A DNA stretch of 64,000 nt, taken from contig NZ_CP017641.1 in assembly GCF_001983935.1 (NCBI RefSeq), forward strand, positions 1,674,001-1,738,000. The letters run 5' to 3'. This document shows, piece after piece, positions 1-64,000 of the stretch. The notes beneath the pieces were generated by a model. That model saw only the letters and a list, made by a program, of their open reading frames with translations. It did no database searches and had not been told where the DNA came from. How positions within the stretch are numbered: the stretch's first letter is position 1; each line of letters opens with the position of its first letter. A program made the translations under genes and the position numbers. Origin of the DNA: Fuerstiella marisgermanici. GTDB lineage: Bacteria; Planctomycetota; Planctomycetia; Planctomycetales; Planctomycetaceae.

Positions 1-775
1 ACACGTCCGGGTAATTTTGCCATCGCAAAAAGAACTTCAGTTGGCGGACGTTCACGCCAGAAAAATACACGGTGTTGGAAGTACGTTTGTTGGCCAGACA
101 GACGGTTTGGCATTCCATCAGTTCACGACGCAGCAGCGTCTCGACCAATGTGTTTGGTTCATTCAAAAAGGCGCTGCACTGGACCTTGTCCACAATTTGT
201 TCGCGGTCCTGAGCGTCAAAAAAGAAGTAGAAGTTCTCCAGTTCTGTCGCATCCGGGTCGTTTTTAAAGCCGTAGCTAATGCCGCTGGAAACTGTGCTGC
301 CAGGATTGCCGACATAAACGTGAACGGTGTCGACGTTTCCATTCGCCGCGGCGACTGCTGCATTCAAGTCGAAGGAAAACATGAAGTAAGGAATGTTCTC
401 CCCCACGGTGTCTGGAAATTGCAGCTGTCCCTGGCAAGCCGATTCCAGACGTTTGACGGATACGATGCGATCCTGCCGCTCATAGTCGTACAAATACATT
501 TCCAGCGACCACTGGCCATCGATCTGCTTCACACCATAGACGCTTCGAAAATCCCCCAGCCCTGCCCGAATTGTTTCGATCGTTTCGGCCAGCCACTCTG
601 CCTCCGGCATCTGTTGAATCGCCAGCCACAGCAAACTCGACGCCCGCAGTTTGCCCTCGCCTGTCGCTGGCGGTTCGTAAGGCCACCAACAATAGTTGCG
701 GTACGGATCACCGGGACGAATGCGTTCTGATAAGATTCGATCGTCCAAAAACGAACCGGATTCAGGAACTGACAT
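1..775 (-). CDS. Hypothetical protein, C-terminus beyond window edge
   Basis: An open frame on the minus strand starts at an ATG (775-773) and stays open to base 1, so about 258 residues are visible and the C-terminus lies outside the window. It begins MSVPESGSFLDDR and is soluble in appearance, with no signal peptide or membrane segment. Recognisable stretches are VHVYVGNPG near residue 150, an aromatic run ENFYFFFDAQD, and NTVYFSGVNVRQLKFFLRW near the visible end. I do not recognise the family. Its start lies only 30 bases from the start of the divergent gene at 806. The visible C-terminal stretch weakly resembles the C-terminus of that neighbour (V-x-QL followed by hydrophobics), so the two may share a fold. 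A role in the adjacent halogenase locus is inference from position only. Confidence 0.75.
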   Translation of the reverse strand, partial: MSVPESGSFLDDRILSERIRPGDPYRNYCWWPYEPPATGEGKLRASSLLWLAIQQMPEAEWLAETIETIRAGLGDFRSVYGVKQIDGQWSLEMYLYDYERQDRIVSVKRLESACQGQLQFPDTVGENIPYFMFSFDLNAAVAAANGNVDTVHVYVGNPGSTVSSGISYGFKNDPDATELENFYFFFDAQDREQIVDKVQCSAFLNEPNTLVETLLRRELMECQTVCLANKRTSNTVYFSGVNVRQLKFFLRWQNYPDV

Positions 776-805
776 GGCTGATCATTTGAAAGCTGGTGAA
801 ACGCG

Positions 806-1630
806 ATGACGTTGCGAGAATGCTTCGCGGAATTCGGCATGGAAAATCTGTTGCGATGGATTGCCGAATCCCGACCGCCGCTGAATTTCGAACGGTCGCT
901 GCGACTGCAACCCGACACTGTTGAAGTTCGTCGGTGTTTGTTCTCGTTTCCAACGGCCGCTCTGGGAAATTCGGCGGTCGACGAAGTCTTGCAGATTTGT
1001 CGCTTGATGAGCAGCCCGGAACAGCAGCTGACTGCTATTCAACGCTTCTTTCGTGGCGCCGAACACGTGCACTTCGGGTTTGAATGCACGGGCGATACTG
1101 CCATCGGAAAGTGCTATCTTGAACTGGCGGATTCCGGGCCCGCCGCCAGCGAGACAGCTCGGCTGAAGTTTCTGGGCTACAAATGGTCAATCAATGATCC
1201 TTCCGTTGCCGTCGTTAGTCGCTATCGCACGCTGCCTGTGAAGACCTGGGCCAATGTGGCAGAAACGATGCAACAACAGGTGTCGGCTGACTTACGCCCA
1301 GCCATGTCGCAACTGCTGGGCGAGTTCCAACCCGCGACGGACGGCGTGGAAGCAGCAGAACTCAACTTGCTGGAAGTGGAAGAAGAAGGCAGCAACCGCC
1401 GTTCGTACGATCTTAATGTCTATGCCGTCGAGCACACAGTCGCTGATGTCGTACAGTCCATCCGCACTGTAGCGGCAGCTCTTCATTGTAATATGCAGCA
1501 ACTGGATCAATGGGCCGCTGACAACCGGGAAGCCACGGTCGGCCACGTCGCGGTCGGGCAGAATCGCGTCGGCCTTCCTTTTCTAACAATCTACCACAGT
1601 GCAGACATCAAACAGTTGATTCTAAAGTAG
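806..1630 (+). CDS. Hypothetical protein next to the halogenase locus
   Basis: A 274-residue protein with no signal peptide or transmembrane segment. The ATG at 806 follows a GGTGA-like ribosome site. I do not recognise the family. Visible landmarks are HVHFGFECTGDTAIGKCYLEL near residue 90 and, at the C-terminus, VGHVAVGQNRVGLPFLTIYH followed by SADIKQL. The latter resembles the pattern in the divergent gene at 1-775. It is divergent from that gene (30 bases between starts) and convergent with the O-methyltransferase, whose stop is 21 bases away. Its position at the end of a methylation/halogenation operon makes a substrate-binding or accessory biosynthetic role possible, but no catalytic motif supports this. 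No clear terminator separates it from the convergent operon. Confidence 0.7.
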   Translation: MTLRECFAEFGMENLLRWIAESRPPLNFERSLRLQPDTVEVRRCLFSFPTAALGNSAVDEVLQICRLMSSPEQQLTAIQRFFRGAEHVHFGFECTGDTAIGKCYLELADSGPAASETARLKFLGYKWSINDPSVAVVSRYRTLPVKTWANVAETMQQQVSADLRPAMSQLLGEFQPATDGVEAAELNLLEVEEEGSNRRSYDLNVYAVEHTVADVVQSIRTVAAALHCNMQQLDQWAADNREATVGHVAVGQNRVGLPFLTIYHSADIKQLILK

Positions 1631-1651
1631 CTGTGATTCGCCGCAGCCTGA

Positions 1652-2671
1652 CTACGACTTCTTCGCAGTGATCAGCAGGAATGGCACTTCCAACGGAATT
1701 GTTTGAACGTTCACATCAGTGAAACCAATCTGCTGTAGCCACGTTTGGTAGCTGTCCGGTTCGCGGTACGACCGAAAAAACAGCATGACGGGAAGCAATC
1801 CGTACGGCGTTTCTTCGACGCTGAAGTCCCAGCGTTGACGTTCGAAGATCAGAATCGTTCCACCGGGCGGCAGCGCGTTGTAGCTTTTCTGAAGTAGTCC
1901 CGGCACACGGTCATCGGGCCAGTCGTGCAGGACTGACTTCCATGTGATCAAGTCGCATTCAGTGGGAAACGCTTCCTGCTGCATATCGGCGGGACAAAAC
2001 TGAATGCGATCGCGTTCCGGTTGCGTCTGAATGTGCCGCTGCCCGACCTGACAAACGACAGGCAGGTCGACAACCACAGCCTGCAGTTGTGATTCCCGCC
2101 GACAGATCTGCAATACGAACTCACCACTGTTTCCGCCAACATCCAGCATCCGCTGATGCTGACCAAAATCATAGTGGCTGTGACAGACGGGCGCTTCGTA
2201 CCGTGTCAGCATGGTGGTCAATTGCATCCAACGCGATGCCTGCATGCAGTTTGCCGTTGTCACGTCCTGGCAACGGCTGTAATCAAACAGTTCGAACAGC
2301 TTTGACGACGCCATAAAGTCGCCTTCAGATCGCAGCAGGTTTGGCAGGCTGTTGAAGTAGTCTGGCGCAACCAGTGTCGAGAACGTCAGCTTGGTCGTCA
2401 GAAGGTCGCGGAACTTTAGTGCCGTTCGAAAGACGTCCGTGAACCCAACGCGTTCAGCTTTTTTCGTGATCACATTGCTTCGAATCAACATCTGCAGCAG
2501 GAAGTGGCCACCGCGGACATCGCAGTCTCGCCCTCGCAGCAGATCATCAATCACGACACAATCTTCAGCTGCCAAAGCGTCGATGATCGACAGGTCAAAC
2601 GCAGCCTGTAGAGCTCGCGCCTGCAGCGAATCTGCCAGGAACTGTTCAATGATCAGGTAGTCAGTAGACAT
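1652..2671 (-). CDS. SAM-dependent O-methyltransferase (Methyltransf_2 / COMT-like)
   Basis: A 339-residue class I SAM methyltransferase of the plant-COMT/bacterial small-molecule O-methyltransferase type. An N-terminal helical dimerisation region (FLADSLQARALQAAFDLSIIDAL) is followed by the SAM motif MLDVGGNSGEF near residue 185. Next come an acidic VVVDLPVV strand and WKSVLHDWPDD near residue 255; the His of LHDW is the usual catalytic base in this family. The start is taken at the ATG at 2671 (MSTDYLIIEQ) rather than the longer 2719 frame, because it lies 8 bases after the stop of the upstream halogenase-like gene and matches the family N-terminus. It is the last gene of the minus-strand operon. 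The natural substrate is unknown; a hydroxylated aromatic or acid made by the neighbouring enzymes is an inference. Confidence 0.88.
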   Translation of the reverse strand: MSTDYLIIEQFLADSLQARALQAAFDLSIIDALAAEDCVVIDDLLRGRDCDVRGGHFLLQMLIRSNVITKKAERVGFTDVFRTALKFRDLLTTKLTFSTLVAPDYFNSLPNLLRSEGDFMASSKLFELFDYSRCQDVTTANCMQASRWMQLTTMLTRYEAPVCHSHYDFGQHQRMLDVGGNSGEFVLQICRRESQLQAVVVDLPVVCQVGQRHIQTQPERDRIQFCPADMQQEAFPTECDLITWKSVLHDWPDDRVPGLLQKSYNALPPGGTILIFERQRWDFSVEETPYGLLPVMLFFRSYREPDSYQTWLQQIGFTDVNVQTIPLEVPFLLITAKKS

Positions 2672-2679
2672 GGGCAAGT

Positions 2680-4245
2680 CTAACCGGCACTCTGTTGAAA
2701 CGGTCCGGCGTGAATCCAATCCAGTAGTTCTTCGTGCAAAGGAAGGTCCTTAACCGCCGCCTCGTTGTGCTTAACGGTTTCTCGCAGTACATGCTGAATG
2801 CGGTTGGGATCGATCGATCGAATGGCCAGCGACGGTCGATCCGGCAGACGACCGCAGCCCGCCAGAAACGAACGAATTTCTTCGCTTGGCATCGATTCAG
2901 GATTTGTCGCACGTACTGCTCCGCAGGCATCGTAGACAGCCAGCATCTGCTCCAATGCCGCTGACTGAGTTCCCATACCATTTTCTGAGTTTGCAGATGA
3001 CGATCGCCGGAGAGCGTGGTGCAGTTCAGCCACGTCGCGGAGTTCATCGGCGATAGATGACATCCGCGCGTTGTATTCCGCTCGCGTTGCCCTGCCGATC
3101 TTACGATCGGGGAACAACTCCATCAGCAATTCGATGCCGACTTGGTGTAGATGCAGATCCATCGCGGCAACGGGATTAAGCTGACACGCGGCGTTTCCTA
3201 AAGCAACCACGTTGTCTTTCCAAAACACGCTTCGCCGACCGTGGCGAATCGATTGGACCTGGACCTTCGCTTCAACACCTTCGCTGCCCGCCATGCCGGC
3301 ATTGCTGATTGACTGCAATCGCTTAGGCGCGTCGTTGTCTGATTCCTTTTGGCTGCAGAAGGCATATGTATGTTCGAGTTCGGCGGCCAATGGAATGGTG
3401 CGTGACCATCCGTTGTTGTGACCGACTACTCGAGTAAACACGGGGACCTGTCGTTTTCCCGGCGTGCGGATACTCGCCACACGATCGCACGAAAACTGGT
3501 CGTTCCACGAAATCCAGTTCGCGCCCGATGCGTCGCCATCGTTTGCTGTGCGGCAGTCCAGAAACAGGTCGCCGGGCACCGCTTTGCCATCGCCGCAGAC
3601 CACCTGAGCGATTCCGCCGCGGCCGTTCGGAGCAACTTTTTCTACAGCGGCTTGCACTTCTTCCACGCCGGACGTGACAGCTATGCTGCGAAACCATCGC
3701 GCAAGCCCGGCGGCATCCACATGAAAGCCATAGTGTCCAGATTTTGCGAATGCGGAAGTCGCGGAAAACGAATGAGGACTTTTGCCGGCCAGTGAGGCTG
3801 TCCACTGAGCAGCATACGAATGCAATGGCCGAAGCAGCCTGCCCGCTTTGCGTTCTGAAAACCACGCGTCGAACAACGGGTAGGCATCGACACGTTGAGC
3901 GTGCATACCGAGCGGCTGCCAGAAGTCTCGCCCTTCGCTGGCCCAGTCCGAAAACTGAGTTGCCAATCGGTACGTGCCGTTGCATGCTCGCAACATGTCA
4001 TGTTCGTCGATCCCGATATCCTTCAACAGATCGACAAGAGCAGTCGTCGTTGCATACGTCGAAAAGCCGGTTGTGAAAGCGGGGCCATCCGGACACACCG
4101 TCACGCGAATCCCCAGCCGACCGAAGTGCCGAAGCAGCATCGTCGCCGCCATCCATACAGTCACGTCGTTGCCCAAAATGACCACTCGCCGAGGAAATCG
4201 AACGGTGGGCGAAGACGGCTGGTCGGGTTTAGTGGAATCATTCAT
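2680..4245 (-). CDS. Degenerate tryptophan-halogenase-like protein (probable pseudoenzyme)
   Basis: A 521-residue protein whose length and layout match the flavin-dependent tryptophan halogenase family and its paralogue at 9421-10974. Shared features include SLAGKSPH near 151, the GDLFLDC strand near 225, and the LPLHEELL tail. The hallmark residues have gone. The FAD-binding glycine loop is LGNDVTVW (24-31) where the paralogue has GGGTAGW. The GEATIP segment is GFSTYAT. The lysine of ATWKLG is arginine (TYRLA, R93). The W-x-W-x-I-P halogenase signature is W280-S-R-T-I-P. The EPLESSG segment is NPVAAMD (357-363). It therefore probably binds no FAD and is catalytically dead, perhaps serving as a partner, scaffold or substrate-binding subunit. 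It overlaps the P-loop gene by 4 bases (4242-4245). Confidence 0.85.
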   Translation of the reverse strand: MNDSTKPDQPSSPTVRFPRRVVILGNDVTVWMAATMLLRHFGRLGIRVTVCPDGPAFTTGFSTYATTTALVDLLKDIGIDEHDMLRACNGTYRLATQFSDWASEGRDFWQPLGMHAQRVDAYPLFDAWFSERKAGRLLRPLHSYAAQWTASLAGKSPHSFSATSAFAKSGHYGFHVDAAGLARWFRSIAVTSGVEEVQAAVEKVAPNGRGGIAQVVCGDGKAVPGDLFLDCRTANDGDASGANWISWNDQFSCDRVASIRTPGKRQVPVFTRVVGHNNGWSRTIPLAAELEHTYAFCSQKESDNDAPKRLQSISNAGMAGSEGVEAKVQVQSIRHGRRSVFWKDNVVALGNAACQLNPVAAMDLHLHQVGIELLMELFPDRKIGRATRAEYNARMSSIADELRDVAELHHALRRSSSANSENGMGTQSAALEQMLAVYDACGAVRATNPESMPSEEIRSFLAGCGRLPDRPSLAIRSIDPNRIQHVLRETVKHNEAAVKDLPLHEELLDWIHAGPFQQSAG

Positions 4246-4856
4246 TGTACTATTTCCTGAGCCATCGTTGAGCTATTTGGTGAAGGGAGCAGTGGCGCAA
4301 GAAGGGCCTGCAAGCGTTCGCACACTTTCTGTGGAGTCCCGTTTCCGTTCAGTCGTTCATCGGACTGTTGACCAACCTGAGTTCGTTGGCGAGCGAAAAG
4401 CTGCCGCGTCGTCTGCACATAGCTGTCACAGAACTCAGCCAGCCACGCCAGCGAATCAGCGGCAGAGGCGGATTCGGGATTGCTTAGCATCTGCCGCGTC
4501 AATTGGGCGACCTTGCGAGCGAACGCGATGTCGGCATCGACGTCGATCCAGACCTGCAGATCGATGTGTGGCCGCAGAGCCGCATGCAGGCGTCCGAACT
4601 GAGTTTCCAGAAACACCACACGATCCGACGCAGCCGTTGCGGCTTCCAGAGCCGAAACCAGTGCAGACAAATCGAATTCGTCCACCTGTCCACCTCGGTC
4701 CCACCACGCTTTCACTTCACCAATTGATTTCAGAGGCGCCGGATTGTAGGCGTCTTCCTCCAGCACGATGCAGTCGCCTAGCTGCGACGACAACAGGTCC
4801 AGCAGCGTCGACTTACCGCTGCCCATCATTCCGCAGATTGCCACAACGTGACTCAT
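4242..4856 (-). CDS. P-loop NTP-binding protein, kinase-like
   Basis: A 204-residue protein with a Walker A motif right at the N-terminus (GMMGSGKST, residues 9-17) and a hydrophobic VVFLE strand that ends in an acidic residue near 95. The IDVDADIAFARKV stretch is typical of small nucleoside/uridine-kinase-like P-loop proteins. The reading frame is open upstream to 5144, but the ATG at 4856 (MSHVVAICG) gives a normal P-loop N-terminus and a 4-base ATGA overlap with the methyltransferase upstream. It also overlaps the halogenase-like gene downstream by 4 bases, so it is embedded in the operon. The phosphoryl acceptor is unknown. It could phosphorylate a pathway intermediate, confer self-protection, or act as an ATP-dependent chaperone. 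Confidence 0.85.
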   Translation of the reverse strand: MSHVVAICGMMGSGKSTLLDLLSSQLGDCIVLEEDAYNPAPLKSIGEVKAWWDRGGQVDEFDLSALVSALEAATAASDRVVFLETQFGRLHAALRPHIDLQVWIDVDADIAFARKVAQLTRQMLSNPESASAADSLAWLAEFCDSYVQTTRQLFARQRTQVGQQSDERLNGNGTPQKVCERLQALLAPLLPSPNSSTMAQEIVQ

Positions 4857-5713
4857 AGTGACACTCCTGCAACAGCGGAAATGTAATCGTATCGCAGCAA
4901 GTGGTTGGCATGCAGCCAGTGCAACAACATTGCCGAACGAGCGGCCACATCCTGCGGTGCTCGGTGATTGTGTTCGTGCCGTGGCGCGATAAATTTGTAG
5001 CTGGGAAGCGTGTTCTGAGTGGCATCGACCTGACGAATGTCTTCCCAGGTTCCCGACGATTCGATCAGTGTCGCGGCGTCCCCCAATTCGCACCAGGGAT
5101 CTGGCCACGGACCGTAGCCATCGTTCAAAATGGCGTCGAAGCAAAACGATGGCATCCGATCGTCTTGCAGAAGGACGACGTCCGTCAGCACCAGCCGTCC
5201 GCCTGGTTTTAACACGCGCCTTGCTTCCGCCAGAAACCGCTCACGAGAGGCAAAGTGAAACATGGCTTCGATGCAGAAAAGCGTGTCGAATGTTTCGTCT
5301 GCAAACGGCAGGTCACAAGCGTCGGCTTCCTGCCAGCGCAACGCGTTTCCATTGATCGATTGCAGACGCTGGCAGATTTCCAGTTGCCGGATGTCGATAT
5401 TGACGCCCGCCAAATCGACGTCGGTGAGTCGGTCGTCCAGAGTTTCGATCAGCCCACCAAATCCGCACGCGACGTCCAGAATGCGTGTTCCGGCAGTTAA
5501 GTGGGCCATGCGAATCATCTCAGCATTCATCCGCGCTTGAGCCATTTCGAAGGCGTCAGAATCAACTGCTTGCGGACCGATCGCCAGGCTCTCGTCAGGT
5601 TCGTCCCAGTGTCCAAGATGGGCATGACGCCCTATTCTGCCAGCGTAGTACGCATCGATCATGCGATCGAAGTACACGGGCGGTCGAGCTATGCTGGTGG
5701 TTTCAAGGTTCAT
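4853..5713 (-). CDS. Class I SAM-dependent methyltransferase
   Basis: A 286-residue methyltransferase of the Methyltransf_11 type. Motif I reads ILDVACGFGG (near residue 79), followed by NIDIRQLEICQ, the acidic EADACDLPFAD region, FDTLFCIEAMFHF and the post-motif ARRVLKPGGRLVLTD. The AYYAGRIGRHAHLGHWD start resembles natural-product methyltransferases of the RebM/sarcosine-methyltransferase kind. The C-terminal 60 residues (PRHEHNHRAP onward) are rich in His and Arg and less typical. It begins 4 bases after the oxygenase stop and shares an ATGA overlap with the P-loop gene, so it is co-translated with both. It acts in the cytoplasm. Whether the acceptor is O, N or C cannot be told from sequence. 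Confidence 0.88.
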   Translation of the reverse strand: MNLETTSIARPPVYFDRMIDAYYAGRIGRHAHLGHWDEPDESLAIGPQAVDSDAFEMAQARMNAEMIRMAHLTAGTRILDVACGFGGLIETLDDRLTDVDLAGVNIDIRQLEICQRLQSINGNALRWQEADACDLPFADETFDTLFCIEAMFHFASRERFLAEARRVLKPGGRLVLTDVVLLQDDRMPSFCFDAILNDGYGPWPDPWCELGDAATLIESSGTWEDIRQVDATQNTLPSYKFIAPRHEHNHRAPQDVAARSAMLLHWLHANHLLRYDYISAVAGVSL

Positions 5714-5717
5714 CGAT

Positions 5718-6596
5718 TCAGCCCCAGCAATAGACGGCGTTGCGGTCCAGTGAATGTGCCATAAAGCTGCAGGCGACCCAGCGGTTTTTCGTCCCTAAGA
5801 CTGGCGTGACGCGGTGCAGATATCGTCCGGAATCAACAACAACCAGGTCACCAGGCCGCAGTTGGATTTTCGCTGAAGACAACTGCGACAGATCGATTTT
5901 GCCCGCATTTGCACCGGTGTTGCTGCTTTGATCTTCGTGAACATCGGACGGTTCGATGCGATGATCGAACACTTCTAGGTCACCGCCTTCGTCGGCCGCT
6001 CCGATCATCAGCACCATCGAATACATATGGCTGGATACAAGCGTGCTAAGATGTTCATACGCTGGCCGCACCGATTGTTCGTTATCGCAATGCGCGGGGA
6101 TGTAACCGCCTTCCGCGTGGCCTCGAAATGTGGTCAGCATATAGTCCTGCCCCGATTCCGGTCCCGGCGCAGAACGGTACGGACGGCCTTCGTCAAGACT
6201 CGACAGCACCCGCATCAGATGCTCGTTGATACCCAGGCCCGCCGGAAACAGCTCGGCCATCTGAGCATGAAACTCTCGTGCCTGCTTAAAGTAAGTTTCC
6301 GGGTCGGTTCCCATCAAACTCAGGTTGCGGCCATAAAACCACGACCGGAATTTCTCCGGAAACGACGTCTTCAGAAATGCAGGATCATGACGTTCCAGCC
6401 GATCCGCAATATTCGACATCACGTCGGCGCTATAGACACCGCGGACGACGATTGCCGTCAGTTGGCCCTTGCGAATGCGGCCAATGCTGTCCGCGTGATC
6501 GGCCGTTTGGTCGCAGTCGAATTCCACCAGACGAAAGAAAGGCTGCGGGGTTCCAATCAGCGACGTGTGCTCGTTAACTGATGTGACAAGATTCAT
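5718..6596 (-). CDS. 2-oxoglutarate/Fe(II)-dependent oxygenase
   Basis: A 292-residue double-stranded beta-helix oxygenase. The metal triad is visible: H169 and D171 in IPAHCDNE and H261 in GRYLHRVTP. R272 (TKNRW) is placed to bind the 2-oxoglutarate carboxylate. The RPGDLVVVDSGRYLHRVTPV block is typical of prolyl-hydroxylase-like 2OG enzymes. The start at 6596 overlaps the stop of the upstream radical SAM gene as ATGA; a longer frame from 6614 looks spurious. The family hydroxylates, desaturates or halogenates unactivated carbons. Because the HxD carboxylate is kept, hydroxylation or desaturation is more likely than 2OG-type halogenation. In this operon it may supply a hydroxyl for one of the methyltransferases (inference). 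Confidence 0.87.
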   Translation of the reverse strand: MNLVTSVNEHTSLIGTPQPFFRLVEFDCDQTADHADSIGRIRKGQLTAIVVRGVYSADVMSNIADRLERHDPAFLKTSFPEKFRSWFYGRNLSLMGTDPETYFKQAREFHAQMAELFPAGLGINEHLMRVLSSLDEGRPYRSAPGPESGQDYMLTTFRGHAEGGYIPAHCDNEQSVRPAYEHLSTLVSSHMYSMVLMIGAADEGGDLEVFDHRIEPSDVHEDQSSNTGANAGKIDLSQLSSAKIQLRPGDLVVVDSGRYLHRVTPVLGTKNRWVACSFMAHSLDRNAVYCWG

Positions 6597-7969
6597 GCTG
6601 CAGTAGACCTCCATGGCTGGATCGCAGGATTCTTAGGAGCTGAAAAGACCCAGAAATAGTCGCCAACCTGGCCGGTGTTCCCGTGAGCTTCCGCATTCAG
6701 AAATTCGCATTCCCGACGCACTTCGTCTTCGGACCAACCCAAACACGACCGAATCTTCAGGGACACCGGATCGTAATTCAACGCATGTTCTGGTGGGGAC
6801 CTCACCATCAGTGCAGATGGCAATACGCAGCAGTGGTAGACTCGCAAGGCACAGGGAAACGAGCGCGCGCGGTAGTAGCTTTCGCGGAATTGTTCGGGCG
6901 AATCGCCCGGAAGCCCCATGATAATTTCGATGGCGACTCGAGCGACCTCCGTCAGCTGTTGCACGTTGGAGATGAAGCGAGATTCTTCAAACGAACGTTC
7001 GACGTTCGCCAACACATCGTTATCAAAAGACTGCAGACCAATCCCGACCAGCGGATTCCCAATGCGTTCCAAAAAGCGAATGTGCGGATCCTGAATCTTT
7101 GCAGGATACACTTCCGAAATCAGCTTGCGGTTGCGAAAGAAGTCTGTTCGCTGAGCCGCCAGGTCCAGTTGTTCGAAGGCCTTCGAATTCAGATTCAGGC
7201 CCGCGTCGACCAGCAGTGCGCCGTCGACTCCCAGTGAGTCCATCGCATCAAATTCCAACGCAAGATGGTCGGCTGAGCGGACTCGTTTCGGGGATTCCAT
7301 CGTGCCCCATTCGCAAAACGAACACGTGTACGGGCATCCGCGATAGGTCTGCAGCACTCCCAGGCCACCCGGCGGAACCAGCTGCATCACGTATGGCGAA
7401 GGCAGTTCGTTTAGGTCTGCCAGAGGCCGCTTCTTTGTTTGGTGCCAGGCTTGACCATCCCACGCGGCGATCCCACGCACGGTCGCGATATCCTGAGGTT
7501 GACGATTCTGTAAAGTAACAAGCTCCAGAAACGTCAGTTCTCCTTCGCCAACAATCAGCGCATCGATTACGTTTCGCGTGGTGTGAAAAGGAGGTTGATC
7601 CAGCATCGAAGGCTGAGCTGACGGGCCGCCGAACAGAATGAACCGACTGGGGTCGTCGGCGTACAGTTGTTCGGCGACTTCGGCAAACAACGGGAACGAC
7701 CACAGGTAGCACGAAAATCCGACGACATCGGGATTCAGGTCAATCAGTGCTTCTGTCAGTTCGTCAGAAGCGGCGTCGTGTAAGTCGAAGACAACGACGT
7801 CAAGGCCGTCGAGTTCAGAAGCGCGCAAGGTGGCTTCGACCATGCGCACGCCGTGGTTCGAGATGAACTCCGGCATGGCAGGATCTGGCGTGGGGTACAT
7901 GGCGACCAGAGCCACTGTTCGGCCCGATCGCTTCTGCACCGCAGGTTGACGCGCGGCCGACTCAGGCAC
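6593..7969 (-). CDS. Cobalamin-binding radical SAM enzyme, copy 2
   Basis: A 458-residue protein with an N-terminal B12-binding Rossmann-like domain (residues 18-165, with VVGFSCYLWSFPLF and ILFGGPSA) followed by a radical SAM TIM barrel. The [4Fe-4S] motif is C212-PYT-C216-SF-C219, followed by EWG. DAGLNLN, GLQSFD and IEIIMGLPGDS match other radical SAM barrel strands. It starts with GTG at 7969 and overlaps its upstream paralogue by 8 bases (7962-7969). The two share the layout and short motifs (RGCPxxCxFCEWG, DAGLNLN, SC-x-GW), so they look like an old tandem duplication. Class B enzymes of this type methylate unactivated carbon or phosphorus, and some rearrange rings. The substrate here is unknown. 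Confidence 0.88.
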   Translation of the reverse strand: MPESAARQPAVQKRSGRTVALVAMYPTPDPAMPEFISNHGVRMVEATLRASELDGLDVVVFDLHDAASDELTEALIDLNPDVVGFSCYLWSFPLFAEVAEQLYADDPSRFILFGGPSAQPSMLDQPPFHTTRNVIDALIVGEGELTFLELVTLQNRQPQDIATVRGIAAWDGQAWHQTKKRPLADLNELPSPYVMQLVPPGGLGVLQTYRGCPYTCSFCEWGTMESPKRVRSADHLALEFDAMDSLGVDGALLVDAGLNLNSKAFEQLDLAAQRTDFFRNRKLISEVYPAKIQDPHIRFLERIGNPLVGIGLQSFDNDVLANVERSFEESRFISNVQQLTEVARVAIEIIMGLPGDSPEQFRESYYRARSFPCALRVYHCCVLPSALMVRSPPEHALNYDPVSLKIRSCLGWSEDEVRRECEFLNAEAHGNTGQVGDYFWVFSAPKNPAIQPWRSTAA

Positions 7970-9386
7970 TCTTTCGTCCTCCGGTAGTTGAAGCGGGCAC
8001 GAAGTGTTTCTGAGACAGATTGGGAATGGTGGCTCGCTGACTGGCTGGCGGGAACGACCACCAGAAGTCTCCGGCTGTGCCGCCGCAGAGTGTGGTTTCG
8101 CGAGTCAGCAGGTCGCGCATGTCGAGCAGTTGTTGCTGAGTCCAGCCCACGCAGGACTGCATCGACAGCGTGTGCGGATCGTACTTCATCTCCCATTCCG
8201 GCAACCCGCGCGTCATCAACGCATCGGGCAGCACAAGCGTATGGTAGACTCGCACCGTGACCGGCAGCGTTAGCGCATAGTTAAGCGTTTCGATAAAGCC
8301 GTCCCATGTATCGGTCGGCAGGCCGAAGATGATCTGGACTTCGATATTGGTGGCGACGGTATGTAGTTTTTCGATCGCCGGACCAAACTTCTCACGACCG
8401 TACGGCCGCTGTAACCGTTTTAGCAAAGCCGGATTGAACGATTGCAATCCGACGCCGAGGTACGATGGTCCACACTGAGATAAGAATTCAATGTGTTCAT
8501 CTTTGATCATCGAAGGATAAATTTCGCACCACAGCTGGCTGCCCTTCAGAAAGCCGACATTGCGTTCTGCGTTTGCCATATTTCGAAACGCCGCAGCGTT
8601 TAGGTTTAGTCCGGCATCAACGTTGAACACAGCCGGGCAATCATGAGCCTGTAAAGCAGCAAGTTCGCGAGTCAGATAGTCTTCGGAAAAGCAGCCCTTC
8701 GAAATATCTTTCGCGCCCCATTCGCAGAACGTGCAGGACATGGGACAGCCGCGGAACGATTCCAGATAGCCGACCGCCTGGTAGTTCATCAGGCCCATTT
8801 GATAGGGCGATGCGATCTCATCCAGTTCCTGCGGCGGCGGGCGGAACCCGGTATTGTGCCAACTAAGCGGTGTCGGAAGGTCCAGCCCCGGCACGTTGGA
8901 TAGCGTGTCGAACACATCTACGGTTGCCCGCTTTTGCTGCAGAGCAATGACGATGTCGCAGAAGGTTTCTTCGCCTTCCCGGGTGACCACGGCATCAACG
9001 TAGTCAACCGCCTTTTGATACGGCGTGAGATCCAGAACAGGTGGCCGAGCCGACGGGCCGCCGAACACGATTACGCACTGCGGCGACCGTTCTCGAATCT
9101 TTCGAGCAACCTGGACCAAACACTGCATGGACCACACGAATAAAGAAAAGCCGACGACCTGAGGATCGAATGCCAGCAGATCATCGACGTAGCTATCGAC
9201 GTCGACGGTTTCCAGGTCGAATAGTTGCACTTCGCAGTCGGCCAGCTTTGGATGAGCGACGACCGCTGCCAGAATCCGATGAATTCCATACGACGGAAGT
9301 TCAGTGCCATCGTGTTCATGGCTGTCGACTGATGGAGTCAGGCAGACCAGTGCGATTCGGCTGATGGCTCGGGGACCGGACGTCAT
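7962..9386 (-). CDS. Cobalamin-binding radical SAM enzyme, copy 1
   Basis: A 474-residue class B radical SAM enzyme. The N-terminal cobalamin-binding-like domain (about residues 10-160) contains VVGFSLFVWSMQCL and VIVFGGPSA. The radical SAM barrel carries C214-PMS-C218-TF-C221 followed by EWG, then VDAGLNLN, YLGVGLQSFN and VQIIFGLPTDT. The C-terminal third holds SCVGW and a GGTAGDFWWSF motif that may line the substrate pocket. The start is taken at the ATG at 9386 because GGAAAG sits five bases upstream; a GTG at 9392 is the alternative. The gene ends inside the start of its paralogue (8-base overlap). Cobalamin loading and a strong reductant would be required. Confidence 0.88.
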   Translation of the reverse strand: MTSGPRAISRIALVCLTPSVDSHEHDGTELPSYGIHRILAAVVAHPKLADCEVQLFDLETVDVDSYVDDLLAFDPQVVGFSLFVWSMQCLVQVARKIRERSPQCVIVFGGPSARPPVLDLTPYQKAVDYVDAVVTREGEETFCDIVIALQQKRATVDVFDTLSNVPGLDLPTPLSWHNTGFRPPPQELDEIASPYQMGLMNYQAVGYLESFRGCPMSCTFCEWGAKDISKGCFSEDYLTRELAALQAHDCPAVFNVDAGLNLNAAAFRNMANAERNVGFLKGSQLWCEIYPSMIKDEHIEFLSQCGPSYLGVGLQSFNPALLKRLQRPYGREKFGPAIEKLHTVATNIEVQIIFGLPTDTWDGFIETLNYALTLPVTVRVYHTLVLPDALMTRGLPEWEMKYDPHTLSMQSCVGWTQQQLLDMRDLLTRETTLCGGTAGDFWWSFPPASQRATIPNLSQKHFVPASTTGGRKSA

Positions 9387-9420
9387 AAACACTTTCCATT
9401 CTTACCAACCACAGATCGGG

Positions 9421-10974
9421 CTACGATGCCTTCGCGACAGAAGTCGCGTGTACCTGCTGCAACATTTCTTCGTGCAACGGCAGTTCCCGCAGTGCGTTCC
9501 GGTTCTGATCCAGAATGGCTCGCAGCACAAACTGCAGTCGATCCTTGTCCACAGCCAGCGACAACGCCGCGGGGCGTTTAGGAAGTCGGCCATTTCCAGC
9601 CAACAGGTAGTAGTAGCTGGCGTCCGGAAACGCACTCGCCTGCAATTGGTCCAACATGCCAATTTCATCGTAAAGGCGAAGACGGTGCTGAAGTGCGGAA
9701 CTCAACGGCGCTGCTTTCGCGGCTTTCCAAAACGGTTCGTCCCGGTCATTCAGCAAGTAGTGCAGTTGCACGAAGTCTACTATTTCATCGAACTGGATTG
9801 CCGTTTCGGAATTGTATGCCGTCCGCAGTGCAGCCTCGCTTGCCTGAGAACTCTTCGCCGTGGGAAAGTACTTCAGAAGTCGTTCGACGCCCGTCTGGAT
9901 CAGATGTAAACCGCTGGATTCCAATGGTTCCACAAAACCTGCTGCCAAGCCGTTCGCGACCACGTTTTCAGACCACGCGTTGACTCGACGACCAACCTTC
10001 ATCGACAAAAAGGCCGGCGTGTCGGTCTCGGCAGAGTCCGTGACGCCAACATGCTGTTGCAGTTCGGCGGCGGCTTCGTCGTCGGACACAAACTGGCTGC
10101 TGTAAACATACCCAACACCGCGACGATTCATGAGCGGTATGTCCCACGCCCAACCGGCGGACATCGCTTTGGCCGTGGTGTACGGGGCTTTGACTTTCGT
10201 CGCGGGAAGTCGCATCGTGACGGCTCGATCACACAGCAACTGTTCGCTGGCGTCCACCCATTCTTCCTGGGGACGGCGGCTCATCAACAGGCTGTTGAAT
10301 CCAGAACAATCGACAAACAGATCTCCGGCAACGCTGCTTCCGTCATCCAGTGTGACAGCAGAGATCTGACCGCTATCGTCGGTGACGATCTCCCTAACAC
10401 GGTGCCCCACCACTTCGACGCCGTTCGCTACCGAACGCAGTTTCAGCCATTGTGCCAGCTTCGCGGCATCCAAATGAAACGCATAGGCACCGGTCGCGGC
10501 GATCGGCGACAGGCTGTTGCGGGCATGAGGACTCTTGCCCGCCAGCGCGGCAGCCCAGTTTACGGAATACGAATGATAGGGACGTTGCTGATCGGCCAGC
10601 CAGTAAGAAAACAGATCTCGCTGGTCAATTTGTGCCCCGCACTGTCCAAAGGGATGCCACGCGGTTTGGCCGTCGGATTTCCAGTCGCAAAACTGAATCC
10701 CCAGTTTCCACGTGGCGTCGCAGCCTCGCAGGAATTCCGCTTCATCGCCGCCCAGCGTCCTTACGAGTTGCACAATGGACGGGATGGTCGCTTCGCCAAC
10801 GCCGATTCCGCCTTTGCCATCATCAATAATGGTCACGTGACATTCAGAACGAGATAACGAATGACTTAGCAACGCCGCAGTCATCCATCCGGCCGTGCCG
10901 CCACCAACGATGGCGATGCGCGACGCGGATAGATTTTCGCGGTTGTTTTGGTTTTGAAATGTTTGAGTGGCCAT
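9421..10974 (-). CDS. Flavin-dependent tryptophan-halogenase-type enzyme
   Basis: A 517-residue member of the flavin-dependent tryptophan halogenase family. Family features are intact: the FAD loop GGGTAG (24-29), GEATIPS (60-66), K90 in DATWKLG at the position where the family carries its active-site lysine, the signature W275-A-W-D-I-P280, and VEPLESSG (348-355). Members use FADH2, O2 and chloride or bromide to form HOCl, which is routed to a lysine before attacking an electron-rich ring. A flavin reductase is not present in the operon, so reduced flavin must come from elsewhere. It lies 18 bases after the small radical SAM gene and 34 before the first cobalamin enzyme. The family also includes enzymes acting on pyrroles, phenols and indole alkaloids, so tryptophan itself need not be the substrate. 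Confidence 0.92.
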   Translation of the reverse strand: MATQTFQNQNNRENLSASRIAIVGGGTAGWMTAALLSHSLSRSECHVTIIDDGKGGIGVGEATIPSIVQLVRTLGGDEAEFLRGCDATWKLGIQFCDWKSDGQTAWHPFGQCGAQIDQRDLFSYWLADQQRPYHSYSVNWAAALAGKSPHARNSLSPIAATGAYAFHLDAAKLAQWLKLRSVANGVEVVGHRVREIVTDDSGQISAVTLDDGSSVAGDLFVDCSGFNSLLMSRRPQEEWVDASEQLLCDRAVTMRLPATKVKAPYTTAKAMSAGWAWDIPLMNRRGVGYVYSSQFVSDDEAAAELQQHVGVTDSAETDTPAFLSMKVGRRVNAWSENVVANGLAAGFVEPLESSGLHLIQTGVERLLKYFPTAKSSQASEAALRTAYNSETAIQFDEIVDFVQLHYLLNDRDEPFWKAAKAAPLSSALQHRLRLYDEIGMLDQLQASAFPDASYYYLLAGNGRLPKRPAALSLAVDKDRLQFVLRAILDQNRNALRELPLHEEMLQQVHATSVAKAS

Positions 10975-10992
10975 CGTCGTTTCGAATCTGTT

Positions 10993-11901
10993 TCACGCAG
11001 ATCGCGGCATGGGAGAAAGGCGGTCTTCGTGCCAGCCAAAGTGATTCACATAGGCGGTGTTCAGCCCCAGACACTGCGTTGATCCGCAGATGTCGCGATA
11101 GGCACACTGTTCAAAACCGTTGCGGTTGAATTCGTCCCAGAACTTGGGATCGATTCGTAGTTCCGGCTGATCGTTCTTCAATGCGCTACTGGTTTCACCC
11201 ATCAAGCAATGCGGGAAGTTTTTGACTTCAACATGCCGGCCGTATTTTCGCGCCAGAAGGATGGCCTGCTTTAGGTAAGGACGGACATCAAAGTGAGAGA
11301 CCAACAGTTCAGGATTGCCTTCTTCTTCCATCGGCCAGTAGTTCCAGAAATCCATCTGCACCAGATTCCGCAGATCTTTCAGAAGTTCTACCACCTCAGG
11401 CAGCCCCTGATAGCTAAGCCGCGTCACCACGGTGTTCGTCATCAGGCGAACGCCGGGAAACGTGTCCAGATTTCGCAGCGCCTGCAGCGTTTTGTCGAAC
11501 GAGCCGGGTACTTCTGTAATGAGATCGTGCCGGGCAGCGGTGTCTGCTGTGACGCTGACAAAATATTCGTCGATTCCACTGGCGACAAGAGTTTCACAGT
11601 AGGCCATGTCTGCCAGTCGCATCGCATGAGTCTGGATGCGGACATGTTGAAAACCTGCGGCGCGAGCTCGTTCGGCAAGCTGTGGCAGGTCTTTTCGTAG
11701 AGTGACTTCGGCTCCGGTCAGAATCAGCCCCTGCCATTGTTTCGACTGACGGTTTTCTTCCAGCAGAGCGCTCAATTCGCTGTCGTCGGCCGGTTTTAGC
11801 CAGTGCATGCTGTCCAGAATCATGCAGTGCCTGCACTTCAGGTTGCAGCGAAAGTGCACCGTCATCTCGACATAGTCAGAATGTTGACACGGTGATTCCA
11901 T
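10993..11901 (-). CDS. Radical SAM enzyme with SPASM/twitch-like C-terminal cysteines
   Basis: A 302-residue radical SAM protein. The cluster motif C19-NLK-C23-RH-C26 sits at the N-terminus (VHFRCNLKCRHC). TGAEVTLRKDLPQL replaces the usual GGEP motif, and a normal half-barrel follows. Near the C-terminus, Cys residues in FPHCLMG, FEQCAYRDIC and GSTQCLGLN could bind an auxiliary Fe-S cluster, as in SPASM or twitch domains. Such enzymes usually modify ribosomal peptides or small metabolites. It is the first gene of the coupled biosynthetic run and is 39 bases downstream of the barrel protein on the same strand. No short precursor-peptide gene is visible beside it, so a peptide product is possible but unproven. 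Confidence 0.87.
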   Translation of the reverse strand: MESPCQHSDYVEMTVHFRCNLKCRHCMILDSMHWLKPADDSELSALLEENRQSKQWQGLILTGAEVTLRKDLPQLAERARAAGFQHVRIQTHAMRLADMAYCETLVASGIDEYFVSVTADTAARHDLITEVPGSFDKTLQALRNLDTFPGVRLMTNTVVTRLSYQGLPEVVELLKDLRNLVQMDFWNYWPMEEEGNPELLVSHFDVRPYLKQAILLARKYGRHVEVKNFPHCLMGETSSALKNDQPELRIDPKFWDEFNRNGFEQCAYRDICGSTQCLGLNTAYVNHFGWHEDRLSPMPRSA

Positions 11902-11940
11902 GAGCGCCCTTCGTCTGCAAACGTCAGTTCGAACACGCTG

Positions 11941-13068
11941 CTAGAACGAGACTTCGGCGGAAACCATCGGCCCGGTCAGACTCAAATTGGAACCGATGCC
12001 AAAGCTGTCGTCTGAGAAAGTTTCGTTCAGCCAGAACTGCGTTTCCCAGGCCGCTCGCACAGAAATACCGAAGCGATCAGACAATTCCGGCTGCCATGCA
12101 ACGCCGAGTTGGTTCTGATAAACCTGAGCCATCTCATCCTTAATTTCCGCTCGCGGCATATTGATCAGCAAAGCGCTGTTTTTGATGGAGCCCATTAGAA
12201 ACGAAGCTCGAACCGAGCCGAAGAATGAAAAACTGGTGTCACCGAGGGCGTGTTCTGCATTCAGCCCGAACACCGGACCGAGGCCTTCGAACGTCGCTGT
12301 TCCCTGTCCAATGACGGCAGTCGCGACGTCGGCCGCGTACTGCAGCTTCCCGTACTCAAGGCCGGCGGAAAAGTCGAAGTTCCAGCGGTTCGTGTCGTGA
12401 TGGAATACGAACTCCAGATCTGCGCTGTCCACAGTGATGCCGAGTTCTGCTGGCTGGAATGGTGGATCAAATCCGGTTGCATGATCGTATCGAAAATAGC
12501 GTCCACGGATTCCGAACGATTTTTCCGGACGCAGTTCTGCGATGTATCGAATGGCTGGATCATAGTTCGGATCGATCAGCCGCTGAGCTCCCGGTGATAC
12601 ATTGAACACCGGTGCCGCGCCACTGATGCGAGGTCTTAGAAACGGCACTTCGACTCCGACGGAGAACAATGGATAACAGTCACGATCGCAGCAACAACCT
12701 TCCCCGCATCCGCAGTCACCACCATAGGATTGTGTACTACAACCATTCGCGTCACAGCAGGCATTGGATGGCACAGAATACTGCGTCTGCAAAATTTGAG
12801 ACGGCGGTCCGGATACCATCGCTTCCAGCGATGCAGAATTGCTGGCGGTGGCGGTCGTGGGATACTGCGGTGGAAGGGCATCGTCTGCAGCACCACTGAA
12901 ACTAGTGGCAAGCTCGCCGTAATGCAGGGTGGTGGAATCTTCTGCCGATGTGTCGAACGCAATAACCGGCAGCTCCGCAGAATCGGGCCGATGTAGAGGT
13001 CTGTCCTGTGCCTGAGTAACCGTCGCTGACAGGACAATCGGTACCGCGAGCAGGGTTCGAATATTCAC
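11941..13068 (-). CDS. Lpg1974-like outer-membrane beta-barrel protein
   Basis: A secreted protein of 375 residues if it starts at the GTG at 13068. That start gives a clean signal peptide (NIRTLLAVPIVLSATVTQAQ) and has an AAAGG ribosome site. The frame is open to an ATG at 13155, but the extra 29 residues are basic and unlike a leader. After the signal comes a low-complexity linker, then a Cys-rich patch (CCDANGCSTQSYGGDCGCGEGCCCDRDC, given here in parts: CCDANGC, CGCGEGCCC). The remaining 230 residues have alternating hydrophobic strands and end in VSAEVSF, with the terminal Phe typical of outer-membrane barrels. It resembles the Lpg1974-type pore-forming proteins common in planctomycetes. 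It may share a transcript with the biosynthetic operon, as a porin or export partner, but that is inference. Confidence 0.75.
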   Translation of the reverse strand: MNIRTLLAVPIVLSATVTQAQDRPLHRPDSAELPVIAFDTSAEDSTTLHYGELATSFSGAADDALPPQYPTTATASNSASLEAMVSGPPSQILQTQYSVPSNACCDANGCSTQSYGGDCGCGEGCCCDRDCYPLFSVGVEVPFLRPRISGAAPVFNVSPGAQRLIDPNYDPAIRYIAELRPEKSFGIRGRYFRYDHATGFDPPFQPAELGITVDSADLEFVFHHDTNRWNFDFSAGLEYGKLQYAADVATAVIGQGTATFEGLGPVFGLNAEHALGDTSFSFFGSVRASFLMGSIKNSALLINMPRAEIKDEMAQVYQNQLGVAWQPELSDRFGISVRAAWETQFWLNETFSDDSFGIGSNLSLTGPMVSAEVSF

Positions 13069-13455
13069 AATTTGGCCTTTGCTGAGCCGACGGCTGTTCG
13101 CGTCCCGACGAGAGCGGCTGAAACGACGCCCGCCCCATTTAAAGGGATAACGCACGGAATACCGCAGGTATCGATTCTATCGGTTGTATCGCCAGCATCC
13201 TTTCACAGTTATTCATTCACGAAAACCCGCATACCGCGTCGGCAGCAGGCCGATCCTGCCGTTTTGTCGGTGCGCATTGTGGCCCACAGCGCAGCCGTGG
13301 AGGCCTGCTATGGGCCATGGGAATGGCTGGGACTAATGAGCATCAGTGGCTGCGTGGAAGGTGCGCCGATCGAGACGGGCCGAGTGCGCGGCGGTCAAGC
13401 CACCGGTCATCAAATGAGGACAGCGCCGAGTGCCTGTCGAGTGTCGCCTTCAAGT

Positions 13456-13581
13456 GTGGCCGGGGGTGGACTGAGCGCAGCGAAGGAAACCCCGGGGGGC
13501 ACTCGTTTCTCGCTCCAGTCCTGGCCACACGCCTCGTTTTGATTTCCACAAGTGTCTACCTGGCTAGCGAGGCGAAGCGGC
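13456..13581. repeat. Dispersed GC-rich repeat, inverted double copy (copy A)
   Basis: In the 13156-13600 gap. Two copies of a GC-rich unit face each other: GTGTGGCC at 13454-13461 pairs with GGCCACAC at 13523-13530, around a central CCCCGGGG near 13491. The reverse complement of the left half matches copy B (16314-16355), with CCGGGGTTTCCTTCGCT in both. The right half and its tail (TTTCCACAAG near 13543, then a GGCTAGCGA-like block) match copy C (55517-55619). It probably forms a long hairpin in RNA between the DUF1501 gene and the barrel gene. The rest of the gap (13156-13455) shows no gene. Confidence 0.7.
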
Positions 13582-13600
13582 GAGTCGTCTATCGTCAGCG

Positions 13601-14980
13601 TTACGAGATGATCTCGTGCACAACTCGACCGTGAACGTCGGTCAAACGATAGTCGCGCCCGGCGCTGCGGTAGGTGAGACGTTCGTGGTCGAGGCCCAGC
13701 AGATGCAGAACTGTGGCGTGCATGTCGTGAACATGCATTTTGTTGACCGCCGCTTTGAAGCCAAATTCGTCAGTCTCTCCGTACGCCATGCCACCCTTTA
13801 CACCGCCGCCGGCCATCCACATTGTGAAGCCGTGGTGATTGTGATCACGACCGTTGCCGTTTTCGGAAGTCGGAGTCCGTCCGAATTCACCGCCCCAGAT
13901 AATCAGCGTGTCTTCCAGCAGGCCGCGTTGCTTGAGGTCGCTTAGCAGCGCTGCGATGGGCTGATCAATGTTCTGACATAGCTTCGGAACGGCTTTGTCG
14001 TGGTTCGAATGAGTGTCCCACGGCTGGCCATTGCCATAATAAACCTGCACAAATCGCACACCGCGTTCGACCATTCGTCGAGCCAGCAGGCACCCGTTGG
14101 AAAAGTGGCCGCTGCCATACGCTTCGCGCGTTTGTTTCGTTTCCTGTTCGACATCGAACGCGTCGCTGGCCTGAAACTGCATTCGGAATGCCGTTTCCAT
14201 CGAAGCGACTCGAGCGTCAAACGCCTGATCGGCGGACGTGCGATTCTGCACTTCTGCATCAAGCTGCTTTAAAAGGTCGAGCTGTCGTCGCTGCACATCT
14301 GCCGTCCAGCGTTTGTTTCGCAGAAACGGAACCATATTCGACGGTTCGATCTTCGAATGGTTGATGTACGTCCCTTGGTTCGACGACGGCAGAAACGCGC
14401 TGTTCCACAAAATTGAAAACCGCACGGGCCGACCGGGACACAGCACAACATAACCCGGCAGGCTCTCGTTTTCGGTGCCGAGACCGTACAAAAACCACGC
14501 GCCCATGCTGGGGCGAGTTGGCAAAATGGTGCCGTTATTCATCTGAAGCAGGGCGGGGCCGTGATTCGGGTTATCCGCGTGCATAGACCTTAGCACGCAA
14601 ATGTCGTCGATGTGATTGCTTAGCTGTGGCAGCAGTTCGCTCACTGGCAACCCACTTTCACCACAATTCCTAAACCGAAACGGAGACGGCAGCAGTCCGC
14701 CGGTGGGACGTTCGGTCGCGAGATCGGCACTCGCCGGTCGTTGCCCTTCATACTTTTTTAATGCGGGCTTTGGGTCGAACAAATCCGCCTGAAACGGACC
14801 GCCGTTCATAAACAGATGAATGACGCGTTTGGCCTTCGGTGCAAAATGAGGCCCACGCATTCCGGCTGCAGCCTCCATACCAAAGGCCTGAGGAGCGGTC
14901 ATGGCGCCGGCAGCGCCCAGCATTCCCAGGCCGCCGCCCAGTCGTTGCAGCATTGCACGGCGATTGTTCAATTCGATCAT
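13601..14980 (-). CDS. DUF1501 protein with twin-arginine-like leader
   Basis: A 459-residue member of the planctomycete DUF1501 family, which has the alkaline phosphatase/sulfatase-like fold. The ATG at 14980 follows AGAGGATC, giving the leader NNRRAMLQRLGGGLGMLGAAGA, a twin-arginine-type export signal; upstream codons to 15040 are probably untranslated. Family landmarks are VIHLFMNGGPFQADLFDPKP, DNPNHGPALLQ, SMGAWFLYGLGTEN, IIWGGEFGRTP, DHNHHGFTMWMAGG and GRDYRLTDVHG. DUF1501 genes are usually beside a DUF1549/DUF1553 cytochrome partner, but none is present here. The function is unproven, with hydrolysis of sulfate or phosphate esters in the periplasm suggested by the fold. It is divergent from the dehydrogenase at 15201. 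Confidence 0.9.
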   Translation of the reverse strand: MIELNNRRAMLQRLGGGLGMLGAAGAMTAPQAFGMEAAAGMRGPHFAPKAKRVIHLFMNGGPFQADLFDPKPALKKYEGQRPASADLATERPTGGLLPSPFRFRNCGESGLPVSELLPQLSNHIDDICVLRSMHADNPNHGPALLQMNNGTILPTRPSMGAWFLYGLGTENESLPGYVVLCPGRPVRFSILWNSAFLPSSNQGTYINHSKIEPSNMVPFLRNKRWTADVQRRQLDLLKQLDAEVQNRTSADQAFDARVASMETAFRMQFQASDAFDVEQETKQTREAYGSGHFSNGCLLARRMVERGVRFVQVYYGNGQPWDTHSNHDKAVPKLCQNIDQPIAALLSDLKQRGLLEDTLIIWGGEFGRTPTSENGNGRDHNHHGFTMWMAGGGVKGGMAYGETDEFGFKAAVNKMHVHDMHATVLHLLGLDHERLTYRSAGRDYRLTDVHGRVVHEIIS

Positions 14981-15200
14981 GACCGATCCTCTACTCGATG
15001 TTCGATTGTTGACAGAAACTGACCGCAGATCACAAGACATTGAAACGCATTGCCGTCATCATTCGTGACCAAATCGGCACGGGACAGGCAGCGCGTTACA
15101 AGACACCATCGTGCATCTTCGTGTCCCGTCTGTTTCCGATTTCGATTTTACACGGAATGCGACCAAAACCGTACCTTACGTTTCAGAAATCCACTGCAAC

Positions 15201-16229
15201 ATGAAAGCTATTCAACTTCAGGAACCCAAACGATTTGAGTATGTCGACATTGACGAGCCCGGCGACCCCGGTCCCGGCCAGGCGTTGGTGCGGACTCATC
15301 GCATGGGAATCTGCGGCACCGACATCAGTGGATATCTGGGCAAGATGCCGTTCTTCAGCTATCCGCGAGTTCCAGGACATGAGCTGGGTGTGGAAGTTGT
15401 CGCTGTCGGCAATGGTGTCACCAATGTGAAGCCTGGCGATCGCTGCAGTGTTGAACCTTACATGAACTGCGGCACATGCTACGCCTGCCGCAAGGGCAAC
15501 GGAAATTGCTGTGAAAAGCTAAACGTCATTGGCGTGATGGTCGACGGAGGCCTCTGCGAACGATTCACCATCCGGGCAGAAAAGTTGCATCCGTCTGCGA
15601 AGCTAAACATGGAACAGCTCGCGCTGGTGGAGACTCTGGCGATCGGTTGCCACGCCAACGATCGAGGCAATCCGGGCACTGGCGACCATGCGTTGATCAT
15701 CGGAGCCGGCCCCATCGGTCTGGCGACTCTCGAATTCGCTCGACTAACCGGCGCGTCCATTACGGTGATGGACATGAACCCCGATCGACTCGACTTCTGC
15801 CGCCGCACCTACAATATCGATCACACAATCCAGTTTAAGGGCGACGGCAGCGAAGCTGATCAGGTGCTGGATATCACAAGCGGCGACAAATACGCTGTGG
15901 TGACAGACGCGACCGGCAGTAATAAGTCAATGTCCAGCGCGTTGAGCTACGTTGCTCATACGGGTTCCCTGGTGTATGTTGGCATCACAACGCAGGAAGT
16001 CAGTTTTCTGCACCCCACGTTGCACAAGCCGGAGATCACTTTGAAGGCCTCGCGCAACGCACTGCCGTCCGACTTTGGCCGAATTATTGGACTCATTGAA
16101 GACGGCACAATCGACACCGATCCCTGGGTCACTCACCGAACCAACTTCGATTCCGTTGTCGCCGATTTCGACACGCTGACGAAGCCGGAGACCGGTGTGA
16201 TTAAGGCGGTCATCGAGGTTGCAAACTGA
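15201..16229 (+). CDS. Zinc-dependent medium-chain alcohol dehydrogenase (sugar-acid/polyol type)
   Basis: A 342-residue MDR-family dehydrogenase related to sorbitol and threonine dehydrogenases. Catalytic zinc ligands are C38 (GICGTD) and H60-E61 (PGHE). Structural zinc cysteines are C90, C93, C96 and C104 (NCGTCYACRKGN). The NAD(P) loop is IIGAGPIGLA. The frame runs upstream to 15111, but MKAIQLQEPK at 15201 is the conserved family start. The next gene is a UxaE-type tagaturonate epimerase. In Thermotoga maritima a Zn-dehydrogenase (TM0441) is likewise adjacent to uxaE (TM0440), from memory. I infer oxidation or reduction in hexuronate catabolism, such as the fructuronate/mannonate step, but L-iditol or galactitol dehydrogenase cannot be excluded. 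Confidence 0.85.
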   Translation: MKAIQLQEPKRFEYVDIDEPGDPGPGQALVRTHRMGICGTDISGYLGKMPFFSYPRVPGHELGVEVVAVGNGVTNVKPGDRCSVEPYMNCGTCYACRKGNGNCCEKLNVIGVMVDGGLCERFTIRAEKLHPSAKLNMEQLALVETLAIGCHANDRGNPGTGDHALIIGAGPIGLATLEFARLTGASITVMDMNPDRLDFCRRTYNIDHTIQFKGDGSEADQVLDITSGDKYAVVTDATGSNKSMSSALSYVAHTGSLVYVGITTQEVSFLHPTLHKPEITLKASRNALPSDFGRIIGLIEDGTIDTDPWVTHRTNFDSVVADFDTLTKPETGVIKAVIEVAN

Positions 16230-16313
16230 ACCAGGCTTCGGGGTTGCTATGAGGTAGAAGTGACCTCACGGCAGTTCGACGGCGCGGGTGCGTTTGACGT
16301 CAACAGCCGCCTT

Positions 16314-16355
16314 CACCGGGGTTTCCTTCGCTTTGCTCCGTCCAACCCCAGCCAC
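16314..16355. repeat. Dispersed GC-rich repeat (copy B)
   Basis: A single 42-base copy in the gap between the dehydrogenase and the uxaE-like gene. It reads CACCGGGGTTTCCTTCGCT, followed by a CTCCGTCCAACCCC block and ending in GCCAC. The same order of blocks is seen at 13456-13581 (reverse complement) and 55517-55619. The gap has no other recognisable feature. Confidence 0.65.
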
Positions 16356-16400
16356 CCACACATTTATCGACAGTAACAACAAGAAAGAAACCCTATCACC

Positions 16401-17666
16401 ATGTCATGCGTACCACTTGGACTTGCCCCGTCTTTTGGCTTTGGCGACCGAATCGGCCTTGCTACACCTGGCCACGTCGAATCGATGAACCGGGCGGGCA
16501 GCGGCATTGAACCCATTTATCCGCAGCAGTCCATTCGCGAAATGACTCGAACTCAGCGAACCGCGCAGCAGGTCATGGACGACGCGTTGAACGGTGCAAA
16601 GGCCGCTGGCTGGAAGGGAAAAATCGGCGCGGATGCCGATCACCTGAAAACGCCGGACGACGTGGACGTCACGGCCGCCGTGGGATTCACCTTCTTTACG
16701 ATTGACCCCTCTGACGACGTCGACCAGGCGGCGGACGACTATGACGAAGCCACCGTTCGGTCGAAATTCGAATCCGTGAAGGATTTCGCCGGCTGGTATG
16801 ATTCTTATGTTGGCAAATCTGTCGGGCTGGCGACGGGTACAAAGATCGAACTGACCGAAGCGGCGTGCATGCGAGCTGCCGTCAAGTACGGGAAAGCGAT
16901 CGCTCGCGCGTTGAGCATGGGCGACTACATCAAGAAGGTTCATGAAGACGCCGGCAAAGATTACGAAATCGAACTTTCGGTCGACGAAACCGAACAGCCG
17001 ACAACCCTGGCCGAACACTACATCATCGCCGACCAGTGTCTGAAAGGCGGTATGAAACTGGTGAGTCTTGCACCGCGATTTATTGGCGATCTGGAAAAGG
17101 GAGTCGACTATAAGGGCGACCTCACAGCGCTGGAAGCGTCGCTTGGCGAACACGCCGCAGTCGCCACGTTGCTAGGCGGCTACAAGTTGAGCCTTCATTC
17201 GGGGTCGGACAAAGTTTCGATGTACTCGTTGTTGTCCAAACAAACCAAAGGGCAGTTTCATGTGAAGACGGCCGGTACCAGTTATCTGGAAGCACTGCGA
17301 GTTGTCGCTCGCCACGATGAAGCGTTGTTCCGTCAGATCATCGACTTCGGTCGCGCACACTACGACGTCGACAAAGCCACTTATCACGTTTCCGCAACGC
17401 TCGCTTCTGCGCCCGCACCGGCCGACGTCAGCGATGTGCTGGAATTGGAACGTGAATATCTGGAGTTGTGGTCGGAAGTGCCGGAAGGCAAAGGCTTCAC
17501 GAAACCCGGCCGCCAGATTCTGCATTGCACGTTCGGATCGACTCTGACAGATCCGACTCTGGGACCAGCCGTCCGGTCAGTGCTGGAAAGTCATCCGGAC
17601 ACATACACCGAAGTGCTGGCCGACCATTTTGAACGGCACTTGCGAGCGTTGCAGGCGGGAATGTAA
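16401..17666 (+). CDS. uxaE: Tagaturonate epimerase family protein (UxaE-like)
   Basis: A 421-residue protein that fits the UxaE/tagaturonate epimerase family in length and motifs. Landmarks are TRTQRTAQQVMDDAL near residue 49, AVGFTFFTIDPSDDVD near 93, the EIELSVDETEQPTT segment near 190, HYIIADQCLKGGMKLVSLAPRF near 208, LHSGSDKVSMY near 273 and FHVKTAGTSYLEALRVVA near 291. Family members interconvert D-tagaturonate and D-fructuronate in pectin-derived galacturonate degradation using a divalent metal; the conserved H, D and E residues in these blocks are candidate ligands. It is in the same orientation as the upstream dehydrogenase, 171 bases away, with repeat B between, and 10 bases before cytidine deaminase. 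Planctomycetes often degrade algal polysaccharides, so the role fits. Confidence 0.82.
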   Translation: MSCVPLGLAPSFGFGDRIGLATPGHVESMNRAGSGIEPIYPQQSIREMTRTQRTAQQVMDDALNGAKAAGWKGKIGADADHLKTPDDVDVTAAVGFTFFTIDPSDDVDQAADDYDEATVRSKFESVKDFAGWYDSYVGKSVGLATGTKIELTEAACMRAAVKYGKAIARALSMGDYIKKVHEDAGKDYEIELSVDETEQPTTLAEHYIIADQCLKGGMKLVSLAPRFIGDLEKGVDYKGDLTALEASLGEHAAVATLLGGYKLSLHSGSDKVSMYSLLSKQTKGQFHVKTAGTSYLEALRVVARHDEALFRQIIDFGRAHYDVDKATYHVSATLASAPAPADVSDVLELEREYLELWSEVPEGKGFTKPGRQILHCTFGSTLTDPTLGPAVRSVLESHPDTYTEVLADHFERHLRALQAGM

Positions 17667-17676
17667 GAGTACCAGC

Positions 17677-18102
17677 ATGTCAGGCACGTCAACACTTTCG
17701 CTGCCACCCGATTGGGAACGCCTCGTCGCCGCATCACGTAACGCGCGATCGATGGCATATGCTCCTTATTCCAACTACGCCGTGGGAGCAGCAGTGCTGA
17801 CGGACGACGGTCAGATTTTTTCAGGCTGCAATGTTGAGAACGCGTCGTACGGACTGACAGTGTGTGCGGAACGAGTGGCCGTGTGTTCGGCGGTGGCGGC
17901 CGGGTTTCAAAAGTTCGCTGCCGTCTGTGTTTCATTGACGGGGATGCCGGTGCCGTGTGGTTCCTGTCGCCAGTTCCTGAATGAGTTCAATCCACAGATG
18001 ATCGTTTTGCTCGACGACCTGGATCAGCCTGCGGAGAACTCGCCGGAATGCGTGCGGCTGTCCGACCTGTTGCCTCGCGCGTTCAAGCTGGATTCGATTT
18101 AA
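17677..18102 (+). CDS. cdd: Cytidine deaminase
   Basis: A 141-residue protein with the full homotetrameric cytidine deaminase signature. It has YAPYSNYAVGAAV (residues 28-40), SGCNVENASYG (49-59), C63-A-E65 with the catalytic glutamate, and P93-CGSC-RQ with zinc cysteines C94 and C97. The start is at the ATG 17677, 10 bases after the UxaE stop. It deaminates cytidine and deoxycytidine to uridine and deoxyuridine in pyrimidine salvage. Its 3' end overlaps the convergent pncC-like gene by 20 bases, so no terminator separates them. Confidence 0.93.
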   Translation: MSGTSTLSLPPDWERLVAASRNARSMAYAPYSNYAVGAAVLTDDGQIFSGCNVENASYGLTVCAERVAVCSAVAAGFQKFAAVCVSLTGMPVPCGSCRQFLNEFNPQMIVLLDDLDQPAENSPECVRLSDLLPRAFKLDSI

Positions 18103-18616
18103 CAGCGTCCACGCAGAACTGCATAACCAACCGCACCGCCATTGCCTGGCGTCGCTGTCGTAGCTCAACTTCATCGTTGAGCGAAGGCAGCAATTCGTCC
18201 AGAAGCAAACATTTCGACACAAGCGTGGGCTCGCCGTTTGTTCGGATCGCTACCGTCGACCATGCAGTTCCGTCCTGTTCCGGCGGCGCGTCGGGGCCGA
18301 GGTGGCCGGTGACACTGGCGGCGATCGTTGCGTGCGGTGTCAATTGAAGAACGCCGCTGGCCATCTGCTGGCTGACGATTTCGCTAACCGGACCAGGATT
18401 CTGCAGCAGATCGGCATCTACGTCCAGCCAGGCGGACTTTGTTGCCAGTTGATACACAACAGCGGAGCCAGCCAGCCATTGTGAGATGCCTGGAATTCTT
18501 CCCAAAGTTGCGGCGATCAGACCCGCCGTACAACTTTCGGCGAATACAATTTGATGTCCGGTTAGCTGCAATTGTTGCTGCAACCGGGCCGCTATTTCAT
18601 CGTTCGTAACCGTCAT
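18083..18616 (-). CDS. pncC: CinA C-terminal domain protein / NMN amidohydrolase
   Basis: A 177-residue stand-alone CinA-C domain. AESCTAGLIAATLGRIPG (residues 26-43) holds the family catalytic Ser (S28). GSAVVYQLATKSAWLDV, GPVSEIVSQQMASG and the ASVTGHLGPDA loop are all conserved. The family converts nicotinamide mononucleotide to nicotinate mononucleotide and ammonia (NAD recycling), and stand-alone versions are called PncC. The GHLGPDAPPEQDG loop differs from the usual GIAGPxGG and may alter activity. Its start is 17 bases from the start of the divergent nucleotidyltransferase, which probably acts on the same metabolites. Confidence 0.9.
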   Translation of the reverse strand: MTVTNDEIAARLQQQLQLTGHQIVFAESCTAGLIAATLGRIPGISQWLAGSAVVYQLATKSAWLDVDADLLQNPGPVSEIVSQQMASGVLQLTPHATIAASVTGHLGPDAPPEQDGTAWSTVAIRTNGEPTLVSKCLLLDELLPSLNDEVELRQRRQAMAVRLVMQFCVDAVKSNPA

Positions 18617-18633
18617 GATGTTTTCCCGAGTCC

Positions 18634-19263
18634 ATGCCTGATCGCGACAATTGTTTTAAACTTCTGTTGCCGCAGGCCGAAACGCCGATTGTGGTGTATC
18701 AAAATGGGCGAGCCACGTCAGGCATGCAGCGTTTGGACCAGGTTGCCGTGCTTCCGGGATCGTTTAACCCGTTGCACGCAGGGCACCGTCGCTTGAAAGC
18801 CGTGGCGGAAGAGAAACTCGGGCGTCAGGTCGTTTTCGAATTGTCGATCGCGAATGCGGAGAAGCCGTCGCTGAATGTCGCAGATGTTCGGCAGCGATTG
18901 CGACAGTTTCACGACGATTCAATCGCGGTGACTCAGGCACCTTTGTTTCAGCAGAAAGCGAGCTTGTTTCCGGGCTGTTGTTTTGTTGTCGGATTCGACA
19001 CTGCCAGGCGAGTCCTCGATCCGCGTTTTTACGACAACGACGTTCTAAAACTACGTGATTGCCTGCAGTTGTTTCGAGAGTCCGGCCATTCGTTTCTGGT
19101 GGCAGGCCGGGTTAATCATCGCGGGGACTTCTGCGGCGTTGAAGAACTTTCTGTGCCGAACGAGTTTCAAGCGATGTTTGTCGGCATCGCGGCGACGGAC
19201 TTTCGCGAAGATGTCAGCTCGACGCGGCTTCGCAGAGAACACGGTGAAGCTGCCGACGGATGA
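18634..19263 (+). CDS. Cytidylyltransferase-like nucleotidyltransferase (NaMN/NMN adenylyltransferase-like)
   Basis: A 209-residue protein of the HIGH-motif nucleotidyltransferase superfamily. The nucleotide loop is P41-GSFNPLHAGH51, and the C-terminal SSTRLR matches the ISSTxIR motif of adenylyltransferases. The middle contains a CCFVVGFDTARRVLDPRFY segment, resembling the GxD-x-A substrate strand of nicotinate/nicotinamide mononucleotide adenylyltransferases. An N-terminal extension of about 38 residues precedes the usual fold. An internal ATG at 18724 would give a more typical start, but the extension looks coding. It is divergent from pncC. NMN deamidation followed by adenylylation would form NAD salvage, which is the functional inference. 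Confidence 0.82.
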   Translation: MPDRDNCFKLLLPQAETPIVVYQNGRATSGMQRLDQVAVLPGSFNPLHAGHRRLKAVAEEKLGRQVVFELSIANAEKPSLNVADVRQRLRQFHDDSIAVTQAPLFQQKASLFPGCCFVVGFDTARRVLDPRFYDNDVLKLRDCLQLFRESGHSFLVAGRVNHRGDFCGVEELSVPNEFQAMFVGIAATDFREDVSSTRLRREHGEAADG

Positions 19264-19620
19264 TGCAAACGAATGTCATCGGCTTTCGACAGGTGGTCAT
19301 GCCGACCGCAGATTTCTCCCAGCTTCCTCAACCGATTCCCCTTGCCAAATTCAGACGGCGGTGAGAAAAATAAGGCAACCGGCTGAATCCACCGGTCAAT
19401 TCAGGCAATTCTCGCAATATACGCCGTAAACTTACGGGTATTGATAAGCTACGGCAACCAGTGAAGTGGGGAACAAAATCACATAGAATTCCCTGTAAGG
19501 TTCGGAAAGGCAATAATGTCATAAGGCCGAACTAACACATAGCTTATATGATATCTTGCGCCGCCGGGCCGCTGCTGCCACGAATCCATTCGCCCGCACG
19601 TGAGTTCACGAAGGTACAAC
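19264..19620. other. Intergenic region upstream of the dsbD-like gene
   Basis: A 357-base gap with no convincing gene. The last 90 bases are AT-richer than their surroundings and contain TATATGATAT at about 19547-19556, which could be a -10 element for the following gene; no matching -35 stands out. An AAGGT ribosome site lies just before the ATG at 19621. Confidence 0.4.
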
Positions 19621-22263
19621 ATGCTTCGATACTTCACCCCTCTGATGCTTTGCTGCGCGATGCCGTTTTTGGCGATCGCTGACGAAAACCTGCCCAATCT
19701 GTTTGACGGCGGATTCAACGTTGGTCCGGCCGGCGCTATGGATGGGGTCAAGATTTCTGCCAAGCTGGTGCCCGTTTCCCAGACGTCCGTGGACGTCGAG
19801 GTGACCGTACTGGTGCCCCCGAATCACTACATCTACTCGACGAATCCGTCATTCGGTGCGGCGACAACGATCAAACTGAAGGCTCCTGCTGGTTTTGAAA
19901 ACGTCGGCGCAATCCGAGCTGATCATCCGCCGAAGAAGGTCAAAGACCAGTATCTGGGCGACGTCGAAAAATTCTTCGGCAAAGTGACATGGACGCAGCG
20001 GATTCGTTCGGCGGCGGGAACGCTGCAGCCAGGTTTGCAGATCTCCGGTGAGTTAAGTGGACAGTATTGTTCTGCCGGTGAAGACGGGCGGTGCAACATT
20101 ATCCGCAAAGAGAAGTTCGCAGCGTCGCTGCCGGTCGATTTCAATGCGGCAACTTTACCTGCGGAAACCGTCAGCTCTACGGGAGGCTCTGAGGCCGCTC
20201 TGACGTCATCGCCTGGCAACACGCAAACAGTCGTGCCCAAAATGCGCATGCCGGGCGGAGGACAGGAAGCTCCGATTCGCTATGAAGTGTCGCTCACGCC
20301 CAAAGACGCCCAAATCGGCGACGAAGTGAAACTGGCCGTGAAAGCAACCATCAGCCCGTCTTACCACACATTTTCCGTGACTCAAACGGGACTCGGCGGC
20401 GAACCGACGACGATTGACCTCAGCGATATTCGCGGTCTTGAGCCCGTCGGTCAGACAACGTTTCAGCCGTCAACCCCGCCGGAAATCGAACGACCGCTGC
20501 CGGATATGGTGCTGGAAACTCACCACGACACGGTCACGTGGACCCGACGCTTTACGCTCACTCACGCAGCGGCCAGCGTAAAGGGCAGCATCAAGTTTCA
20601 GGTGTGTGACGCTAAGAACTGTCAGCCCGGCCCGAAAACAGACTTCGCCGTGAACATCGGCGATCCCACAGTCACGCCGACCGCCAACCTGGCGATGGAA
20701 GCAAGCGACGGAGTCGACAACAACCCAGCAGGTGCCGACAGTGTCTTGACGCTGGCCGGACTCGGGCCATTCATTATCTCAGCCTTTGGTGCCGGATTCC
20801 TCGCACTGTTAACGCCGTGCGTGTTTCCGATGATTCCGATCACCGTCAGCTACTTTCTGAAGCAGGGTGAAGAACGACCGGGTTCGACGTTGAAGCTGGC
20901 GATCATTTATTGTTTGGGGATCATCGGTGCCTTCACAATTTTAGGACTGCTAGTAGCCGTCATCGTCGGCCCCGGCGCACTGCAAGCGCTGGCCAACGGA
21001 CCGTGGCTGAACCTCGCTTTCGCGGGCATCTTCATTCTGTTTGCGTTGATGCTGATGGGCATGTTTGAAATCCAGATCCCGTCATGGGTACTGAATTGGT
21101 CTTCACGCAAACAGGACAGCGGCGGGATTGTCGGCGTCCTGTTCATGGCCGTGACGTTCACACTGGTTTCCTTCACGTGTACATTCGCATTCGTCGGTTC
21201 ATTGCTGGCGTTGGCCGCAGATGGAACATTCATGAAGCCCATCGTGGGGATGCTGGCCTTTTCCACAGCATTCGCGTCTCCGTTTTTCGTGCTGGCGATG
21301 TTCCCTGCCATGCTTCAGAAACTGCCCAAGAGCGGCGGTTGGATGAATTCCGTGAAGGTGACGCTGGGACTGTTAGAACTGGTGATTGTGGCCAAGTTCC
21401 TAAGCGTCGCTGACGTCGGCTTCAGCCCGAATGGTATGCCTCGCTTTCTGGACTTCTCACTGGTGATCGGCATGTGGATTGCCATCACAGCGGTCACCGG
21501 CGCTTACCTGCTGGGACTATACCGGATGCCACACGATACGCCCGGAAATTCGGTGGGCGCAATCAGATGTCTATTCGCCATCGGCTTCCTCGGGATTTCT
21601 GCCTACATGAGCATCGGACTGGTCGGCGCGCGTGCTCCCAGCGGTGTCATCTGGCAGCAAATTGCAGCCTTCGCGCCTCAACGATTCGACAAGCCAGCTG
21701 GCGGTGGCGGCGGTGGTCACGAGGGACTCGACTTTTCGCTGGACTTCGATGAAGCCGTGGTTTCTGCATCTGAAGCGAACCGTCCGCTGTTTGTCGACAT
21801 CACGGGAATTAATTGTCACAACTGCCGAGTGATGGAGCAGACGGTGTTGTCACAGCAGAGTATTCAAACGATCCTTGAAGAACTCGAACTGGTGCAGCTC
21901 TACACCGACAGCGTGCCGATTGACAAAAGCCCCGAAGAACGTGAACGACTGCTAGAGCGAAACCTGAAACTACAGGACGAGCTGGTCGGTCACACGGGAA
22001 TCCCAACCTACGCGGTTGTGAGCCCGGATGGCAAAAAAATCCTGTCTTTGGTCAGCGGTCAGAAAAGTGCCGATGAGTTCGCTAAGTTTCTGAAGGCCGG
22101 CATTTCCAAATGGAAGTCCGCAGGCGATGCCACTAGCGCAATGGAACGAACAGCGACAGCCGATCCCCGCGGTGCTGGTACATCTGGGATTCGGCTTGGT
22201 GGGTTGGGCTACGGAAGCGGTCAATCCAACGACGCCGTCACACAAACCAGCTTTCAGCCGTAG
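19621..22263 (+). CDS. dsbD: DsbD-type thiol:disulfide interchange protein
   Basis: An 880-residue membrane protein with a signal peptide (LRYFTPLMLCCAMPFLAIA). Two DsbD-N-like beta domains follow (about 20-190 and 215-345), the first with the conserved QYCSAGEDGRC loop and the second with CDAKNCQPG. A multi-span core (about 375-690) carries its paired cysteines in LTPC400VFPMIP and FTC520TFAFVG. The C-terminal thioredoxin domain has C732-HN-C735. The family moves electrons from cytoplasmic thioredoxin to periplasmic proteins. E. coli DsbD has one N-domain, so the duplication here is notable, as is CHNC instead of CVAC. The start at 19621 has an AAGGT site. The Gly-rich stretch before the thioredoxin domain is a linker. 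Confidence 0.9.
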   Translation: MLRYFTPLMLCCAMPFLAIADENLPNLFDGGFNVGPAGAMDGVKISAKLVPVSQTSVDVEVTVLVPPNHYIYSTNPSFGAATTIKLKAPAGFENVGAIRADHPPKKVKDQYLGDVEKFFGKVTWTQRIRSAAGTLQPGLQISGELSGQYCSAGEDGRCNIIRKEKFAASLPVDFNAATLPAETVSSTGGSEAALTSSPGNTQTVVPKMRMPGGGQEAPIRYEVSLTPKDAQIGDEVKLAVKATISPSYHTFSVTQTGLGGEPTTIDLSDIRGLEPVGQTTFQPSTPPEIERPLPDMVLETHHDTVTWTRRFTLTHAAASVKGSIKFQVCDAKNCQPGPKTDFAVNIGDPTVTPTANLAMEASDGVDNNPAGADSVLTLAGLGPFIISAFGAGFLALLTPCVFPMIPITVSYFLKQGEERPGSTLKLAIIYCLGIIGAFTILGLLVAVIVGPGALQALANGPWLNLAFAGIFILFALMLMGMFEIQIPSWVLNWSSRKQDSGGIVGVLFMAVTFTLVSFTCTFAFVGSLLALAADGTFMKPIVGMLAFSTAFASPFFVLAMFPAMLQKLPKSGGWMNSVKVTLGLLELVIVAKFLSVADVGFSPNGMPRFLDFSLVIGMWIAITAVTGAYLLGLYRMPHDTPGNSVGAIRCLFAIGFLGISAYMSIGLVGARAPSGVIWQQIAAFAPQRFDKPAGGGGGGHEGLDFSLDFDEAVVSASEANRPLFVDITGINCHNCRVMEQTVLSQQSIQTILEELELVQLYTDSVPIDKSPEERERLLERNLKLQDELVGHTGIPTYAVVSPDGKKILSLVSGQKSADEFAKFLKAGISKWKSAGDATSAMERTATADPRGAGTSGIRLGGLGYGSGQSNDAVTQTSFQP

Positions 22264-22310
22264 TCGCCTTGTGATCGCGAAGATTGCTGGCAGTACGGAT
22301 TCAGCGGTTT

Positions 22311-22367
22311 GTGGCCCGACTCTCCGAGTCGGGGTGTTGACCTCGCCGACTCGGAGAGTCGGGCCAC
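22311..22367. repeat. Perfect 22-base inverted repeat with nested hairpins
   Basis: The left arm 22311-22332 (GTGGCCCGACTCTCCGAGTC, then GG) is the exact reverse complement of the right arm 22346-22367, with a 13-base loop. Each arm also folds alone: CCGACTC pairs with GAGTCGG around TCC or GGA. This gives either one long hairpin or two short ones. It lies between the convergent dsbD and DUF3467 genes, 48 bases past the dsbD stop, and lacks a T-run. It resembles REP/BIME-type intergenic palindromes. Confidence 0.85.
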
Positions 22368-22419
22368 AATTTGTCCTCAACTGCTGATCAGCGTTGTTCG
22401 AGACCACACTACACAAAAG

Positions 22420-22452
22420 AAGCCCGGCATTTTTGACATGCCGGGCTTTTCT
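22420..22452. terminator. Bidirectional intrinsic terminator
   Basis: An 11-base perfect stem, AAGCCCGGCAT (22420-22430) with ATGCCGGGCTT (22438-22448), around a 7-base loop. It is followed by T residues on the plus strand and preceded by an A-rich run (22412-22420), giving Ts on the minus strand. Placed between convergent dsbD and DUF3467, it can end both transcripts. Confidence 0.88.
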
Positions 22453-22458
22453 GTGCGC

Positions 22459-23124
22459 CTAATTGTTTTCCGGGTGGTAGCCGTACGGTGGTTCGTCCGG
22501 CGGCGGATCGGGCGGGGGTGGCGGTGAACCCGGTGGCTGGCCCTGCGGTTTTTGTTGGAATTGCTGGAACGAATGCTTCAGCGAATCCAGCAGCCGTTTC
22601 GCGTTCGGAGCCGCCACGAAGACTCGGCTGGACACGGCCGACCTCGGGAAAAAGGTCGTGATGAAGTCCAATGAGAATTCAGAGGCCGTGTGACCAATCA
22701 TCACCGCGTTGGCATAGACGCCGGACATCGTTTCTTCCGAAAGCTTCAACTGGTCGTATAAGTCCTGCGCCGACTGTTTGGGCGCATCGGGCGGCGGCAC
22801 GGGTGGTGTGGGCAGCAGGATTGGGCCGAACCGGTCTTCGTGTTTGCGGATGTTTTCCTGCAGTGCCTGAATGAACTGAGCCACCACGGCGGGAGGCATG
22901 ATGATTCTGGCGGCCACCTGCTGCGGCTGTTGCATTCGCAGCAAAAAGTCGACGATGAATTCGTGCTGGCCCTGCAGAACGACGGCTCCGGTACTAAAAA
23001 TACCGCGAGCGACATGGGCGGGCACCAGCGCGCCGACGTGGCTGTGCCGGACTTCCTGACTTTGTGGCTGATCGGGCGAGTTTTCGTTCTCGTTTTCGTC
23101 GTAATTCGGGGGATCGTCTGACAT
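22459..23124 (-). CDS. DUF3467 family protein
   Basis: A 221-residue soluble protein. The central SGVYANAVMIGHTASEFSLDF segment followed by FITTFFPRSAVSSRVFV is the DUF3467 signature. Here the protein carries an additional N-terminal half (HVGALVPAHVARGIFSTGAVV, then VDFLLRMQQPQQVAARIIMPPAVVAQFIQAL) that reads like a second copy of the same domain. Both ends are low complexity: an acidic DENENENSPDQPQS start and a Pro-rich GSPPPPPDPPPDEPP tail. The ATG at 23124 (MSDDPPNY) is preferred over the 23232 frame. DUF3467 proteins occur across bacteria with no established function. It ends at the shared terminator. Confidence 0.85.
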   Translation of the reverse strand: MSDDPPNYDENENENSPDQPQSQEVRHSHVGALVPAHVARGIFSTGAVVLQGQHEFIVDFLLRMQQPQQVAARIIMPPAVVAQFIQALQENIRKHEDRFGPILLPTPPVPPPDAPKQSAQDLYDQLKLSEETMSGVYANAVMIGHTASEFSLDFITTFFPRSAVSSRVFVAAPNAKRLLDSLKHSFQQFQQKPQGQPPGSPPPPPDPPPDEPPYGYHPENN

Positions 23125-23336
23125 GTACGAAGGTTCTATTTCTGGCTGGCAGGGCAGCGAACGCGGAAATGATGTCGAAACACGCCCTAAGTCTAACGGG
23201 AAGTCATGTGAAAGACAGCGGCCGTTGCACATCCGCTGGAGTTTTGGCGGCTAACTGCTAACCTCCGCAGTTCGGATCGCGATGCCGTGACCCGACCTTC
23301 CGTGACGCTAACTGACTCAGCTGCTGAGACATCGAA

Positions 23337-23672
23337 GTGACCATCTTCACCAAAATTACTAATCGCGAAATACCAGCGGATATCGTTTATGAAGACGACC
23401 TGTGCCTCGCCTTTCGCGACGTTAATCCGCAGGCGCCAACTCACGTGCTGCTGATCCCTAAGAAGCCGCTCGTGTCACTCGATAGTTTCGCAGAAGAAGA
23501 TTCTGCTCTGGCCGCGCATTTGTTATTGAAGGTGCCGAAAATCGCCGCTGACCTTGGCCTAAGCAACGGCTATCGGACGGTGATTAACACAGGCGAAGAA
23601 GGAGGGCAGACGGTTTTCCATCTTCACATTCACATCCTCGGCGGAAGGAACCTCGACTGGCCGCCTGGCTAA
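23337..23672 (+). CDS. HIT (histidine triad) family nucleotide hydrolase
   Basis: A 111-residue protein of the HINT branch. It has FTKITNREIPADIVYEDD at the start, FRDVNPQAPTHVLLIPKKP in the middle and the catalytic triad H95-L-H97-I-H99 in QTVFHLHIHILGG. Start is GTG at 23337; no ATG fits. HINT proteins hydrolyse purine nucleoside phosphoramidates and acyl-adenylates, and are housekeeping enzymes of normal length about 110-120. It precedes the DUF3500 gene in the same direction. Confidence 0.93.
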   Translation: MTIFTKITNREIPADIVYEDDLCLAFRDVNPQAPTHVLLIPKKPLVSLDSFAEEDSALAAHLLLKVPKIAADLGLSNGYRTVINTGEEGGQTVFHLHIHILGGRNLDWPPG

Positions 23673-23807
23673 ACGCTGTTTCGCTGGACACCGGTTTTAG
23701 CGGTGAGATCCTCCATCTGCCGTTGAACTGTTGGGACAGGAAGCCCCACCCCAAAATCCACACCCCATTTGTATCTCACCGCCCGAATCTCAGAGAGTCT
23801 CTGCCCA

Positions 23808-24839
23808 ATGCCAAACACACCTCGACGGCTTGTTGCCACCACTCTTTCGCTGTTTGCCATTCTTGGCGCCACAGCCTGCCACGCTTTCGAAACGGAAGCT
23901 CAACCAGGAGCCGCGATGGCTCAATCGGCGGCACGTTTTCTGGAGACGCTGGACTACAGCCAAAAACTTCAGGCCACGTTTAGCTACGAAGATCCTGAGC
24001 GTATCAATTGGCACTTCATTCCGCGCGAACGAAAAGGCGTGGGCCTGTGGGACCTGAAAGGTGCTGCGTTCGATTCTGCCAATGCACTGGTCGCGTCAGG
24101 ACTGACGGCAGCTGGCTACCAAACGGTGTTGCAGGTGCGAAGCCTGGAAGAAGTGCTGTATCTATTCGAAGGAGGTGACGAAGCAGAACGCCGCACGAAA
24201 CGACATCCTCACAAATACTATATCAGCATCTTCGGTAATCCGGCTGGCAAGTCAGTCTGGGGCTGGCGGTTTGAAGGTCATCATCTGTCGCTGAACTTCA
24301 GCATTAAAAACGGAAAGATCATCAGCAGTACTCCGGAATTTATCGGAGCGAACCCCGGGCAGATCGATGCCGGACCGGGCCGCATACTGCGAGTGCTCGG
24401 CAAACGAGAAGACGTTGCTCGACAGCTTCTGAAGGCCGCACCGGACGATCAGCAGTCGAAGTTATGGCTGTCAAAAGAAGCGCCAAACGACATTCGCGGT
24501 GGTGGGATCGCTCAACCTGTGGTTGATGACGCAAAGGGAGTTCGCTACGCCGATATGACACCTGAACAGCAGAAGCTGTTAAAGGATCTGTTGGCCGAGT
24601 ACCTGACCGCGATGCCTGCGACAGTTGTGAAGCAACGTATGCAGCAGATTAACAAGGGCGGCATGGACGACGTTCACTTTGCCTGGTGGGGCGGTTCAGA
24701 ATTGAACGAGCCACATCACTACGTCGTGCAGGGCCCGACCTTCATTATCGAGTACAACAACACTCAAAACAGCGCCAATCACGTGCACGCCATCTGGCGA
24801 AACCTGGCTGGGGATTTCAACCTGCCAGCCACCGAATAG
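23808..24839 (+). CDS. DUF3500 family secreted protein
   Basis: A 343-residue protein with a signal peptide (RRLVATTLSLFAILGATACHA). The mature part carries DUF3500 hallmarks: INWHFIPRERKGVGLWDL near residue 68, YYISIFGNPAGKSVWGWRFEGHHLSLNF near 140, TPEFIGANPG near 180, and HFAWWGGSELNEPHHYVVQGP plus FIIEYNNTQNSANHVHAIWRN near the C-terminus. The many His, Trp and Glu residues in the last motifs suggest a metal- or ligand-binding surface, but no activity is known to me for the family. It lies 29 bases upstream of the M16 pair and may be co-transcribed with it. Confidence 0.87.
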   Translation: MPNTPRRLVATTLSLFAILGATACHAFETEAQPGAAMAQSAARFLETLDYSQKLQATFSYEDPERINWHFIPRERKGVGLWDLKGAAFDSANALVASGLTAAGYQTVLQVRSLEEVLYLFEGGDEAERRTKRHPHKYYISIFGNPAGKSVWGWRFEGHHLSLNFSIKNGKIISSTPEFIGANPGQIDAGPGRILRVLGKREDVARQLLKAAPDDQQSKLWLSKEAPNDIRGGGIAQPVVDDAKGVRYADMTPEQQKLLKDLLAEYLTAMPATVVKQRMQQINKGGMDDVHFAWWGGSELNEPHHYVVQGPTFIIEYNNTQNSANHVHAIWRNLAGDFNLPATE

Positions 24840-24868
24840 ATCAAACCCGGGGAAGACCAAACCGCTTT

Positions 24869-26131
24869 ATGACCAGTCAGAAATTCGAGTCCTTTCAGCT
24901 CACAAACGGCTTGCGAGTTGTCGTGCAGACCATGTCCGGTCTGCAGTCGGCTGCGATGACGTTGATGGTGCCTGCGGGTGCTGTCTACGATCAACGTGGA
25001 AAATCGGGCACCGCCGCCATCCTGTCCGAAATGTTTCCGCGCGGTGCGGCTGCGATGTCGGCGCGTGAGCTGTCGTCCGCGATGGACAACCTGGGCCTGC
25101 AGCGCAGCGTGTCAGGCGGGTTGAGTTACATCACGTTCTCCACCGCTACGACGGCAGACCGGATCACCGACGCGGTACCGTTGATTGCTTCGATGGTGCT
25201 GAATCCGCATCTCACGGATCAGCAGTTCGGGCCAGCTCGTGAATTGGTTCACCAGGCGTTGAACGCGATGGAGGATGAGCCGAAACAGCAGTTGGGCCAC
25301 TTCCTGCGGCGGTGTTCTTATCCGGCTCCGTGGGGCAATCCGGCGGAAGGCACGATGGCTGATCTGCCGGGCATTTCACTCGATGACATTCAGCAGCACT
25401 ACAATAAGTTCGTGACGCCTCAGGACGCGGTGGTAGGCGTCGCAGGCAACATCAGTGCGGCAGAATTGCAACCGGTCATCGAAGAAGCATTCGCAGCATG
25501 GCAGCCCGGCGAATCCTTCACACCGGCCATTGGACGCGTCGAAGATTCGCCCAAGCATATCGAACACGATTCGGCTCAAACACACATCGGAATCGCGTGG
25601 GACACCGTCCCGTATCGCCACGAACGCTACTTCGAAGCGTGGGCGGCCGTGAGTCTCCTCAGTGGTGGCATGAGTTCCCGGCTATTCACAGAAGTGCGCG
25701 AAAAGCGGGGCCTCTGCTATGCCGTTTCGGCGTCGATCAACACGCAACGAGACCGAGCTCGCGTATTCGGTTATGCTGGCACCACAAACGAACGAGCTCA
25801 GGAAACGTTGGACGTCATGGTGGCAGAAATTCGCCGACTGCATGAAGACATCACCAATGAAGAACTGCAACGCTGCAAGGCGCGAGCGAAGAGTGCATTG
25901 ATCATGCAGCAGGAATCCACGATGTCACGTTCCAGCTCGTTGGCTCGCGATACACTGCATCTGGGACGCGTTCGCGAACTGGAAGAAATTCGCACCAAAA
26001 TTGATTCGCTCACTGTGGACCAGGTGCGAGATTTTGTCGTGGACTACGCTCCGTCGTCAATGGTACTGGTCACGATCGGCCCGGAAGCCCTTGACCCCGC
26101 CTGCGTGTCCGCTCCGGCCGCAGTGGTGTAG
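24869..26131 (+). CDS. M16 family peptidase-like protein lacking the zinc motif
   Basis: A 420-residue M16-fold protein. The alignment block that normally reads G-x-x-HFLEHMAFKG is GTAAILSEMFPRG (residues 47-59), so all three HxxEH residues are replaced (A50, S53, E54) and it cannot bind catalytic zinc. The C-terminal half keeps the family LSGGMSSRLFTEVREKRGLCYAV block, which contributes substrate binding. It is followed after 196 bases by an M16 gene that keeps the motif. Such pairs make heterodimers, one active and one substrate-binding, as in PqqF-like and mitochondrial processing peptidase systems. The ATG at 24869 is chosen because upstream codons overlap DUF3500. Confidence 0.88.
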   Translation: MTSQKFESFQLTNGLRVVVQTMSGLQSAAMTLMVPAGAVYDQRGKSGTAAILSEMFPRGAAAMSARELSSAMDNLGLQRSVSGGLSYITFSTATTADRITDAVPLIASMVLNPHLTDQQFGPARELVHQALNAMEDEPKQQLGHFLRRCSYPAPWGNPAEGTMADLPGISLDDIQQHYNKFVTPQDAVVGVAGNISAAELQPVIEEAFAAWQPGESFTPAIGRVEDSPKHIEHDSAQTHIGIAWDTVPYRHERYFEAWAAVSLLSGGMSSRLFTEVREKRGLCYAVSASINTQRDRARVFGYAGTTNERAQETLDVMVAEIRRLHEDITNEELQRCKARAKSALIMQQESTMSRSSSLARDTLHLGRVRELEEIRTKIDSLTVDQVRDFVVDYAPSSMVLVTIGPEALDPACVSAPAAVV

Positions 26132-26327
26132 CAGGGCATCGGGCTGGAAGCCGTCCGAACATCTCGCGAAAGAGTCACAAGGCGCAGTCTCCGAATAGAA
26201 CGCGTGCTAATCTGTGCGGCCAGGCGACCGACAGAAGAATCGTTCCAAACTTCGTGGCGGCAATCAGCCGGCTCACAACGAAAACACTGAAGCTGGAAGC
26301 CTCAGCCACAACAGAAGACACCCGACT

Positions 26328-27560
26328 ATGCAGTTTCACCAGCACGTACTCCCCAACGGTCTGCAAATTGTGGCCGAGATGAATTCATCGGTTCACAGCG
26401 TTGCGGCCGGATTTTTTGTCCGCACTGGTTCTCGCGACGAAACGGAAGATGTTTCCGGGGTCAGCCATTTTCTGGAACACATGGCGTTCAAAGGCAACGG
26501 GAAATTTGCCGCTGACGACGTCAACCGAATCTTTGATGAAGTCGGAGCGAACTACAACGCGTCTACCGGCGAAGAAGTCACGATGTACTACGCCGCCGTA
26601 CTGCCGGAGTATCTTGACACGACGATGGAACTGCTGTCTGTGCTGATGCAGCCGTCGCTATCGCAGTCTGACTTCGACATGGAGAAAAACGTCATTCTGG
26701 AAGAGATCGGAATGTACGACGATCACCCGTCGTTCACAGCCTACGACAACATCATGGCTGCTCATTTTTCCGGTCATCCGCTGGGCCAAAGTATTCTGGG
26801 GACCAATGAAAGTATTACCGCTCTTTCGGCCGAGCAGATGCGAGTCTACCACGCCGATCGTTACAAGGCTGGAAACATTACTTTGGCTGTCGCGGGCAAC
26901 ACGGATTTTGATTCGCTGCTGGCGCTGATCGAGAAGCACTGCGGGAGTCTCCCGGCCGGTGCCTGCGACCGTCCTCTGCCCGAAGTGAAACCGGTCGATT
27001 GCATCAAGCTGGTGCACCGCGAATCCAGTGTGCAACAACACATCATGCAAATGGGGATCGCGCCAAAGGGTTCTGAAACGCTGAGGTTCGCGGCCGAATT
27101 GTTGGCGGTTGTGGTGGGCGATGATTCCAGCAGTCGCCTGTTCTGGGACCTGGTCGATCCGGGCTATGTGGAATCCGCCGACCTGGGCTACAACGATTAC
27201 GATGGCGCCGGAACGTGGATGACGTATTTAAGCTGCATGCCGGACGACGTCGAAAAGAATATCGCTCGCATGCACAAAGTTTTCGATGACGTTAATCAGG
27301 GCGGGATCACGGCTGAAGAACTTGAGCAGGCGAAGAACAAAGTGGCGTCACGAGTCGTCCTGCGAGGCGAACGACCGATGGGGCGACTTTCTTCGCTGGG
27401 CGGCAACTGGGTGTACCGCAAAGAGTACAACTCAATTGCCGACGACCTTGCGATTGTGCGAGGGCTCTCACTAAAAGACGTGGCCGAGTTATTGGAGAAG
27501 TACCCTCTGAAGTTCAACACAACAGTCGGCGTTGGGCCTCGCGAGAAACTGGAGCTGTAA
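26328..27560 (+). CDS. M16 family zinc peptidase (active subunit)
   Basis: A 410-residue M16 peptidase with an intact inverted zinc motif H47-FLE-H51 (GVSHFLEHMAFKG) and the downstream NVILEEIGMYDDHPS block that supplies the third ligand glutamate. Start is MQFHQHVLPNG at 26328. The C-terminal domain has GDDSSSRLFWDLVDPGYVES. It acts on peptides, probably with the degenerate neighbour as partner. A frame open upstream to 26214 is not needed. It ends 9 bases before the guanylyltransferase gene, which is therefore likely on the same transcript. Confidence 0.92.
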   Translation: MQFHQHVLPNGLQIVAEMNSSVHSVAAGFFVRTGSRDETEDVSGVSHFLEHMAFKGNGKFAADDVNRIFDEVGANYNASTGEEVTMYYAAVLPEYLDTTMELLSVLMQPSLSQSDFDMEKNVILEEIGMYDDHPSFTAYDNIMAAHFSGHPLGQSILGTNESITALSAEQMRVYHADRYKAGNITLAVAGNTDFDSLLALIEKHCGSLPAGACDRPLPEVKPVDCIKLVHRESSVQQHIMQMGIAPKGSETLRFAAELLAVVVGDDSSSRLFWDLVDPGYVESADLGYNDYDGAGTWMTYLSCMPDDVEKNIARMHKVFDDVNQGGITAEELEQAKNKVASRVVLRGERPMGRLSSLGGNWVYRKEYNSIADDLAIVRGLSLKDVAELLEKYPLKFNTTVGVGPREKLEL

Positions 27561-27569
27561 GGAATAGCA

Positions 27570-28643
27570 ATGCTACATGCCGTGATCATGGCCGGAGGAA
27601 GTGGGACTCGCTTCTGGCCGCAAAGCCGACAGAAGCTTCCCAAACAACTGCTGCGTCTGGCGGGCGACCGCACGATGATTCAGCAAACGCTTGACCGCTG
27701 TGGAGACCTGATTCAGCCTGCTCAATCGTGGATCGTCACGAACGCGGTTCAGGCTGAACAAACACGCGAGCAACTTCCTGAACTGCCTGCCGACAACGTA
27801 CTGATCGAACCTGCGGCTCGCAACACGGCTCCTTGCGTCGGTCTGGCCGCGATTCACGCGCTCAAACGCGACCCAGGTGCCATCATGTTCGTGATGCCAG
27901 CCGATCATGTGATTGGCCCGAATGAAGTGTTTCAGGCGGCAGCGAAAAAAGCCGTGGCTGTCGTTGAAGCAGATCCCAGTCGGCTTGTGCTGTTCGGCAT
28001 CACGCCCGACTTCCCGGCGACTGGTTACGGCTACATCGAACGGGCGGCCCCGCTGGACGGTGTCGATGGCGCGTTCGAGGTCCAGGCGTTTCGCGAAAAG
28101 CCGGAACTGGCCGTTGCCGAACAATACCTGAAGTCAGGCAGCTTCTATTGGAACTGTGGGATCTTCTGCTGGAAAGCCGCCACGATTCTGGAGCAATTGA
28201 AACAGAACGAACCCGACACATGGGATCGACTGCAAACGCTGATGCAGGCGATTGACACGGAAAACTACGACAGCGTGCTGGCCGACCAGTTCCCTCAGAT
28301 GAACAGCATTTCTATCGACTACGCCGTGCTGGAACAGGCGAAGGGTGTGGCCGTAATCGAAGCCCCCTTTTCATGGGACGACGTCGGCAGTTGGCTGGCG
28401 GTCCCGCGATTGTCAGGCAGCGACGAAAACGGCAATACCACCGACGGCAAGCATACGGGCGTCGATACGAAAAACTGCATCGTCCGTTCGACCGACGATC
28501 ACCTGGTCGCGACGCTCGGTGTAGAAGACCTGATCATCGTACACACGCCCGATGCCACGCTGGTGGCTCGCCGCGACGATTCAGAACGAATCAAGGAGTT
28601 GCTCGAACGGTTAAAGCAACAGGGCGACGACAGCTATTTGTAA
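27570..28643 (+). CDS. manC: Mannose-1-phosphate guanylyltransferase
   Basis: A 357-residue nucleotidyltransferase of the GMP type. It has AGGSGTRFWPQSRQKLPKQLL at the N-terminus, LPADNVLIEPAARNTAPCVGLA, FVMPADHVIGP, GYGYIERAAP with FREKPELAVAEQYL, YWNCGIFCWKA and APFSWDDVGSW. It makes GDP-mannose from mannose-1-phosphate and GTP for glycans and polysaccharides. It lacks the C-terminal cupin isomerase domain of the bifunctional enzymes. The start is an ATG 9 bases after the M16 stop. It is convergent with the gene at 28685-29881, 41 bases away. Confidence 0.93.
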   Translation: MLHAVIMAGGSGTRFWPQSRQKLPKQLLRLAGDRTMIQQTLDRCGDLIQPAQSWIVTNAVQAEQTREQLPELPADNVLIEPAARNTAPCVGLAAIHALKRDPGAIMFVMPADHVIGPNEVFQAAAKKAVAVVEADPSRLVLFGITPDFPATGYGYIERAAPLDGVDGAFEVQAFREKPELAVAEQYLKSGSFYWNCGIFCWKAATILEQLKQNEPDTWDRLQTLMQAIDTENYDSVLADQFPQMNSISIDYAVLEQAKGVAVIEAPFSWDDVGSWLAVPRLSGSDENGNTTDGKHTGVDTKNCIVRSTDDHLVATLGVEDLIIVHTPDATLVARRDDSERIKELLERLKQQGDDSYL

Positions 28644-28684
28644 GCGACGTGTCGCCGCGTAATTGGCTAAGCGATTGCCACTCG

Positions 28685-29881
28685 CTACTTGCGAATAGGC
28701 GCTGAAGCGGGCGGTGCCTTCGACGGCGAAGAGGCTGCGGAATTGCCGTTCACGCTTGAGTCCGCTTCGTATTCGGTGTCTGTACTTGAGTCGGCCGCAA
28801 TCTCTGAATCGTTGCCTCGCACAACTTCATCGGACGCTGGCGACATCCCACGTTGATTGGCAACGATTCGGCCATTCCCGGTCGGTGCAGGCATTGGTCC
28901 TGTTGGTTGAGAAACAGCGACCACCGGCACGCCTTCTTTTACGCGATGCAGCGAATCTGCGAATCGACGGAACTCACCAGAATCCGACAACGCAACCCGG
29001 TCCGGTCGGCGGGTGTGCGGAAGCGGCATCGCCTGACTGGTCGAGGCGGTCTGCCTGCGTCTTGCCGCCTGAATAAGTTCATCTCGCCGATGCGGTGGCA
29101 CACCTTCCATGCGGCTGGCAAGCTGGTCGATCCACTCCGGCTCTTTTTCCGCCGCCTGTGACATCATCTTTGCGTACAGTGAAACTTCAAACGCGTTGCG
29201 ATCCAGAATCGAATTGGTCACCCGGGACGCCATTCTTGCGACGGCGTCCACTGCGCCGGATGGAAAGTGAATGAACGTTTCGACCTGCTGATTGACAAGG
29301 TCCGAACCGTCCTTGCCCTTCACAAATCGGTATTGTAGCCAAACCAGCGCAGAGGCGTGAACGGCACCCGGCAGCAGAGGACTGGTATATTTTCCCTGCA
29401 CGATAAACAGGCATTGGTTGTTGTCGCGCCACAGCACGTCGGCGATACCTTCCGACCCGTCGGCGGCTGAGGCTTCGTATTCAAACTTGCCGGTCTGCCG
29501 CATGTTCAACTTGGAAATGCCCATCACTCGCCAAGTACTCACGGCGACATCCGGATGACTGATAAGGTACTGATAGATTCCGGTGTCAACGCGATATTGC
29601 AGGCTGGGCATCCGGCGGTATTGCGATAGGTCGTTCAGTATTTCAGACGCACGCTGCCGTGATCGAGGTGACATGCGAGCCCACGGAATGCGGCTCTTAG
29701 TGTAGTTCAGCATGTCTTTGTCTGACGTACCTTCAGCCAGCACGTGAACACCGACTCGTTGAGCCATGTCTTCCAGCTTTTCAGCGTCGGCCGTCGACGG
29801 CAACGTCAGTCCGAAGACGACAGAGGTCGCGACAACTGCGCGCATGCACGCAGTCAATGTTGACGGTACCTTCCCCATCAC
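28685..29881 (-). CDS. Secreted protein of unknown function
   Basis: A 398-residue protein with an N-terminal signal-like stretch (MRAVVATSVVFGLTLPSTADA). The middle third has NYTKSRIPWARMSPRSRQRA, LQYRVDTGIYQYLISHPDVAVSTWRVMG and CLFIVQGKYTSPLLPG, which look like a conserved globular domain. The C-terminal 130 residues are Ser, Ala and Pro rich and disordered. I recognise no named family, though conservation within planctomycetes is likely. The start could be the second ATG (29878) or MRAVV (29845). No partner gene suggests a role. Confidence 0.75.
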   Translation of the reverse strand: MMGKVPSTLTACMRAVVATSVVFGLTLPSTADAEKLEDMAQRVGVHVLAEGTSDKDMLNYTKSRIPWARMSPRSRQRASEILNDLSQYRRMPSLQYRVDTGIYQYLISHPDVAVSTWRVMGISKLNMRQTGKFEYEASAADGSEGIADVLWRDNNQCLFIVQGKYTSPLLPGAVHASALVWLQYRFVKGKDGSDLVNQQVETFIHFPSGAVDAVARMASRVTNSILDRNAFEVSLYAKMMSQAAEKEPEWIDQLASRMEGVPPHRRDELIQAARRRQTASTSQAMPLPHTRRPDRVALSDSGEFRRFADSLHRVKEGVPVVAVSQPTGPMPAPTGNGRIVANQRGMSPASDEVVRGNDSEIAADSSTDTEYEADSSVNGNSAASSPSKAPPASAPIRK

Positions 29882-30361
29882 GCCGGCAGCTCCCCACTGG
29901 TCGTCGTTCCAATCCCCGGTCCATCAGTCGTCAATCAACCCCTGCAGCATTGCTGCCCTGTTCTGAATTCGGACGCCCATCCGAGGTTCAAAACTACTGT
30001 CGTCTGATGATCTGCGCGAAGCGTCGGTTTCCGACTGCAGTTCGCGTCTACTACTGATTCGGGAATTGCGGCGACGTCGCGACACTCAATTCCGGACGCG
30101 GCGTTCAGATTTTGCAGCGCCGCCGCGACGGATTTCGACCGGACCGCAGAAAGCAACAAAGCAGGCTCAACCCGGACACGCTGGCGACTCACGGTCTGGT
30201 AAGGAATCATGCAACAGGTGTTATCTGCCGGAAATTCACCGTGCGGCGCTGCGGGAAATCCATCAGGCAAGCGAAGTTGTTGCTCTGGGCGAGCGACTGC
30301 CGCGTCGTAGACGCATCTAACTCGCGGGTGTGGTCAATCCCCTGGCCCGCTGCCTTCTTCA
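29882..30361. other. Intergenic region without convincing gene
   Basis: About 480 bases between two minus-strand genes. Short open frames are present on both strands but their composition (Arg/Gln/Thr-rich, no motif, no ribosome site) reads as non-coding. No terminator-like stem with T-run was found. Confidence 0.4.
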
Positions 30362-30583
30362 CTATCGGCAATTGCAATTGCAGTTGGAGTCGCAACAAGG
30401 ACAGTCCCAGCGGCCCCAGCGAGTCACGTCCCAACAGGGGCTGAAACAGTGATCAAGGTGCGGTTCGGACTCGGCGTACGCGTCGACCACGTCGCAGTAG
30501 TGTTCTGTGCAGGGCACACAATGGCAGCCGACACTGCCGACGGCCAGTAGGCCTGCCGCAGCCAGCAGAATGAAGCGTTTCAT
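30362..30583 (-). CDS. Small Cys-rich exported protein, lipoprotein-like
   Basis: A 73-residue protein with leader MKRFILLAAAGLLAVGSVGC, ending in a lipobox-like GSVGC, and a mature part with nine more cysteines (HCVPC, YCD, HCFSPC, CPCC, CNCNC). A strong GGAGGAG ribosome site at 30591-30597 decides the start. The Cys-X-Cys pattern suggests metal binding or disulfides. Unlike a canonical lipobox, the -3 residue is Ser, so lipidation is uncertain. I know no named family. It is a short exported protein on its own transcript. Confidence 0.8.
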   Translation of the reverse strand: MKRFILLAAAGLLAVGSVGCHCVPCTEHYCDVVDAYAESEPHLDHCFSPCWDVTRWGRWDCPCCDSNCNCNCR

Positions 30584-30830
30584 CGGTGAACTCCTCCGTG
30601 ATATTCAAACAGCGCCGACTGGTCGATTGTCGTCCTGACGTCGACCGGCGAACACTTGTGGCGTCGCGTGTCGAAGACCGCTCGCTGTTCACTTCATCGC
30701 GTTTGAGCCATACCAGGCTTCAGAATCGCCTCAACCTGCGGCGTAGAATCGAGCAGCGGCTTTCAGACATCAGACAGAACCGCTGAAACCGCTACAGATT
30801 TCCATGGCCAGCCGTGTGGGAGTACCTCGG

Positions 30831-30873
30831 TTTGCATGGTGTTGCATCGTTTGGCAATGCAACACCATGCAAA
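30831..30873. repeat. Perfect 17-base inverted repeat
   Basis: TTTGCATGGTGTTGCAT (30831-30847) is the exact reverse complement of 30857-30873, with a 9-base loop. There is no T-run after either arm, so it is not a standard terminator. It sits alone between divergent small Cys-rich genes, 250 bases upstream of the lipoprotein start and 480 upstream of the other, and could be a regulator-binding palindrome or a mobile-element remnant. Confidence 0.8.
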
Positions 30874-31353
30874 GCGAGACATATCGACATCCATTCAGGC
30901 ATTTCCATTCACGAGGCTCTTGCGACATCTGCATTTATGCACCGGCAATTCCCGCCGAAACGGGAGGGCGGTCGATTGACGGGGATCGATCTTGAACTGC
31001 CAAACACGCCCATCAGCGCACGTAGCGTGGGCGTCTGATGATACGTGTTATGCAAGTTGCGATTACGAACCGTCGGCGGTGGTGTTTCCGCGGGCGGCGA
31101 AAGCACGCTAGCGGCAGGTTGAGTCGAAGTTTAGAACGGCTTGCGGCAGTTTGATGCGTTTTCGAAACGTCGCGTTTCGGCAACAGAGCTTTCAAATCGG
31201 CAACAGCTCGCAACAACAAAGTGGGAACGGAGCAAACCGGGCGAAAGCGATTTGGCTATGGATTTCCTTCGGGAATACTCTCAAAAACAAGTTCGTGCAG
31301 ACGTCGTTCTGCATTAAACGTCACTGAGAAATTCCTTTTGGGAGAGATGAACG
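30874..31353. promoter_or_regulatory. Leader region of the Cys/Pro-rich gene
   Basis: No gene is seen in this stretch. Nearest the gene, TGCAGA (31296-31301) pairs with TCTGCA (31308-31313) around a 6-base loop, probably in the untranslated leader. A strong GGGAGAG ribosome site at about 31339-31345 precedes the ATG at 31354 by 8 bases. The upstream half contains further short GC stems but nothing assignable. Confidence 0.45.
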
Positions 31354-31722
31354 ATGTCGCGTCTGTTTGCTCTGCTCGCGGTTGCGAGCGTCGCTGTTTT
31401 GAGTGTTCCGGAAACCGTTGAAGCCGGCCTGTTTGGCTTCTGTAAACCAAAATGTGAACCCGTCTGCTGCGAACCGGTTTGCTGCGAGCCTGCTCCTGTC
31501 TGCTGTCCTGCACCAGCCCCGGTTTGCTGTCCGCCTCCGGCACCCGCGTGTTGCCCAACACCAGTCTGCCAGCCAAAGTGTGGATTGCTGAAACGAATGT
31601 TCTCATGCCACAAACGTCAGCACTGTGCTCCTGCACCAACCTGCTGCCCAACTCCAGCCCCCTGCTGCGGTTCAGCACCGTATGGCTACGGCGTCGCTGC
31701 TGACGGACCTTTCTGGTTCTAA
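31354..31722 (+). CDS. Secreted Cys/Pro-rich repetitive protein
   Basis: A 122-residue protein with signal peptide SRLFALLAVASVAVLSVPETVEA. After it come GLFGFCKPKCEPVCCEPVCC and tandem CCPxPAPVCC units up to about residue 70. A basic CGLLKRMFSCHKRQHC block follows, then a second short CCPTPAPCC unit and an aromatic tail. Paired Cys with Pro-rich spacing suggests a disulfide-crosslinked structural or metal-binding cell-envelope protein. Planctomycetes have disulfide-rich proteinaceous walls, so a wall role is plausible inference. A strong ribosome site and a strong terminator bracket it, indicating a stand-alone, probably highly expressed gene. Confidence 0.82.
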   Translation: MSRLFALLAVASVAVLSVPETVEAGLFGFCKPKCEPVCCEPVCCEPAPVCCPAPAPVCCPPPAPACCPTPVCQPKCGLLKRMFSCHKRQHCAPAPTCCPTPAPCCGSAPYGYGVAADGPFWF

Positions 31723-31755
31723 TTCAACCGCCAAAAATCTGACACAAACGAAATG

Positions 31756-31783
31756 GCCGATCCGATGGCGGATCGGCTTTTTT
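31756..31783 (+). terminator. Intrinsic terminator
   Basis: A 9-base perfect stem GCCGATCCG (31756-31764) and CGGATCGGC (31769-31777) with a 4-base loop, then six T residues. It lies 34 bases after the stop of the Cys/Pro-rich gene. Confidence 0.92.
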
Positions 31784-32205
31784 CGTTTCGTGACTGCGGA
31801 TGCGGAGACACAAGCCGCGGCGCCGCGCGAAGGCGAGGTCGTCGCTTGTGGACGACTGCGTTACCATCAGAAGCGGAAGGCGGGAGCACTGCTGTGTTGC
31901 TACTTCGGCCAGCAGGTTTTCTGCGCGACGCAGGGAGTCAGTTTCTGGCACGGGCTGTTCGTATTGCGTGGCCTGTAAGCGGCATTTGGGCCAGAGACGA
32001 GCTGACTCAACCCGGCAATGTTTCAATCCACTCCCGTGCATCGGAAATGCATGCAACCCGACACCGCGAATTGTTTTGACTGGCAGCGTTTCATGTTCGC
32101 GAAGCACTGGCAAAAATCTGGAAGAGTTGCGATAGCAGCATCCAATCTGCGGCGTCATCATTCGTCGCTGACAGCTTCTATCGATAGATCCGTTCGGTGA
32201 CCGCG
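31784..32205. other. Intergenic region upstream of the glycosyltransferase
   Basis: About 420 bases without a convincing gene. A single element at 32020-32056 (GTTTCAATCCACTCCCGTGC, then GGAAATGCATGC) resembles a CRISPR-type repeat but is present once only. No clear promoter was identified. Confidence 0.4.
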
Positions 32206-33411
32206 ATGCACGTCTTATTTGTCCACCAGAATTTCCCGGCTCAGTTCGGGCACATTGCCGCTCACTTAGTGAAGCAGCATGGCCACCGCTGTACGTTTGT
32301 GTCGGAGAAGCCTTCCGGTCATGTGGGCGGCATTGAACGGATTCAGTACTCGGTCACAGGAGGCGCTCGCGCATCGACTCACTTTTGCAGCCGCACGTTC
32401 GAGAACCAAATCTGGCATTCTGCTGCGGTGATGGATGCACTGAAGAATCGCCCGGACATTCAGCCAGATTTGATCGTGGGACACACCGGATTTCTGTCGA
32501 CCGTATTTCTGCGAGAACTGTACGACGTTCCACAGATCAACTACTTCGAATTCTTCTATCGCACTCAAAATTCGGACATCGACTTCCGCAGCGATCTCCC
32601 TCAGTGCGGACAGGAAGAACGGATCCGAGCACGCATACGAAATGCGGCGCTGCTACTGGACCTGGACAACTGCGACGCGGGCTATTCACCGACAGTGTGG
32701 CAACGAAATCAGTTACCGAAAGAATTCCATACCAAGGTGCAGCCGATTTTCGACGGGATCGATACGTCATTTTGGAAACCTGTCGACGTCGTGAGCCGAA
32801 CGATCGCAGGGCTTAATATTCCCGCCGACATGAAAGTTGTGACCTATGTCAGTCGAGGCATGGAATCGATTCGCGGATTTGACATCTTTATGAAAGTGGC
32901 GAAGCGTCTGTGTGACATGCGGTCGGATGTGGTGTTCATCGTGGTCGGCGAAGACCGCATCGCCTATGGTGGCGATGCTCGCTTTACGAACGGCAAGACC
33001 TTTAAGCAGTGGGTCCTGGAGCGGGATGACTACGACCTGAACCGCATTCGATTCACGGGCCGGATCGCTCCAACAGACCTTGTGCGACTGTTTTCTTTGT
33101 CCGATCTGCACCTGTTTCTTACGGCCCCGTTTGTCCTGTCCTGGTCGCTGTTTGATGCTCTCGCGTGCGGCGCCACGGTCTTGGCATCCAGTACCGGGCC
33201 AGTCATGGAACTGGTGAACCACGAGCAAAACGGCCTGCTAACAGACTTCTTCGACGTCGATTCGTGGGTGGAAGCGGCGGCCGCTGTGCTTGATGAACCG
33301 CAGGCTTTTGCTCATTTGGGCGCGGCAGGTGTTGAGACAGTTCGCCGTCAGTTCAGCATGGACGTCTGCCTGCCAAAGCTGCTGGACATGTACGCACGAA
33401 CACTTATGTAA
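32206..33411 (+). CDS. GT4-type glycosyltransferase
   Basis: A 401-residue glycosyltransferase of the GT-B fold. The N-terminus reads MHVLFVHQNFPAQFGHIA, a donor/acceptor strand typical of GT4 enzymes. DLIVGHTGFLSTVFLREL lies near residue 88. The C-terminal Rossmann half has VVTYVSRGMESIRGFDIFM, VVGEDRIAYGG, RIRFTGRIAP and SLFDALACGATVLASSTGPVMELVNHEQNGLL; the last segment is the usual nucleotide-sugar-binding E-x7-E region, here partly altered. Start is the ATG at 32206, a GTG at 32197 being less likely. It would transfer sugar to lipid or glycan in the cytoplasm. No other glycan genes are beside it, though manC lies 3.6 kb upstream. Confidence 0.9.
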   Translation: MHVLFVHQNFPAQFGHIAAHLVKQHGHRCTFVSEKPSGHVGGIERIQYSVTGGARASTHFCSRTFENQIWHSAAVMDALKNRPDIQPDLIVGHTGFLSTVFLRELYDVPQINYFEFFYRTQNSDIDFRSDLPQCGQEERIRARIRNAALLLDLDNCDAGYSPTVWQRNQLPKEFHTKVQPIFDGIDTSFWKPVDVVSRTIAGLNIPADMKVVTYVSRGMESIRGFDIFMKVAKRLCDMRSDVVFIVVGEDRIAYGGDARFTNGKTFKQWVLERDDYDLNRIRFTGRIAPTDLVRLFSLSDLHLFLTAPFVLSWSLFDALACGATVLASSTGPVMELVNHEQNGLLTDFFDVDSWVEAAAAVLDEPQAFAHLGAAGVETVRRQFSMDVCLPKLLDMYARTLM

Positions 33412-33956
33412 GTGTGTGCACCTGCACTCTACACGCTTTCGCATAAAAGTGATTACGGGTTGAATTCATGACCCACTGCGGCTACCGTAATTCTCGCTGC
33501 GCGGCCTGTGCAGTGCAGCAAACGCCGTCAATTCCTTCAGATTACGCACCACTTGACACCCATTGACGGTCTTAACGCTCGGGCCAATTCGCAAGGCAAC
33601 TTGTCATTGGCCGTTGACTAAGTGATGGTCGTGCATTCCCGCACTTGAGGGACGCTGCGGCCGATGAGGTCCGTCGTGGTAGAGATTCCCCCTTGCGGAT
33701 TGGCTGGTTGCCGTTTGCCAAAGACGAAGGTGCCGGACACATGTGAGCCTCCCGTAGCTCAGCATGCGCACCTCTCGTGGCGGGAATTCCCGACCAAACT
33801 CGATGGTGTTCACGTAGGCCGGTTCTGTCCACCCGCCAGTTCTGGCGCCCCGTGAGTGATGTTGTGAAGTTTTTGTGCGTCGTTGACCCGTGAGTGGCAT
33901 TCGTCACAACGACCGGCGGCGCATTGCTGAGTATCGTTTTTCTGAAGAGTGTGCCC
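33412..33956. other. Upstream region of the giant surface-protein gene
   Basis: About 545 bases without a gene. A GAAGAG ribosome site at 33944-33949 lies 7 bases before the GTG at 33957. A CCCGTGAGTG word occurs twice (about 33849 and 33887). No promoter could be assigned with confidence. Confidence 0.4.
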
Positions 33957-36900
33957 GTGACCATTTCCAAATTTGCGCAGTCGCTGCGGTCAATCCTGTC
34001 AGTCAGTAAGCGCCACCGGGCACGGCGCCGCAAAGCCGTTGATCCGGTCCGCAAGCGGACACGAGTGCCCGCGATCACAGAAGGTCTGGAGGACCGCGCG
34101 CTGTTGACCGTGAATATTGGTGTCGCTCGGCCAGACACGGTCAACGCGCCGTTCCTGATGGATCAGTACCTTGACAACGAACCGCTTGACGGCGGGCGCG
34201 ATGCGAACCCAGAGATCAGTTTCGAATACGGCTTCAGCGCCAGTCATGCGTCGGCGACCGTCGACGACACGATTCTGGCAGGCGATTTCAGCGGGCTGGG
34301 ATTCGACCAAATCGTATCGGTGCGAGGAGTCGCTACTGCGTTGCAATGGTTGGGCGATACGGATCGTGACACTGACCAGGAGTATCTGTTCCGCTTCGGA
34401 CTGGACAACTTCGTTCCGCTGATTGCGGACATGAATGGCGACGGAATCGACGATGCGGTCGCCGTCGACACGTCGACTTTGTCGGGCGGGAACGAATGGT
34501 ACGTTCATTATGGAGTGCCCGGAGCGAATCCGTTTCCGACGGACGATTCGACGGTCTCGACTGACGCGGCGTTTACTTTCGGCCTGAACGATCACATTCC
34601 TTTGGTCGGCGACATCAATGGCGATGGCCGAGCCGATGCAATTTCGGCAGATGACGACGGAACTCTGTTCGATTGGTTCGTCAGCCACGACACTGTTTTC
34701 CCGAACAATGCTGCCACGGTGTTGAGTACTGACACAACGATCAACGACTATGGTGCGAACAACGATGTTCCGGTTGTCGGTGACTGGGACAATGACGGTG
34801 ACGACAACATCGGTGTCGTGGATGAAGATACGCCCGTGTCGACGTGGAATCTGGATACAAATGGCGGCGGAAGCGCAGAGCTGACACCTCAATTCGGCCT
34901 GGCAGGCGATCAGTACCTGGTCGGCAACTGGGCCGACGTGTTGTGGGATGGCAGTGCGGACAACAACTGGTCAAACGCAGCCAACTGGAGTGGCGGGTCG
35001 GTGCCGAGTGTCGGGCAGAGCGTTGTTGTCGATCAACCGGACGTAGCGGTGACGGTCGCAGTCACGGCGTCCGGGAGTATTGGAAGCTTTACGTCGACAG
35101 AAGCTCTGACGGTGACAGGCGGTCAGTTTACGATTCAAGGCGAATCGACGGTGACGGGCGGCGTAACAATCGACAACGGCGCAGGCCTTGTCATAAACGA
35201 TGCGCTTGTGGCCGACGTGGCACTCGTTGATGCCGGCAGTTTGATAACACTGGGAGCTGACGACTCAATCTTCGGCACGCTTACCGTTTCGGCCGGCGGG
35301 TTTAACGCAGCGGGGCAGTCTTTAAGTAACCCGGTTGTATTGGCCGGTGACCTGACCAACATTGGCTTGGGAGCGTTGACCCTGAATGGTCCCGTCACGC
35401 TGGCCAGTAACTCGTCGATCGCCACTTCCTTTTCCTCCAGCGTGGTTGACATTGCTGGCAATATTGATGATGGCGGCGCTGCCTATTCGCTGACGAAGAG
35501 CGGTCCCGGCACGTTGCGGTTGAGTGGTTTAAACACATACACCGGCACCACCACCATAGCCGCAGGCAGTCTGGAACTAACCGGCAGCGGAACTTTGGGA
35601 ACCGATGCTGCGGGGACGGTCATCGGTGGAGGAGCGACACTGGCTCTGGGACCTGGCGTGAATAACCTGGACGAAGTCACGCTGCAGGGAATCAACCCGA
35701 CTCTGTCCAGCGGCAGTTCTGTTGGCGGTACGCTAAGGCGTCAAACAGGCAACGTGGTTCTGGCGGCGACAAATCAGGTGACGATCGTTCCGAACGGGCA
35801 GATTACGATCAATGGTCAGATTTCCGGAAGCGTGAGCGGCGATGGTAACATTTTCATCGACGGGCAGGACACGGTGCAGTTCGATCAGACGTCTGCCAAC
35901 ACCTACGTGGCCGACATTTTCGTGAACAACGGCAACCTGCAGGCGCTGGGTGCCAGTAACGTAGTAGCCATCACCGGTGATGTGGCTGTTGGTGACGGCG
36001 ACGCAACCCGCGCGTTTCTGTCGCTGGCTCGACCAAACAAGATGGCCGCCACCAGCAGCATTGTGCTGGCATCGGACGGGTATCTGGATCTCGACACACG
36101 GCATTCGTCGCAGCAATACGCCGTGGATCAAACGATCGCCAATTTAATGGTCACCGGCACGGCGTTGAGTGCTCCCGCGCAGACCGCGTCGCAGATTGAC
36201 ACGACTAGTACTCAGCACAGCCATATCGGCACGCTGACGATCACCGACCAGTACACACAGCTTGCCAGCGCTGAAACGACCATCATCTCCGGGCAGATGG
36301 CTTTGCAGGGCGGATCGCCTAACTTTTTCGTGAACGATGGCACGGCAGAACCTGATGTCCGGTTTGCGTCGAACTCTTCACTTGTTGATGCGTCCACCGG
36401 ATCGGCCACGCAATTCAGGCCAGGCGGTGACGGTACGATTGAGATCAACGGAACCCATCTATTCACGAGTTTCACGGTTGCCAGCGGAGTCAACGTGGAA
36501 CTGCAACCGGGCACCTCAATTCCTGATAGTCTCATGATTTTCGGATCAGGGGCCACACTGACGGGTTCCGGCAGCGTCAACAGCTTGTCGCTCAACAGCG
36601 GCGGCACGGTGGCTCCCGGATTCAGTCCGGGCGTCATTACGATTAACGGCAACTTCACACCCAACGGCGGTTCGACAACCGAGATCGAATTCGGCGGCGC
36701 CGGAGGGCTGGCAAACGCAGGCGTGACCTACGACCAACTTGTGGTAGCCGGCTCGGCCACGATCGCGGCCGGAGCGATTCTGGACATCGTTCAGCTTTCG
36801 ACAACCACCGGAGGTCAGCAGTTCACCATTATCGACACGGCGGGGGGCGTCACGGGCACGTTCGCCGGGCTGCCGGACGATTCTCAGTTCACGTCGGGAA

Positions 36901-39900
36901 CTACCACATTCAGAATTGATTACAACGGAGGTCTCGACGGCAACGATGTGGTACTCACGGCAGTTGGCAACAGCGATCTTGTCGTTAGCAACACCAACGA
37001 CAGCGGTCCGGGGTCGCTGCGGCAGGCGTTGCTGGATGCGAATGCAGTCAACGGGACCGACACGATTCGGTTTGATATTCCCGGAGCCGGTCCGCATCAG
37101 TTGCTGCCTGGATCGCCGCTACCGACGATAACCGACGCGGTGTTGATCGACGGCACCAGCGAGCCCGACTACGCCGGTTCGCCAGTGATCGAACTGGACG
37201 GACAAAGCGCCGGCGGCAACGCCAGTGGGCTGGTGATTTCGGCCCACGACGTGACGATAAAGGGGCTGGTGATCAACCGCTTTGCCAACGACGGCATCGA
37301 AATCATCACGTCTGCCAACGTCGTGATCGAAGACAACTACATCGGTGTCGATCCCGATGGCAATGACAACGGGCTCTTCACCGCAGCGAACGGCGACGAC
37401 GGAATCAGCGTAATCTCCAGCAGCCCGCTTATTCAAGGCAACGTGATCTCCAACAATGCGGGCGACGGCATCGAAATATCGGGTTCCGGCATTGCCGCCA
37501 GCGCGGTCTCATGGTTCAAGGGGGAGGATGCCACTGACTCGATCGGCAGCAATGATGGAACTTTTCAGAACGGCGCAACAGTTGCTCCGGGTCTCAACGG
37601 CAACGCACTGAGTCTGGACGGGATCAATGACTATGCCCAGTTAAGCAATTCAAACAACAACCCGTTTCCCGCCACCGGATTTTCGTACGAGTTTTGGGTG
37701 AATCCGGACACAGTGGCAGGCAACCAAACATTTATCTCCAACCATCATGCATCGGGCAATTGGTGGAATGGGCTTTATCAACAGGACGGACAGATCGTTC
37801 TCGTTCTTCAGGATGTGGGAAGTTCCCGAACGTTTGCATGGATAACTTCGGCAGGCGTACTCAACGCAGGCGAGTGGTCTCATATTGGCCTGACCTATGC
37901 CAACAATGGCAATCAGGCCACCGATGCACATATCTATGTCAACGGCGTCGCTCAGACCCTGACCACGACCGCCAACGGGGCCTACACCGCTGCCTTCGCA
38001 CCGGGCTACAATTCCGGCGACTCGCTTGGTCTGGCCATCGGACGACGCCTGGAAGACACGCCGAAGTACTACTATGACGGTCTGATTGACGAGTTAGCAT
38101 TCTACAGCGACGTGTTGTCGAGCACTGACGTAGCCGCCATTCACGCGCTTAACGGCGCTGGCAAGAAGGGGGCCGTGGTTTCCGGCAATATCATCGGACT
38201 TAACGCCGACGGCGACGCCCTGCGAGGGAACGGTGAAGACGGGATTCAGATCAATGGCTCTGCGGGCAACGTAATCGGTGTCGCCGAGGCTGCAAATACG
38301 ATTTCAGGGAACGCCGGATCCGGAGTTGCCGTCAGCGGCACGAGTTCTCAGTTCAACAGAATCCAGGCAAACATGCTCGGAACCAATCCGGCAGGCACGC
38401 AGGATCTGGGTAACAGCGGTAGCGGCGTATACATCGGCGGACAGGCCTCATGGAATGTTGTCGGTGTCGACGGTGATGGCGTTGGCGACGCAGGCGAACG
38501 CAATGTTATCTCCGGAAATGCGTATGACGGCGTTGCCATCTGGAACGTTGGGACCACTAACAATACGATCGCCGGAAACCGAATTGGTACCAATGCCGCA
38601 GGAACGGAAGCCATTCGGAACGACTTCGCTGGCGTTTCCATCCACGGCGGTGCCAGTTTCAATCTGATCGGAAGTGATGCCGATGGCGTCTCCGACATTC
38701 TGGAACGCAACATTCTGTCCGGCAACAGAAATGAAGGGGCCTGGATCGGCGATGCTGGCACGAACACGAATACGGTTGCCGGTAACTACGTTGGTCTGAA
38801 CGCAACCGGAACCGACGTGATCCCCAACGGCACGGGAGTGGTCATTTCCATCGGTGGGCACGACAACCTGATCGGTGGCGACAGCCCGGCAGAACGCAAC
38901 GTGATCTCGGGAAATCTTTACCGAGGCGTGAACGTCAGTGGTTCGGCAACTGTTAACAACACTGTGTCCGGCAACTACATCGGCACCGATGTTGACGGTA
39001 ACGTTTCACTGCTGCACGATGCATTGGCGTTCCTGCCTGCCGAGGGCAATGCCACTGACGTCCTGGGGCTGAACAACGGCACGCTGGCAAACGGAACAAC
39101 CTTTGCGTCAGGCATCGTCGGTCAGGCGTTTAGCTTCGATGGCGTCGACGACTATGTGTCGCTGCCAAACAACTTCCTGCCTTATACCAACTCGACTCTC
39201 ACCTTTGAGACATGGTTTCAGACGGATAGCAATGGCGTGATTCTGGGGCAACAAACGGATGTTCCATTTGGGACTGCCAGCAGTTTTATCCCAGCGCTAT
39301 TCGTCAGAAACGACGGGTTGTTGCATGCCGAAATGTTCTGGGCGGGTGGGTCCGAACTGATCAGTTCCACTCGAGTTGACGACGGCAACTGGCACCATGT
39401 GGCCGTGTCGTACGACGGAGCTCACGAAACACTGTACGTTGACGGCGTCGAAGAAGGCCGCATCCTTTATGAACAAAATCACTATCCTAACCAGGATTAC
39501 CGCTATCAACTGGGGACAGGAAAAACCAATAGTCGAGACAGTGCAGACGTTGGGTGGTCCTCTTTCACCGGTCTGATTGACGAACCCACCTTCTATCGCC
39601 GCCCACTGTCGGCCAGCGAAGTGGAGTCTATTTTCGATGCCGGCAGCGCTGGTAAGTCGCCTTATGTCGATTTTGGCAACGGCACTGACGGCGTTGTCAT
39701 CGACCGAGCTCACGGAACGGTTGTTGGCACGGATGGTGACGGCGTCAACGATGCGTTTGAAGGCAACGTGATCTCAGGAAACAACAACATCGGTGTCTTC
39801 GTCGTGGGTGACCGCAACACGGTGGCCGGTCTTTCCGTCGCAGATCAGCTGATCGCTGGCACACTTCCTCGCACCACGGCCTCCGGAACGATTCCTATCG

Positions 39901-42900
39901 CCGACATGAGTGACGTTTATGGTTCCGGCGGCAATTGGGGATTCAATCATTCTGTGCCGGGTGGGGGAGGCGACGACTATGTGTTTCGAGCTACCGGAAC
40001 ATTCAATGTCGCAACAGCAGGCGACTACAGCTTTTCCATGGGCGGTGATGACGGCGGTCGGCTGAAGATTGATGGGACTCAGGTCGTGATCGACGACGGC
40101 CTGCACGGGTTTCAGGAATACTTTGGGGCCATCAACTTGGCGGCCGGCGACCATACTTTCGAATGGGTCGGGATGGAAAGAGTCTACGGTGCCGGGTGGG
40201 AACTGGCAGTGAAATCCGGTGTGCACACGGCGGGTGACGGCACCTCAGGCATTGCCACGGCGGCCAACGGTTGGGCGCTATTGGGGGACGCAGCGGGACC
40301 GGTCAGTCTAACGGGCGACATCACCGTCGACGTGTTTTATTCAACGGCGGTAGCGGGAACGCCCAACATCATTGCTGGGAACCTGATCGGCACCACCGCT
40401 TCCGGCGATATCGCCGCAGGCAACGGACTGGATGGGGTTCGGATTATCTACGGCAGCCGGAATACCCGCATTGGCACCGACGGAAACGACATCAGTGACC
40501 AGCACGAACGCAATGTGATTTCCGCGAATCACGAACGAGGTATCCGTCTTGAAGGAGCCGGCATTGATGGCACAGTGATCGCGGGCAACCTGATCGGCAC
40601 AGATATCGACGGTGGTCGCGGCCTCGGCAATAGCTACGAAGGCATCAAACTTAACAGTGGAGTCACAAACACCATCGTGGGGACGGATGGTCTGGGGTCT
40701 GCGTCCGGAAACACGGCTGAACGCAACGTGATTTCCGCAAATGGGTTCAGTGGGATCGCGACCGGCGACCCGGATGTCAGCCAGCTAACCATCGCCGGCA
40801 ACTATTTCGGCATCGACCGCGATGGGACGACGCTGCTAAGCAATCAGTCCAACAATATCAACATCAACGGCACTACCAACCTTGTGATCGGAACAAACAG
40901 CGACGGCAACGGCGATGCGCAGGAAGGCAACGTGGTCGCTGGCAGCCAATATCTGGGGATCGTCGTCAGAGCTGAAGCGGCGGTCATTGCGGGGAATCTG
41001 ATCGGCACCAACAAACACGGCGTCGCCGACTTCGGCGGGGCCGGCCTCGGTGGCGATGGAGGAGTCCGATTAACGGGCAATACATCTGGCACACGAATCG
41101 GGACCAACGCTGACGGAGTCGCAGACGCGCTCGAACGCAACATCATTTTAGCGAGGTCTGGCAATGGCATACGGCTGGATGGTTCAGGCGTGACCAACAA
41201 CGTGATTGCCGGAAACTACATTGGTATCTCGTCGACCGGGACATCTACGTTTCAGACTTCGGCGTCCGGAATTTCCATCGACAACGGACCGTCCGGCAAT
41301 CTCATCGGTGGCAGCCATGCGTCCGCTCGAAACATCATTTCCGGCAACTCTCACTACGGTGTCTGGATTTCTAATGCGGACGACAATCTCGTTCAGAACA
41401 ACTACATCGGCACAAACACCACAGGAACGCTGCCACGCCCCAACCTGCGGGGCGGAGTCATGCTTACGGCGGGAGCCACCGGCAATATCATTGGCTCAGA
41501 CAATGATGGCACCAACGATTCGGCCGAAGGGAACCTGATCGCGGGCAACGAACTGCTGGGGGTGGTGATTGATGCATCAAGCAGCAACACCATTTCAGGC
41601 AACGTGATTGGGCCGAAAGCCGGAGCGACCAACACGGGAGGTACCCCGGCGACGCTTCCGGGAGCCAACCAGGTAACCGGCATTGAAGTCCTGCCTGGTT
41701 CCAACGACAACCTGATTTCGAATAACGTGATTTCCGGTAACACGGGCGACGGTATAGACTTTATCGAATCCGAACCGCCAGACATCGTGACGGGGCAACT
41801 TGCATTCTGGTCAGGCGACGGAGACGCCAACGACAGTATCGGAGCCAATCACGGAACACTGGGGCCTGGCGCCAGCTACGATTCCGGTGTCAATGGGCAG
41901 GCATTCCGCTTCACGCGTGTAAACGCCGCAGGTATTTCTGGCGTGGAAGTGCCTGTCACAACTGATATTCTTCAGCCAGCTGTTACCAATCGGATTACGA
42001 TGGCAGCATGGGTGAACTGGGACGGTGCTTCTGGTGAAAATTCAATCATTCGAACACCAGTCGGAGCGTCGCCGTGGGATTTTTATGCACTGACGGTCCA
42101 CAACGACGGGGCCGTGTTCGCTCGTGTGACCAGTGGCACTGGTAGTCAGAATTTCACGGGAACGGGCAATGTGCTTACGCCCAACCAGTGGCATCACGTC
42201 GCGGCAACCTACGACGGAACCGCGATTCGGATCTACATTGACGGCGTTGAGCGAGCGACAAACAACATCGCTGGCCTCAACATCGGAAGTCCGAACCAGC
42301 CGCTCACTATCGGGTCCAGTCGATACGGGGGCAGCTACATGAGCGGCCTGCTGGACGACGTTACGCTGTACGACCGAGCTCTCAACGACACCGAACTGCT
42401 ACAGCTGTCCGGCCTCGTTCCTGTGGCATCGACTGCAAACGTTGTACGAGGCAACCTGATCGGAACAGACAAGTCCGGCACGGCCGCTTTGCCGAATGCA
42501 GGCGATGGCATTCAGGTGGGCAGCAACGACGTCATTATTGGGGGCAGCGGTGCCGGGCACCGGAATACGATTTCAGGCAACCTCGGCAGCGGCATCAATA
42601 TTGAACCGCAGACGTTTCGAGTCGTCGTGCAGGGGAATGCAATCGGCACCGGCAGGAACGGAGTTCTGGCCGTTCCGAACCAGCAATTCGGTATCAATGC
42701 GAGCGCGTCTGCACTGATCGGAACTGACGGCAATAACATCAACGACGCTGCCGAAGCGAACACGATTGCGTTCAATATTTTCGATGGCGTTACATATGAC
42801 GCGGCCGGAGTGACCGTGCGAGGCAATAGTATTCACTCGAATGTTGGTCTCGGTATCGATTACAACGACGACGGCATTACGGCTGTGGGACCTGGTCTGC

Positions 42901-45900
42901 AGAACGCGCCCAGCCTGGCCACGACCATCGGCGGCACCACGACTCGCGGCATCGGTACGCTGCAAGGTGTTCCAAATACGATGTACACGCTGGACTTTTA
43001 TGCCGGCACACAACACGACCCGAGTGGATTTGGTGAAGGTCGCCGGTACCTCGGAGCGGCTCACACGACAACCGACATTGCCGGTGGAGCGACCTTCGAC
43101 CTGACGGTCAACGCGTTTACCGTTGCTGGCGAATTCGTCACTGCGACTGCGACATCCGGCAGCGGAACAACCAGTGAGTTTTCGAACGCGTCGTCTGTGA
43201 TTATCGGTACGCCACCGACTATTGAAACGGGCAACCTTGTCTTTACGGTTATTGAAGAAACCGGCGGCGAAGCGAGTGCCACTTACGGTACACCCGACGA
43301 CACTCTGCCGGAAGGTGGCTTAATTTTGCTCGACGGCCTGTTCGCCAACCCGGACCCAACGGACAGTCATGAAGTCACCATCGACTGGGGCGATGGCACG
43401 ACCACCACGGCGCAGTATCTGCCGGGTGAGCGAGGTTTCTCAGCCCAGCATCGCTATGAAGACGACGATCCGACCAGCACGCCGTTTGACCTGTATTCGG
43501 TTGTTATCACGGTTACCGATGATGATGGAGCCAGCGGCCAGGTCAGTGAACCAGTCACCATTAGCAACGTGGCACCGGAAAACGCAGTACTGACCCTTGA
43601 TAGGGCGTCCGGGGTTTACATTGAAGGGGAGACTGTGACGCTCGATGTCACGTTCGAAGACCCATCTCTGCTGGATACACACTTCGTCAGCATCAACTGG
43701 GGCGACGGCACCACCACGCCGGAATTTGCATTGGCTCAGAATGATCGCAGCTTTACGCTCAGTCACGTGTTGGCCGACAACACCAATGGCACTGGCGAAA
43801 TCACTGTCACGGTCCGCGATGACGACAGCGGTGTCGGTACGTTTACCGTGCCGATCATCGTCGGCAATGCCGCCCCCGAGCCGATCATTCTGGGCGTTCC
43901 TGGAGCACCCAAAGAAGGCACGCCGATCACTTTGACCGCGGATCCACGAGATCCCGGTTCGGCGGACACTCATACATTCGCGTGGACCGCGTCCGTTGAA
44001 ACAGGACCCGGCGTCCTTGTGCAGGTCGCGACGGGCGATTTATCCACATTCACATTTACACCCGTTGACGACGGGACCTATGTCGTCACGCTGGAAGCCA
44101 TCGACAACAATGGCAGAGTCGGGACGGCTGATCCGGTCACAATGTCGGTAGCGAATCTGGCTCCCACAATTTTGCCATCAAACCTTGTTCTCACAGATGC
44201 GGCTGGCAATGAATTGGTGTCATCAACCGGAGATATCCTGCAGGCGATACCCGAAGGAGCACCTCTTACGCTGGATGGTTCGTTCACCGATCCTGGCACC
44301 GAAGCGCACACAGTTATCATCACGTGGAATCACGGCAAGGCGGGAGAACCCGTTCAGCAGACGACGATCAACCTGGCACCGGGCGTCACAACCTTCGAAG
44401 CCACTCACGCGTACATCGACGACAACCCCACGGCGACGATTTCCGACCCGTACACGATTCAGGTTCGAGTGGAAGATGCGGATCTTGCCGCATCGACGAC
44501 AACAAAACAGCTCACCGTCGCCAACGCACTGCCGATGCCAAGAATCGTTGACAAGAGCACAGCAGATCGAGTCATTCTAACCGTCGAAGAAAATGATCCT
44601 GGAAACACAGACACGTTCACCTACCTGTGGACCTACACGGCCGACGGAGTCACGCATACGAAGGCAACCAAACAAATTGACTTCGATGTTCCGTCCAATC
44701 GAGCGGCGTCTGTTGACGTCATTGTTACGGACGATGACGGTGGATCTGCGACTCGGGCGTTTGAATTCATTGTGGCAACAGACGGCACTGATGAGGTTGA
44801 AGTCACGCAGGATCCGCTTACAGGCGAGCTGTCATACACGGTGGACAATGGTTCGGCCACTCTGACTGGATCTGCCGCAGCCGGAACCAACCTGGTCTTC
44901 AGTCTACTGGGTGGAGACAACATTTTTGACGGCGGTGATGTCACTACACCGCTCACCATCATTACCACCGGAACGGACAGCAACACTATTACCGGTGGCA
45001 AAGGTGACGACCTGGTTTTGGCCGGCGATGGCAATGACATGATCGACGGCGGTGAAGGTAACGACACCATCGTGAGCACCGGTACCGACGACATCACTGG
45101 CGGTGAAGGCGACGACGAAATCGAAATCCGTGGGTTCAGCGACAAGATTCTACGTGAAACCGGCGACGGTATCGACACGATCAACTTCACGGCTGTTAAC
45201 AAGGCCGTGAAGTTGAACCTTGGCGTGACCGGGACCGCTCAGTCGGCGACGGCGGACAATGACATGGTCACGCTAATCGGTTCGTTCGAAAATATTATGG
45301 GGTCTGAATTTGACGACGAATTCCATGGCGGTGAGAGTAACAACAAGCTGATGGGCGGTGGCGGCGTTGACAGGCTGTTTGGCGGTGCCGGTAACGACTC
45401 ACTCGACGGGGGAATGGGGAATGACACTGTCTTTGCAGGTGACGGTGATGATTCCATCGAAGGCGGCATGGGCAATGACGCAATCTATGCGGGCGATGAT
45501 TCGACGAGCACTGGTGGCGGCAACGACACTCTGTTTGGCGGTGAAGGCAACGATCTGATCTTTGGCGGCGCCGGCAATGATTCGCTCGACGGCGGCATGG
45601 GCGACGATATCATTGATGCCAGTGGCGGCGGTGGAAACGATATGATCGACGGTGGCATGGGCGATGACACCATCACCACTGGCGGTGGCGGCAACGATTT
45701 CGTCGATGGTGGGATGGGAGACGACAGTCTAATCGCCGGCGATTCACCGTTAGACAACGACACGCTGTTTGGCGGAGAAGGTAACGACCTGATCTTCGGC
45801 GGTGCCGGCAATGATTCGCTCGACGGCGGTATGGGCGACGACATGATTGATGCCAGCGGCGGTGGCGGCAACGACATGATCGATGGCGGCATGGGAGATG

Positions 45901-48900
45901 ACACGATCACTGCGGGGGGCGGTGGTAGTGACTTCGTCGATGGGGGCATGGGAAATGATAGCTTAATCGCCGGCGATTCACCGTTAGACAACGACACGCT
46001 GTTTGGCGGAGAAGGTAACGACCTGATCTTCGGCGGTGCTGGCAACGATTCGCTCAGCGGCGGCGTGGGCGACGACAGTATCTCGTCCGGCAGTGGCGGC
46101 AACGACATGATCGACGGCGGCCTCGGCAACGACACCATCTACGCAGGTGACGGCAACGACAGCACGATCGATTCGGGCAACGACACGCTGTTCGGCGGCG
46201 ACGGGAACGACCTGATCTTCGGCGGAGCGGGCAACGATTCGCTGAGCGGTGGCATGGGCGATGACAGCATGATGGGCGGCGGTAGCGGTAACGATTCGCT
46301 CGATGGCGGCATGGGTAACGACACCATGTATGCTGGAAACGGCAACGACAGCACGACTGGCACGGGCGACGACACGCTGTTCGGTGGAGAAGGTAACGAC
46401 CTGATCTTCGGCGGTATGGGAAATGATTCCCTCTACGGTGGCATGGGCGATGACAGCATGATGGGCGGCGGTAGCGGTAACGATTCGCTCGATGGCGGCA
46501 TGGGCAACGACACCATGTACGCCGGTAACGGAAACGACAGTCTGCCCGCCATCGGTGGCGACACTTTGTTTGGCGGTGACGGCAACGACCTCATCTTCGG
46601 CGGAATGGGTAACGATTCGCTCTACGGTGGCATGGGCGATGACAGCATGTTGGGCGGCGGTGGCGGTAACGATTCGCTTTATGGCGGCATGGGCAACGAC
46701 ACCATGTATGCCGGCGATGGGAACGATAGCCTCACCGGCCCAGGCAACGACACGTTGTTCGGAGGTGACGGCAACGACCTCATCTTCGGTGGCATGGGCA
46801 ACGATTCGCTCGACGGCGGCCTGGGCGATGACAGTCTCACGTCCGGCAGCGGCGGAAACGATTCGCTTTATGGCGGAATGGGCAACGACACACTCTACGC
46901 TGGTGACGGCAATGATTCCGTGCTGGAAATGGGCGTCGATTCACTGTTCGGGGGCGATGGCAACGACCTGATCTACGGCGGCTTGGGCAATGATTCACTC
47001 GACGGCGGCTTCGGTAACGACACTCTCTACGCCGGTGACGGTAACGACAGTTTCGGCAATTACGGCACCGACACGTTGTTTGGCGGCGATGGCAACGACC
47101 TGATCTTTGGCGGCAGCGGCAACGATTCGCTGATGGGCGGCATGGGTAACGATACGCTGGTGTCAGCCGATGGGAGTGACTCCGATGGCGGCTACGGAGA
47201 TGACACGCTGTACGGCGGTGATGGCAATGACATGATCTACGGCGGCATGGGCAATGATTCAATCGATGGCGGCATCGGCAATGACACCATGTACGCCGGC
47301 GGCGAAAACGATAGTCTCACAAACATGGGTGAAGACACTCTGTTTGGTGGCGACGGCAACGACCTCATTTTCGGCCAGGCAGGCACCGCTTCGATACTCG
47401 GTGGAGCGGGCGACGACGCTCTGTATCCCGGCAGTGGCAATGGAGCAGTCTATGGCGGTGATGAATCGCAGCTCGACAACTCTTTTGCGGACGTGCTTGT
47501 TCGCCAGGCAGACGCCGATCAGGTGCTGACCGATACAACGATCACGGAAACTCCTGCGGGCAGTTCAACATCGTTTGTGACGACACTTCACGGAATTGAT
47601 CAAGCCATCCTGTTGGGCGGTGCTTCCGACAACCTGCTGGATGCATCGAACTTTAGCGGAACCGTCACGCTGCTGGGCTATGGCGGCAACGACACTCTGC
47701 TGGGCGGATCGGCGGCAGACCTGCTGGAAGGTGGCGTCGGAAACGATTTAATGAACGGCGGTGCGGGTGGCGACACTTATCGCTTCCGTCGTGATGCAGC
47801 GGGCAACGATACGATCGACGAACCAGCCATCGGTGGCACCACACCCGACCTGCTGGACTTCTTCGAATTCGGGCAAGCTGTCACTATTGATATCGGCAGT
47901 TCGGCAACTCAAACGCTTGCTCCCGGCCTGTCTTTGACATTCACGAACCCGCAGCAGATTGAGGACGTTCGAGGCACCGCGTTTTCTGATGATATCACGG
48001 GCAACGAAGCGGCCAATAAAATCATCGGGGCCGGCGGTCAGGACCGACTCGACGGCGCGGCAGGCGACGACCTGCTGGAAGCCGGACAGGTGAAACAAAT
48101 CTTTCTGGACTTCGATACTGAAACGGATGTCGGAGAACACGTCTACACCACGGAAGAACGCAACGCCATTCAACAGCGCATGGCAGACGACTACGCGGCA
48201 TTCGGTTTCGAGTTCTCTCAGACGAAGCCGACCGACGGGCCGTTCGTGAGCATCTTCTTCAACCGAGCACCGATCGCCAACGGTCGCGCGGTGCCCGGCG
48301 GTGAAGCTCAGCATCTGGGCTGGCGACAGCTTGATGTTTCCGGAGCAGTCATTCTGGATGTCAACGCGTTCTTCTCCACTACCGGCAACGGTCTGGAAGG
48401 AACGCCTCAGAACTTTATTGAAATGTCAGCCACCATCGCGGCTCACGAAATGGGCCATCAGTTCGGACTGCGACATCACGACGCCTTCGGAGCGATCGGT
48501 GACGGCATCTTCGAAAAACTCAACCCCGCCCGTTTTCTGCCGACGTTTACGGGCGAACGACTGGCAAACGAAACGCCCAACCATCTGATGGGGTCTCCTG
48601 CGTCGATAGGAACGAGCCTTATCGATGCGCTCAGCAACCCCCACCTGGGACCTCGCGAAGCCATGAAACTGGCGTTTGCGGATACCGGGAAGACGGTGTT
48701 TGAGGCCGATTTAAAGCCCATGGTTTCAGGAATTCCCATCCAGCCGGTTGGCTTGGGTGTGGATGGTTCGCTGCCGGAACTGTTCGTCCCCGAAACCCGG
48801 CCTGACGGACTTCCCGCCGGCGAAGAACCGCTGTCATTCGCGGCTATCAACGCCGTGGGCCACATCGACATTGATCCATCGACAGGCAACAGTGAAAGCG

Positions 48901-51356
48901 ACTTCTATAGCTTCACGGCTCAAGCCGGCGATTTAGTCACCATCGAAACATTCTCCGATTCGCTCGACCGCATCAGCAATCCCATCGATTCCGTCATCCG
49001 GCTGCACCAGCTTGTTGGTGGGGTGTTCTTGCCAGTTGACTATCACGGAAGTCTGTTCAATGCCTTCAATGATGATGGCTTCGAACCCAGCGACTCTATC
49101 CTGCTGGACGTGCCGATCCTGGAAGACGGGACGTATGTGGTTGAGGTCGACACCTTCAGCGTCGATATCCTGGAACTTGATCGCACGGGCACTATCTTTA
49201 GCGAACCCTATGTTGCCGCAGCAGACGTCGACGCCCTGATCGCCGCTAATCCCAACAGCCCCGGCGTTCTCGACACCGACACCGGCGAATACGAATTGCT
49301 GGTCTATATCGACCGAGCCGCTCCGTCATCAGGCAATGCTATTAAAGGTGACAGTCTGATCGGAGGAGCTGGCAGCGACACGGTCATCGGCAGCTCGGGC
49401 AACGACCAGCTGATCGGTTTCGATCCTTTAGTCGACCGTTTCGAAGACTCGGCAGGCAGCCCGGTTCTACAGGCTGGGGACCTGTTATTGACTCAAAGCG
49501 CCGCCGACATCAGCGAAGGCGGAAGTGTTACTCTGACGGGGTCTATGCCGCTGCTGAGTTCAGTCGTCATTCAGTGGGGTGATGGCAGCGAACCCACAAC
49601 AATCACCGCCACGACCGGTTCCGAAGATTTCACGGCGACTCATACCTACGAAGACAATCCCGCCGGAGTGGCTGCAGCGGGGACGTTTACGATCTCTATT
49701 TCCGCTACGGACACGAATCTCAAATCGAACACCGCAAACACGTCCGTTGTTGTGCGAGACAGGTCGCCGGGTGTTGATCTTCAACTGACGGAAAAGAATG
49801 GAACAACACTCGCTGAACCAAACAGTAGAAACAGTCTGCTTTTGACAGAAGGCGACACGGGCCGATTTGCGTCAGTGATAACCGACGTCGCCGGCGACAC
49901 GTTCAATTACTCGTGGGAGGTCAAACCGACGACCGGAGGACTGGTTATCACATCCGGAAGTACGTCCGAGATTGGTTTTGATTTACCGGACGACGGAGCC
50001 TACCTCGTCACGTTTACGGCCACCGACACACAGAGTGGCAATGTTGGCACGACCACGGTGAGTATCACTGCCAACAATGTGGCGCCGACGCCCACTATCA
50101 GCGGGCCCACGACCAGCGGCGAAGGTGGCTCGGTTTCGTTCTCGTCAACAGTGTCCGACGTGCCTGCCGACCTGCCGAACATCACCTATCTATGGCAAGT
50201 CAGCAGCGATACGGGCCAGACGGTCGAATCCGCAACCACCGCAGACTTCGAGTTCACTCCGACTGCAGCGGGCAATTACACCGTGTCGCTGACTGTCTTC
50301 GATGGTGGAGACAGCCGTACGACAACACATTCTGTGCAGGTGATTCCTGTGGTGCTGCCAACGATCACGGCTCTCACCACGGACGCTCAGGCCATCGGAC
50401 AAAAGGGCACGGACGACACGGTCACCGTGCAGGCTGAACTCGCGGACCTTGGACCCACATCAGCGCTGATGGTTTCCGTAGACTGGGGTGACGGCACAAC
50501 GACAACCGGCTCCTTTGAGAACGGCAGCGCCGTCGGCACACACGAATATGCCTACGGTGGAATCTATGAAGTCACGTTGGCAATCACAAACACCAACACC
50601 GGCGCATCCGTATCTCAAACCGCCCAGGCCATTATCAGCGGCATCGGCGTTCAGGATGGCACTCTGAACATCGTCGGCACGGTTGGCCTCGATCAGGTCA
50701 TCGTCCAACGTCGCAGTGCGAGCAGCTACCTAATACGTTCAAACACGCTCGGGACTCACAGCGTAAATCCCAACTCCAGCGGTGGCCAATTTGAAGCCAT
50801 CCACATACAGCTCGGCGACGGAAACGACCGCTTCAACGCTCTGGGCACGTTTGAGGTGCCACTCATCGTGGATGCCGGAGCGGGCAATGACCGCCTTGTC
50901 GGCAGCCGGGGCGGCGACGTGCTGTTGGGAGGCCCCGGCAACGACTATATCTGGGCCGGTTCCGGCAACAACATTGTGGTTGGCGGGGGAGGGCGTGACT
51001 TCCTTTTCGGTGGTTCCGGACAGGACATCCTCATCGGCGGAACCACGGACTTCGACGGCAACGCGGCCGATCTCCGAGGGCTTCAGCAGGAATGGAACCA
51101 CCCAACTCGCAGCCTGCACGAACGTGTTCAGAATCTGTCGGACTACGGCGGTGGAGCAGGCGGTAGCGGATTGAACGGCACCAACTACCTGCAGGCTACT
51201 GGCGCGAATCCAACAGTCAGTGAAGATACCGATCGAGACCTGTTGTTCGGCGGAGGCAACACCGACTGGCTGTTCTTTGACTCCGGACAGGACATCGGCT
51301 ACGGCACTATCGGAGACCTGCTTGGCGACGACCTCGACGACTTCTTCGCGACGTAA
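33957..51356 (+). CDS. Giant mosaic surface protein with RTX, LamG, PKD and metzincin domains
   Basis: A single frame of about 5,799 codons, numbered here from the GTG at 33957, chosen by its ribosome site; GTG at 33951 or 33894 is possible. A basic N-terminus leads to [10 protein letters not shown] (about 42-51), an LEPR-XLL-type planctomycete export motif. Then come FG-GAP-like repeats (110-300), a passenger-associated repeat ([19 protein letters not shown], about 515), a CSLREAD-like start ([13 protein letters not shown], near 1020) and long right-handed beta-helix stretches. Three LamG-like domains (about 1182-1398, 1689-1901, 2615-2821) and a PA14-like domain (1962-2088) interrupt these. 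PKD-like units (3080-3600) lead to the RTX array (3670-4610). A metzincin motif H4830[10 protein letters not shown]4840 with a later NHLMGSP Met-turn candidate follows, then a PPC-like domain (about 4962), further PKD-like units and terminal RTX repeats. Probably a secreted, calcium-stabilised adhesin or polymer-degrading protease. Confidence 0.9.
45370..47440 (+). repeat. Tandem RTX repeat array inside the giant gene
   Basis: About 2 kb encoding GGxGxDxL/I nonapeptides such as [15 protein letters not shown], which bind calcium in a beta-roll. DNA copies are near-identical in places. About 90 bases starting AATCGCCGGCGATTCACCGT at 45733 recur at about 45967 (period about 234 bases, 78 codons). 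A block starting ATGACAGCATGATGGGCGGC at 46261 recurs at 46450 (period 189 bases, 63 codons). This points to recent unequal duplication or gene conversion. Confidence 0.9.
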
Positions 51357-51427
51357 CGCGGTGGAATGGCAAATACACGGGCTTCGCCGGTCGCAAATTT
51401 GCTGTCGGAATGAAGCTTGTGTTGGAA

Positions 51428-51489
51428 GTGGGGCGTTTGTGGCTTAGAATCGACTGTGTTCAGTCGATATTCCGCTACGCCCGCCCCAC
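51428..51489. promoter_or_regulatory. Nested hairpin upstream of the second DUF1501 gene
   Basis: The outer stem GTGGGGCG (51428-51435) pairs with CGCCCCAC (51482-51489). Inside, ATCGACTG (51449-51456) pairs with CAGTCGAT (51461-51468) around TGTT. It lies 72 bases after the giant gene stop and 28 bases before the next start, with no T-run. It may be a leader structure for the DUF1501 gene or a processing site between the two. Confidence 0.55.
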
Positions 51490-51516
51490 CTCCATCGATA
51501 CTCTGATCGGCTTGCC

Positions 51517-52971
51517 ATGCATCCCATTCTGCAGCAGCTTCAGGCGAAGACTCGCCGACATTTCCTTTCGTCTTCCGGCATCGGCCTGGGCGCCATCGCT
51601 CTGTCATCGCTGGATGGAAGTGTTACGTCGGCCGATGTGGCGGTTGATAGCATGAGTCCGCTGGCTCAGCGGCAGCCCCATTTCGATGCGAAGGCAAAGC
51701 GAGTCATCTATCTGCACCTGACGGGGTCGCCGCCGAACCTTGACGTCTATGATTACAAGCCGGAATTGGTTAAACGCGACGGTCAAGACTGCCCGGACAC
51801 CTTTCTTGAAGGCCGCACCTTTGCTTTTACGGCTGGCGTGCCGAAGCTAATGGGAACGCCGCGTAAGTTCGCTCAATATGGCGAAGGCGGGACGTGGCTG
51901 TCTGATGCGGTGCCGAATTTTCACGATGTTGCGGACGAAATGTGCTTCGTCCATTCGATGAACACCGACCAGTTTAATCACGCTCCGGCGGAGTTGTTGA
52001 TCTACACGGGTTCACCGCGATCGGGACGTCCGTCGTTGGGAGCGTGGGCGACTTACGGACTGGGCACGGAGAATCAGGACCTGCCGGGCTTTGTTGTTTT
52101 GATCAGCAGCGGCGTTCAACCGAATGGCGGAGCGAACTCGTTCGGCAGTGGATTTCTGCCGTCGGTCTTTCAGGGAGTTCAGTGTCGTTCGAAGGGCGAT
52201 CCGGTGTTGTATGCTTCCGACCCTGAAGGCATGGACCGTGGACTGCGAAGACGGTCACTGGATGCGCTGAGGCAGCTTAACGAACTTCAGGCCAAAGAAC
52301 TGGGACACCCGGAAACGCTGACTCGGATCGCGCAATACGAATTGGCGTATCGCATGCAGACGTCGGTGCCCGATGTGATGGACATCACGAAGGAGACCAA
52401 ACAAACTCAGGAAGCCTACGGAGCGAAGCCGGGCGAAGCGAGCTTTGCCAACAATTGCTTGCTGGCGAGACGGCTGGTCGAACAGGGCGTTCGCTATGTG
52501 CAGCTTTTCGACTGGGGGTGGGACTTCCACGGAACCGCTGAAGCCACCGGGCTGACGAGTGGATTGACCAATAAGTTTGCTGCCACTGATAAGCCGATTG
52601 CTGCTTTAATACGAGACCTAAAGCAACGAGGACTTTTGAAAGACACATTGATTGTTTGCGGCGGCGAATTTGGTCGCACCCCGTTTCGCGAAGGTCGTAC
52701 GGCAGCCAGCAAAGTGCTGGGCCGCGATCACTATCCGGATTGTTTCACAATGTGGATGGCGGGCGGCGGCGTGAAAGGTGGCTTCAACTACGGCCAAACA
52801 GATGAACTTGGCTTTCAGGTCACCGAAAATAAAGTCCATGTGCATGACCTTCAGGCCACGATCATGCGTCTGCTCGGCTTCAATCACGAAAAGCTGACGT
52901 TCCGTTTTCAGGGCCGCGACTACCGCCTGACCGACGTCCATGGTCACGTGGTCGACGACCTCATCGCATAA
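51517..52971 (+). CDS. DUF1501 protein with twin-arginine leader
   Basis: A 484-residue DUF1501 protein. The leader AKTRRHFLSSSGIGLGAIAL is a good Tat signal, so it is exported folded. Landmarks include VIYLHLTGSPPNLDVYDYKP, STNTDQFNHAPAELL-like HSMNTDQFNHAPAE, RPSLGAWATYGLGTEN, VCGGEFGRTPF, GRDHYPDCFTMWMAGG and FQGRDYRLTDVHGHVV. It belongs to the same family as the gene at 13601-14980 but differs in the N-terminal half (LTGSPPNLD versus MNGGPFQAD). As there, no DUF1549/DUF1553 partner is adjacent. Function is unproven; an alkaline-phosphatase-like periplasmic enzyme is suggested by the fold. Convergent with the next gene. Confidence 0.91.
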   Translation: MHPILQQLQAKTRRHFLSSSGIGLGAIALSSLDGSVTSADVAVDSMSPLAQRQPHFDAKAKRVIYLHLTGSPPNLDVYDYKPELVKRDGQDCPDTFLEGRTFAFTAGVPKLMGTPRKFAQYGEGGTWLSDAVPNFHDVADEMCFVHSMNTDQFNHAPAELLIYTGSPRSGRPSLGAWATYGLGTENQDLPGFVVLISSGVQPNGGANSFGSGFLPSVFQGVQCRSKGDPVLYASDPEGMDRGLRRRSLDALRQLNELQAKELGHPETLTRIAQYELAYRMQTSVPDVMDITKETKQTQEAYGAKPGEASFANNCLLARRLVEQGVRYVQLFDWGWDFHGTAEATGLTSGLTNKFAATDKPIAALIRDLKQRGLLKDTLIVCGGEFGRTPFREGRTAASKVLGRDHYPDCFTMWMAGGGVKGGFNYGQTDELGFQVTENKVHVHDLQATIMRLLGFNHEKLTFRFQGRDYRLTDVHGHVVDDLIA

Positions 52972-52999
52972 GTGACCGTGCTGACTTCATAAACGGTTG

Positions 53000-54349
53000 C
53001 TACGAAAACGTCCAGGGTTCGCGGTAGGTGACGGCGTTCAGCAGAGTGTTGGCTTTGTCGTTGTCAATCACAGTTTCCCGTTTTGGATCCCAGCGCAGCG
53101 GTGTCTGCAGAGCTTCCGAAACGTAGCCAAGATGGCCCGGTGTGATCGAACGATGCCCGATTTCTGCCGGGGCAATGCATTCTTCGCGACTGCGCACGCA
53201 AACCAGAAAGTTGGCCGCATGGCTTTGCTGGCGAGGCATCCGAATCGGTCCGGCGCTGAAGTCTTTCTGCAGCCAGCGTTTGTCAGAGGCTTCCATTTTT
53301 CCACGTCGCACGTACACCCAACCCTCGCTACCGATCACCTTTAGCCCTTGTCTGTTGCGGCTGGAAATCGTCGATGTAATAGCGCCATCGTATTCGCAAC
53401 GAATCGTGTACTGATGCGGCGAGTTATAGACGTCGGTTTCGGGGTAGGTCCAGTTGACGGCCTCGACCAAAGTGGGGCCTGATCGTTCCGCGCCGATTGC
53501 CCATTGGCCGATGTCGTTGTGATGCCCGATCCAGTCCATTAACACGCCGCCGCCATACGCGCGATGTCCGCGCCACCAGCGATGATGTCGCGCCTGCATC
53601 AGTGGCAGCACCTTCGACGGCCCGCACCAGAAATCGTAGTCCAGCGTTTCGCGCGGCTTGACGACGTCCGTGCTGCCCATTGGCTTTTCGTAACCCGGTG
53701 GCAGCCCCACTTCCAGCGACTGAATATCGCCCAGCAAACCGTTCTTCGCAATTTCGACAACTCGCTGAAAAGATTCATCCGACCGCTGCTGCGAACCAAC
53801 CTGGAATACAGCATCGCGTTTGGCCACTTCCGCAACGATCGCTTTGCCTTCTGCAAACAAATGAGTCACCGGTTTTTCACAGTAGACGTCAAGCCCGGCG
53901 GCCAGCGCGTCCAAAGTACAGCGAGCGTGCCAATGATCGGGCGTCGCGACGATGACGGCGTCCAGATCCTTGTGAGCGATCAATTCGCGATAGTCAGCAT
54001 AGACCGCCAATCCCTTCTGAGGCGTGCCGGACTTCTCGTTCGCATATGCCTTGTTGATTTTCTCCTGCCCCGGCTTTCGTCCGTAGGCCGTTCCCTTCCC
54101 CCAGGCATTGTCGCGGTAGTGAAAGTCGTCCACGTCGCAGATCGCCACGATCTGGCAATCGTTCAGCGGCAGAAAGTCGCCCAGCAACTGAAAACCACGA
54201 GCTCCCATGCCGACCATGCCAACGTTAATGCGTTCCGACGGCGCGGTTGCTGCCGGCGTGCTTGCGGCCAGCATTGAGTTTGAAATCGCGGCACTGCCGA
54301 TCGTGGCGGCGGCTGTTGCGGTAAAGCGGCGGCGAGTTGTCTGCGGCAT
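53000..54349 (-). CDS. Gfo/Idh/MocA family oxidoreductase, Tat-exported
   Basis: A 449-residue NAD(P)-dependent oxidoreductase with a leader MPQTTRRRFTATAAATIGSAA that is a twin-arginine signal, as in many planctomycete members. The nucleotide loop is VGMVGMGARGF near residue 43. AVIVATPDHWHARCTLDAL and LDVYCEKPVTH follow, with the EKP lysine at the catalytic position. The C-terminal half has DYDFWCGPSK and RWWRGHRAYGGGVLMDWIGHHNDIGQWAIG. Enzymes of this group act on sugars and cyclitols, and exported versions probably carry their cofactor in the folded state. It is flanked by intergenic DNA on both sides, so it is probably monocistronic. Confidence 0.93.
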   Translation of the reverse strand: MPQTTRRRFTATAAATIGSAAISNSMLAASTPAATAPSERINVGMVGMGARGFQLLGDFLPLNDCQIVAICDVDDFHYRDNAWGKGTAYGRKPGQEKINKAYANEKSGTPQKGLAVYADYRELIAHKDLDAVIVATPDHWHARCTLDALAAGLDVYCEKPVTHLFAEGKAIVAEVAKRDAVFQVGSQQRSDESFQRVVEIAKNGLLGDIQSLEVGLPPGYEKPMGSTDVVKPRETLDYDFWCGPSKVLPLMQARHHRWWRGHRAYGGGVLMDWIGHHNDIGQWAIGAERSGPTLVEAVNWTYPETDVYNSPHQYTIRCEYDGAITSTISSRNRQGLKVIGSEGWVYVRRGKMEASDKRWLQKDFSAGPIRMPRQQSHAANFLVCVRSREECIAPAEIGHRSITPGHLGYVSEALQTPLRWDPKRETVIDNDKANTLLNAVTYREPWTFS

Positions 54350-54565
54350 AGTTGTGAGCCTTTATCTGAAATGCGGACGGTGACCGGCGGACAACCGTGG
54401 CATCGTGCCTTCCCGATTGAGTTATTTTCTGGAAGGTGGCCGGTGTAGTTCAATCGTCGATCGTATCACAGAACCGATCGCAATGCGCCATTGGGCGCTC
54501 CGTCATGGCTGTGGCTGGACCGCGAATTGGTGCGGCGAGCGAATGCGTGTCGTCAACGAGCTACC

Positions 54566-55483
54566 TCACCGCTTGAGGAAGCCGACCGTCGAGGTGAATA
54601 AGCGTTGTTCCACGTCTGCCGATTCTGTAGCAGCGGGCGGAAGCGTGAGTTCATCCAGATTTGCCACACAGAAACAGCAGCCTAAAACTCGCACGTGAAA
54701 GCTCACAAAATCGTCCCAGTTTGGGGGCAGAATCCCGAGCGTGAACTTGCCGAGCGTCGTTCGTTTGGGGCAGCTTGGGCGTTCGGATTCCCAAACAGAC
54801 GTCAGCAGCGTGTCCGTCGGAGGTTCGCTTGCGGCGGCGCGTGCCGAAGTGTCGGACGACGTCTCCGCCTCGCTGACCAACTGAGACAAGCGCTTGATCA
54901 GTCGATGCTTCACCAGCCCAATTTCGCTTTCCGATACCGACAGGACCTCCGCCAGTTCCTGATTGCGCAACCCCGCGTAGAACAGGCCTTCTGCAATTTT
55001 TAGCTCTCGAAATTTCTCAGCCGCCTGAAGCTTGTCCGCCAGTTGCCGAATCGCGTGCGAGAGAATTCTACGGTCAGCTTCGTCCGTTTCGTTGCGGCGG
55101 GCATACCAACTCGCGTGCATGTCAGGAGACGCTGCTTTCTGCAACGGATTCTGAGCATTGGCGGACGCTTCTCCTGCAGAAGATGAAAATGTACATGCGG
55201 GCACTTCGCGATTGCGGCCCTGCCGACGGTAGTGGTCAACAATCCTGCGTCGCAGAATTTGAAACAGAAAAGATTCCAGCTCACACTGCTGTCGAAAATC
55301 CGACATGGCATTCAGGAAGGCAACAAACGATTCCTGAACCAGGTCTTCTGCCGTCGCGTGCTGATCAACCTGACGGACGGCGAACGCCATCAGCCGTTTC
55401 TGAAACCGCGCAACAAACTGGTGCCAGCCATCGGCGTCGCCGGCCTGGATCAGACTTAGCAGATGCTGGTCCGCTTCATTCAT
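54566..55483 (-). CDS. ECF sigma factor with C-terminal zinc-finger-like tail
   Basis: A 305-residue ECF-type sigma factor. Region 2 lies near residues 20-85 (QHATAEDLVQESFVAFLNAMSD, FLFQILRRRIVDHYRRQGRN). Region 4 lies near 140-200 (NQELAEVLSVSESEIGLVKHRLIKRL). A roughly 100-residue extension follows, with CPKRTTLGKFTLGILPPNWDDF and then FHVRVLGCCFCVANLDEL. The H-x5-C-x2-C spacing looks like the zinc-binding anti-sigma fold, so the protein may carry its own inhibitory or sensing domain. Such fusions occur in planctomycete ECF sigma factors associated with kinases, and a kinase operon lies downstream. Repeat copy C lies just 3' of its stop side on the next gene. Confidence 0.88.
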   Translation of the reverse strand: MNEADQHLLSLIQAGDADGWHQFVARFQKRLMAFAVRQVDQHATAEDLVQESFVAFLNAMSDFRQQCELESFLFQILRRRIVDHYRRQGRNREVPACTFSSSAGEASANAQNPLQKAASPDMHASWYARRNETDEADRRILSHAIRQLADKLQAAEKFRELKIAEGLFYAGLRNQELAEVLSVSESEIGLVKHRLIKRLSQLVSEAETSSDTSARAAASEPPTDTLLTSVWESERPSCPKRTTLGKFTLGILPPNWDDFVSFHVRVLGCCFCVANLDELTLPPAATESADVEQRLFTSTVGFLKR

Positions 55484-55516
55484 GCTGATTTTCTAAATAA
55501 CTCCCCACCAAATGGG

Positions 55517-55619
55517 CGCCCCGGGGTTTCACTCGTTCCTCGCTCCAACCGCAGCCACCACGTCATCCCCAATTCCACAAGAATCTATTGAGTCGCCGTC
55601 GGGGTGGCCAGCGAAGTGG
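55517..55619. repeat. Dispersed GC-rich repeat (copy C)
   Basis: The only copy besides A with the full tail. CGCCCCGGGGTTTCACTCGT, then CCTCGCTCCAACCGCAGCCAC, then AATTCCACAAGAATCTA and GGGGTGGCCAGCGAAGTGG. The same blocks occur in order in copy A (13491-13581), and the first half in copy B. It fills the gap between the sigma factor start and the stop of the membrane-protein gene. Confidence 0.65.
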
Positions 55620-56921
55620 TTACCAGCCGACGAACCACCACATTAACAAGAGTCCAAGAGACGTCACCACACTTAGTAAAACACGTCCCCGGTAATACCC
55701 TTCGGTGAAATAATTGAAAGCAAAGCACAGAATCGCTGTCAGGCCAAAAACGATGACAAGCGCCGCGGCCAAAGAAAACCGTTCCTGCTGCACGACTGTG
55801 GCCTGATGCTGAGCCGCCGCAATCACCGGTTTCATACGAGCCGATGAGACATCCAGCAGCACAGCTTCTCGCCAGACATCGCCGTACGGTCTCGAAAGCT
55901 TTTGAGCGAAGCGGTCCACAACTAACGATTCGTCTGCCATCACCGTGAAGCCGGGCCTAAGTAGTCGAGACTTCATTTGCGCGTCGGCAAACGCCAAACG
56001 ACTGGCTTCAGCCTGGGAAGAAACGAACTGGTGAGAATAGCCTGCCACAAATTTCTGTTGAGGGCGTTTGGACACATATACGTCCAGGTCTTCAACCCAC
56101 GGTTTGTCGAGATAGTTGTTAGACACCTCAGCCGCCCCGTGCGACGTTTCGATTTTACAGACCATCCGCCCCTGAATCTGCCGCGCCTTCTTTCCGTCGA
56201 CTTCGATCTCGATGTGTTGATCATCGGTAAGCAGTGTTACCCGGACGGTGTTATCCTTCACTGGACCGGTTGCAGCTGTCGAGCCTTGGGCCGGATAGTA
56301 GATCTGGACTTCGCTGATGGGAAATTCCCGTTGCAACAGGTGAGCGAAGCCATTCTCGACACCTTTTTCGCCGGTCTGATTGAACAGCAGGAATGAGTCC
56401 GGCGCAGTCAGCTGTGTGATTTTCGGATCTTCCTGATCGACTAGTTCAGCGGCGGGCAGGTCAGCGATGGAGTCGCCATCAGCGGCCGCTTCGTCTATAG
56501 ATGCAGGTTCTGCGTCAGGCGGAACATTGGCAGCTTCTGTTTGAGCTGCGACTAGCAAACGATTCGCATCAAGTGCGTCGCGGACTTTGCGAGCCAGCGA
56601 CTTAGCCGCCGCCGCTTTGCTCGGATAGACGTTCGCTTCGAAGCCTTGTTCGTCGAGGCTGGCCCACATTCCTTTTGTTGCTAAAACCGCGTCGAGTTGA
56701 CCAGGCATCTGGGCCGAATTTGTAGCCGGTCTTTCGCGGGCCATTTTCACGTAGAAGATGGTCGCCAAGGCAATTGGCACGAGCAGAAGCAGCCCAATCG
56801 CCAGCAGTATTTTGAACACGTTTGGCCGCGCAGACTTCGCACCTGACTTATCGCGGTTCACGAACTTGACGATCAGCACCACGGCGACAACTAGAATTAC
56901 TATTTCCTGAGGCCCCAACAT
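55620..56921 (-). CDS. Membrane protein of unknown function
   Basis: A 433-residue protein. Two N-terminal membrane segments (IVILVVAVVLIVKFV at 8-22 and ILLAIGLLLLVPIALATIF at 38-56) precede a large soluble domain of about 280 residues (70-350). Two or three C-terminal segments follow (LAAALVIVFGLTAILCFAF, GRVLLSVVTSLGLLLMWWF). The soluble part has SKAAAAKSLARKVRDALDANRLL and VEDLDVYVSKRPQQKFVAGYS-like blocks, and no motif I recognise. It lies between the sigma factor and the kinase operon on the same strand, 150 bases from the kinase stop. A sensor or envelope-maintenance role is guesswork. Confidence 0.8.
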   Translation of the reverse strand: MLGPQEIVILVVAVVLIVKFVNRDKSGAKSARPNVFKILLAIGLLLLVPIALATIFYVKMARERPATNSAQMPGQLDAVLATKGMWASLDEQGFEANVYPSKAAAAKSLARKVRDALDANRLLVAAQTEAANVPPDAEPASIDEAAADGDSIADLPAAELVDQEDPKITQLTAPDSFLLFNQTGEKGVENGFAHLLQREFPISEVQIYYPAQGSTAATGPVKDNTVRVTLLTDDQHIEIEVDGKKARQIQGRMVCKIETSHGAAEVSNNYLDKPWVEDLDVYVSKRPQQKFVAGYSHQFVSSQAEASRLAFADAQMKSRLLRPGFTVMADESLVVDRFAQKLSRPYGDVWREAVLLDVSSARMKPVIAAAQHQATVVQQERFSLAAALVIVFGLTAILCFAFNYFTEGYYRGRVLLSVVTSLGLLLMWWFVGW

Positions 56922-57071
56922 CAGCGTCTCTCCTGCGTTTAGTTTTCATCGCCATCCGACTTTGCGTCGACGGTTTACATCTTCCATGAACTCCTAAAGT
57001 CTTAGATACCTGAACAGCACAAAGCTCCGACATGCACCCCAGACAGAATCTGTGCCAGATTTATCAACCCA

Positions 57072-59462
57072 TTATGGAATCTTGACTCGACGCGACAGCC
57101 GAAAACGTACGGCGATCACGGCTACGGCAGATGCGATGGCGGCAATTATGACCACTTCATCCTCATTCCTGACAAAGAACAGGACGCTCGCAATGACTAC
57201 CACGCATGCGCTAACGATCAGTTCCAGAAGAATAGAAATCCCGTCAAAGCTTAGTGACAGTTTGGGGCGTTGCACTGGTTCCTGTTTCCGGCGGTGACGG
57301 ATCCAGCGATATCGTATTGCCAGCGCACCAATCACAACTGCACCGGCGCCGACAGCAAACGTGCTGTCATCCTGGTTGATAATCAAGCCGACCAATAAAG
57401 CTATTGCTGCCAGAATAATGAATTCAAGAAAGACGCTGGTTTTGTCCGACGTGACTGTCCTGTGATATTGTTTTTGACCATCACTCAATGGATTTGCATC
57501 CGCATGTAGGCCGCTAACATTGTCACCGCTTCCATTCGGCGGTGCGGATAACATGCTTTCCGGCCACGCTCGATGCTGCAGCCGAAACCGCAAGGCGAAC
57601 AGCCCCACCGCTCCTGCCACAATTGCGCACGCAATCTCTTCTCCTCGGCCACGCGACATTGCACAAATTCCGATAACCGTGACGACGGAACCAGCAATGA
57701 GCAGTTCCATAAACATGGCCTTTCGGTCGTAGAGCAGACGCGGCTTCTGCGGTCTTCGCCTTTTCTCCAGATGCGAACGTTGCAGCAACGGAGCATTCGC
57801 CGCTGCTTTTCGAAACGGAGCCACCAACTGAACCGTGATGGCTGCGGCCATAATCACAGCTCCTGCAAACGGAATGCCTTCGGAGCGGTGGTCCAGCAAA
57901 CCATTGACCATGACGGCGACCGCACCGATGGCAATAACGGGGACCACGGACAGACGGTGCTTTCGATGCGGGGCGACAAGGCATCGCCAGTCGAAAAGAA
58001 GCGTCGTCGCACCGAAGCTAAGTATGAGCGGCCATACAACGGTTTGTGGCATTCTGTTCGCTACCATGACAGTCAGTGCAGCAAACAGAGACGCCGTCCA
58101 GCCTACGCGGGACAACACGGCCCAGCCGATTCCACCTTCGCGAGGCAGCGTGAAAATTGAAACGACTGTCACCAATGACGAAATCAGCAACGTGGGGATC
58201 GCGGCGGCACCGACAAACACCGGCTGTGGAGCCCCGTAGTCGCGCATTCGCATACCGACGGTCACTAAAACCGTCGTCACCACAACTGCCGTGAGGAACC
58301 TCAGCCCCAGCGGAAGAGGGTCCGGTTCTGCATGGAGTCGCAGCGGTGGCGCATAGTACAGGCATGCTCGATGAAGTAGCTTCGCTGTGCGATCCCGGCC
58401 AGCTTGTTGAGTCGCCTCGTGGTACTCGCTGGTCTCCTGCATCACTGTCGGAGCGGTCGAATGAGACAGTGGGGCGGCTACGTCCGTGCTATGGCTGTGG
58501 TTTTCGGATCCAGCACCGATATCCGCGTACGGTGACTCAAAACTAACTTCCGCCGCTGCCCCAAAATCATTACGGCTGGAAGCCGCAGTTGCGTGTTGCT
58601 TTGCCGCGCGAGCTCGTTCGCCAACCAGCGACAGCGTGGCCGGGTTAAAGCTGTCCATCATCGGCGCTGGCGATTCTTTGCCGACGATCGCTTCTACCAT
58701 TTCCTGAGCCGTCTGAAACCGATCGGCCGGATCGCGTTGCATCGCCTTCACAACGGCCGCCGCAAAGGGCTCTGGCAACTCGCTGACGTCCGGGTCACTG
58801 CTAAGATGTTTCATCAACACTTCGCCAAGACTTTCGCCGATATACGGCGGTTTGCCCGTCAGCATTTCGAACAGAATGACGCCCAACGCGTAGATGTCGA
58901 CTGTCTTGTCATAGCGACCGAGGCTGATTTCCGGAGCCATGTAGTGCACGCTGCCGACCGTCATCGTGTTGCCGCTGCGATGGCTGGCCGTGATGACTTT
59001 GCTGAGGCTGTAATCGCCGATCTTCACGAGCCCGTCTTCGAAGAAAACGTTATGAGGCTTCAGGTCGCGGTGCACGACCCCCGCTTCGTGCAGATAGCTG
59101 AGTCCCCTGGCCAATTCCTTGAGAAAGAACTTTGTCTGGTCGACGCCGAGTCCATTGGGAGATTCGTCAAGGACTTCTCGCAGTGAGGGGCCGCTGACGT
59201 ATTCCATAATCACCCACGGTGTTCCGTCGGCCGCGTGCTTGATGTCGAAGATCATTACAAGGTGAGGCGACTTCAGATTCATGCAATGGCCGATGCCACG
59301 CAGTTCCACTTCTTCGAAGTTCTGCACGGCTTTTAGAGCCACCTCACGGCCGGAATCGCTGACGGCAAAATAGACTTCGCCAAACCCACCGCGGCCCAGC
59401 GCATACTGGATTGTAAAGCCGTCCAGTGGTCGATCGCCGTTTTGATAGTGATATGTCGCCAT
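57072..59462 (-). CDS. Serine/threonine protein kinase with C-terminal membrane region
   Basis: A 796-residue protein. The N-terminal kinase domain (about 15-285) shows a glycine loop GRGGFGEV (23-30), K44 (VALK), the catalytic loop HRDLKPHN (131-138), a metal motif DYS (150-152) in place of DFG, and APE (176-178). A Ser/Thr/Asn-rich linker (about 300-390) precedes a C-terminal region of about ten hydrophobic segments from residue 420 on. The frame extends to 59582, but MATYHYQNGD at 59462 is 5 bases after the partner gene stop. Planctomycetes encode many such kinases; substrates are unknown. The TPR/FHA-like partner upstream is a likely phospho-binding companion. Confidence 0.92.
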   Translation of the reverse strand: MATYHYQNGDRPLDGFTIQYALGRGGFGEVYFAVSDSGREVALKAVQNFEEVELRGIGHCMNLKSPHLVMIFDIKHAADGTPWVIMEYVSGPSLREVLDESPNGLGVDQTKFFLKELARGLSYLHEAGVVHRDLKPHNVFFEDGLVKIGDYSLSKVITASHRSGNTMTVGSVHYMAPEISLGRYDKTVDIYALGVILFEMLTGKPPYIGESLGEVLMKHLSSDPDVSELPEPFAAAVVKAMQRDPADRFQTAQEMVEAIVGKESPAPMMDSFNPATLSLVGERARAAKQHATAASSRNDFGAAAEVSFESPYADIGAGSENHSHSTDVAAPLSHSTAPTVMQETSEYHEATQQAGRDRTAKLLHRACLYYAPPLRLHAEPDPLPLGLRFLTAVVVTTVLVTVGMRMRDYGAPQPVFVGAAAIPTLLISSLVTVVSIFTLPREGGIGWAVLSRVGWTASLFAALTVMVANRMPQTVVWPLILSFGATTLLFDWRCLVAPHRKHRLSVVPVIAIGAVAVMVNGLLDHRSEGIPFAGAVIMAAAITVQLVAPFRKAAANAPLLQRSHLEKRRRPQKPRLLYDRKAMFMELLIAGSVVTVIGICAMSRGRGEEIACAIVAGAVGLFALRFRLQHRAWPESMLSAPPNGSGDNVSGLHADANPLSDGQKQYHRTVTSDKTSVFLEFIILAAIALLVGLIINQDDSTFAVGAGAVVIGALAIRYRWIRHRRKQEPVQRPKLSLSFDGISILLELIVSACVVVIASVLFFVRNEDEVVIIAAIASAVAVIAVRFRLSRRVKIP

Positions 59463-59467
59463 AGAAT

Positions 59468-61069
59468 CTATTCCGTTAACGCAAACCGAACGTCGTTCAT
59501 TAACACCGACTGCCCCAACCGTAAAGGCATCCATTCGCTGCCCGCCTGCAGGCTTCTCAATGCGTAGCCACCGGCATCGCAATGCAGCACGATCGGTGAG
59601 TCTTCGTTTGGTAAACGAAAGTGGCTGCCGTTCGGACCAAACAATAATGAATCTGACATCAACACCACGTTGCGAATGTCTCGCTGTTCCAGCTTGGAAC
59701 CTGTGATGTGCAAGACGGCCGAACCGCTGGCCGCCACCGGCTTCAGAAAACGCAACCGACCTCGACTACCAACTGCAATGCTGTCACCATTGGCCAGCAG
59801 CTTGCGTGTCACCTGCAGGCCGTTCACCTTGAATGCCTCTTCAGATTCCGCAAAGTAGTCGTCGCTTTCTCGACGAATGCGAATCGCTGTGGTCGCTCCT
59901 TCTGTTTGCAGCCTTAAATCGCAGGCGGCAGAAGATGGTGATGAGATTGCTCCAATCGTGACGATGTCCTTCCGCAGCAACAGCAGTCCACCAATCCCAT
60001 CGACCCGCAGGACACAGCGGCCAGGTGTTCCGCCGCCGATGTCACCAGCCAATCGGTCATCATTCTGTGCGACGGGACGACTGGGGACATCCGCACTGGC
60101 GGAAGAATTGGGCAGAAGACCGAGCGGGCCTGCAGCCAGTGAATTCAAAAGTTGCAGCGCTTCTGCAACGGCGGTCTGAGCTTCTCGAACCCATTCGGCA
60201 TCTGGAATGACGCGCCTCAACAGATTCAGTTCGGCCGTTGCGCTGGAAAAGTCGTGCGACGCAAGGTGCCGTTTGACTGTACGGCAGCGGTCAAGACACT
60301 GCTGCAGCTCGTCGTAGCTGGGACTGCCTGACTGGCGAGCAGTTCCCGGTGCTGCACCTTGAACTCTCAACCACGAAAGCGAGTCCGCGATTGCGGCGGC
60401 TCGGTCCAGTCTTCCCGCCACCAGTTCCACTACGCCCGCATCGATTAGCGGTTCAACTGCCACATTCAGCAGCGGTGCAATGCGAGCGTGGAAGCGCTGA
60501 TCCGGTTGCAGACTGCTGATCAGATTCGCTGCCGCCGTGAATTCACCAGCATCGACCGCTGTCTGAATTCGCTGAACGGCGTCATCAATAATCATTCGTT
60601 TCGCTGCGATCGCCTGTTCTAAACGTCCGGCGGCAGCCGCTCCGGATGTACTCTGATCCGCGTCCAGTCCACCCAGTAACTTCGCGCCGATCGAATAGGC
60701 ACCAGCGTTGAGTTGTTGTTCTGCTGTGGCCAGCACGTCCTGACGGCGTTGTTGTCGCCCGTGCCTCTCCTTTTCAGCCGTTGAAACCTTTGCAAGTAGC
60801 TTTGCAACTTCCGGCGATCGGCCGGCCAGTTGCAAAGCCTTGTTCGCGTCGTGCCGAGCATCTTCCAAACGCGCCGCTGTCAAATGCTCAGTAGCTCTGA
60901 CAGTGAACGCGGCGGCCAGGCGATCGATCAGCGTTTGGCCATCACGATGCCCGCGTTCGGGCGAAGCCTGTAGCAGGGCGAACGCGTCGTCCAGACGGCC
61001 GCTACGAATGGCCGTTTCCGTTCGTTTGAGATTAAGGTTGAACAAGTGGCTGGCCTTTCTCAACGGCAT
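59468..61069 (-). CDS. TPR-like helical protein with FHA-like C-terminus
   Basis: A 533-residue protein. The N-terminal 300 residues are helical repeats rich in Ala, Leu and Arg (GRLDDAFALLQASPERG, ARLEDARHDANKALQLAGRSPE), consistent with TPR-type scaffolding. The C-terminal 190 residues read as beta-rich: GRCVLRVDGIGGLLLLRKDIVTIGAISSPSSA and DYFAESEEAFKVNGLQVTRKLLANGDSIAVG look like an FHA-type fold with the degenerate IGR/GxxSSxxCD pattern. FHA domains bind phosphothreonine, which fits the kinase five bases downstream. Translation is probably coupled. Seen: repeats and FHA-like pattern; inferred: kinase partnership. Confidence 0.8.
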   Translation of the reverse strand: MPLRKASHLFNLNLKRTETAIRSGRLDDAFALLQASPERGHRDGQTLIDRLAAAFTVRATEHLTAARLEDARHDANKALQLAGRSPEVAKLLAKVSTAEKERHGRQQRRQDVLATAEQQLNAGAYSIGAKLLGGLDADQSTSGAAAAGRLEQAIAAKRMIIDDAVQRIQTAVDAGEFTAAANLISSLQPDQRFHARIAPLLNVAVEPLIDAGVVELVAGRLDRAAAIADSLSWLRVQGAAPGTARQSGSPSYDELQQCLDRCRTVKRHLASHDFSSATAELNLLRRVIPDAEWVREAQTAVAEALQLLNSLAAGPLGLLPNSSASADVPSRPVAQNDDRLAGDIGGGTPGRCVLRVDGIGGLLLLRKDIVTIGAISSPSSAACDLRLQTEGATTAIRIRRESDDYFAESEEAFKVNGLQVTRKLLANGDSIAVGSRGRLRFLKPVAASGSAVLHITGSKLEQRDIRNVVLMSDSLLFGPNGSHFRLPNEDSPIVLHCDAGGYALRSLQAGSEWMPLRLGQSVLMNDVRFALTE

Positions 61070-61277
61070 CGACGTTCCACGATTAGTCGCCAGTGAGGTT
61101 GCGTGGAGGATACGAACTCAAGTCCTCGAACACCTCTTGCCGGCGGACAAAGATCCGACCAGCGACGTTTGGGCAACGATTCTCGCCCCACCGACATGAC
61201 GCCGGTGGAGCCGTGCTCTCTGTGTGCGTCTGCGGAAACCACACTTTGCGTGTCCCACAAACGCTTTTGAACCTTGG

Positions 61278-62102
61278 CTACTTCGTTTCGACACCGACAA
61301 CCTTATGTTCGCCACTGCGGGGGTTATTGGCTTCGAAGTACTCGTCAAGTTCTGTCAGCAGTCGTTCTTCATCCACGACTTCTTCCGCTGCGGAGACCGC
61401 GAACAAGTCCTGTTCATGGGCAAGCACTCGTTGAGCGACTGCTAGACGTTTTTCGATATTGCTGAGAAGTTGGTCGGCTTCTGACAACTGACTGCCGTCG
61501 ACCAACCGCCCGCTTTCAATTTTCGATGCCTGCACCAGACGATGCTGAGCCGCCAGGGCTTCGACTTTCTGTTCCAGTTCTCCTTTGCGGTGCCTCATTT
61601 TTTCCAGCATCGTCAACGCCGCGTCGAGACTCTGCTGCCGCTTTTCCAGCAACCGCTGCTTGCTGGCCAACGCCAGTTCGCCCTGTTTGAAGCGTTCAAA
61701 ACGCTGATGCAGTTGTTCGGTCAGTTGGTTCCGCTTGATGTTGCGGCCATTAACCGAATACGAGACCTGCACGTTTTTCATTTTCCCTCGCAGCGAAGTC
61801 AGCGATTGCTGTTCGCGCTGTAACTGTTTTTCTGATTCTGTGATGTCCGATTCCAGAGCCGCAATCTCAACTTCTTCCTGAGCAATCATCCTGACCTGTG
61901 ACTGCAGATCCGGCAATATGGCTTCGATCATATCGCCAGCTCGCCGCAGTTCGAATTCGACCGGCACGGCGTCTTTGACGGCCTGCCGAGCGGCTCGCGT
62001 GGTGGTGTGAACATAGCTGCCAACGTTGGTCCCGAGCACGACGACTCCCGCGACCCCCGCCACAACAACAGTGACGACTCCATATTTGATCCAGCGCAAC
62101 AT
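61278..62102 (-). CDS. Coiled-coil membrane-anchored protein
   Basis: A 274-residue protein if it starts at the ATG at 62102 (MLRWIKYG). One membrane segment follows (VVTVVVAGVAGVVVLGTNV, residues 9-27), then a very long coiled coil (about 60-240) with heptad-like Leu/Gln/Lys/Glu, e.g. QEEVEIAALESDITESEKQL and LEKRQQSLDAALTMLEKM. The frame is open upstream to 62264, but the extra residues are unlike a leader. It may be an envelope scaffold, similar in organisation to PspA-like or planctomycete anchor proteins. It is divergent from the response-regulator gene, with 360 bases between. Confidence 0.82.
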   Translation of the reverse strand: MLRWIKYGVVTVVVAGVAGVVVLGTNVGSYVHTTTRAARQAVKDAVPVEFELRRAGDMIEAILPDLQSQVRMIAQEEVEIAALESDITESEKQLQREQQSLTSLRGKMKNVQVSYSVNGRNIKRNQLTEQLHQRFERFKQGELALASKQRLLEKRQQSLDAALTMLEKMRHRKGELEQKVEALAAQHRLVQASKIESGRLVDGSQLSEADQLLSNIEKRLAVAQRVLAHEQDLFAVSAAEEVVDEERLLTELDEYFEANNPRSGEHKVVGVETK

Positions 62103-62463
62103 GATGACGGACTTTCCTGAAAACACCGGACGTGATTCGGTCCGGACCACCAAAAACCCCGCAATTCCCTGCAAATTGCGGCTTCTGGTGAGGGCAGTCG
62201 TCGGCCGTTTCGAAATGTTGCAAAATTTTCCGTCAGAAATTTGCGGTTTGATAAAGGCCGTCAATTCCGTCTAACACCGGGTTCTGTCAATTGCGGCGAT
62301 TGCACCGTCGTGTCAGCGACGAAACATCGAAACGAGTGCCAATTGTCGTGTTGTTTTTCCGCAACGAATCGTTAACAGGCTACGTTCAATGTTGGTGATG
62401 TATCAATCGAGTTGATACCGCGCTATCGTCGAACAGTGGCCGGCATTTTGCCATGAGAACAAT
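62103..62463. other. Divergent promoter region
   Basis: About 360 bases between the coiled-coil gene and the HD-GYP gene. It is AT-richer around 62210-62230 and 62340-62410. No gene, repeat or defined promoter element was assigned. Confidence 0.4.
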
Positions 62464-64000
62464 ATGACTCCCTCTCCCCAATCACCCGAACGCTCAGTCC
62501 TCGACGAAATTCGATCGACCATTGCGTCGCTTGACGCACTGCGCGACGGAAAGAAAGTTCCCAACTACAAAGCCGCTTTGGCCAGCCGCCCCACCGACAT
62601 TGAAGTGGTGGAACAACCAGTGGTTGCCGAAGACGAACGGCCGGAACAGTCGATTGAGACCGTTGACCCAATCTTGCACGGAGTCGAAGCTGTCATCAAC
62701 GCGGCTGCATCAGCACCAGTGAAGCGAGCTTCCGCCGACAGCGCGAACCCTGCGAACATCGACCACGCTGACATCGACTCCGCTGATATCGACCACGCTG
62801 ACACTAGTGAAACCAGCGAAGGTGCGGAATCGGAAGCAGCCGTGCCGAATCCGACAGCAGCTACAGTTCATCCGGAGAGCGTGGCTCTTCGACACGTGAA
62901 CAAGAATGCGAAAATCATGATTGTGGACGATGAGCCACTAAACATCATGACATTTCGCCAGCATCTGAAACAGGATGGCTACCATAACTTCGTCACCACG
63001 GAACGAGCGACCGAAGCGTTGGTGATGATTCGTCAGGAACAGCCGGACGTGCTGTTGCTGGACATTCAGATGCCGGAAATCAACGGTCTGGACATCCTGC
63101 GGGTGATGGGACTTGACCCTGTCTCGCAGCACATTCCTGTATTGATTCTGACCGCCGAAACGGATCCGCGAGTCCGCAAAAAGGCGCTCGATCTGGGAGC
63201 CAGTGACTTTCTATCGAAGCCGATTGACCCCAGCGAATTGCTGCCTCGTGTCCGCAACGCGATCATTCTGAAAAAACACTATGACATGGTTGCCAACGAA
63301 GCGGCTCGCCTGGAACAGCAGGTCGAACGTCGCACGCGGCAGCTTGAAGCAACTCGCCAGCAACTGATTCTCAGCCTCGCTCGCGCGGCAGAACATCGTG
63401 ACAACGACACCGGTAACCACGTGATTCGTGTTGGCCGTTACACGGCCATCATTGCCTCGGCAATGGGATATCCGGAACGAAAACTGTCGATGCTGGAGCA
63501 GGCTGCTCAACTACATGACGTTGGGAAAATTGGCATTCCCGACTCGATCCTGTTCAAGCCCGGTAAGCTTGACCACGATCAGTACGAACTGATGAAGCAC
63601 CATTGTGCGATCGGTAAGCAGATTATCGAACCGATTTCAGAACGTGATTGGGAAGTTCTAAAGACCCACACCCGCAAGGGCGAAAGTCTGCTGCACGTGC
63701 GATCGTCACCGTTGCTGATGCTGGCCGCTCGCATTGCTCAGACCCATCACGAAAAATGGGACGGAAGTGGCTACCCACTTGGCTTGCAGGGCGATGACAT
63801 TCCGCTGGAAGGTCGAATCGTTGCCGTCGCGGACGTGTTCGATGCTCTATCCAGCGCCCGGCCGTATAAAAAGGCATTTTCTCGCGAAAAGTGTTTCGCT
63901 ATTTTGGAAGAAGGTCGCGGCAAGCATTTTGACCCGCGCGTGCTTGATGCGTTCTTCTCAAAGTCTGGCGAGATTATCGAAACGCAATTGAACCTGATGG
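62464..64000 (+). CDS. Response regulator with HD-GYP c-di-GMP phosphodiesterase domain, right end truncated
   Basis: An ATG at 62464 opens a frame that stays open to the edge, giving 512 visible residues. The N-terminus (1-145) is disordered, with a short repeat NIDHADIDSADIDHADT at 99-113. The receiver domain (about 148-270) has VDDEP, the phospho-acceptor D200 in LLLDIQMP, and SKPID. A coiled-coil linker (282-305) leads to HD-GYP: HRDNDTGNHVIRVGRY (311-326), HD at 351-352 in LHDVGKIGIPD, HHEKWDGSGYP (428-438) and ADVFDALSSARPYKKAF. Between MK and HHEK is an extra segment that carries both KHHCAIGKQII and KTHTRKGESLL, about 20 residues longer than in ordinary HD-GYP domains. It would hydrolyse c-di-GMP under phosphorelay control. 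Confidence 0.93.
   Translation, partial: MTPSPQSPERSVLDEIRSTIASLDALRDGKKVPNYKAALASRPTDIEVVEQPVVAEDERPEQSIETVDPILHGVEAVINAAASAPVKRASADSANPANIDHADIDSADIDHADTSETSEGAESEAAVPNPTAATVHPESVALRHVNKNAKIMIVDDEPLNIMTFRQHLKQDGYHNFVTTERATEALVMIRQEQPDVLLLDIQMPEINGLDILRVMGLDPVSQHIPVLILTAETDPRVRKKALDLGASDFLSKPIDPSELLPRVRNAIILKKHYDMVANEAARLEQQVERRTRQLEATRQQLILSLARAAEHRDNDTGNHVIRVGRYTAIIASAMGYPERKLSMLEQAAQLHDVGKIGIPDSILFKPGKLDHDQYELMKHHCAIGKQIIEPISERDWEVLKTHTRKGESLLHVRSSPLLMLAARIAQTHHEKWDGSGYPLGLQGDDIPLEGRIVAVADVFDALSSARPYKKAFSREKCFAILEEGRGKHFDPRVLDAFFSKSGEIIETQLNLM

What the first reader, a model, noticed from the sequence alone, without database searches (positions are those of the whole stretch)
1652..11901. 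Coupled biosynthetic operon with halogenase, three radical SAM enzymes and no scaffold synthase
Nine consecutive minus-strand genes overlap by 4-8 bases or are 4-34 bases apart. Together they encode one intact and one degenerate tryptophan-halogenase-type protein, two cobalamin radical SAM enzymes, a SPASM-like radical SAM enzyme, a 2OG oxygenase, two methyltransferases and a P-loop protein. I see no PKS, NRPS, terpene or chalcone synthase and no short precursor peptide, so the scaffold is not evident. The combination does not match a pathway I can name. The product is probably a methylated, halogenated aromatic or a modified peptide; the locus is the most likely undescribed system here.
Basis: partly seen in the sequence, partly recalled or inferred. 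Interest (0 to 1): 0.8.

Follow-up and report, generated by a model that had tools for sequence, protein, structure and literature searches.

The report
Tailoring enzymes tied to giant protein

Summary
The nine-gene minus-strand operon is real. The '2OG oxygenase' is WelO5-family but carries HxD, so a hydroxylase is predicted; the second halogenase is a conserved pseudoenzyme. In five congeners the order is kept as far as contigs reach. In one genome of another genus every gene persists, over eight contigs. A cross-phylum search with orfY gave 31 loci: orfX in 25, the radical SAM gene in 22, the O-methyltransferase in 21, giant-gene matches in 11 (six of nine C-terminal ones well above a control); 10 of 21 loci of 10 kb or more hold no ORF of 1,000 codons. 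Isomerase-like genes for prenyl supply occur in three. Most likely a prenylation-centred tailoring cassette serving a giant exoprotein, extended in planctomycetes by halogenation, hydroxylation and C-methylation. Whether the giant protein itself is the substrate (favoured, 0.40) or a small aromatic metabolite is unsettled. 'No scaffold synthase' holds for PKS/NRPS/terpene genes but misleads about the flank.

The parts
10993..11901 (-). rSAM1: radical SAM protein, 302 aa, CxxxCxxC at residue 19, later Cys 232/266/272/277 (SPASM/twitch-like); core gene of the cross-phylum cassette
   Evidence: Radical_SAM E 5.8e-15; best NCBIfam hits far below curated cut-offs; Cys positions; in 22 of 31 loci
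9421..10974 (-). FDH1: flavin-dependent halogenase with intact motifs, 517 aa
   Evidence: PF04820 462.8 bits; nearest solved structures 9luq, 6frl BrvH, 6y1w; in the alignment FxxPxxSxG in 7 of 7 copies, WxWxIP in the 6 and GxGxxG in the 5 that show that part
7962..9392 (-). B12a: cobalamin-binding radical SAM enzyme, 476 aa, C-methyltransferase-like
   Evidence: PF02310 + PF04055; KedN5-family profile E 2.1e-22, below its cut-off; CPMSCTFC at 216
6593..7969 (-). B12b: second cobalamin-binding radical SAM enzyme, 458 aa, about 36% identical to B12a
   Evidence: PF02310 + PF04055; TokK and CysS nearest solved structures; paralogue identity
5718..6596 (-). WelO5-like Fe(II)/2OG enzyme with HxD (H175-C-D177), H267, R278 (numbering from the ATG at 6614): predicted hydroxylase
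   Evidence: PF22814 E 7.7e-92; HxG of WelO5-type chains replaced by HxD; invariant in 6 of 6 aligned
4853..5713 (-). MT1: class I methyltransferase, 286 aa
   Evidence: Methyltransf_11 E 5.2e-22
4242..4856 (-). KIN: P-loop kinase-like protein, 204 aa
   Evidence: PRK08233-like E 6.8e-19, 68 bits against a cut-off of 198
2680..4245 (-). FDH2: degenerate, conserved halogenase homologue (pseudoenzyme), 521 aa
   Evidence: PF04820 247 bits; GxGxxG and catalytic-Glu position lost in 6 of 6; dN/dS 0.14 against the G297 orthologue, dS 1.6
1652..2671 (-). OMT: O-methyltransferase with dimerisation domain; core gene of the cross-phylum cassette
   Evidence: Methyltransf_2 E 5.9e-23; in 21 of 31 loci
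   Evidence: no Pfam at E 0.01; AF2 pLDDT 87.1, pTM 0.85; the 50 listed Foldseek hits are all aromatic or peptide prenyltransferases
1..775 (-). orfY (left end cut by the window; full gene G000:C1:1673876-1674775, 299 aa): second probable PT-barrel protein, divergent from orfX; followed on the same strand by a 12,079-codon giant gene (G000:C1:1637612-1673851, outside the window)
11941..13155 (-). Outer-membrane barrel-like protein (Legionella_OMP family), 39 bp upstream of rSAM1; possible first gene of the operon
   Evidence: PF05150 E 1.3e-10; homologue beside rSAM1 in G297 and G124 and a family member beside the giant gene in G293

Best explanation
The operon is the planctomycete extension of a cross-phylum cassette whose core is orfX, orfY (prenyltransferase-barrel proteins), rSAM1 and OMT, and which serves a giant RTX-type exoprotein encoded in the same locus. 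Mechanism I think most likely (inferred, not shown): before or during export, X and/or Y transfer a prenyl group from DMAPP or a longer diphosphate to an aromatic, probably indole-type, group; rSAM1 makes a radical-based change; OMT methylates an oxygen. In planctomycetes FDH1 (perhaps paired with the pseudoenzyme FDH2) halogenates, the WelO5-like enzyme hydroxylates an aliphatic carbon, B12a and B12b C-methylate, and MT1 methylates again. The substrate I favour is the giant exoprotein itself, much as operon-encoded acyltransferases lipid-modify RTX proteins (recalled precedent). Shown here: gene content, conservation, co-occurrence, motifs, and (as a prediction) the orfX fold. Inferred: every reaction, and the substrate.
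For: orfX model has the PT-barrel fold. K102-x-Y104, K126, Y140, R198, D202, N204, Y206 and Y263 are invariant in 20 of 20 aligned sequences, R254 in 19 of 20. orfY model, weaker, has five beta-beta units and its only 4 Foldseek hits below 1e-3 are AmbP3, FamD1 and AmbP1 twice. An IPP isomerase gene lies beside Y and rSAM1 in L108 (131 bits, above the 127 cut-off of NF002995; 104 against 105.8 for TIGR02150), and isomerase-like NUDIX domains are fused to OMT in L101 and L100. The giant gene follows Y on the same strand in the own genome (24 bp by longest ORF) and in G297 (328 bp). In 31 loci the giant C-terminal query matches 9 and an N-terminal query 2 more. Six of the nine are clearly related: 352-916 bits against the own giant versus 91-174 for an unrelated 5,820-aa giant of this window (L095, L097, L087, L096, L089, L101). 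Spacing to the next gene: -4 bp to OMT (L087), 5 bp to rSAM1 (L103), 18 bp to the orfX-bearing ORF (L088), 20 bp to SapC (L095); 15 bp to Y for a 3,926-codon gene, giant by size and position only, on a Pontibrevibacter plasmid. HlyD-type, M50-like/HlyD and SecA genes adjoin 6, 5 and 3 of 31. In G124 all genes and the giant persist though dispersed; none was found in G298 and G172 where tested.
Against: No reaction or modified product is shown. FDH, WelO5, OMT and cobalamin radical SAM relatives are best known on small molecules. Of 21 loci of 10 kb or more, 10 hold no ORF of 1,000 codons (L080, L085, L090, L092, L098, L099, L104, L105, L108, L109; several end at a contig edge), and one of the 11 that do (L082) has only a kinase-like one. 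Three giant matches are weak: L088 (167 against 62 bits for the control), L103 (138 against 80), and L102, where the control scores higher (107 against 97). In G293 a plus-strand gene of about 5 kb lies between Y and the giant. orfX and orfY were not found in G299 and G249, which carry other cassette genes (both contigs end beside the set). The giant region was not found in G297, G299 and G300 (contigs end). Planctomycetes are rich in giant genes (45 over 5 kb in strain NH11T, PMC5177795, passages), so adjacency there alone is weak. orfY's model is mediocre (pLDDT 72.6; TM about 0.4). No sequence-level match of orfX to a solved prenyltransferase.
Confidence: 0.4

Rival explanations
1. A free small-molecule pathway: X/Y prenylate a primary-metabolite aromatic (free tryptophan or an indole, or another aromatic) and FDH1, the WelO5-like hydroxylase, the B12 enzymes and methyltransferases decorate it into a prenylated, halogenated alkaloid-like product; the giant exoprotein is an ecological partner or co-inherited neighbour.
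For: The enzyme families are small-molecule tailoring enzymes; orfY's nearest folds AmbP1/AmbP3/FamD1 and the WelO5 family come from one kind of cyanobacterial indole-alkaloid chemistry (the shared pathway is recalled); FDH1's nearest solved structures include BrvH, listed with indolic substrates; one deltaproteobacterial locus (L108) has three WelO5-family genes, two with HxG, plus an IPP isomerase and a Rieske oxygenase and no ORF of 1,000 codons in 18 kb; 10 of 21 loci of 10 kb or more show no such ORF.
Against: No amino-acid-activating or other scaffold-making family matched the own-locus proteins scanned; giant genes lie within 20 bp of the next cassette or SapC gene in beta- and deltaproteobacterial and cyanobacterial loci.
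Confidence: 0.38
2. orfX and orfY have the PT-barrel fold but are not prenyltransferases (binding or regulatory proteins or a different transfer), so the prenyl chemistry is wrong while the tailoring cassette is real.
For: Identity to the listed fold matches is 8-15% for orfX and 7-12% for orfY's prenyltransferase matches; no profile match; fold alone does not prove the reaction.
Against: Invariant Lys/Arg/Tyr/Asn over 20 sequences from several phyla and isomerase-like genes in 3 of 31 loci.
Confidence: 0.13
3. A RiPP pathway whose short precursor is encoded elsewhere in the genome.
For: Peptide prenyltransferases (PagF, LimF, KgpF) are among orfX's nearest folds; rSAM1 resembles SPASM/twitch maturases.
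Against: No precursor-sized gap in the operon. Across the 31 loci the only small shared proteins I noticed are DUF3467 proteins (9 of 31); ORFs under 90 aa were not screened.
Confidence: 0.07

Closest known systems
Hapalindole/ambiguine/welwitindolinone alkaloid pathways of cyanobacteria (AmbP1, AmbP3, FamD1, WelO5/AmbO5)
   Same: Combines PT-barrel indole prenyltransferases with a WelO5-family Fe/2OG enzyme (the pathway itself is recalled).
   Different: Here the WelO5-like enzyme has HxD, a flavin halogenase, cobalamin radical SAM enzymes and rSAM1 are present, no isonitrile-synthase or cyclase family matched the own-locus proteins scanned, and the locus ties to a giant protein.
Flavin-dependent tryptophan halogenases (PF04820; BrvH 6frl, 9luq, 6y1w)
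   Same: FDH1 has the full family profile and diagnostic motifs.
   Different: Substrate unknown; paired with a conserved, catalytically degenerate homologue FDH2.
Cobalamin-dependent radical SAM methylases (KedN5/TokK/CysS group)
   Same: B12-binding plus Radical_SAM domains, best matches to KedN5-family and TokK/CysS.
   Different: Shorter (458-476 aa against 645-681 in the solved relatives); scores far below the curated cut-off; substrate unknown.
Operon-encoded lipid modification of RTX proteins by a dedicated acyltransferase (recalled, from no call)
   Same: An RTX-type exoprotein and modifying enzymes encoded together.
   Different: Different enzymes (prenyltransferase-barrel, radical SAM, OMT), giant substrate candidate, no modification shown.
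Planctomycete giant genes (strain NH11T, PMC5177795)
   Same: The giant gene next to orfY spans 36,240 bp here; that paper gives 36,239 bp for the biggest gene of an 8.9-Mb chromosome (passages read).
   Different: The passages read mention no enzyme cluster beside it and 'halogenase' occurs nowhere in its main text; its antiSMASH 3.0 run listed two bacteriocin, one terpene and one ectoine region.

Membership tests
Flavin-dependent halogenase (FDH1) | GxGxxG flavin motif, WxWxIP motif, FxxPxxSxG motif | tested here: met
   own GGGTAG, WAWDIP, FVEPLESSG; FxxPxxSxG in 7 of 7 copies. Motif meanings from passages of PMC8407142
Flavin-dependent halogenase (FDH2) | Same motifs | tested here: not met
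   GxGxxG absent in 6 of 6; FxxPxxSxG complete in 0 of 6; WxWxIP kept in 2 of 6 (G124, G299)
WelO5-type halogenase (PF22814) | Family profile | tested here: met
   E 7.7e-92, 308 bits against a cut-off of 27
WelO5-type halogenase (PF22814) | HxG in place of the HxD metal ligand (halide site; recalled) | tested here: not met
   HxD in own and in the homologues readable at the site apart from L108, where 2 of 3 have HxG; filed as hydroxylase-like
ABBA/PT-barrel aromatic prenyltransferase (orfX) | Ten-strand antiparallel PT-barrel fold | tested here: met
   Predicted model only; 90 Foldseek hits at E <= 1e-3, the 50 listed all prenyltransferases
ABBA/PT-barrel aromatic prenyltransferase (orfX) | Conserved Glu and diphosphate-binding Lys/Arg/Tyr on the barrel strands | tested here: inconclusive
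   E29, R43, K102-x-Y104, K126, N204-x-Y206 and Y263 invariant in 20 of 20; no residue superposition done; correspondence to known enzymes recalled
ABBA/PT-barrel aromatic prenyltransferase (orfY) | PT-barrel fold | tested here: inconclusive
   pLDDT 72.6; 4 hits below 1e-3, all prenyltransferases, TM 0.38-0.42
ABBA/PT-barrel aromatic prenyltransferase (orfX, orfY) | Prenyl transfer activity | not testable with these tools
   Needs enzymology
Cobalamin-dependent radical SAM methylase | B12-binding domain plus CxxxCxxC radical SAM domain | tested here: met
KedN5 family | NCBIfam curated cut-off (700 bits) | tested here: not met
   79 and 103 bits
RiPP biosynthetic cluster | Short precursor peptide gene in the locus | tested here: inconclusive
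   No room within the operon; neighbours under 90 aa not screened across loci; a distant precursor not excluded
RTX protein (giant gene) | HemolysinCabind nonapeptide repeats | tested here: met
   PF00353 E 2.3e-32 in a 901-residue piece
RTX protein with type I secretion | Dedicated ABC transporter in the locus | not tested
   Not searched systematically; HlyD-type and SecA genes seen in some relatives

The most novel reading that the evidence does not exclude
A widespread, undescribed protein-maturation system in which prenyltransferase-barrel enzymes, a radical SAM enzyme and an O-methyltransferase chemically tailor giant (up to about 12,000-residue) RTX exoproteins, and which planctomycetes have elaborated with a halogenase, a WelO5-type hydroxylase and two cobalamin methylases, so that halogenated, prenylated, C-methylated residues are built into a surface protein.
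Probability: 0.27. Interest if true: 0.92.

Novelty: new variant of a known kind. Interest (0 to 1): 0.7.

Why it matters
What the giant genes of planctomycetes do is an open question; the paper describing strain NH11T left it between structural functions and unknown secondary metabolites (PMC5177795, passages). Here a giant gene of nearly the length of that strain's biggest gene is linked, also in other phyla, to a defined enzyme set with predicted prenyl, radical, methyl, hydroxyl and halogen chemistry. Compact versions occur in Nostoc sp. FACHB-152 and, reduced, on a plasmid of Pontibrevibacter nitratireducens ALG8, so a direct test is possible. If the protein is the substrate, it would be a new type of exoprotein modification; if not, a new prenylated-aromatic pathway.

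Tried and rejected
Rejected: WelO5-like gene as a halogenase (HxD). Rejected: FDH2 as a chance pseudogene (open in all 6 copies, dN/dS 0.14 with dS near saturation at 1.6). Rejected: NRPS/PKS upstream in relatives; the long upstream ORFs (fam6) that I scanned proved RTX-type. Rejected: L108_7 as an orfX homologue (no profile hit). Led nowhere: sequence searches of PDB with orfX; LEPR-8K search of the own genome, whose control also rang nowhere; tandem repeats in L110 at score 500; tRNAs. Literature (search listings only, unless stated): LEPR-XLL 2 papers; Fuerstiella + biosynthetic gene cluster 4 (67); SapC + tryptophan halogenase + TonB-dependent 0 (69); WelO5 + planctomycet 0 (70); aromatic prenyltransferase + radical SAM + cobalamin + halogenase + gene cluster 0 (71); DUF3467 1 (88); planctomycet + halogenase + biosynthetic gene cluster + genome mining 7 (89); RTX/radical SAM/prenyltransferase/giant protein, 3 of 4 terms, 1 (90); WelO5 + hydroxylase + G166D 1 (91); giant genes/planctomycet/calcium-binding, 2 of 3 terms, 59 of which 8 listed (101). 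Only passages of PMC8407142 and PMC5177795 were read. 'Undescribed' rests on these searches of an open-access library; antiSMASH was not available.

In one search two short orfX fragments of L099 were left out of the 20. B12b matches in L096 and L108 (26%) are probably other cobalamin enzymes.

Full report
The operon. Pfam and NCBIfam give a radical SAM protein, an intact tryptophan-halogenase-family protein (FDH1), two B12-binding radical SAM proteins (B12a, B12b), a WelO5-family protein, a class I methyltransferase (MT1), a P-loop kinase-like protein (KIN), a divergent halogenase homologue (FDH2) and an O-methyltransferase (OMT). NCBIfam hits for the radical SAM and B12 proteins lie far below curated cut-offs, so no named subfamily applies. 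The own genome is one contig of 8,920,478 bases and the window is C1:1674001-1738000. Its size, the genus of the nearest named record (Fuerstiella, L079) and a giant gene of nearly the published length suggest F. marisgermanici NH11T; this is inference.

Corrections to single genes. The 2OG enzyme matches PF22814 WelO5 at E 7.7e-92. It aligns to solved WelO5-type chains with HCD where they have HVG. HxD, the distal His and the Arg are invariant in 6 of 6 aligned sequences, and HxD is also found in the homologues of L084, L085, L086, L089 and L107. A hydroxylase is therefore predicted (that a Gly-to-Asp change in WelO5 favours hydroxylation is recalled). FDH1 keeps the diagnostic motifs, FxxPxxSxG in 7 of 7 copies. 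FDH2 has lost GxGxxG and the position of the catalytic Glu in 6 of 6 (the catalytic role of that Glu is recalled), yet stays open with dN/dS 0.14 against the G297 orthologue, like its neighbours (0.04-0.15; dS 1.1-3.3, near saturation). It is a maintained pseudoenzyme; a partner role for FDH1 is a guess.

Two missed genes. orfX (806-1630, plus) has no Pfam match at E 0.01. An AlphaFold2 model from five orthologues scores pLDDT 87.1, pTM 0.85, and the 50 best Foldseek matches in PDB, E 3.7e-7 to 1.5e-4, TM (query) 0.44-0.64, are all aromatic or peptide prenyltransferases: FunA, PriB, PagF, IptA, CymD, AmbP1, AmbP3 and others. Over 20 aligned sequences E29, R43, K102, Y104, K126, Y140, R198, N204, Y206 and Y263 do not vary. 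orfY starts at window position 775 on the minus strand and runs off the window (full gene C1:1673876-1674775). Its model is weaker (pLDDT 72.6), but its only four matches below 1e-3 are AmbP3, FamD1 and AmbP1 twice. Sequence searches of PDB with orfX found no prenyltransferase, so the assignment rests on fold prediction, residue conservation and context.

The giant gene. Beyond orfY on the same strand lies one open frame of 12,079 codons, C1:1637612-1673851, 36,240 bp. The gap is 24 bp by the longest frame, or about 340 bp if translation starts where the G297 protein aligns. Pieces of it match RTX repeat profiles; such labels describe repeats, not toxicity. The paper describing strain NH11T gives 36,239 bp for its biggest gene and asks whether its giant genes are structural or serve unknown secondary metabolism (PMC5177795, passages read).

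Conservation in relatives. Of 8 genomes of the genus, four besides the own one (G293, G297, G299, G300) carry B12a and B12b in tandem, and in them the gene order is the same as far as the contigs reach. G249 has rSAM1, an FDH1 with an internal stop, and B12a cut by a contig end; in G172 and G298 nothing was found where tested. orfX was found in 5 and orfY in 6 of 10 genomes (the sixth a fragment in G243); both are missing from G299 and G249, whose contigs end beside the set. In a sample of 297 genomes of the class, the WelO5-like gene and orfY each occur in the same 4 (own, G293, G124, and fragments in G243), rSAM1 in 5, and the FDH2 query in 7, but at 45% or more only in own, G293 and G124. 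G124, another genus of the family, holds every gene but on eight contigs: KIN-FDH2-OMT (C112), rSAM1-FDH1 (C72), WelO5-like (C52), B12a-B12b (C50), MT1 (C27), orfX (C104), orfY (C39) and the giant's C-terminal part (C7). Joint retention without linkage is strong evidence of joint function, with the caveat that G124 is a fragmented assembly. G243 has only interrupted remnants.

The wider cassette. By tblastn of these 31: orfY 31, orfX 25, rSAM1 22, OMT 21, giant C-terminal query 9 and N-terminal query 2 more, WelO5-like 8, MT1 7, KIN 7, B12a 6, B12b 7 (two at 26%), FDH1 6, FDH2 2, DUF3467 9, SapC 4, IPP-isomerase-like 3. Record titles place them in planctomycetes, cyanobacteria (Nostoc sp. FACHB-152, Trichormus), alpha-, beta-, gamma- and deltaproteobacteria and Methylomirabilota; most are MAGs. 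Among the 31, FDH1 appears only under planctomycete titles; a gammaproteobacterial locus (L089) has WelO5-like, MT1, B12a and B12b beside the core.

Link to giant proteins. A stretch of the own giant at about residues 10,100-11,520 aligns to giants ahead of the cassettes of L095 (46%), L097 (45%), L096 (43%), L089 (40%), L087 (39%) and L101 (35%), at 352-916 bits; the unrelated 5,820-aa giant of this window scores 91-174 bits against the same six. The other three matches are weak: L088 167 against 62, L103 138 against 80, L102 97 against 107, so not specific. A nine-sequence alignment shows a well-conserved domain at about residues 10,890-11,520. Spacing to the next gene is -4 bp (L087, OMT), 5 bp (L103, rSAM1), 18 bp (L088, orfX-bearing ORF) and 20 bp (L095, SapC). 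A Pontibrevibacter plasmid has a 3,926-codon gene 15 bp before orfY, then rSAM1, with DUF3467 and HlyD/M50-like genes upstream; that gene was not shown to be homologous. Against: of 21 loci of 10 kb or more, 10 hold no ORF of 1,000 codons, and in G293 a plus-strand gene intervenes.

Prenyl supply. L108 carries an IPP isomerase next to rSAM1 and orfY, above the cut-off of one curated profile (131 against 127 bits) and just under another (104 against 105.8); L101 has a NUDIX domain fused to OMT, and L100 a 72% relative of it. This is independent support for prenyl chemistry.

Interpretation. I favour a prenylation-centred cassette that tailors a giant exoprotein (0.40), barely ahead of a free prenylated aromatic metabolite (0.38). 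For the first: tight linkage to related giants in several phyla, joint retention in G124, no scaffold-making or precursor gene recognised, and export-type neighbours. For the second: the biochemical habits of these enzyme families, and the loci without a giant. All reactions are inferred. The library searches found no description of the cassette, but they cover open-access papers only and were read mostly as listings.

Noticed in passing
L108 (deltaproteobacterial MAG), 3843-8672: Three WelO5-family genes beside orfY, rSAM1, an IPP isomerase and a Rieske oxygenase; two carry HxG, the halogenase-type metal site.
   Followed up: partly
window 33894-51356 (+): A second giant ORF of 5,820 codons, only weakly similar to the cassette-linked giants; used as the control.
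   Followed up: partly
G243 (L038, L053, L078): Interrupted remnants of the WelO5-like gene, B12a and orfY, suggesting pathway loss in that genome.
   Followed up: no
L088, L092, L098, L099, L101, L109, L140: GAF-HlyD proteins, M50-like metalloprotease-HlyD proteins, DUF3467 proteins and, in three, SecA homologues next to the cassette: a possible export system for giant proteins.
   Followed up: partly
L034:6479-8425 (G124): A 648-aa SecA-like gene directly before KIN-FDH2-OMT.
   Followed up: no
L096, L101: A DUF3467 domain ahead of orfX in the same ORF, and two orfX-like stretches in tandem.
   Followed up: no
G000:C1 745221-746300, 4263821-4264942, 8589135-8589884: Three further tryptophan-halogenase-family ORFs elsewhere in the own genome, over the family cut-off but at 40-50 bits.
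   Followed up: no
G119:C39:28425-29143 (L067): A lone rSAM1 homologue split over two frames in another family, with no other cassette gene matched in 20 kb.
   Followed up: partly
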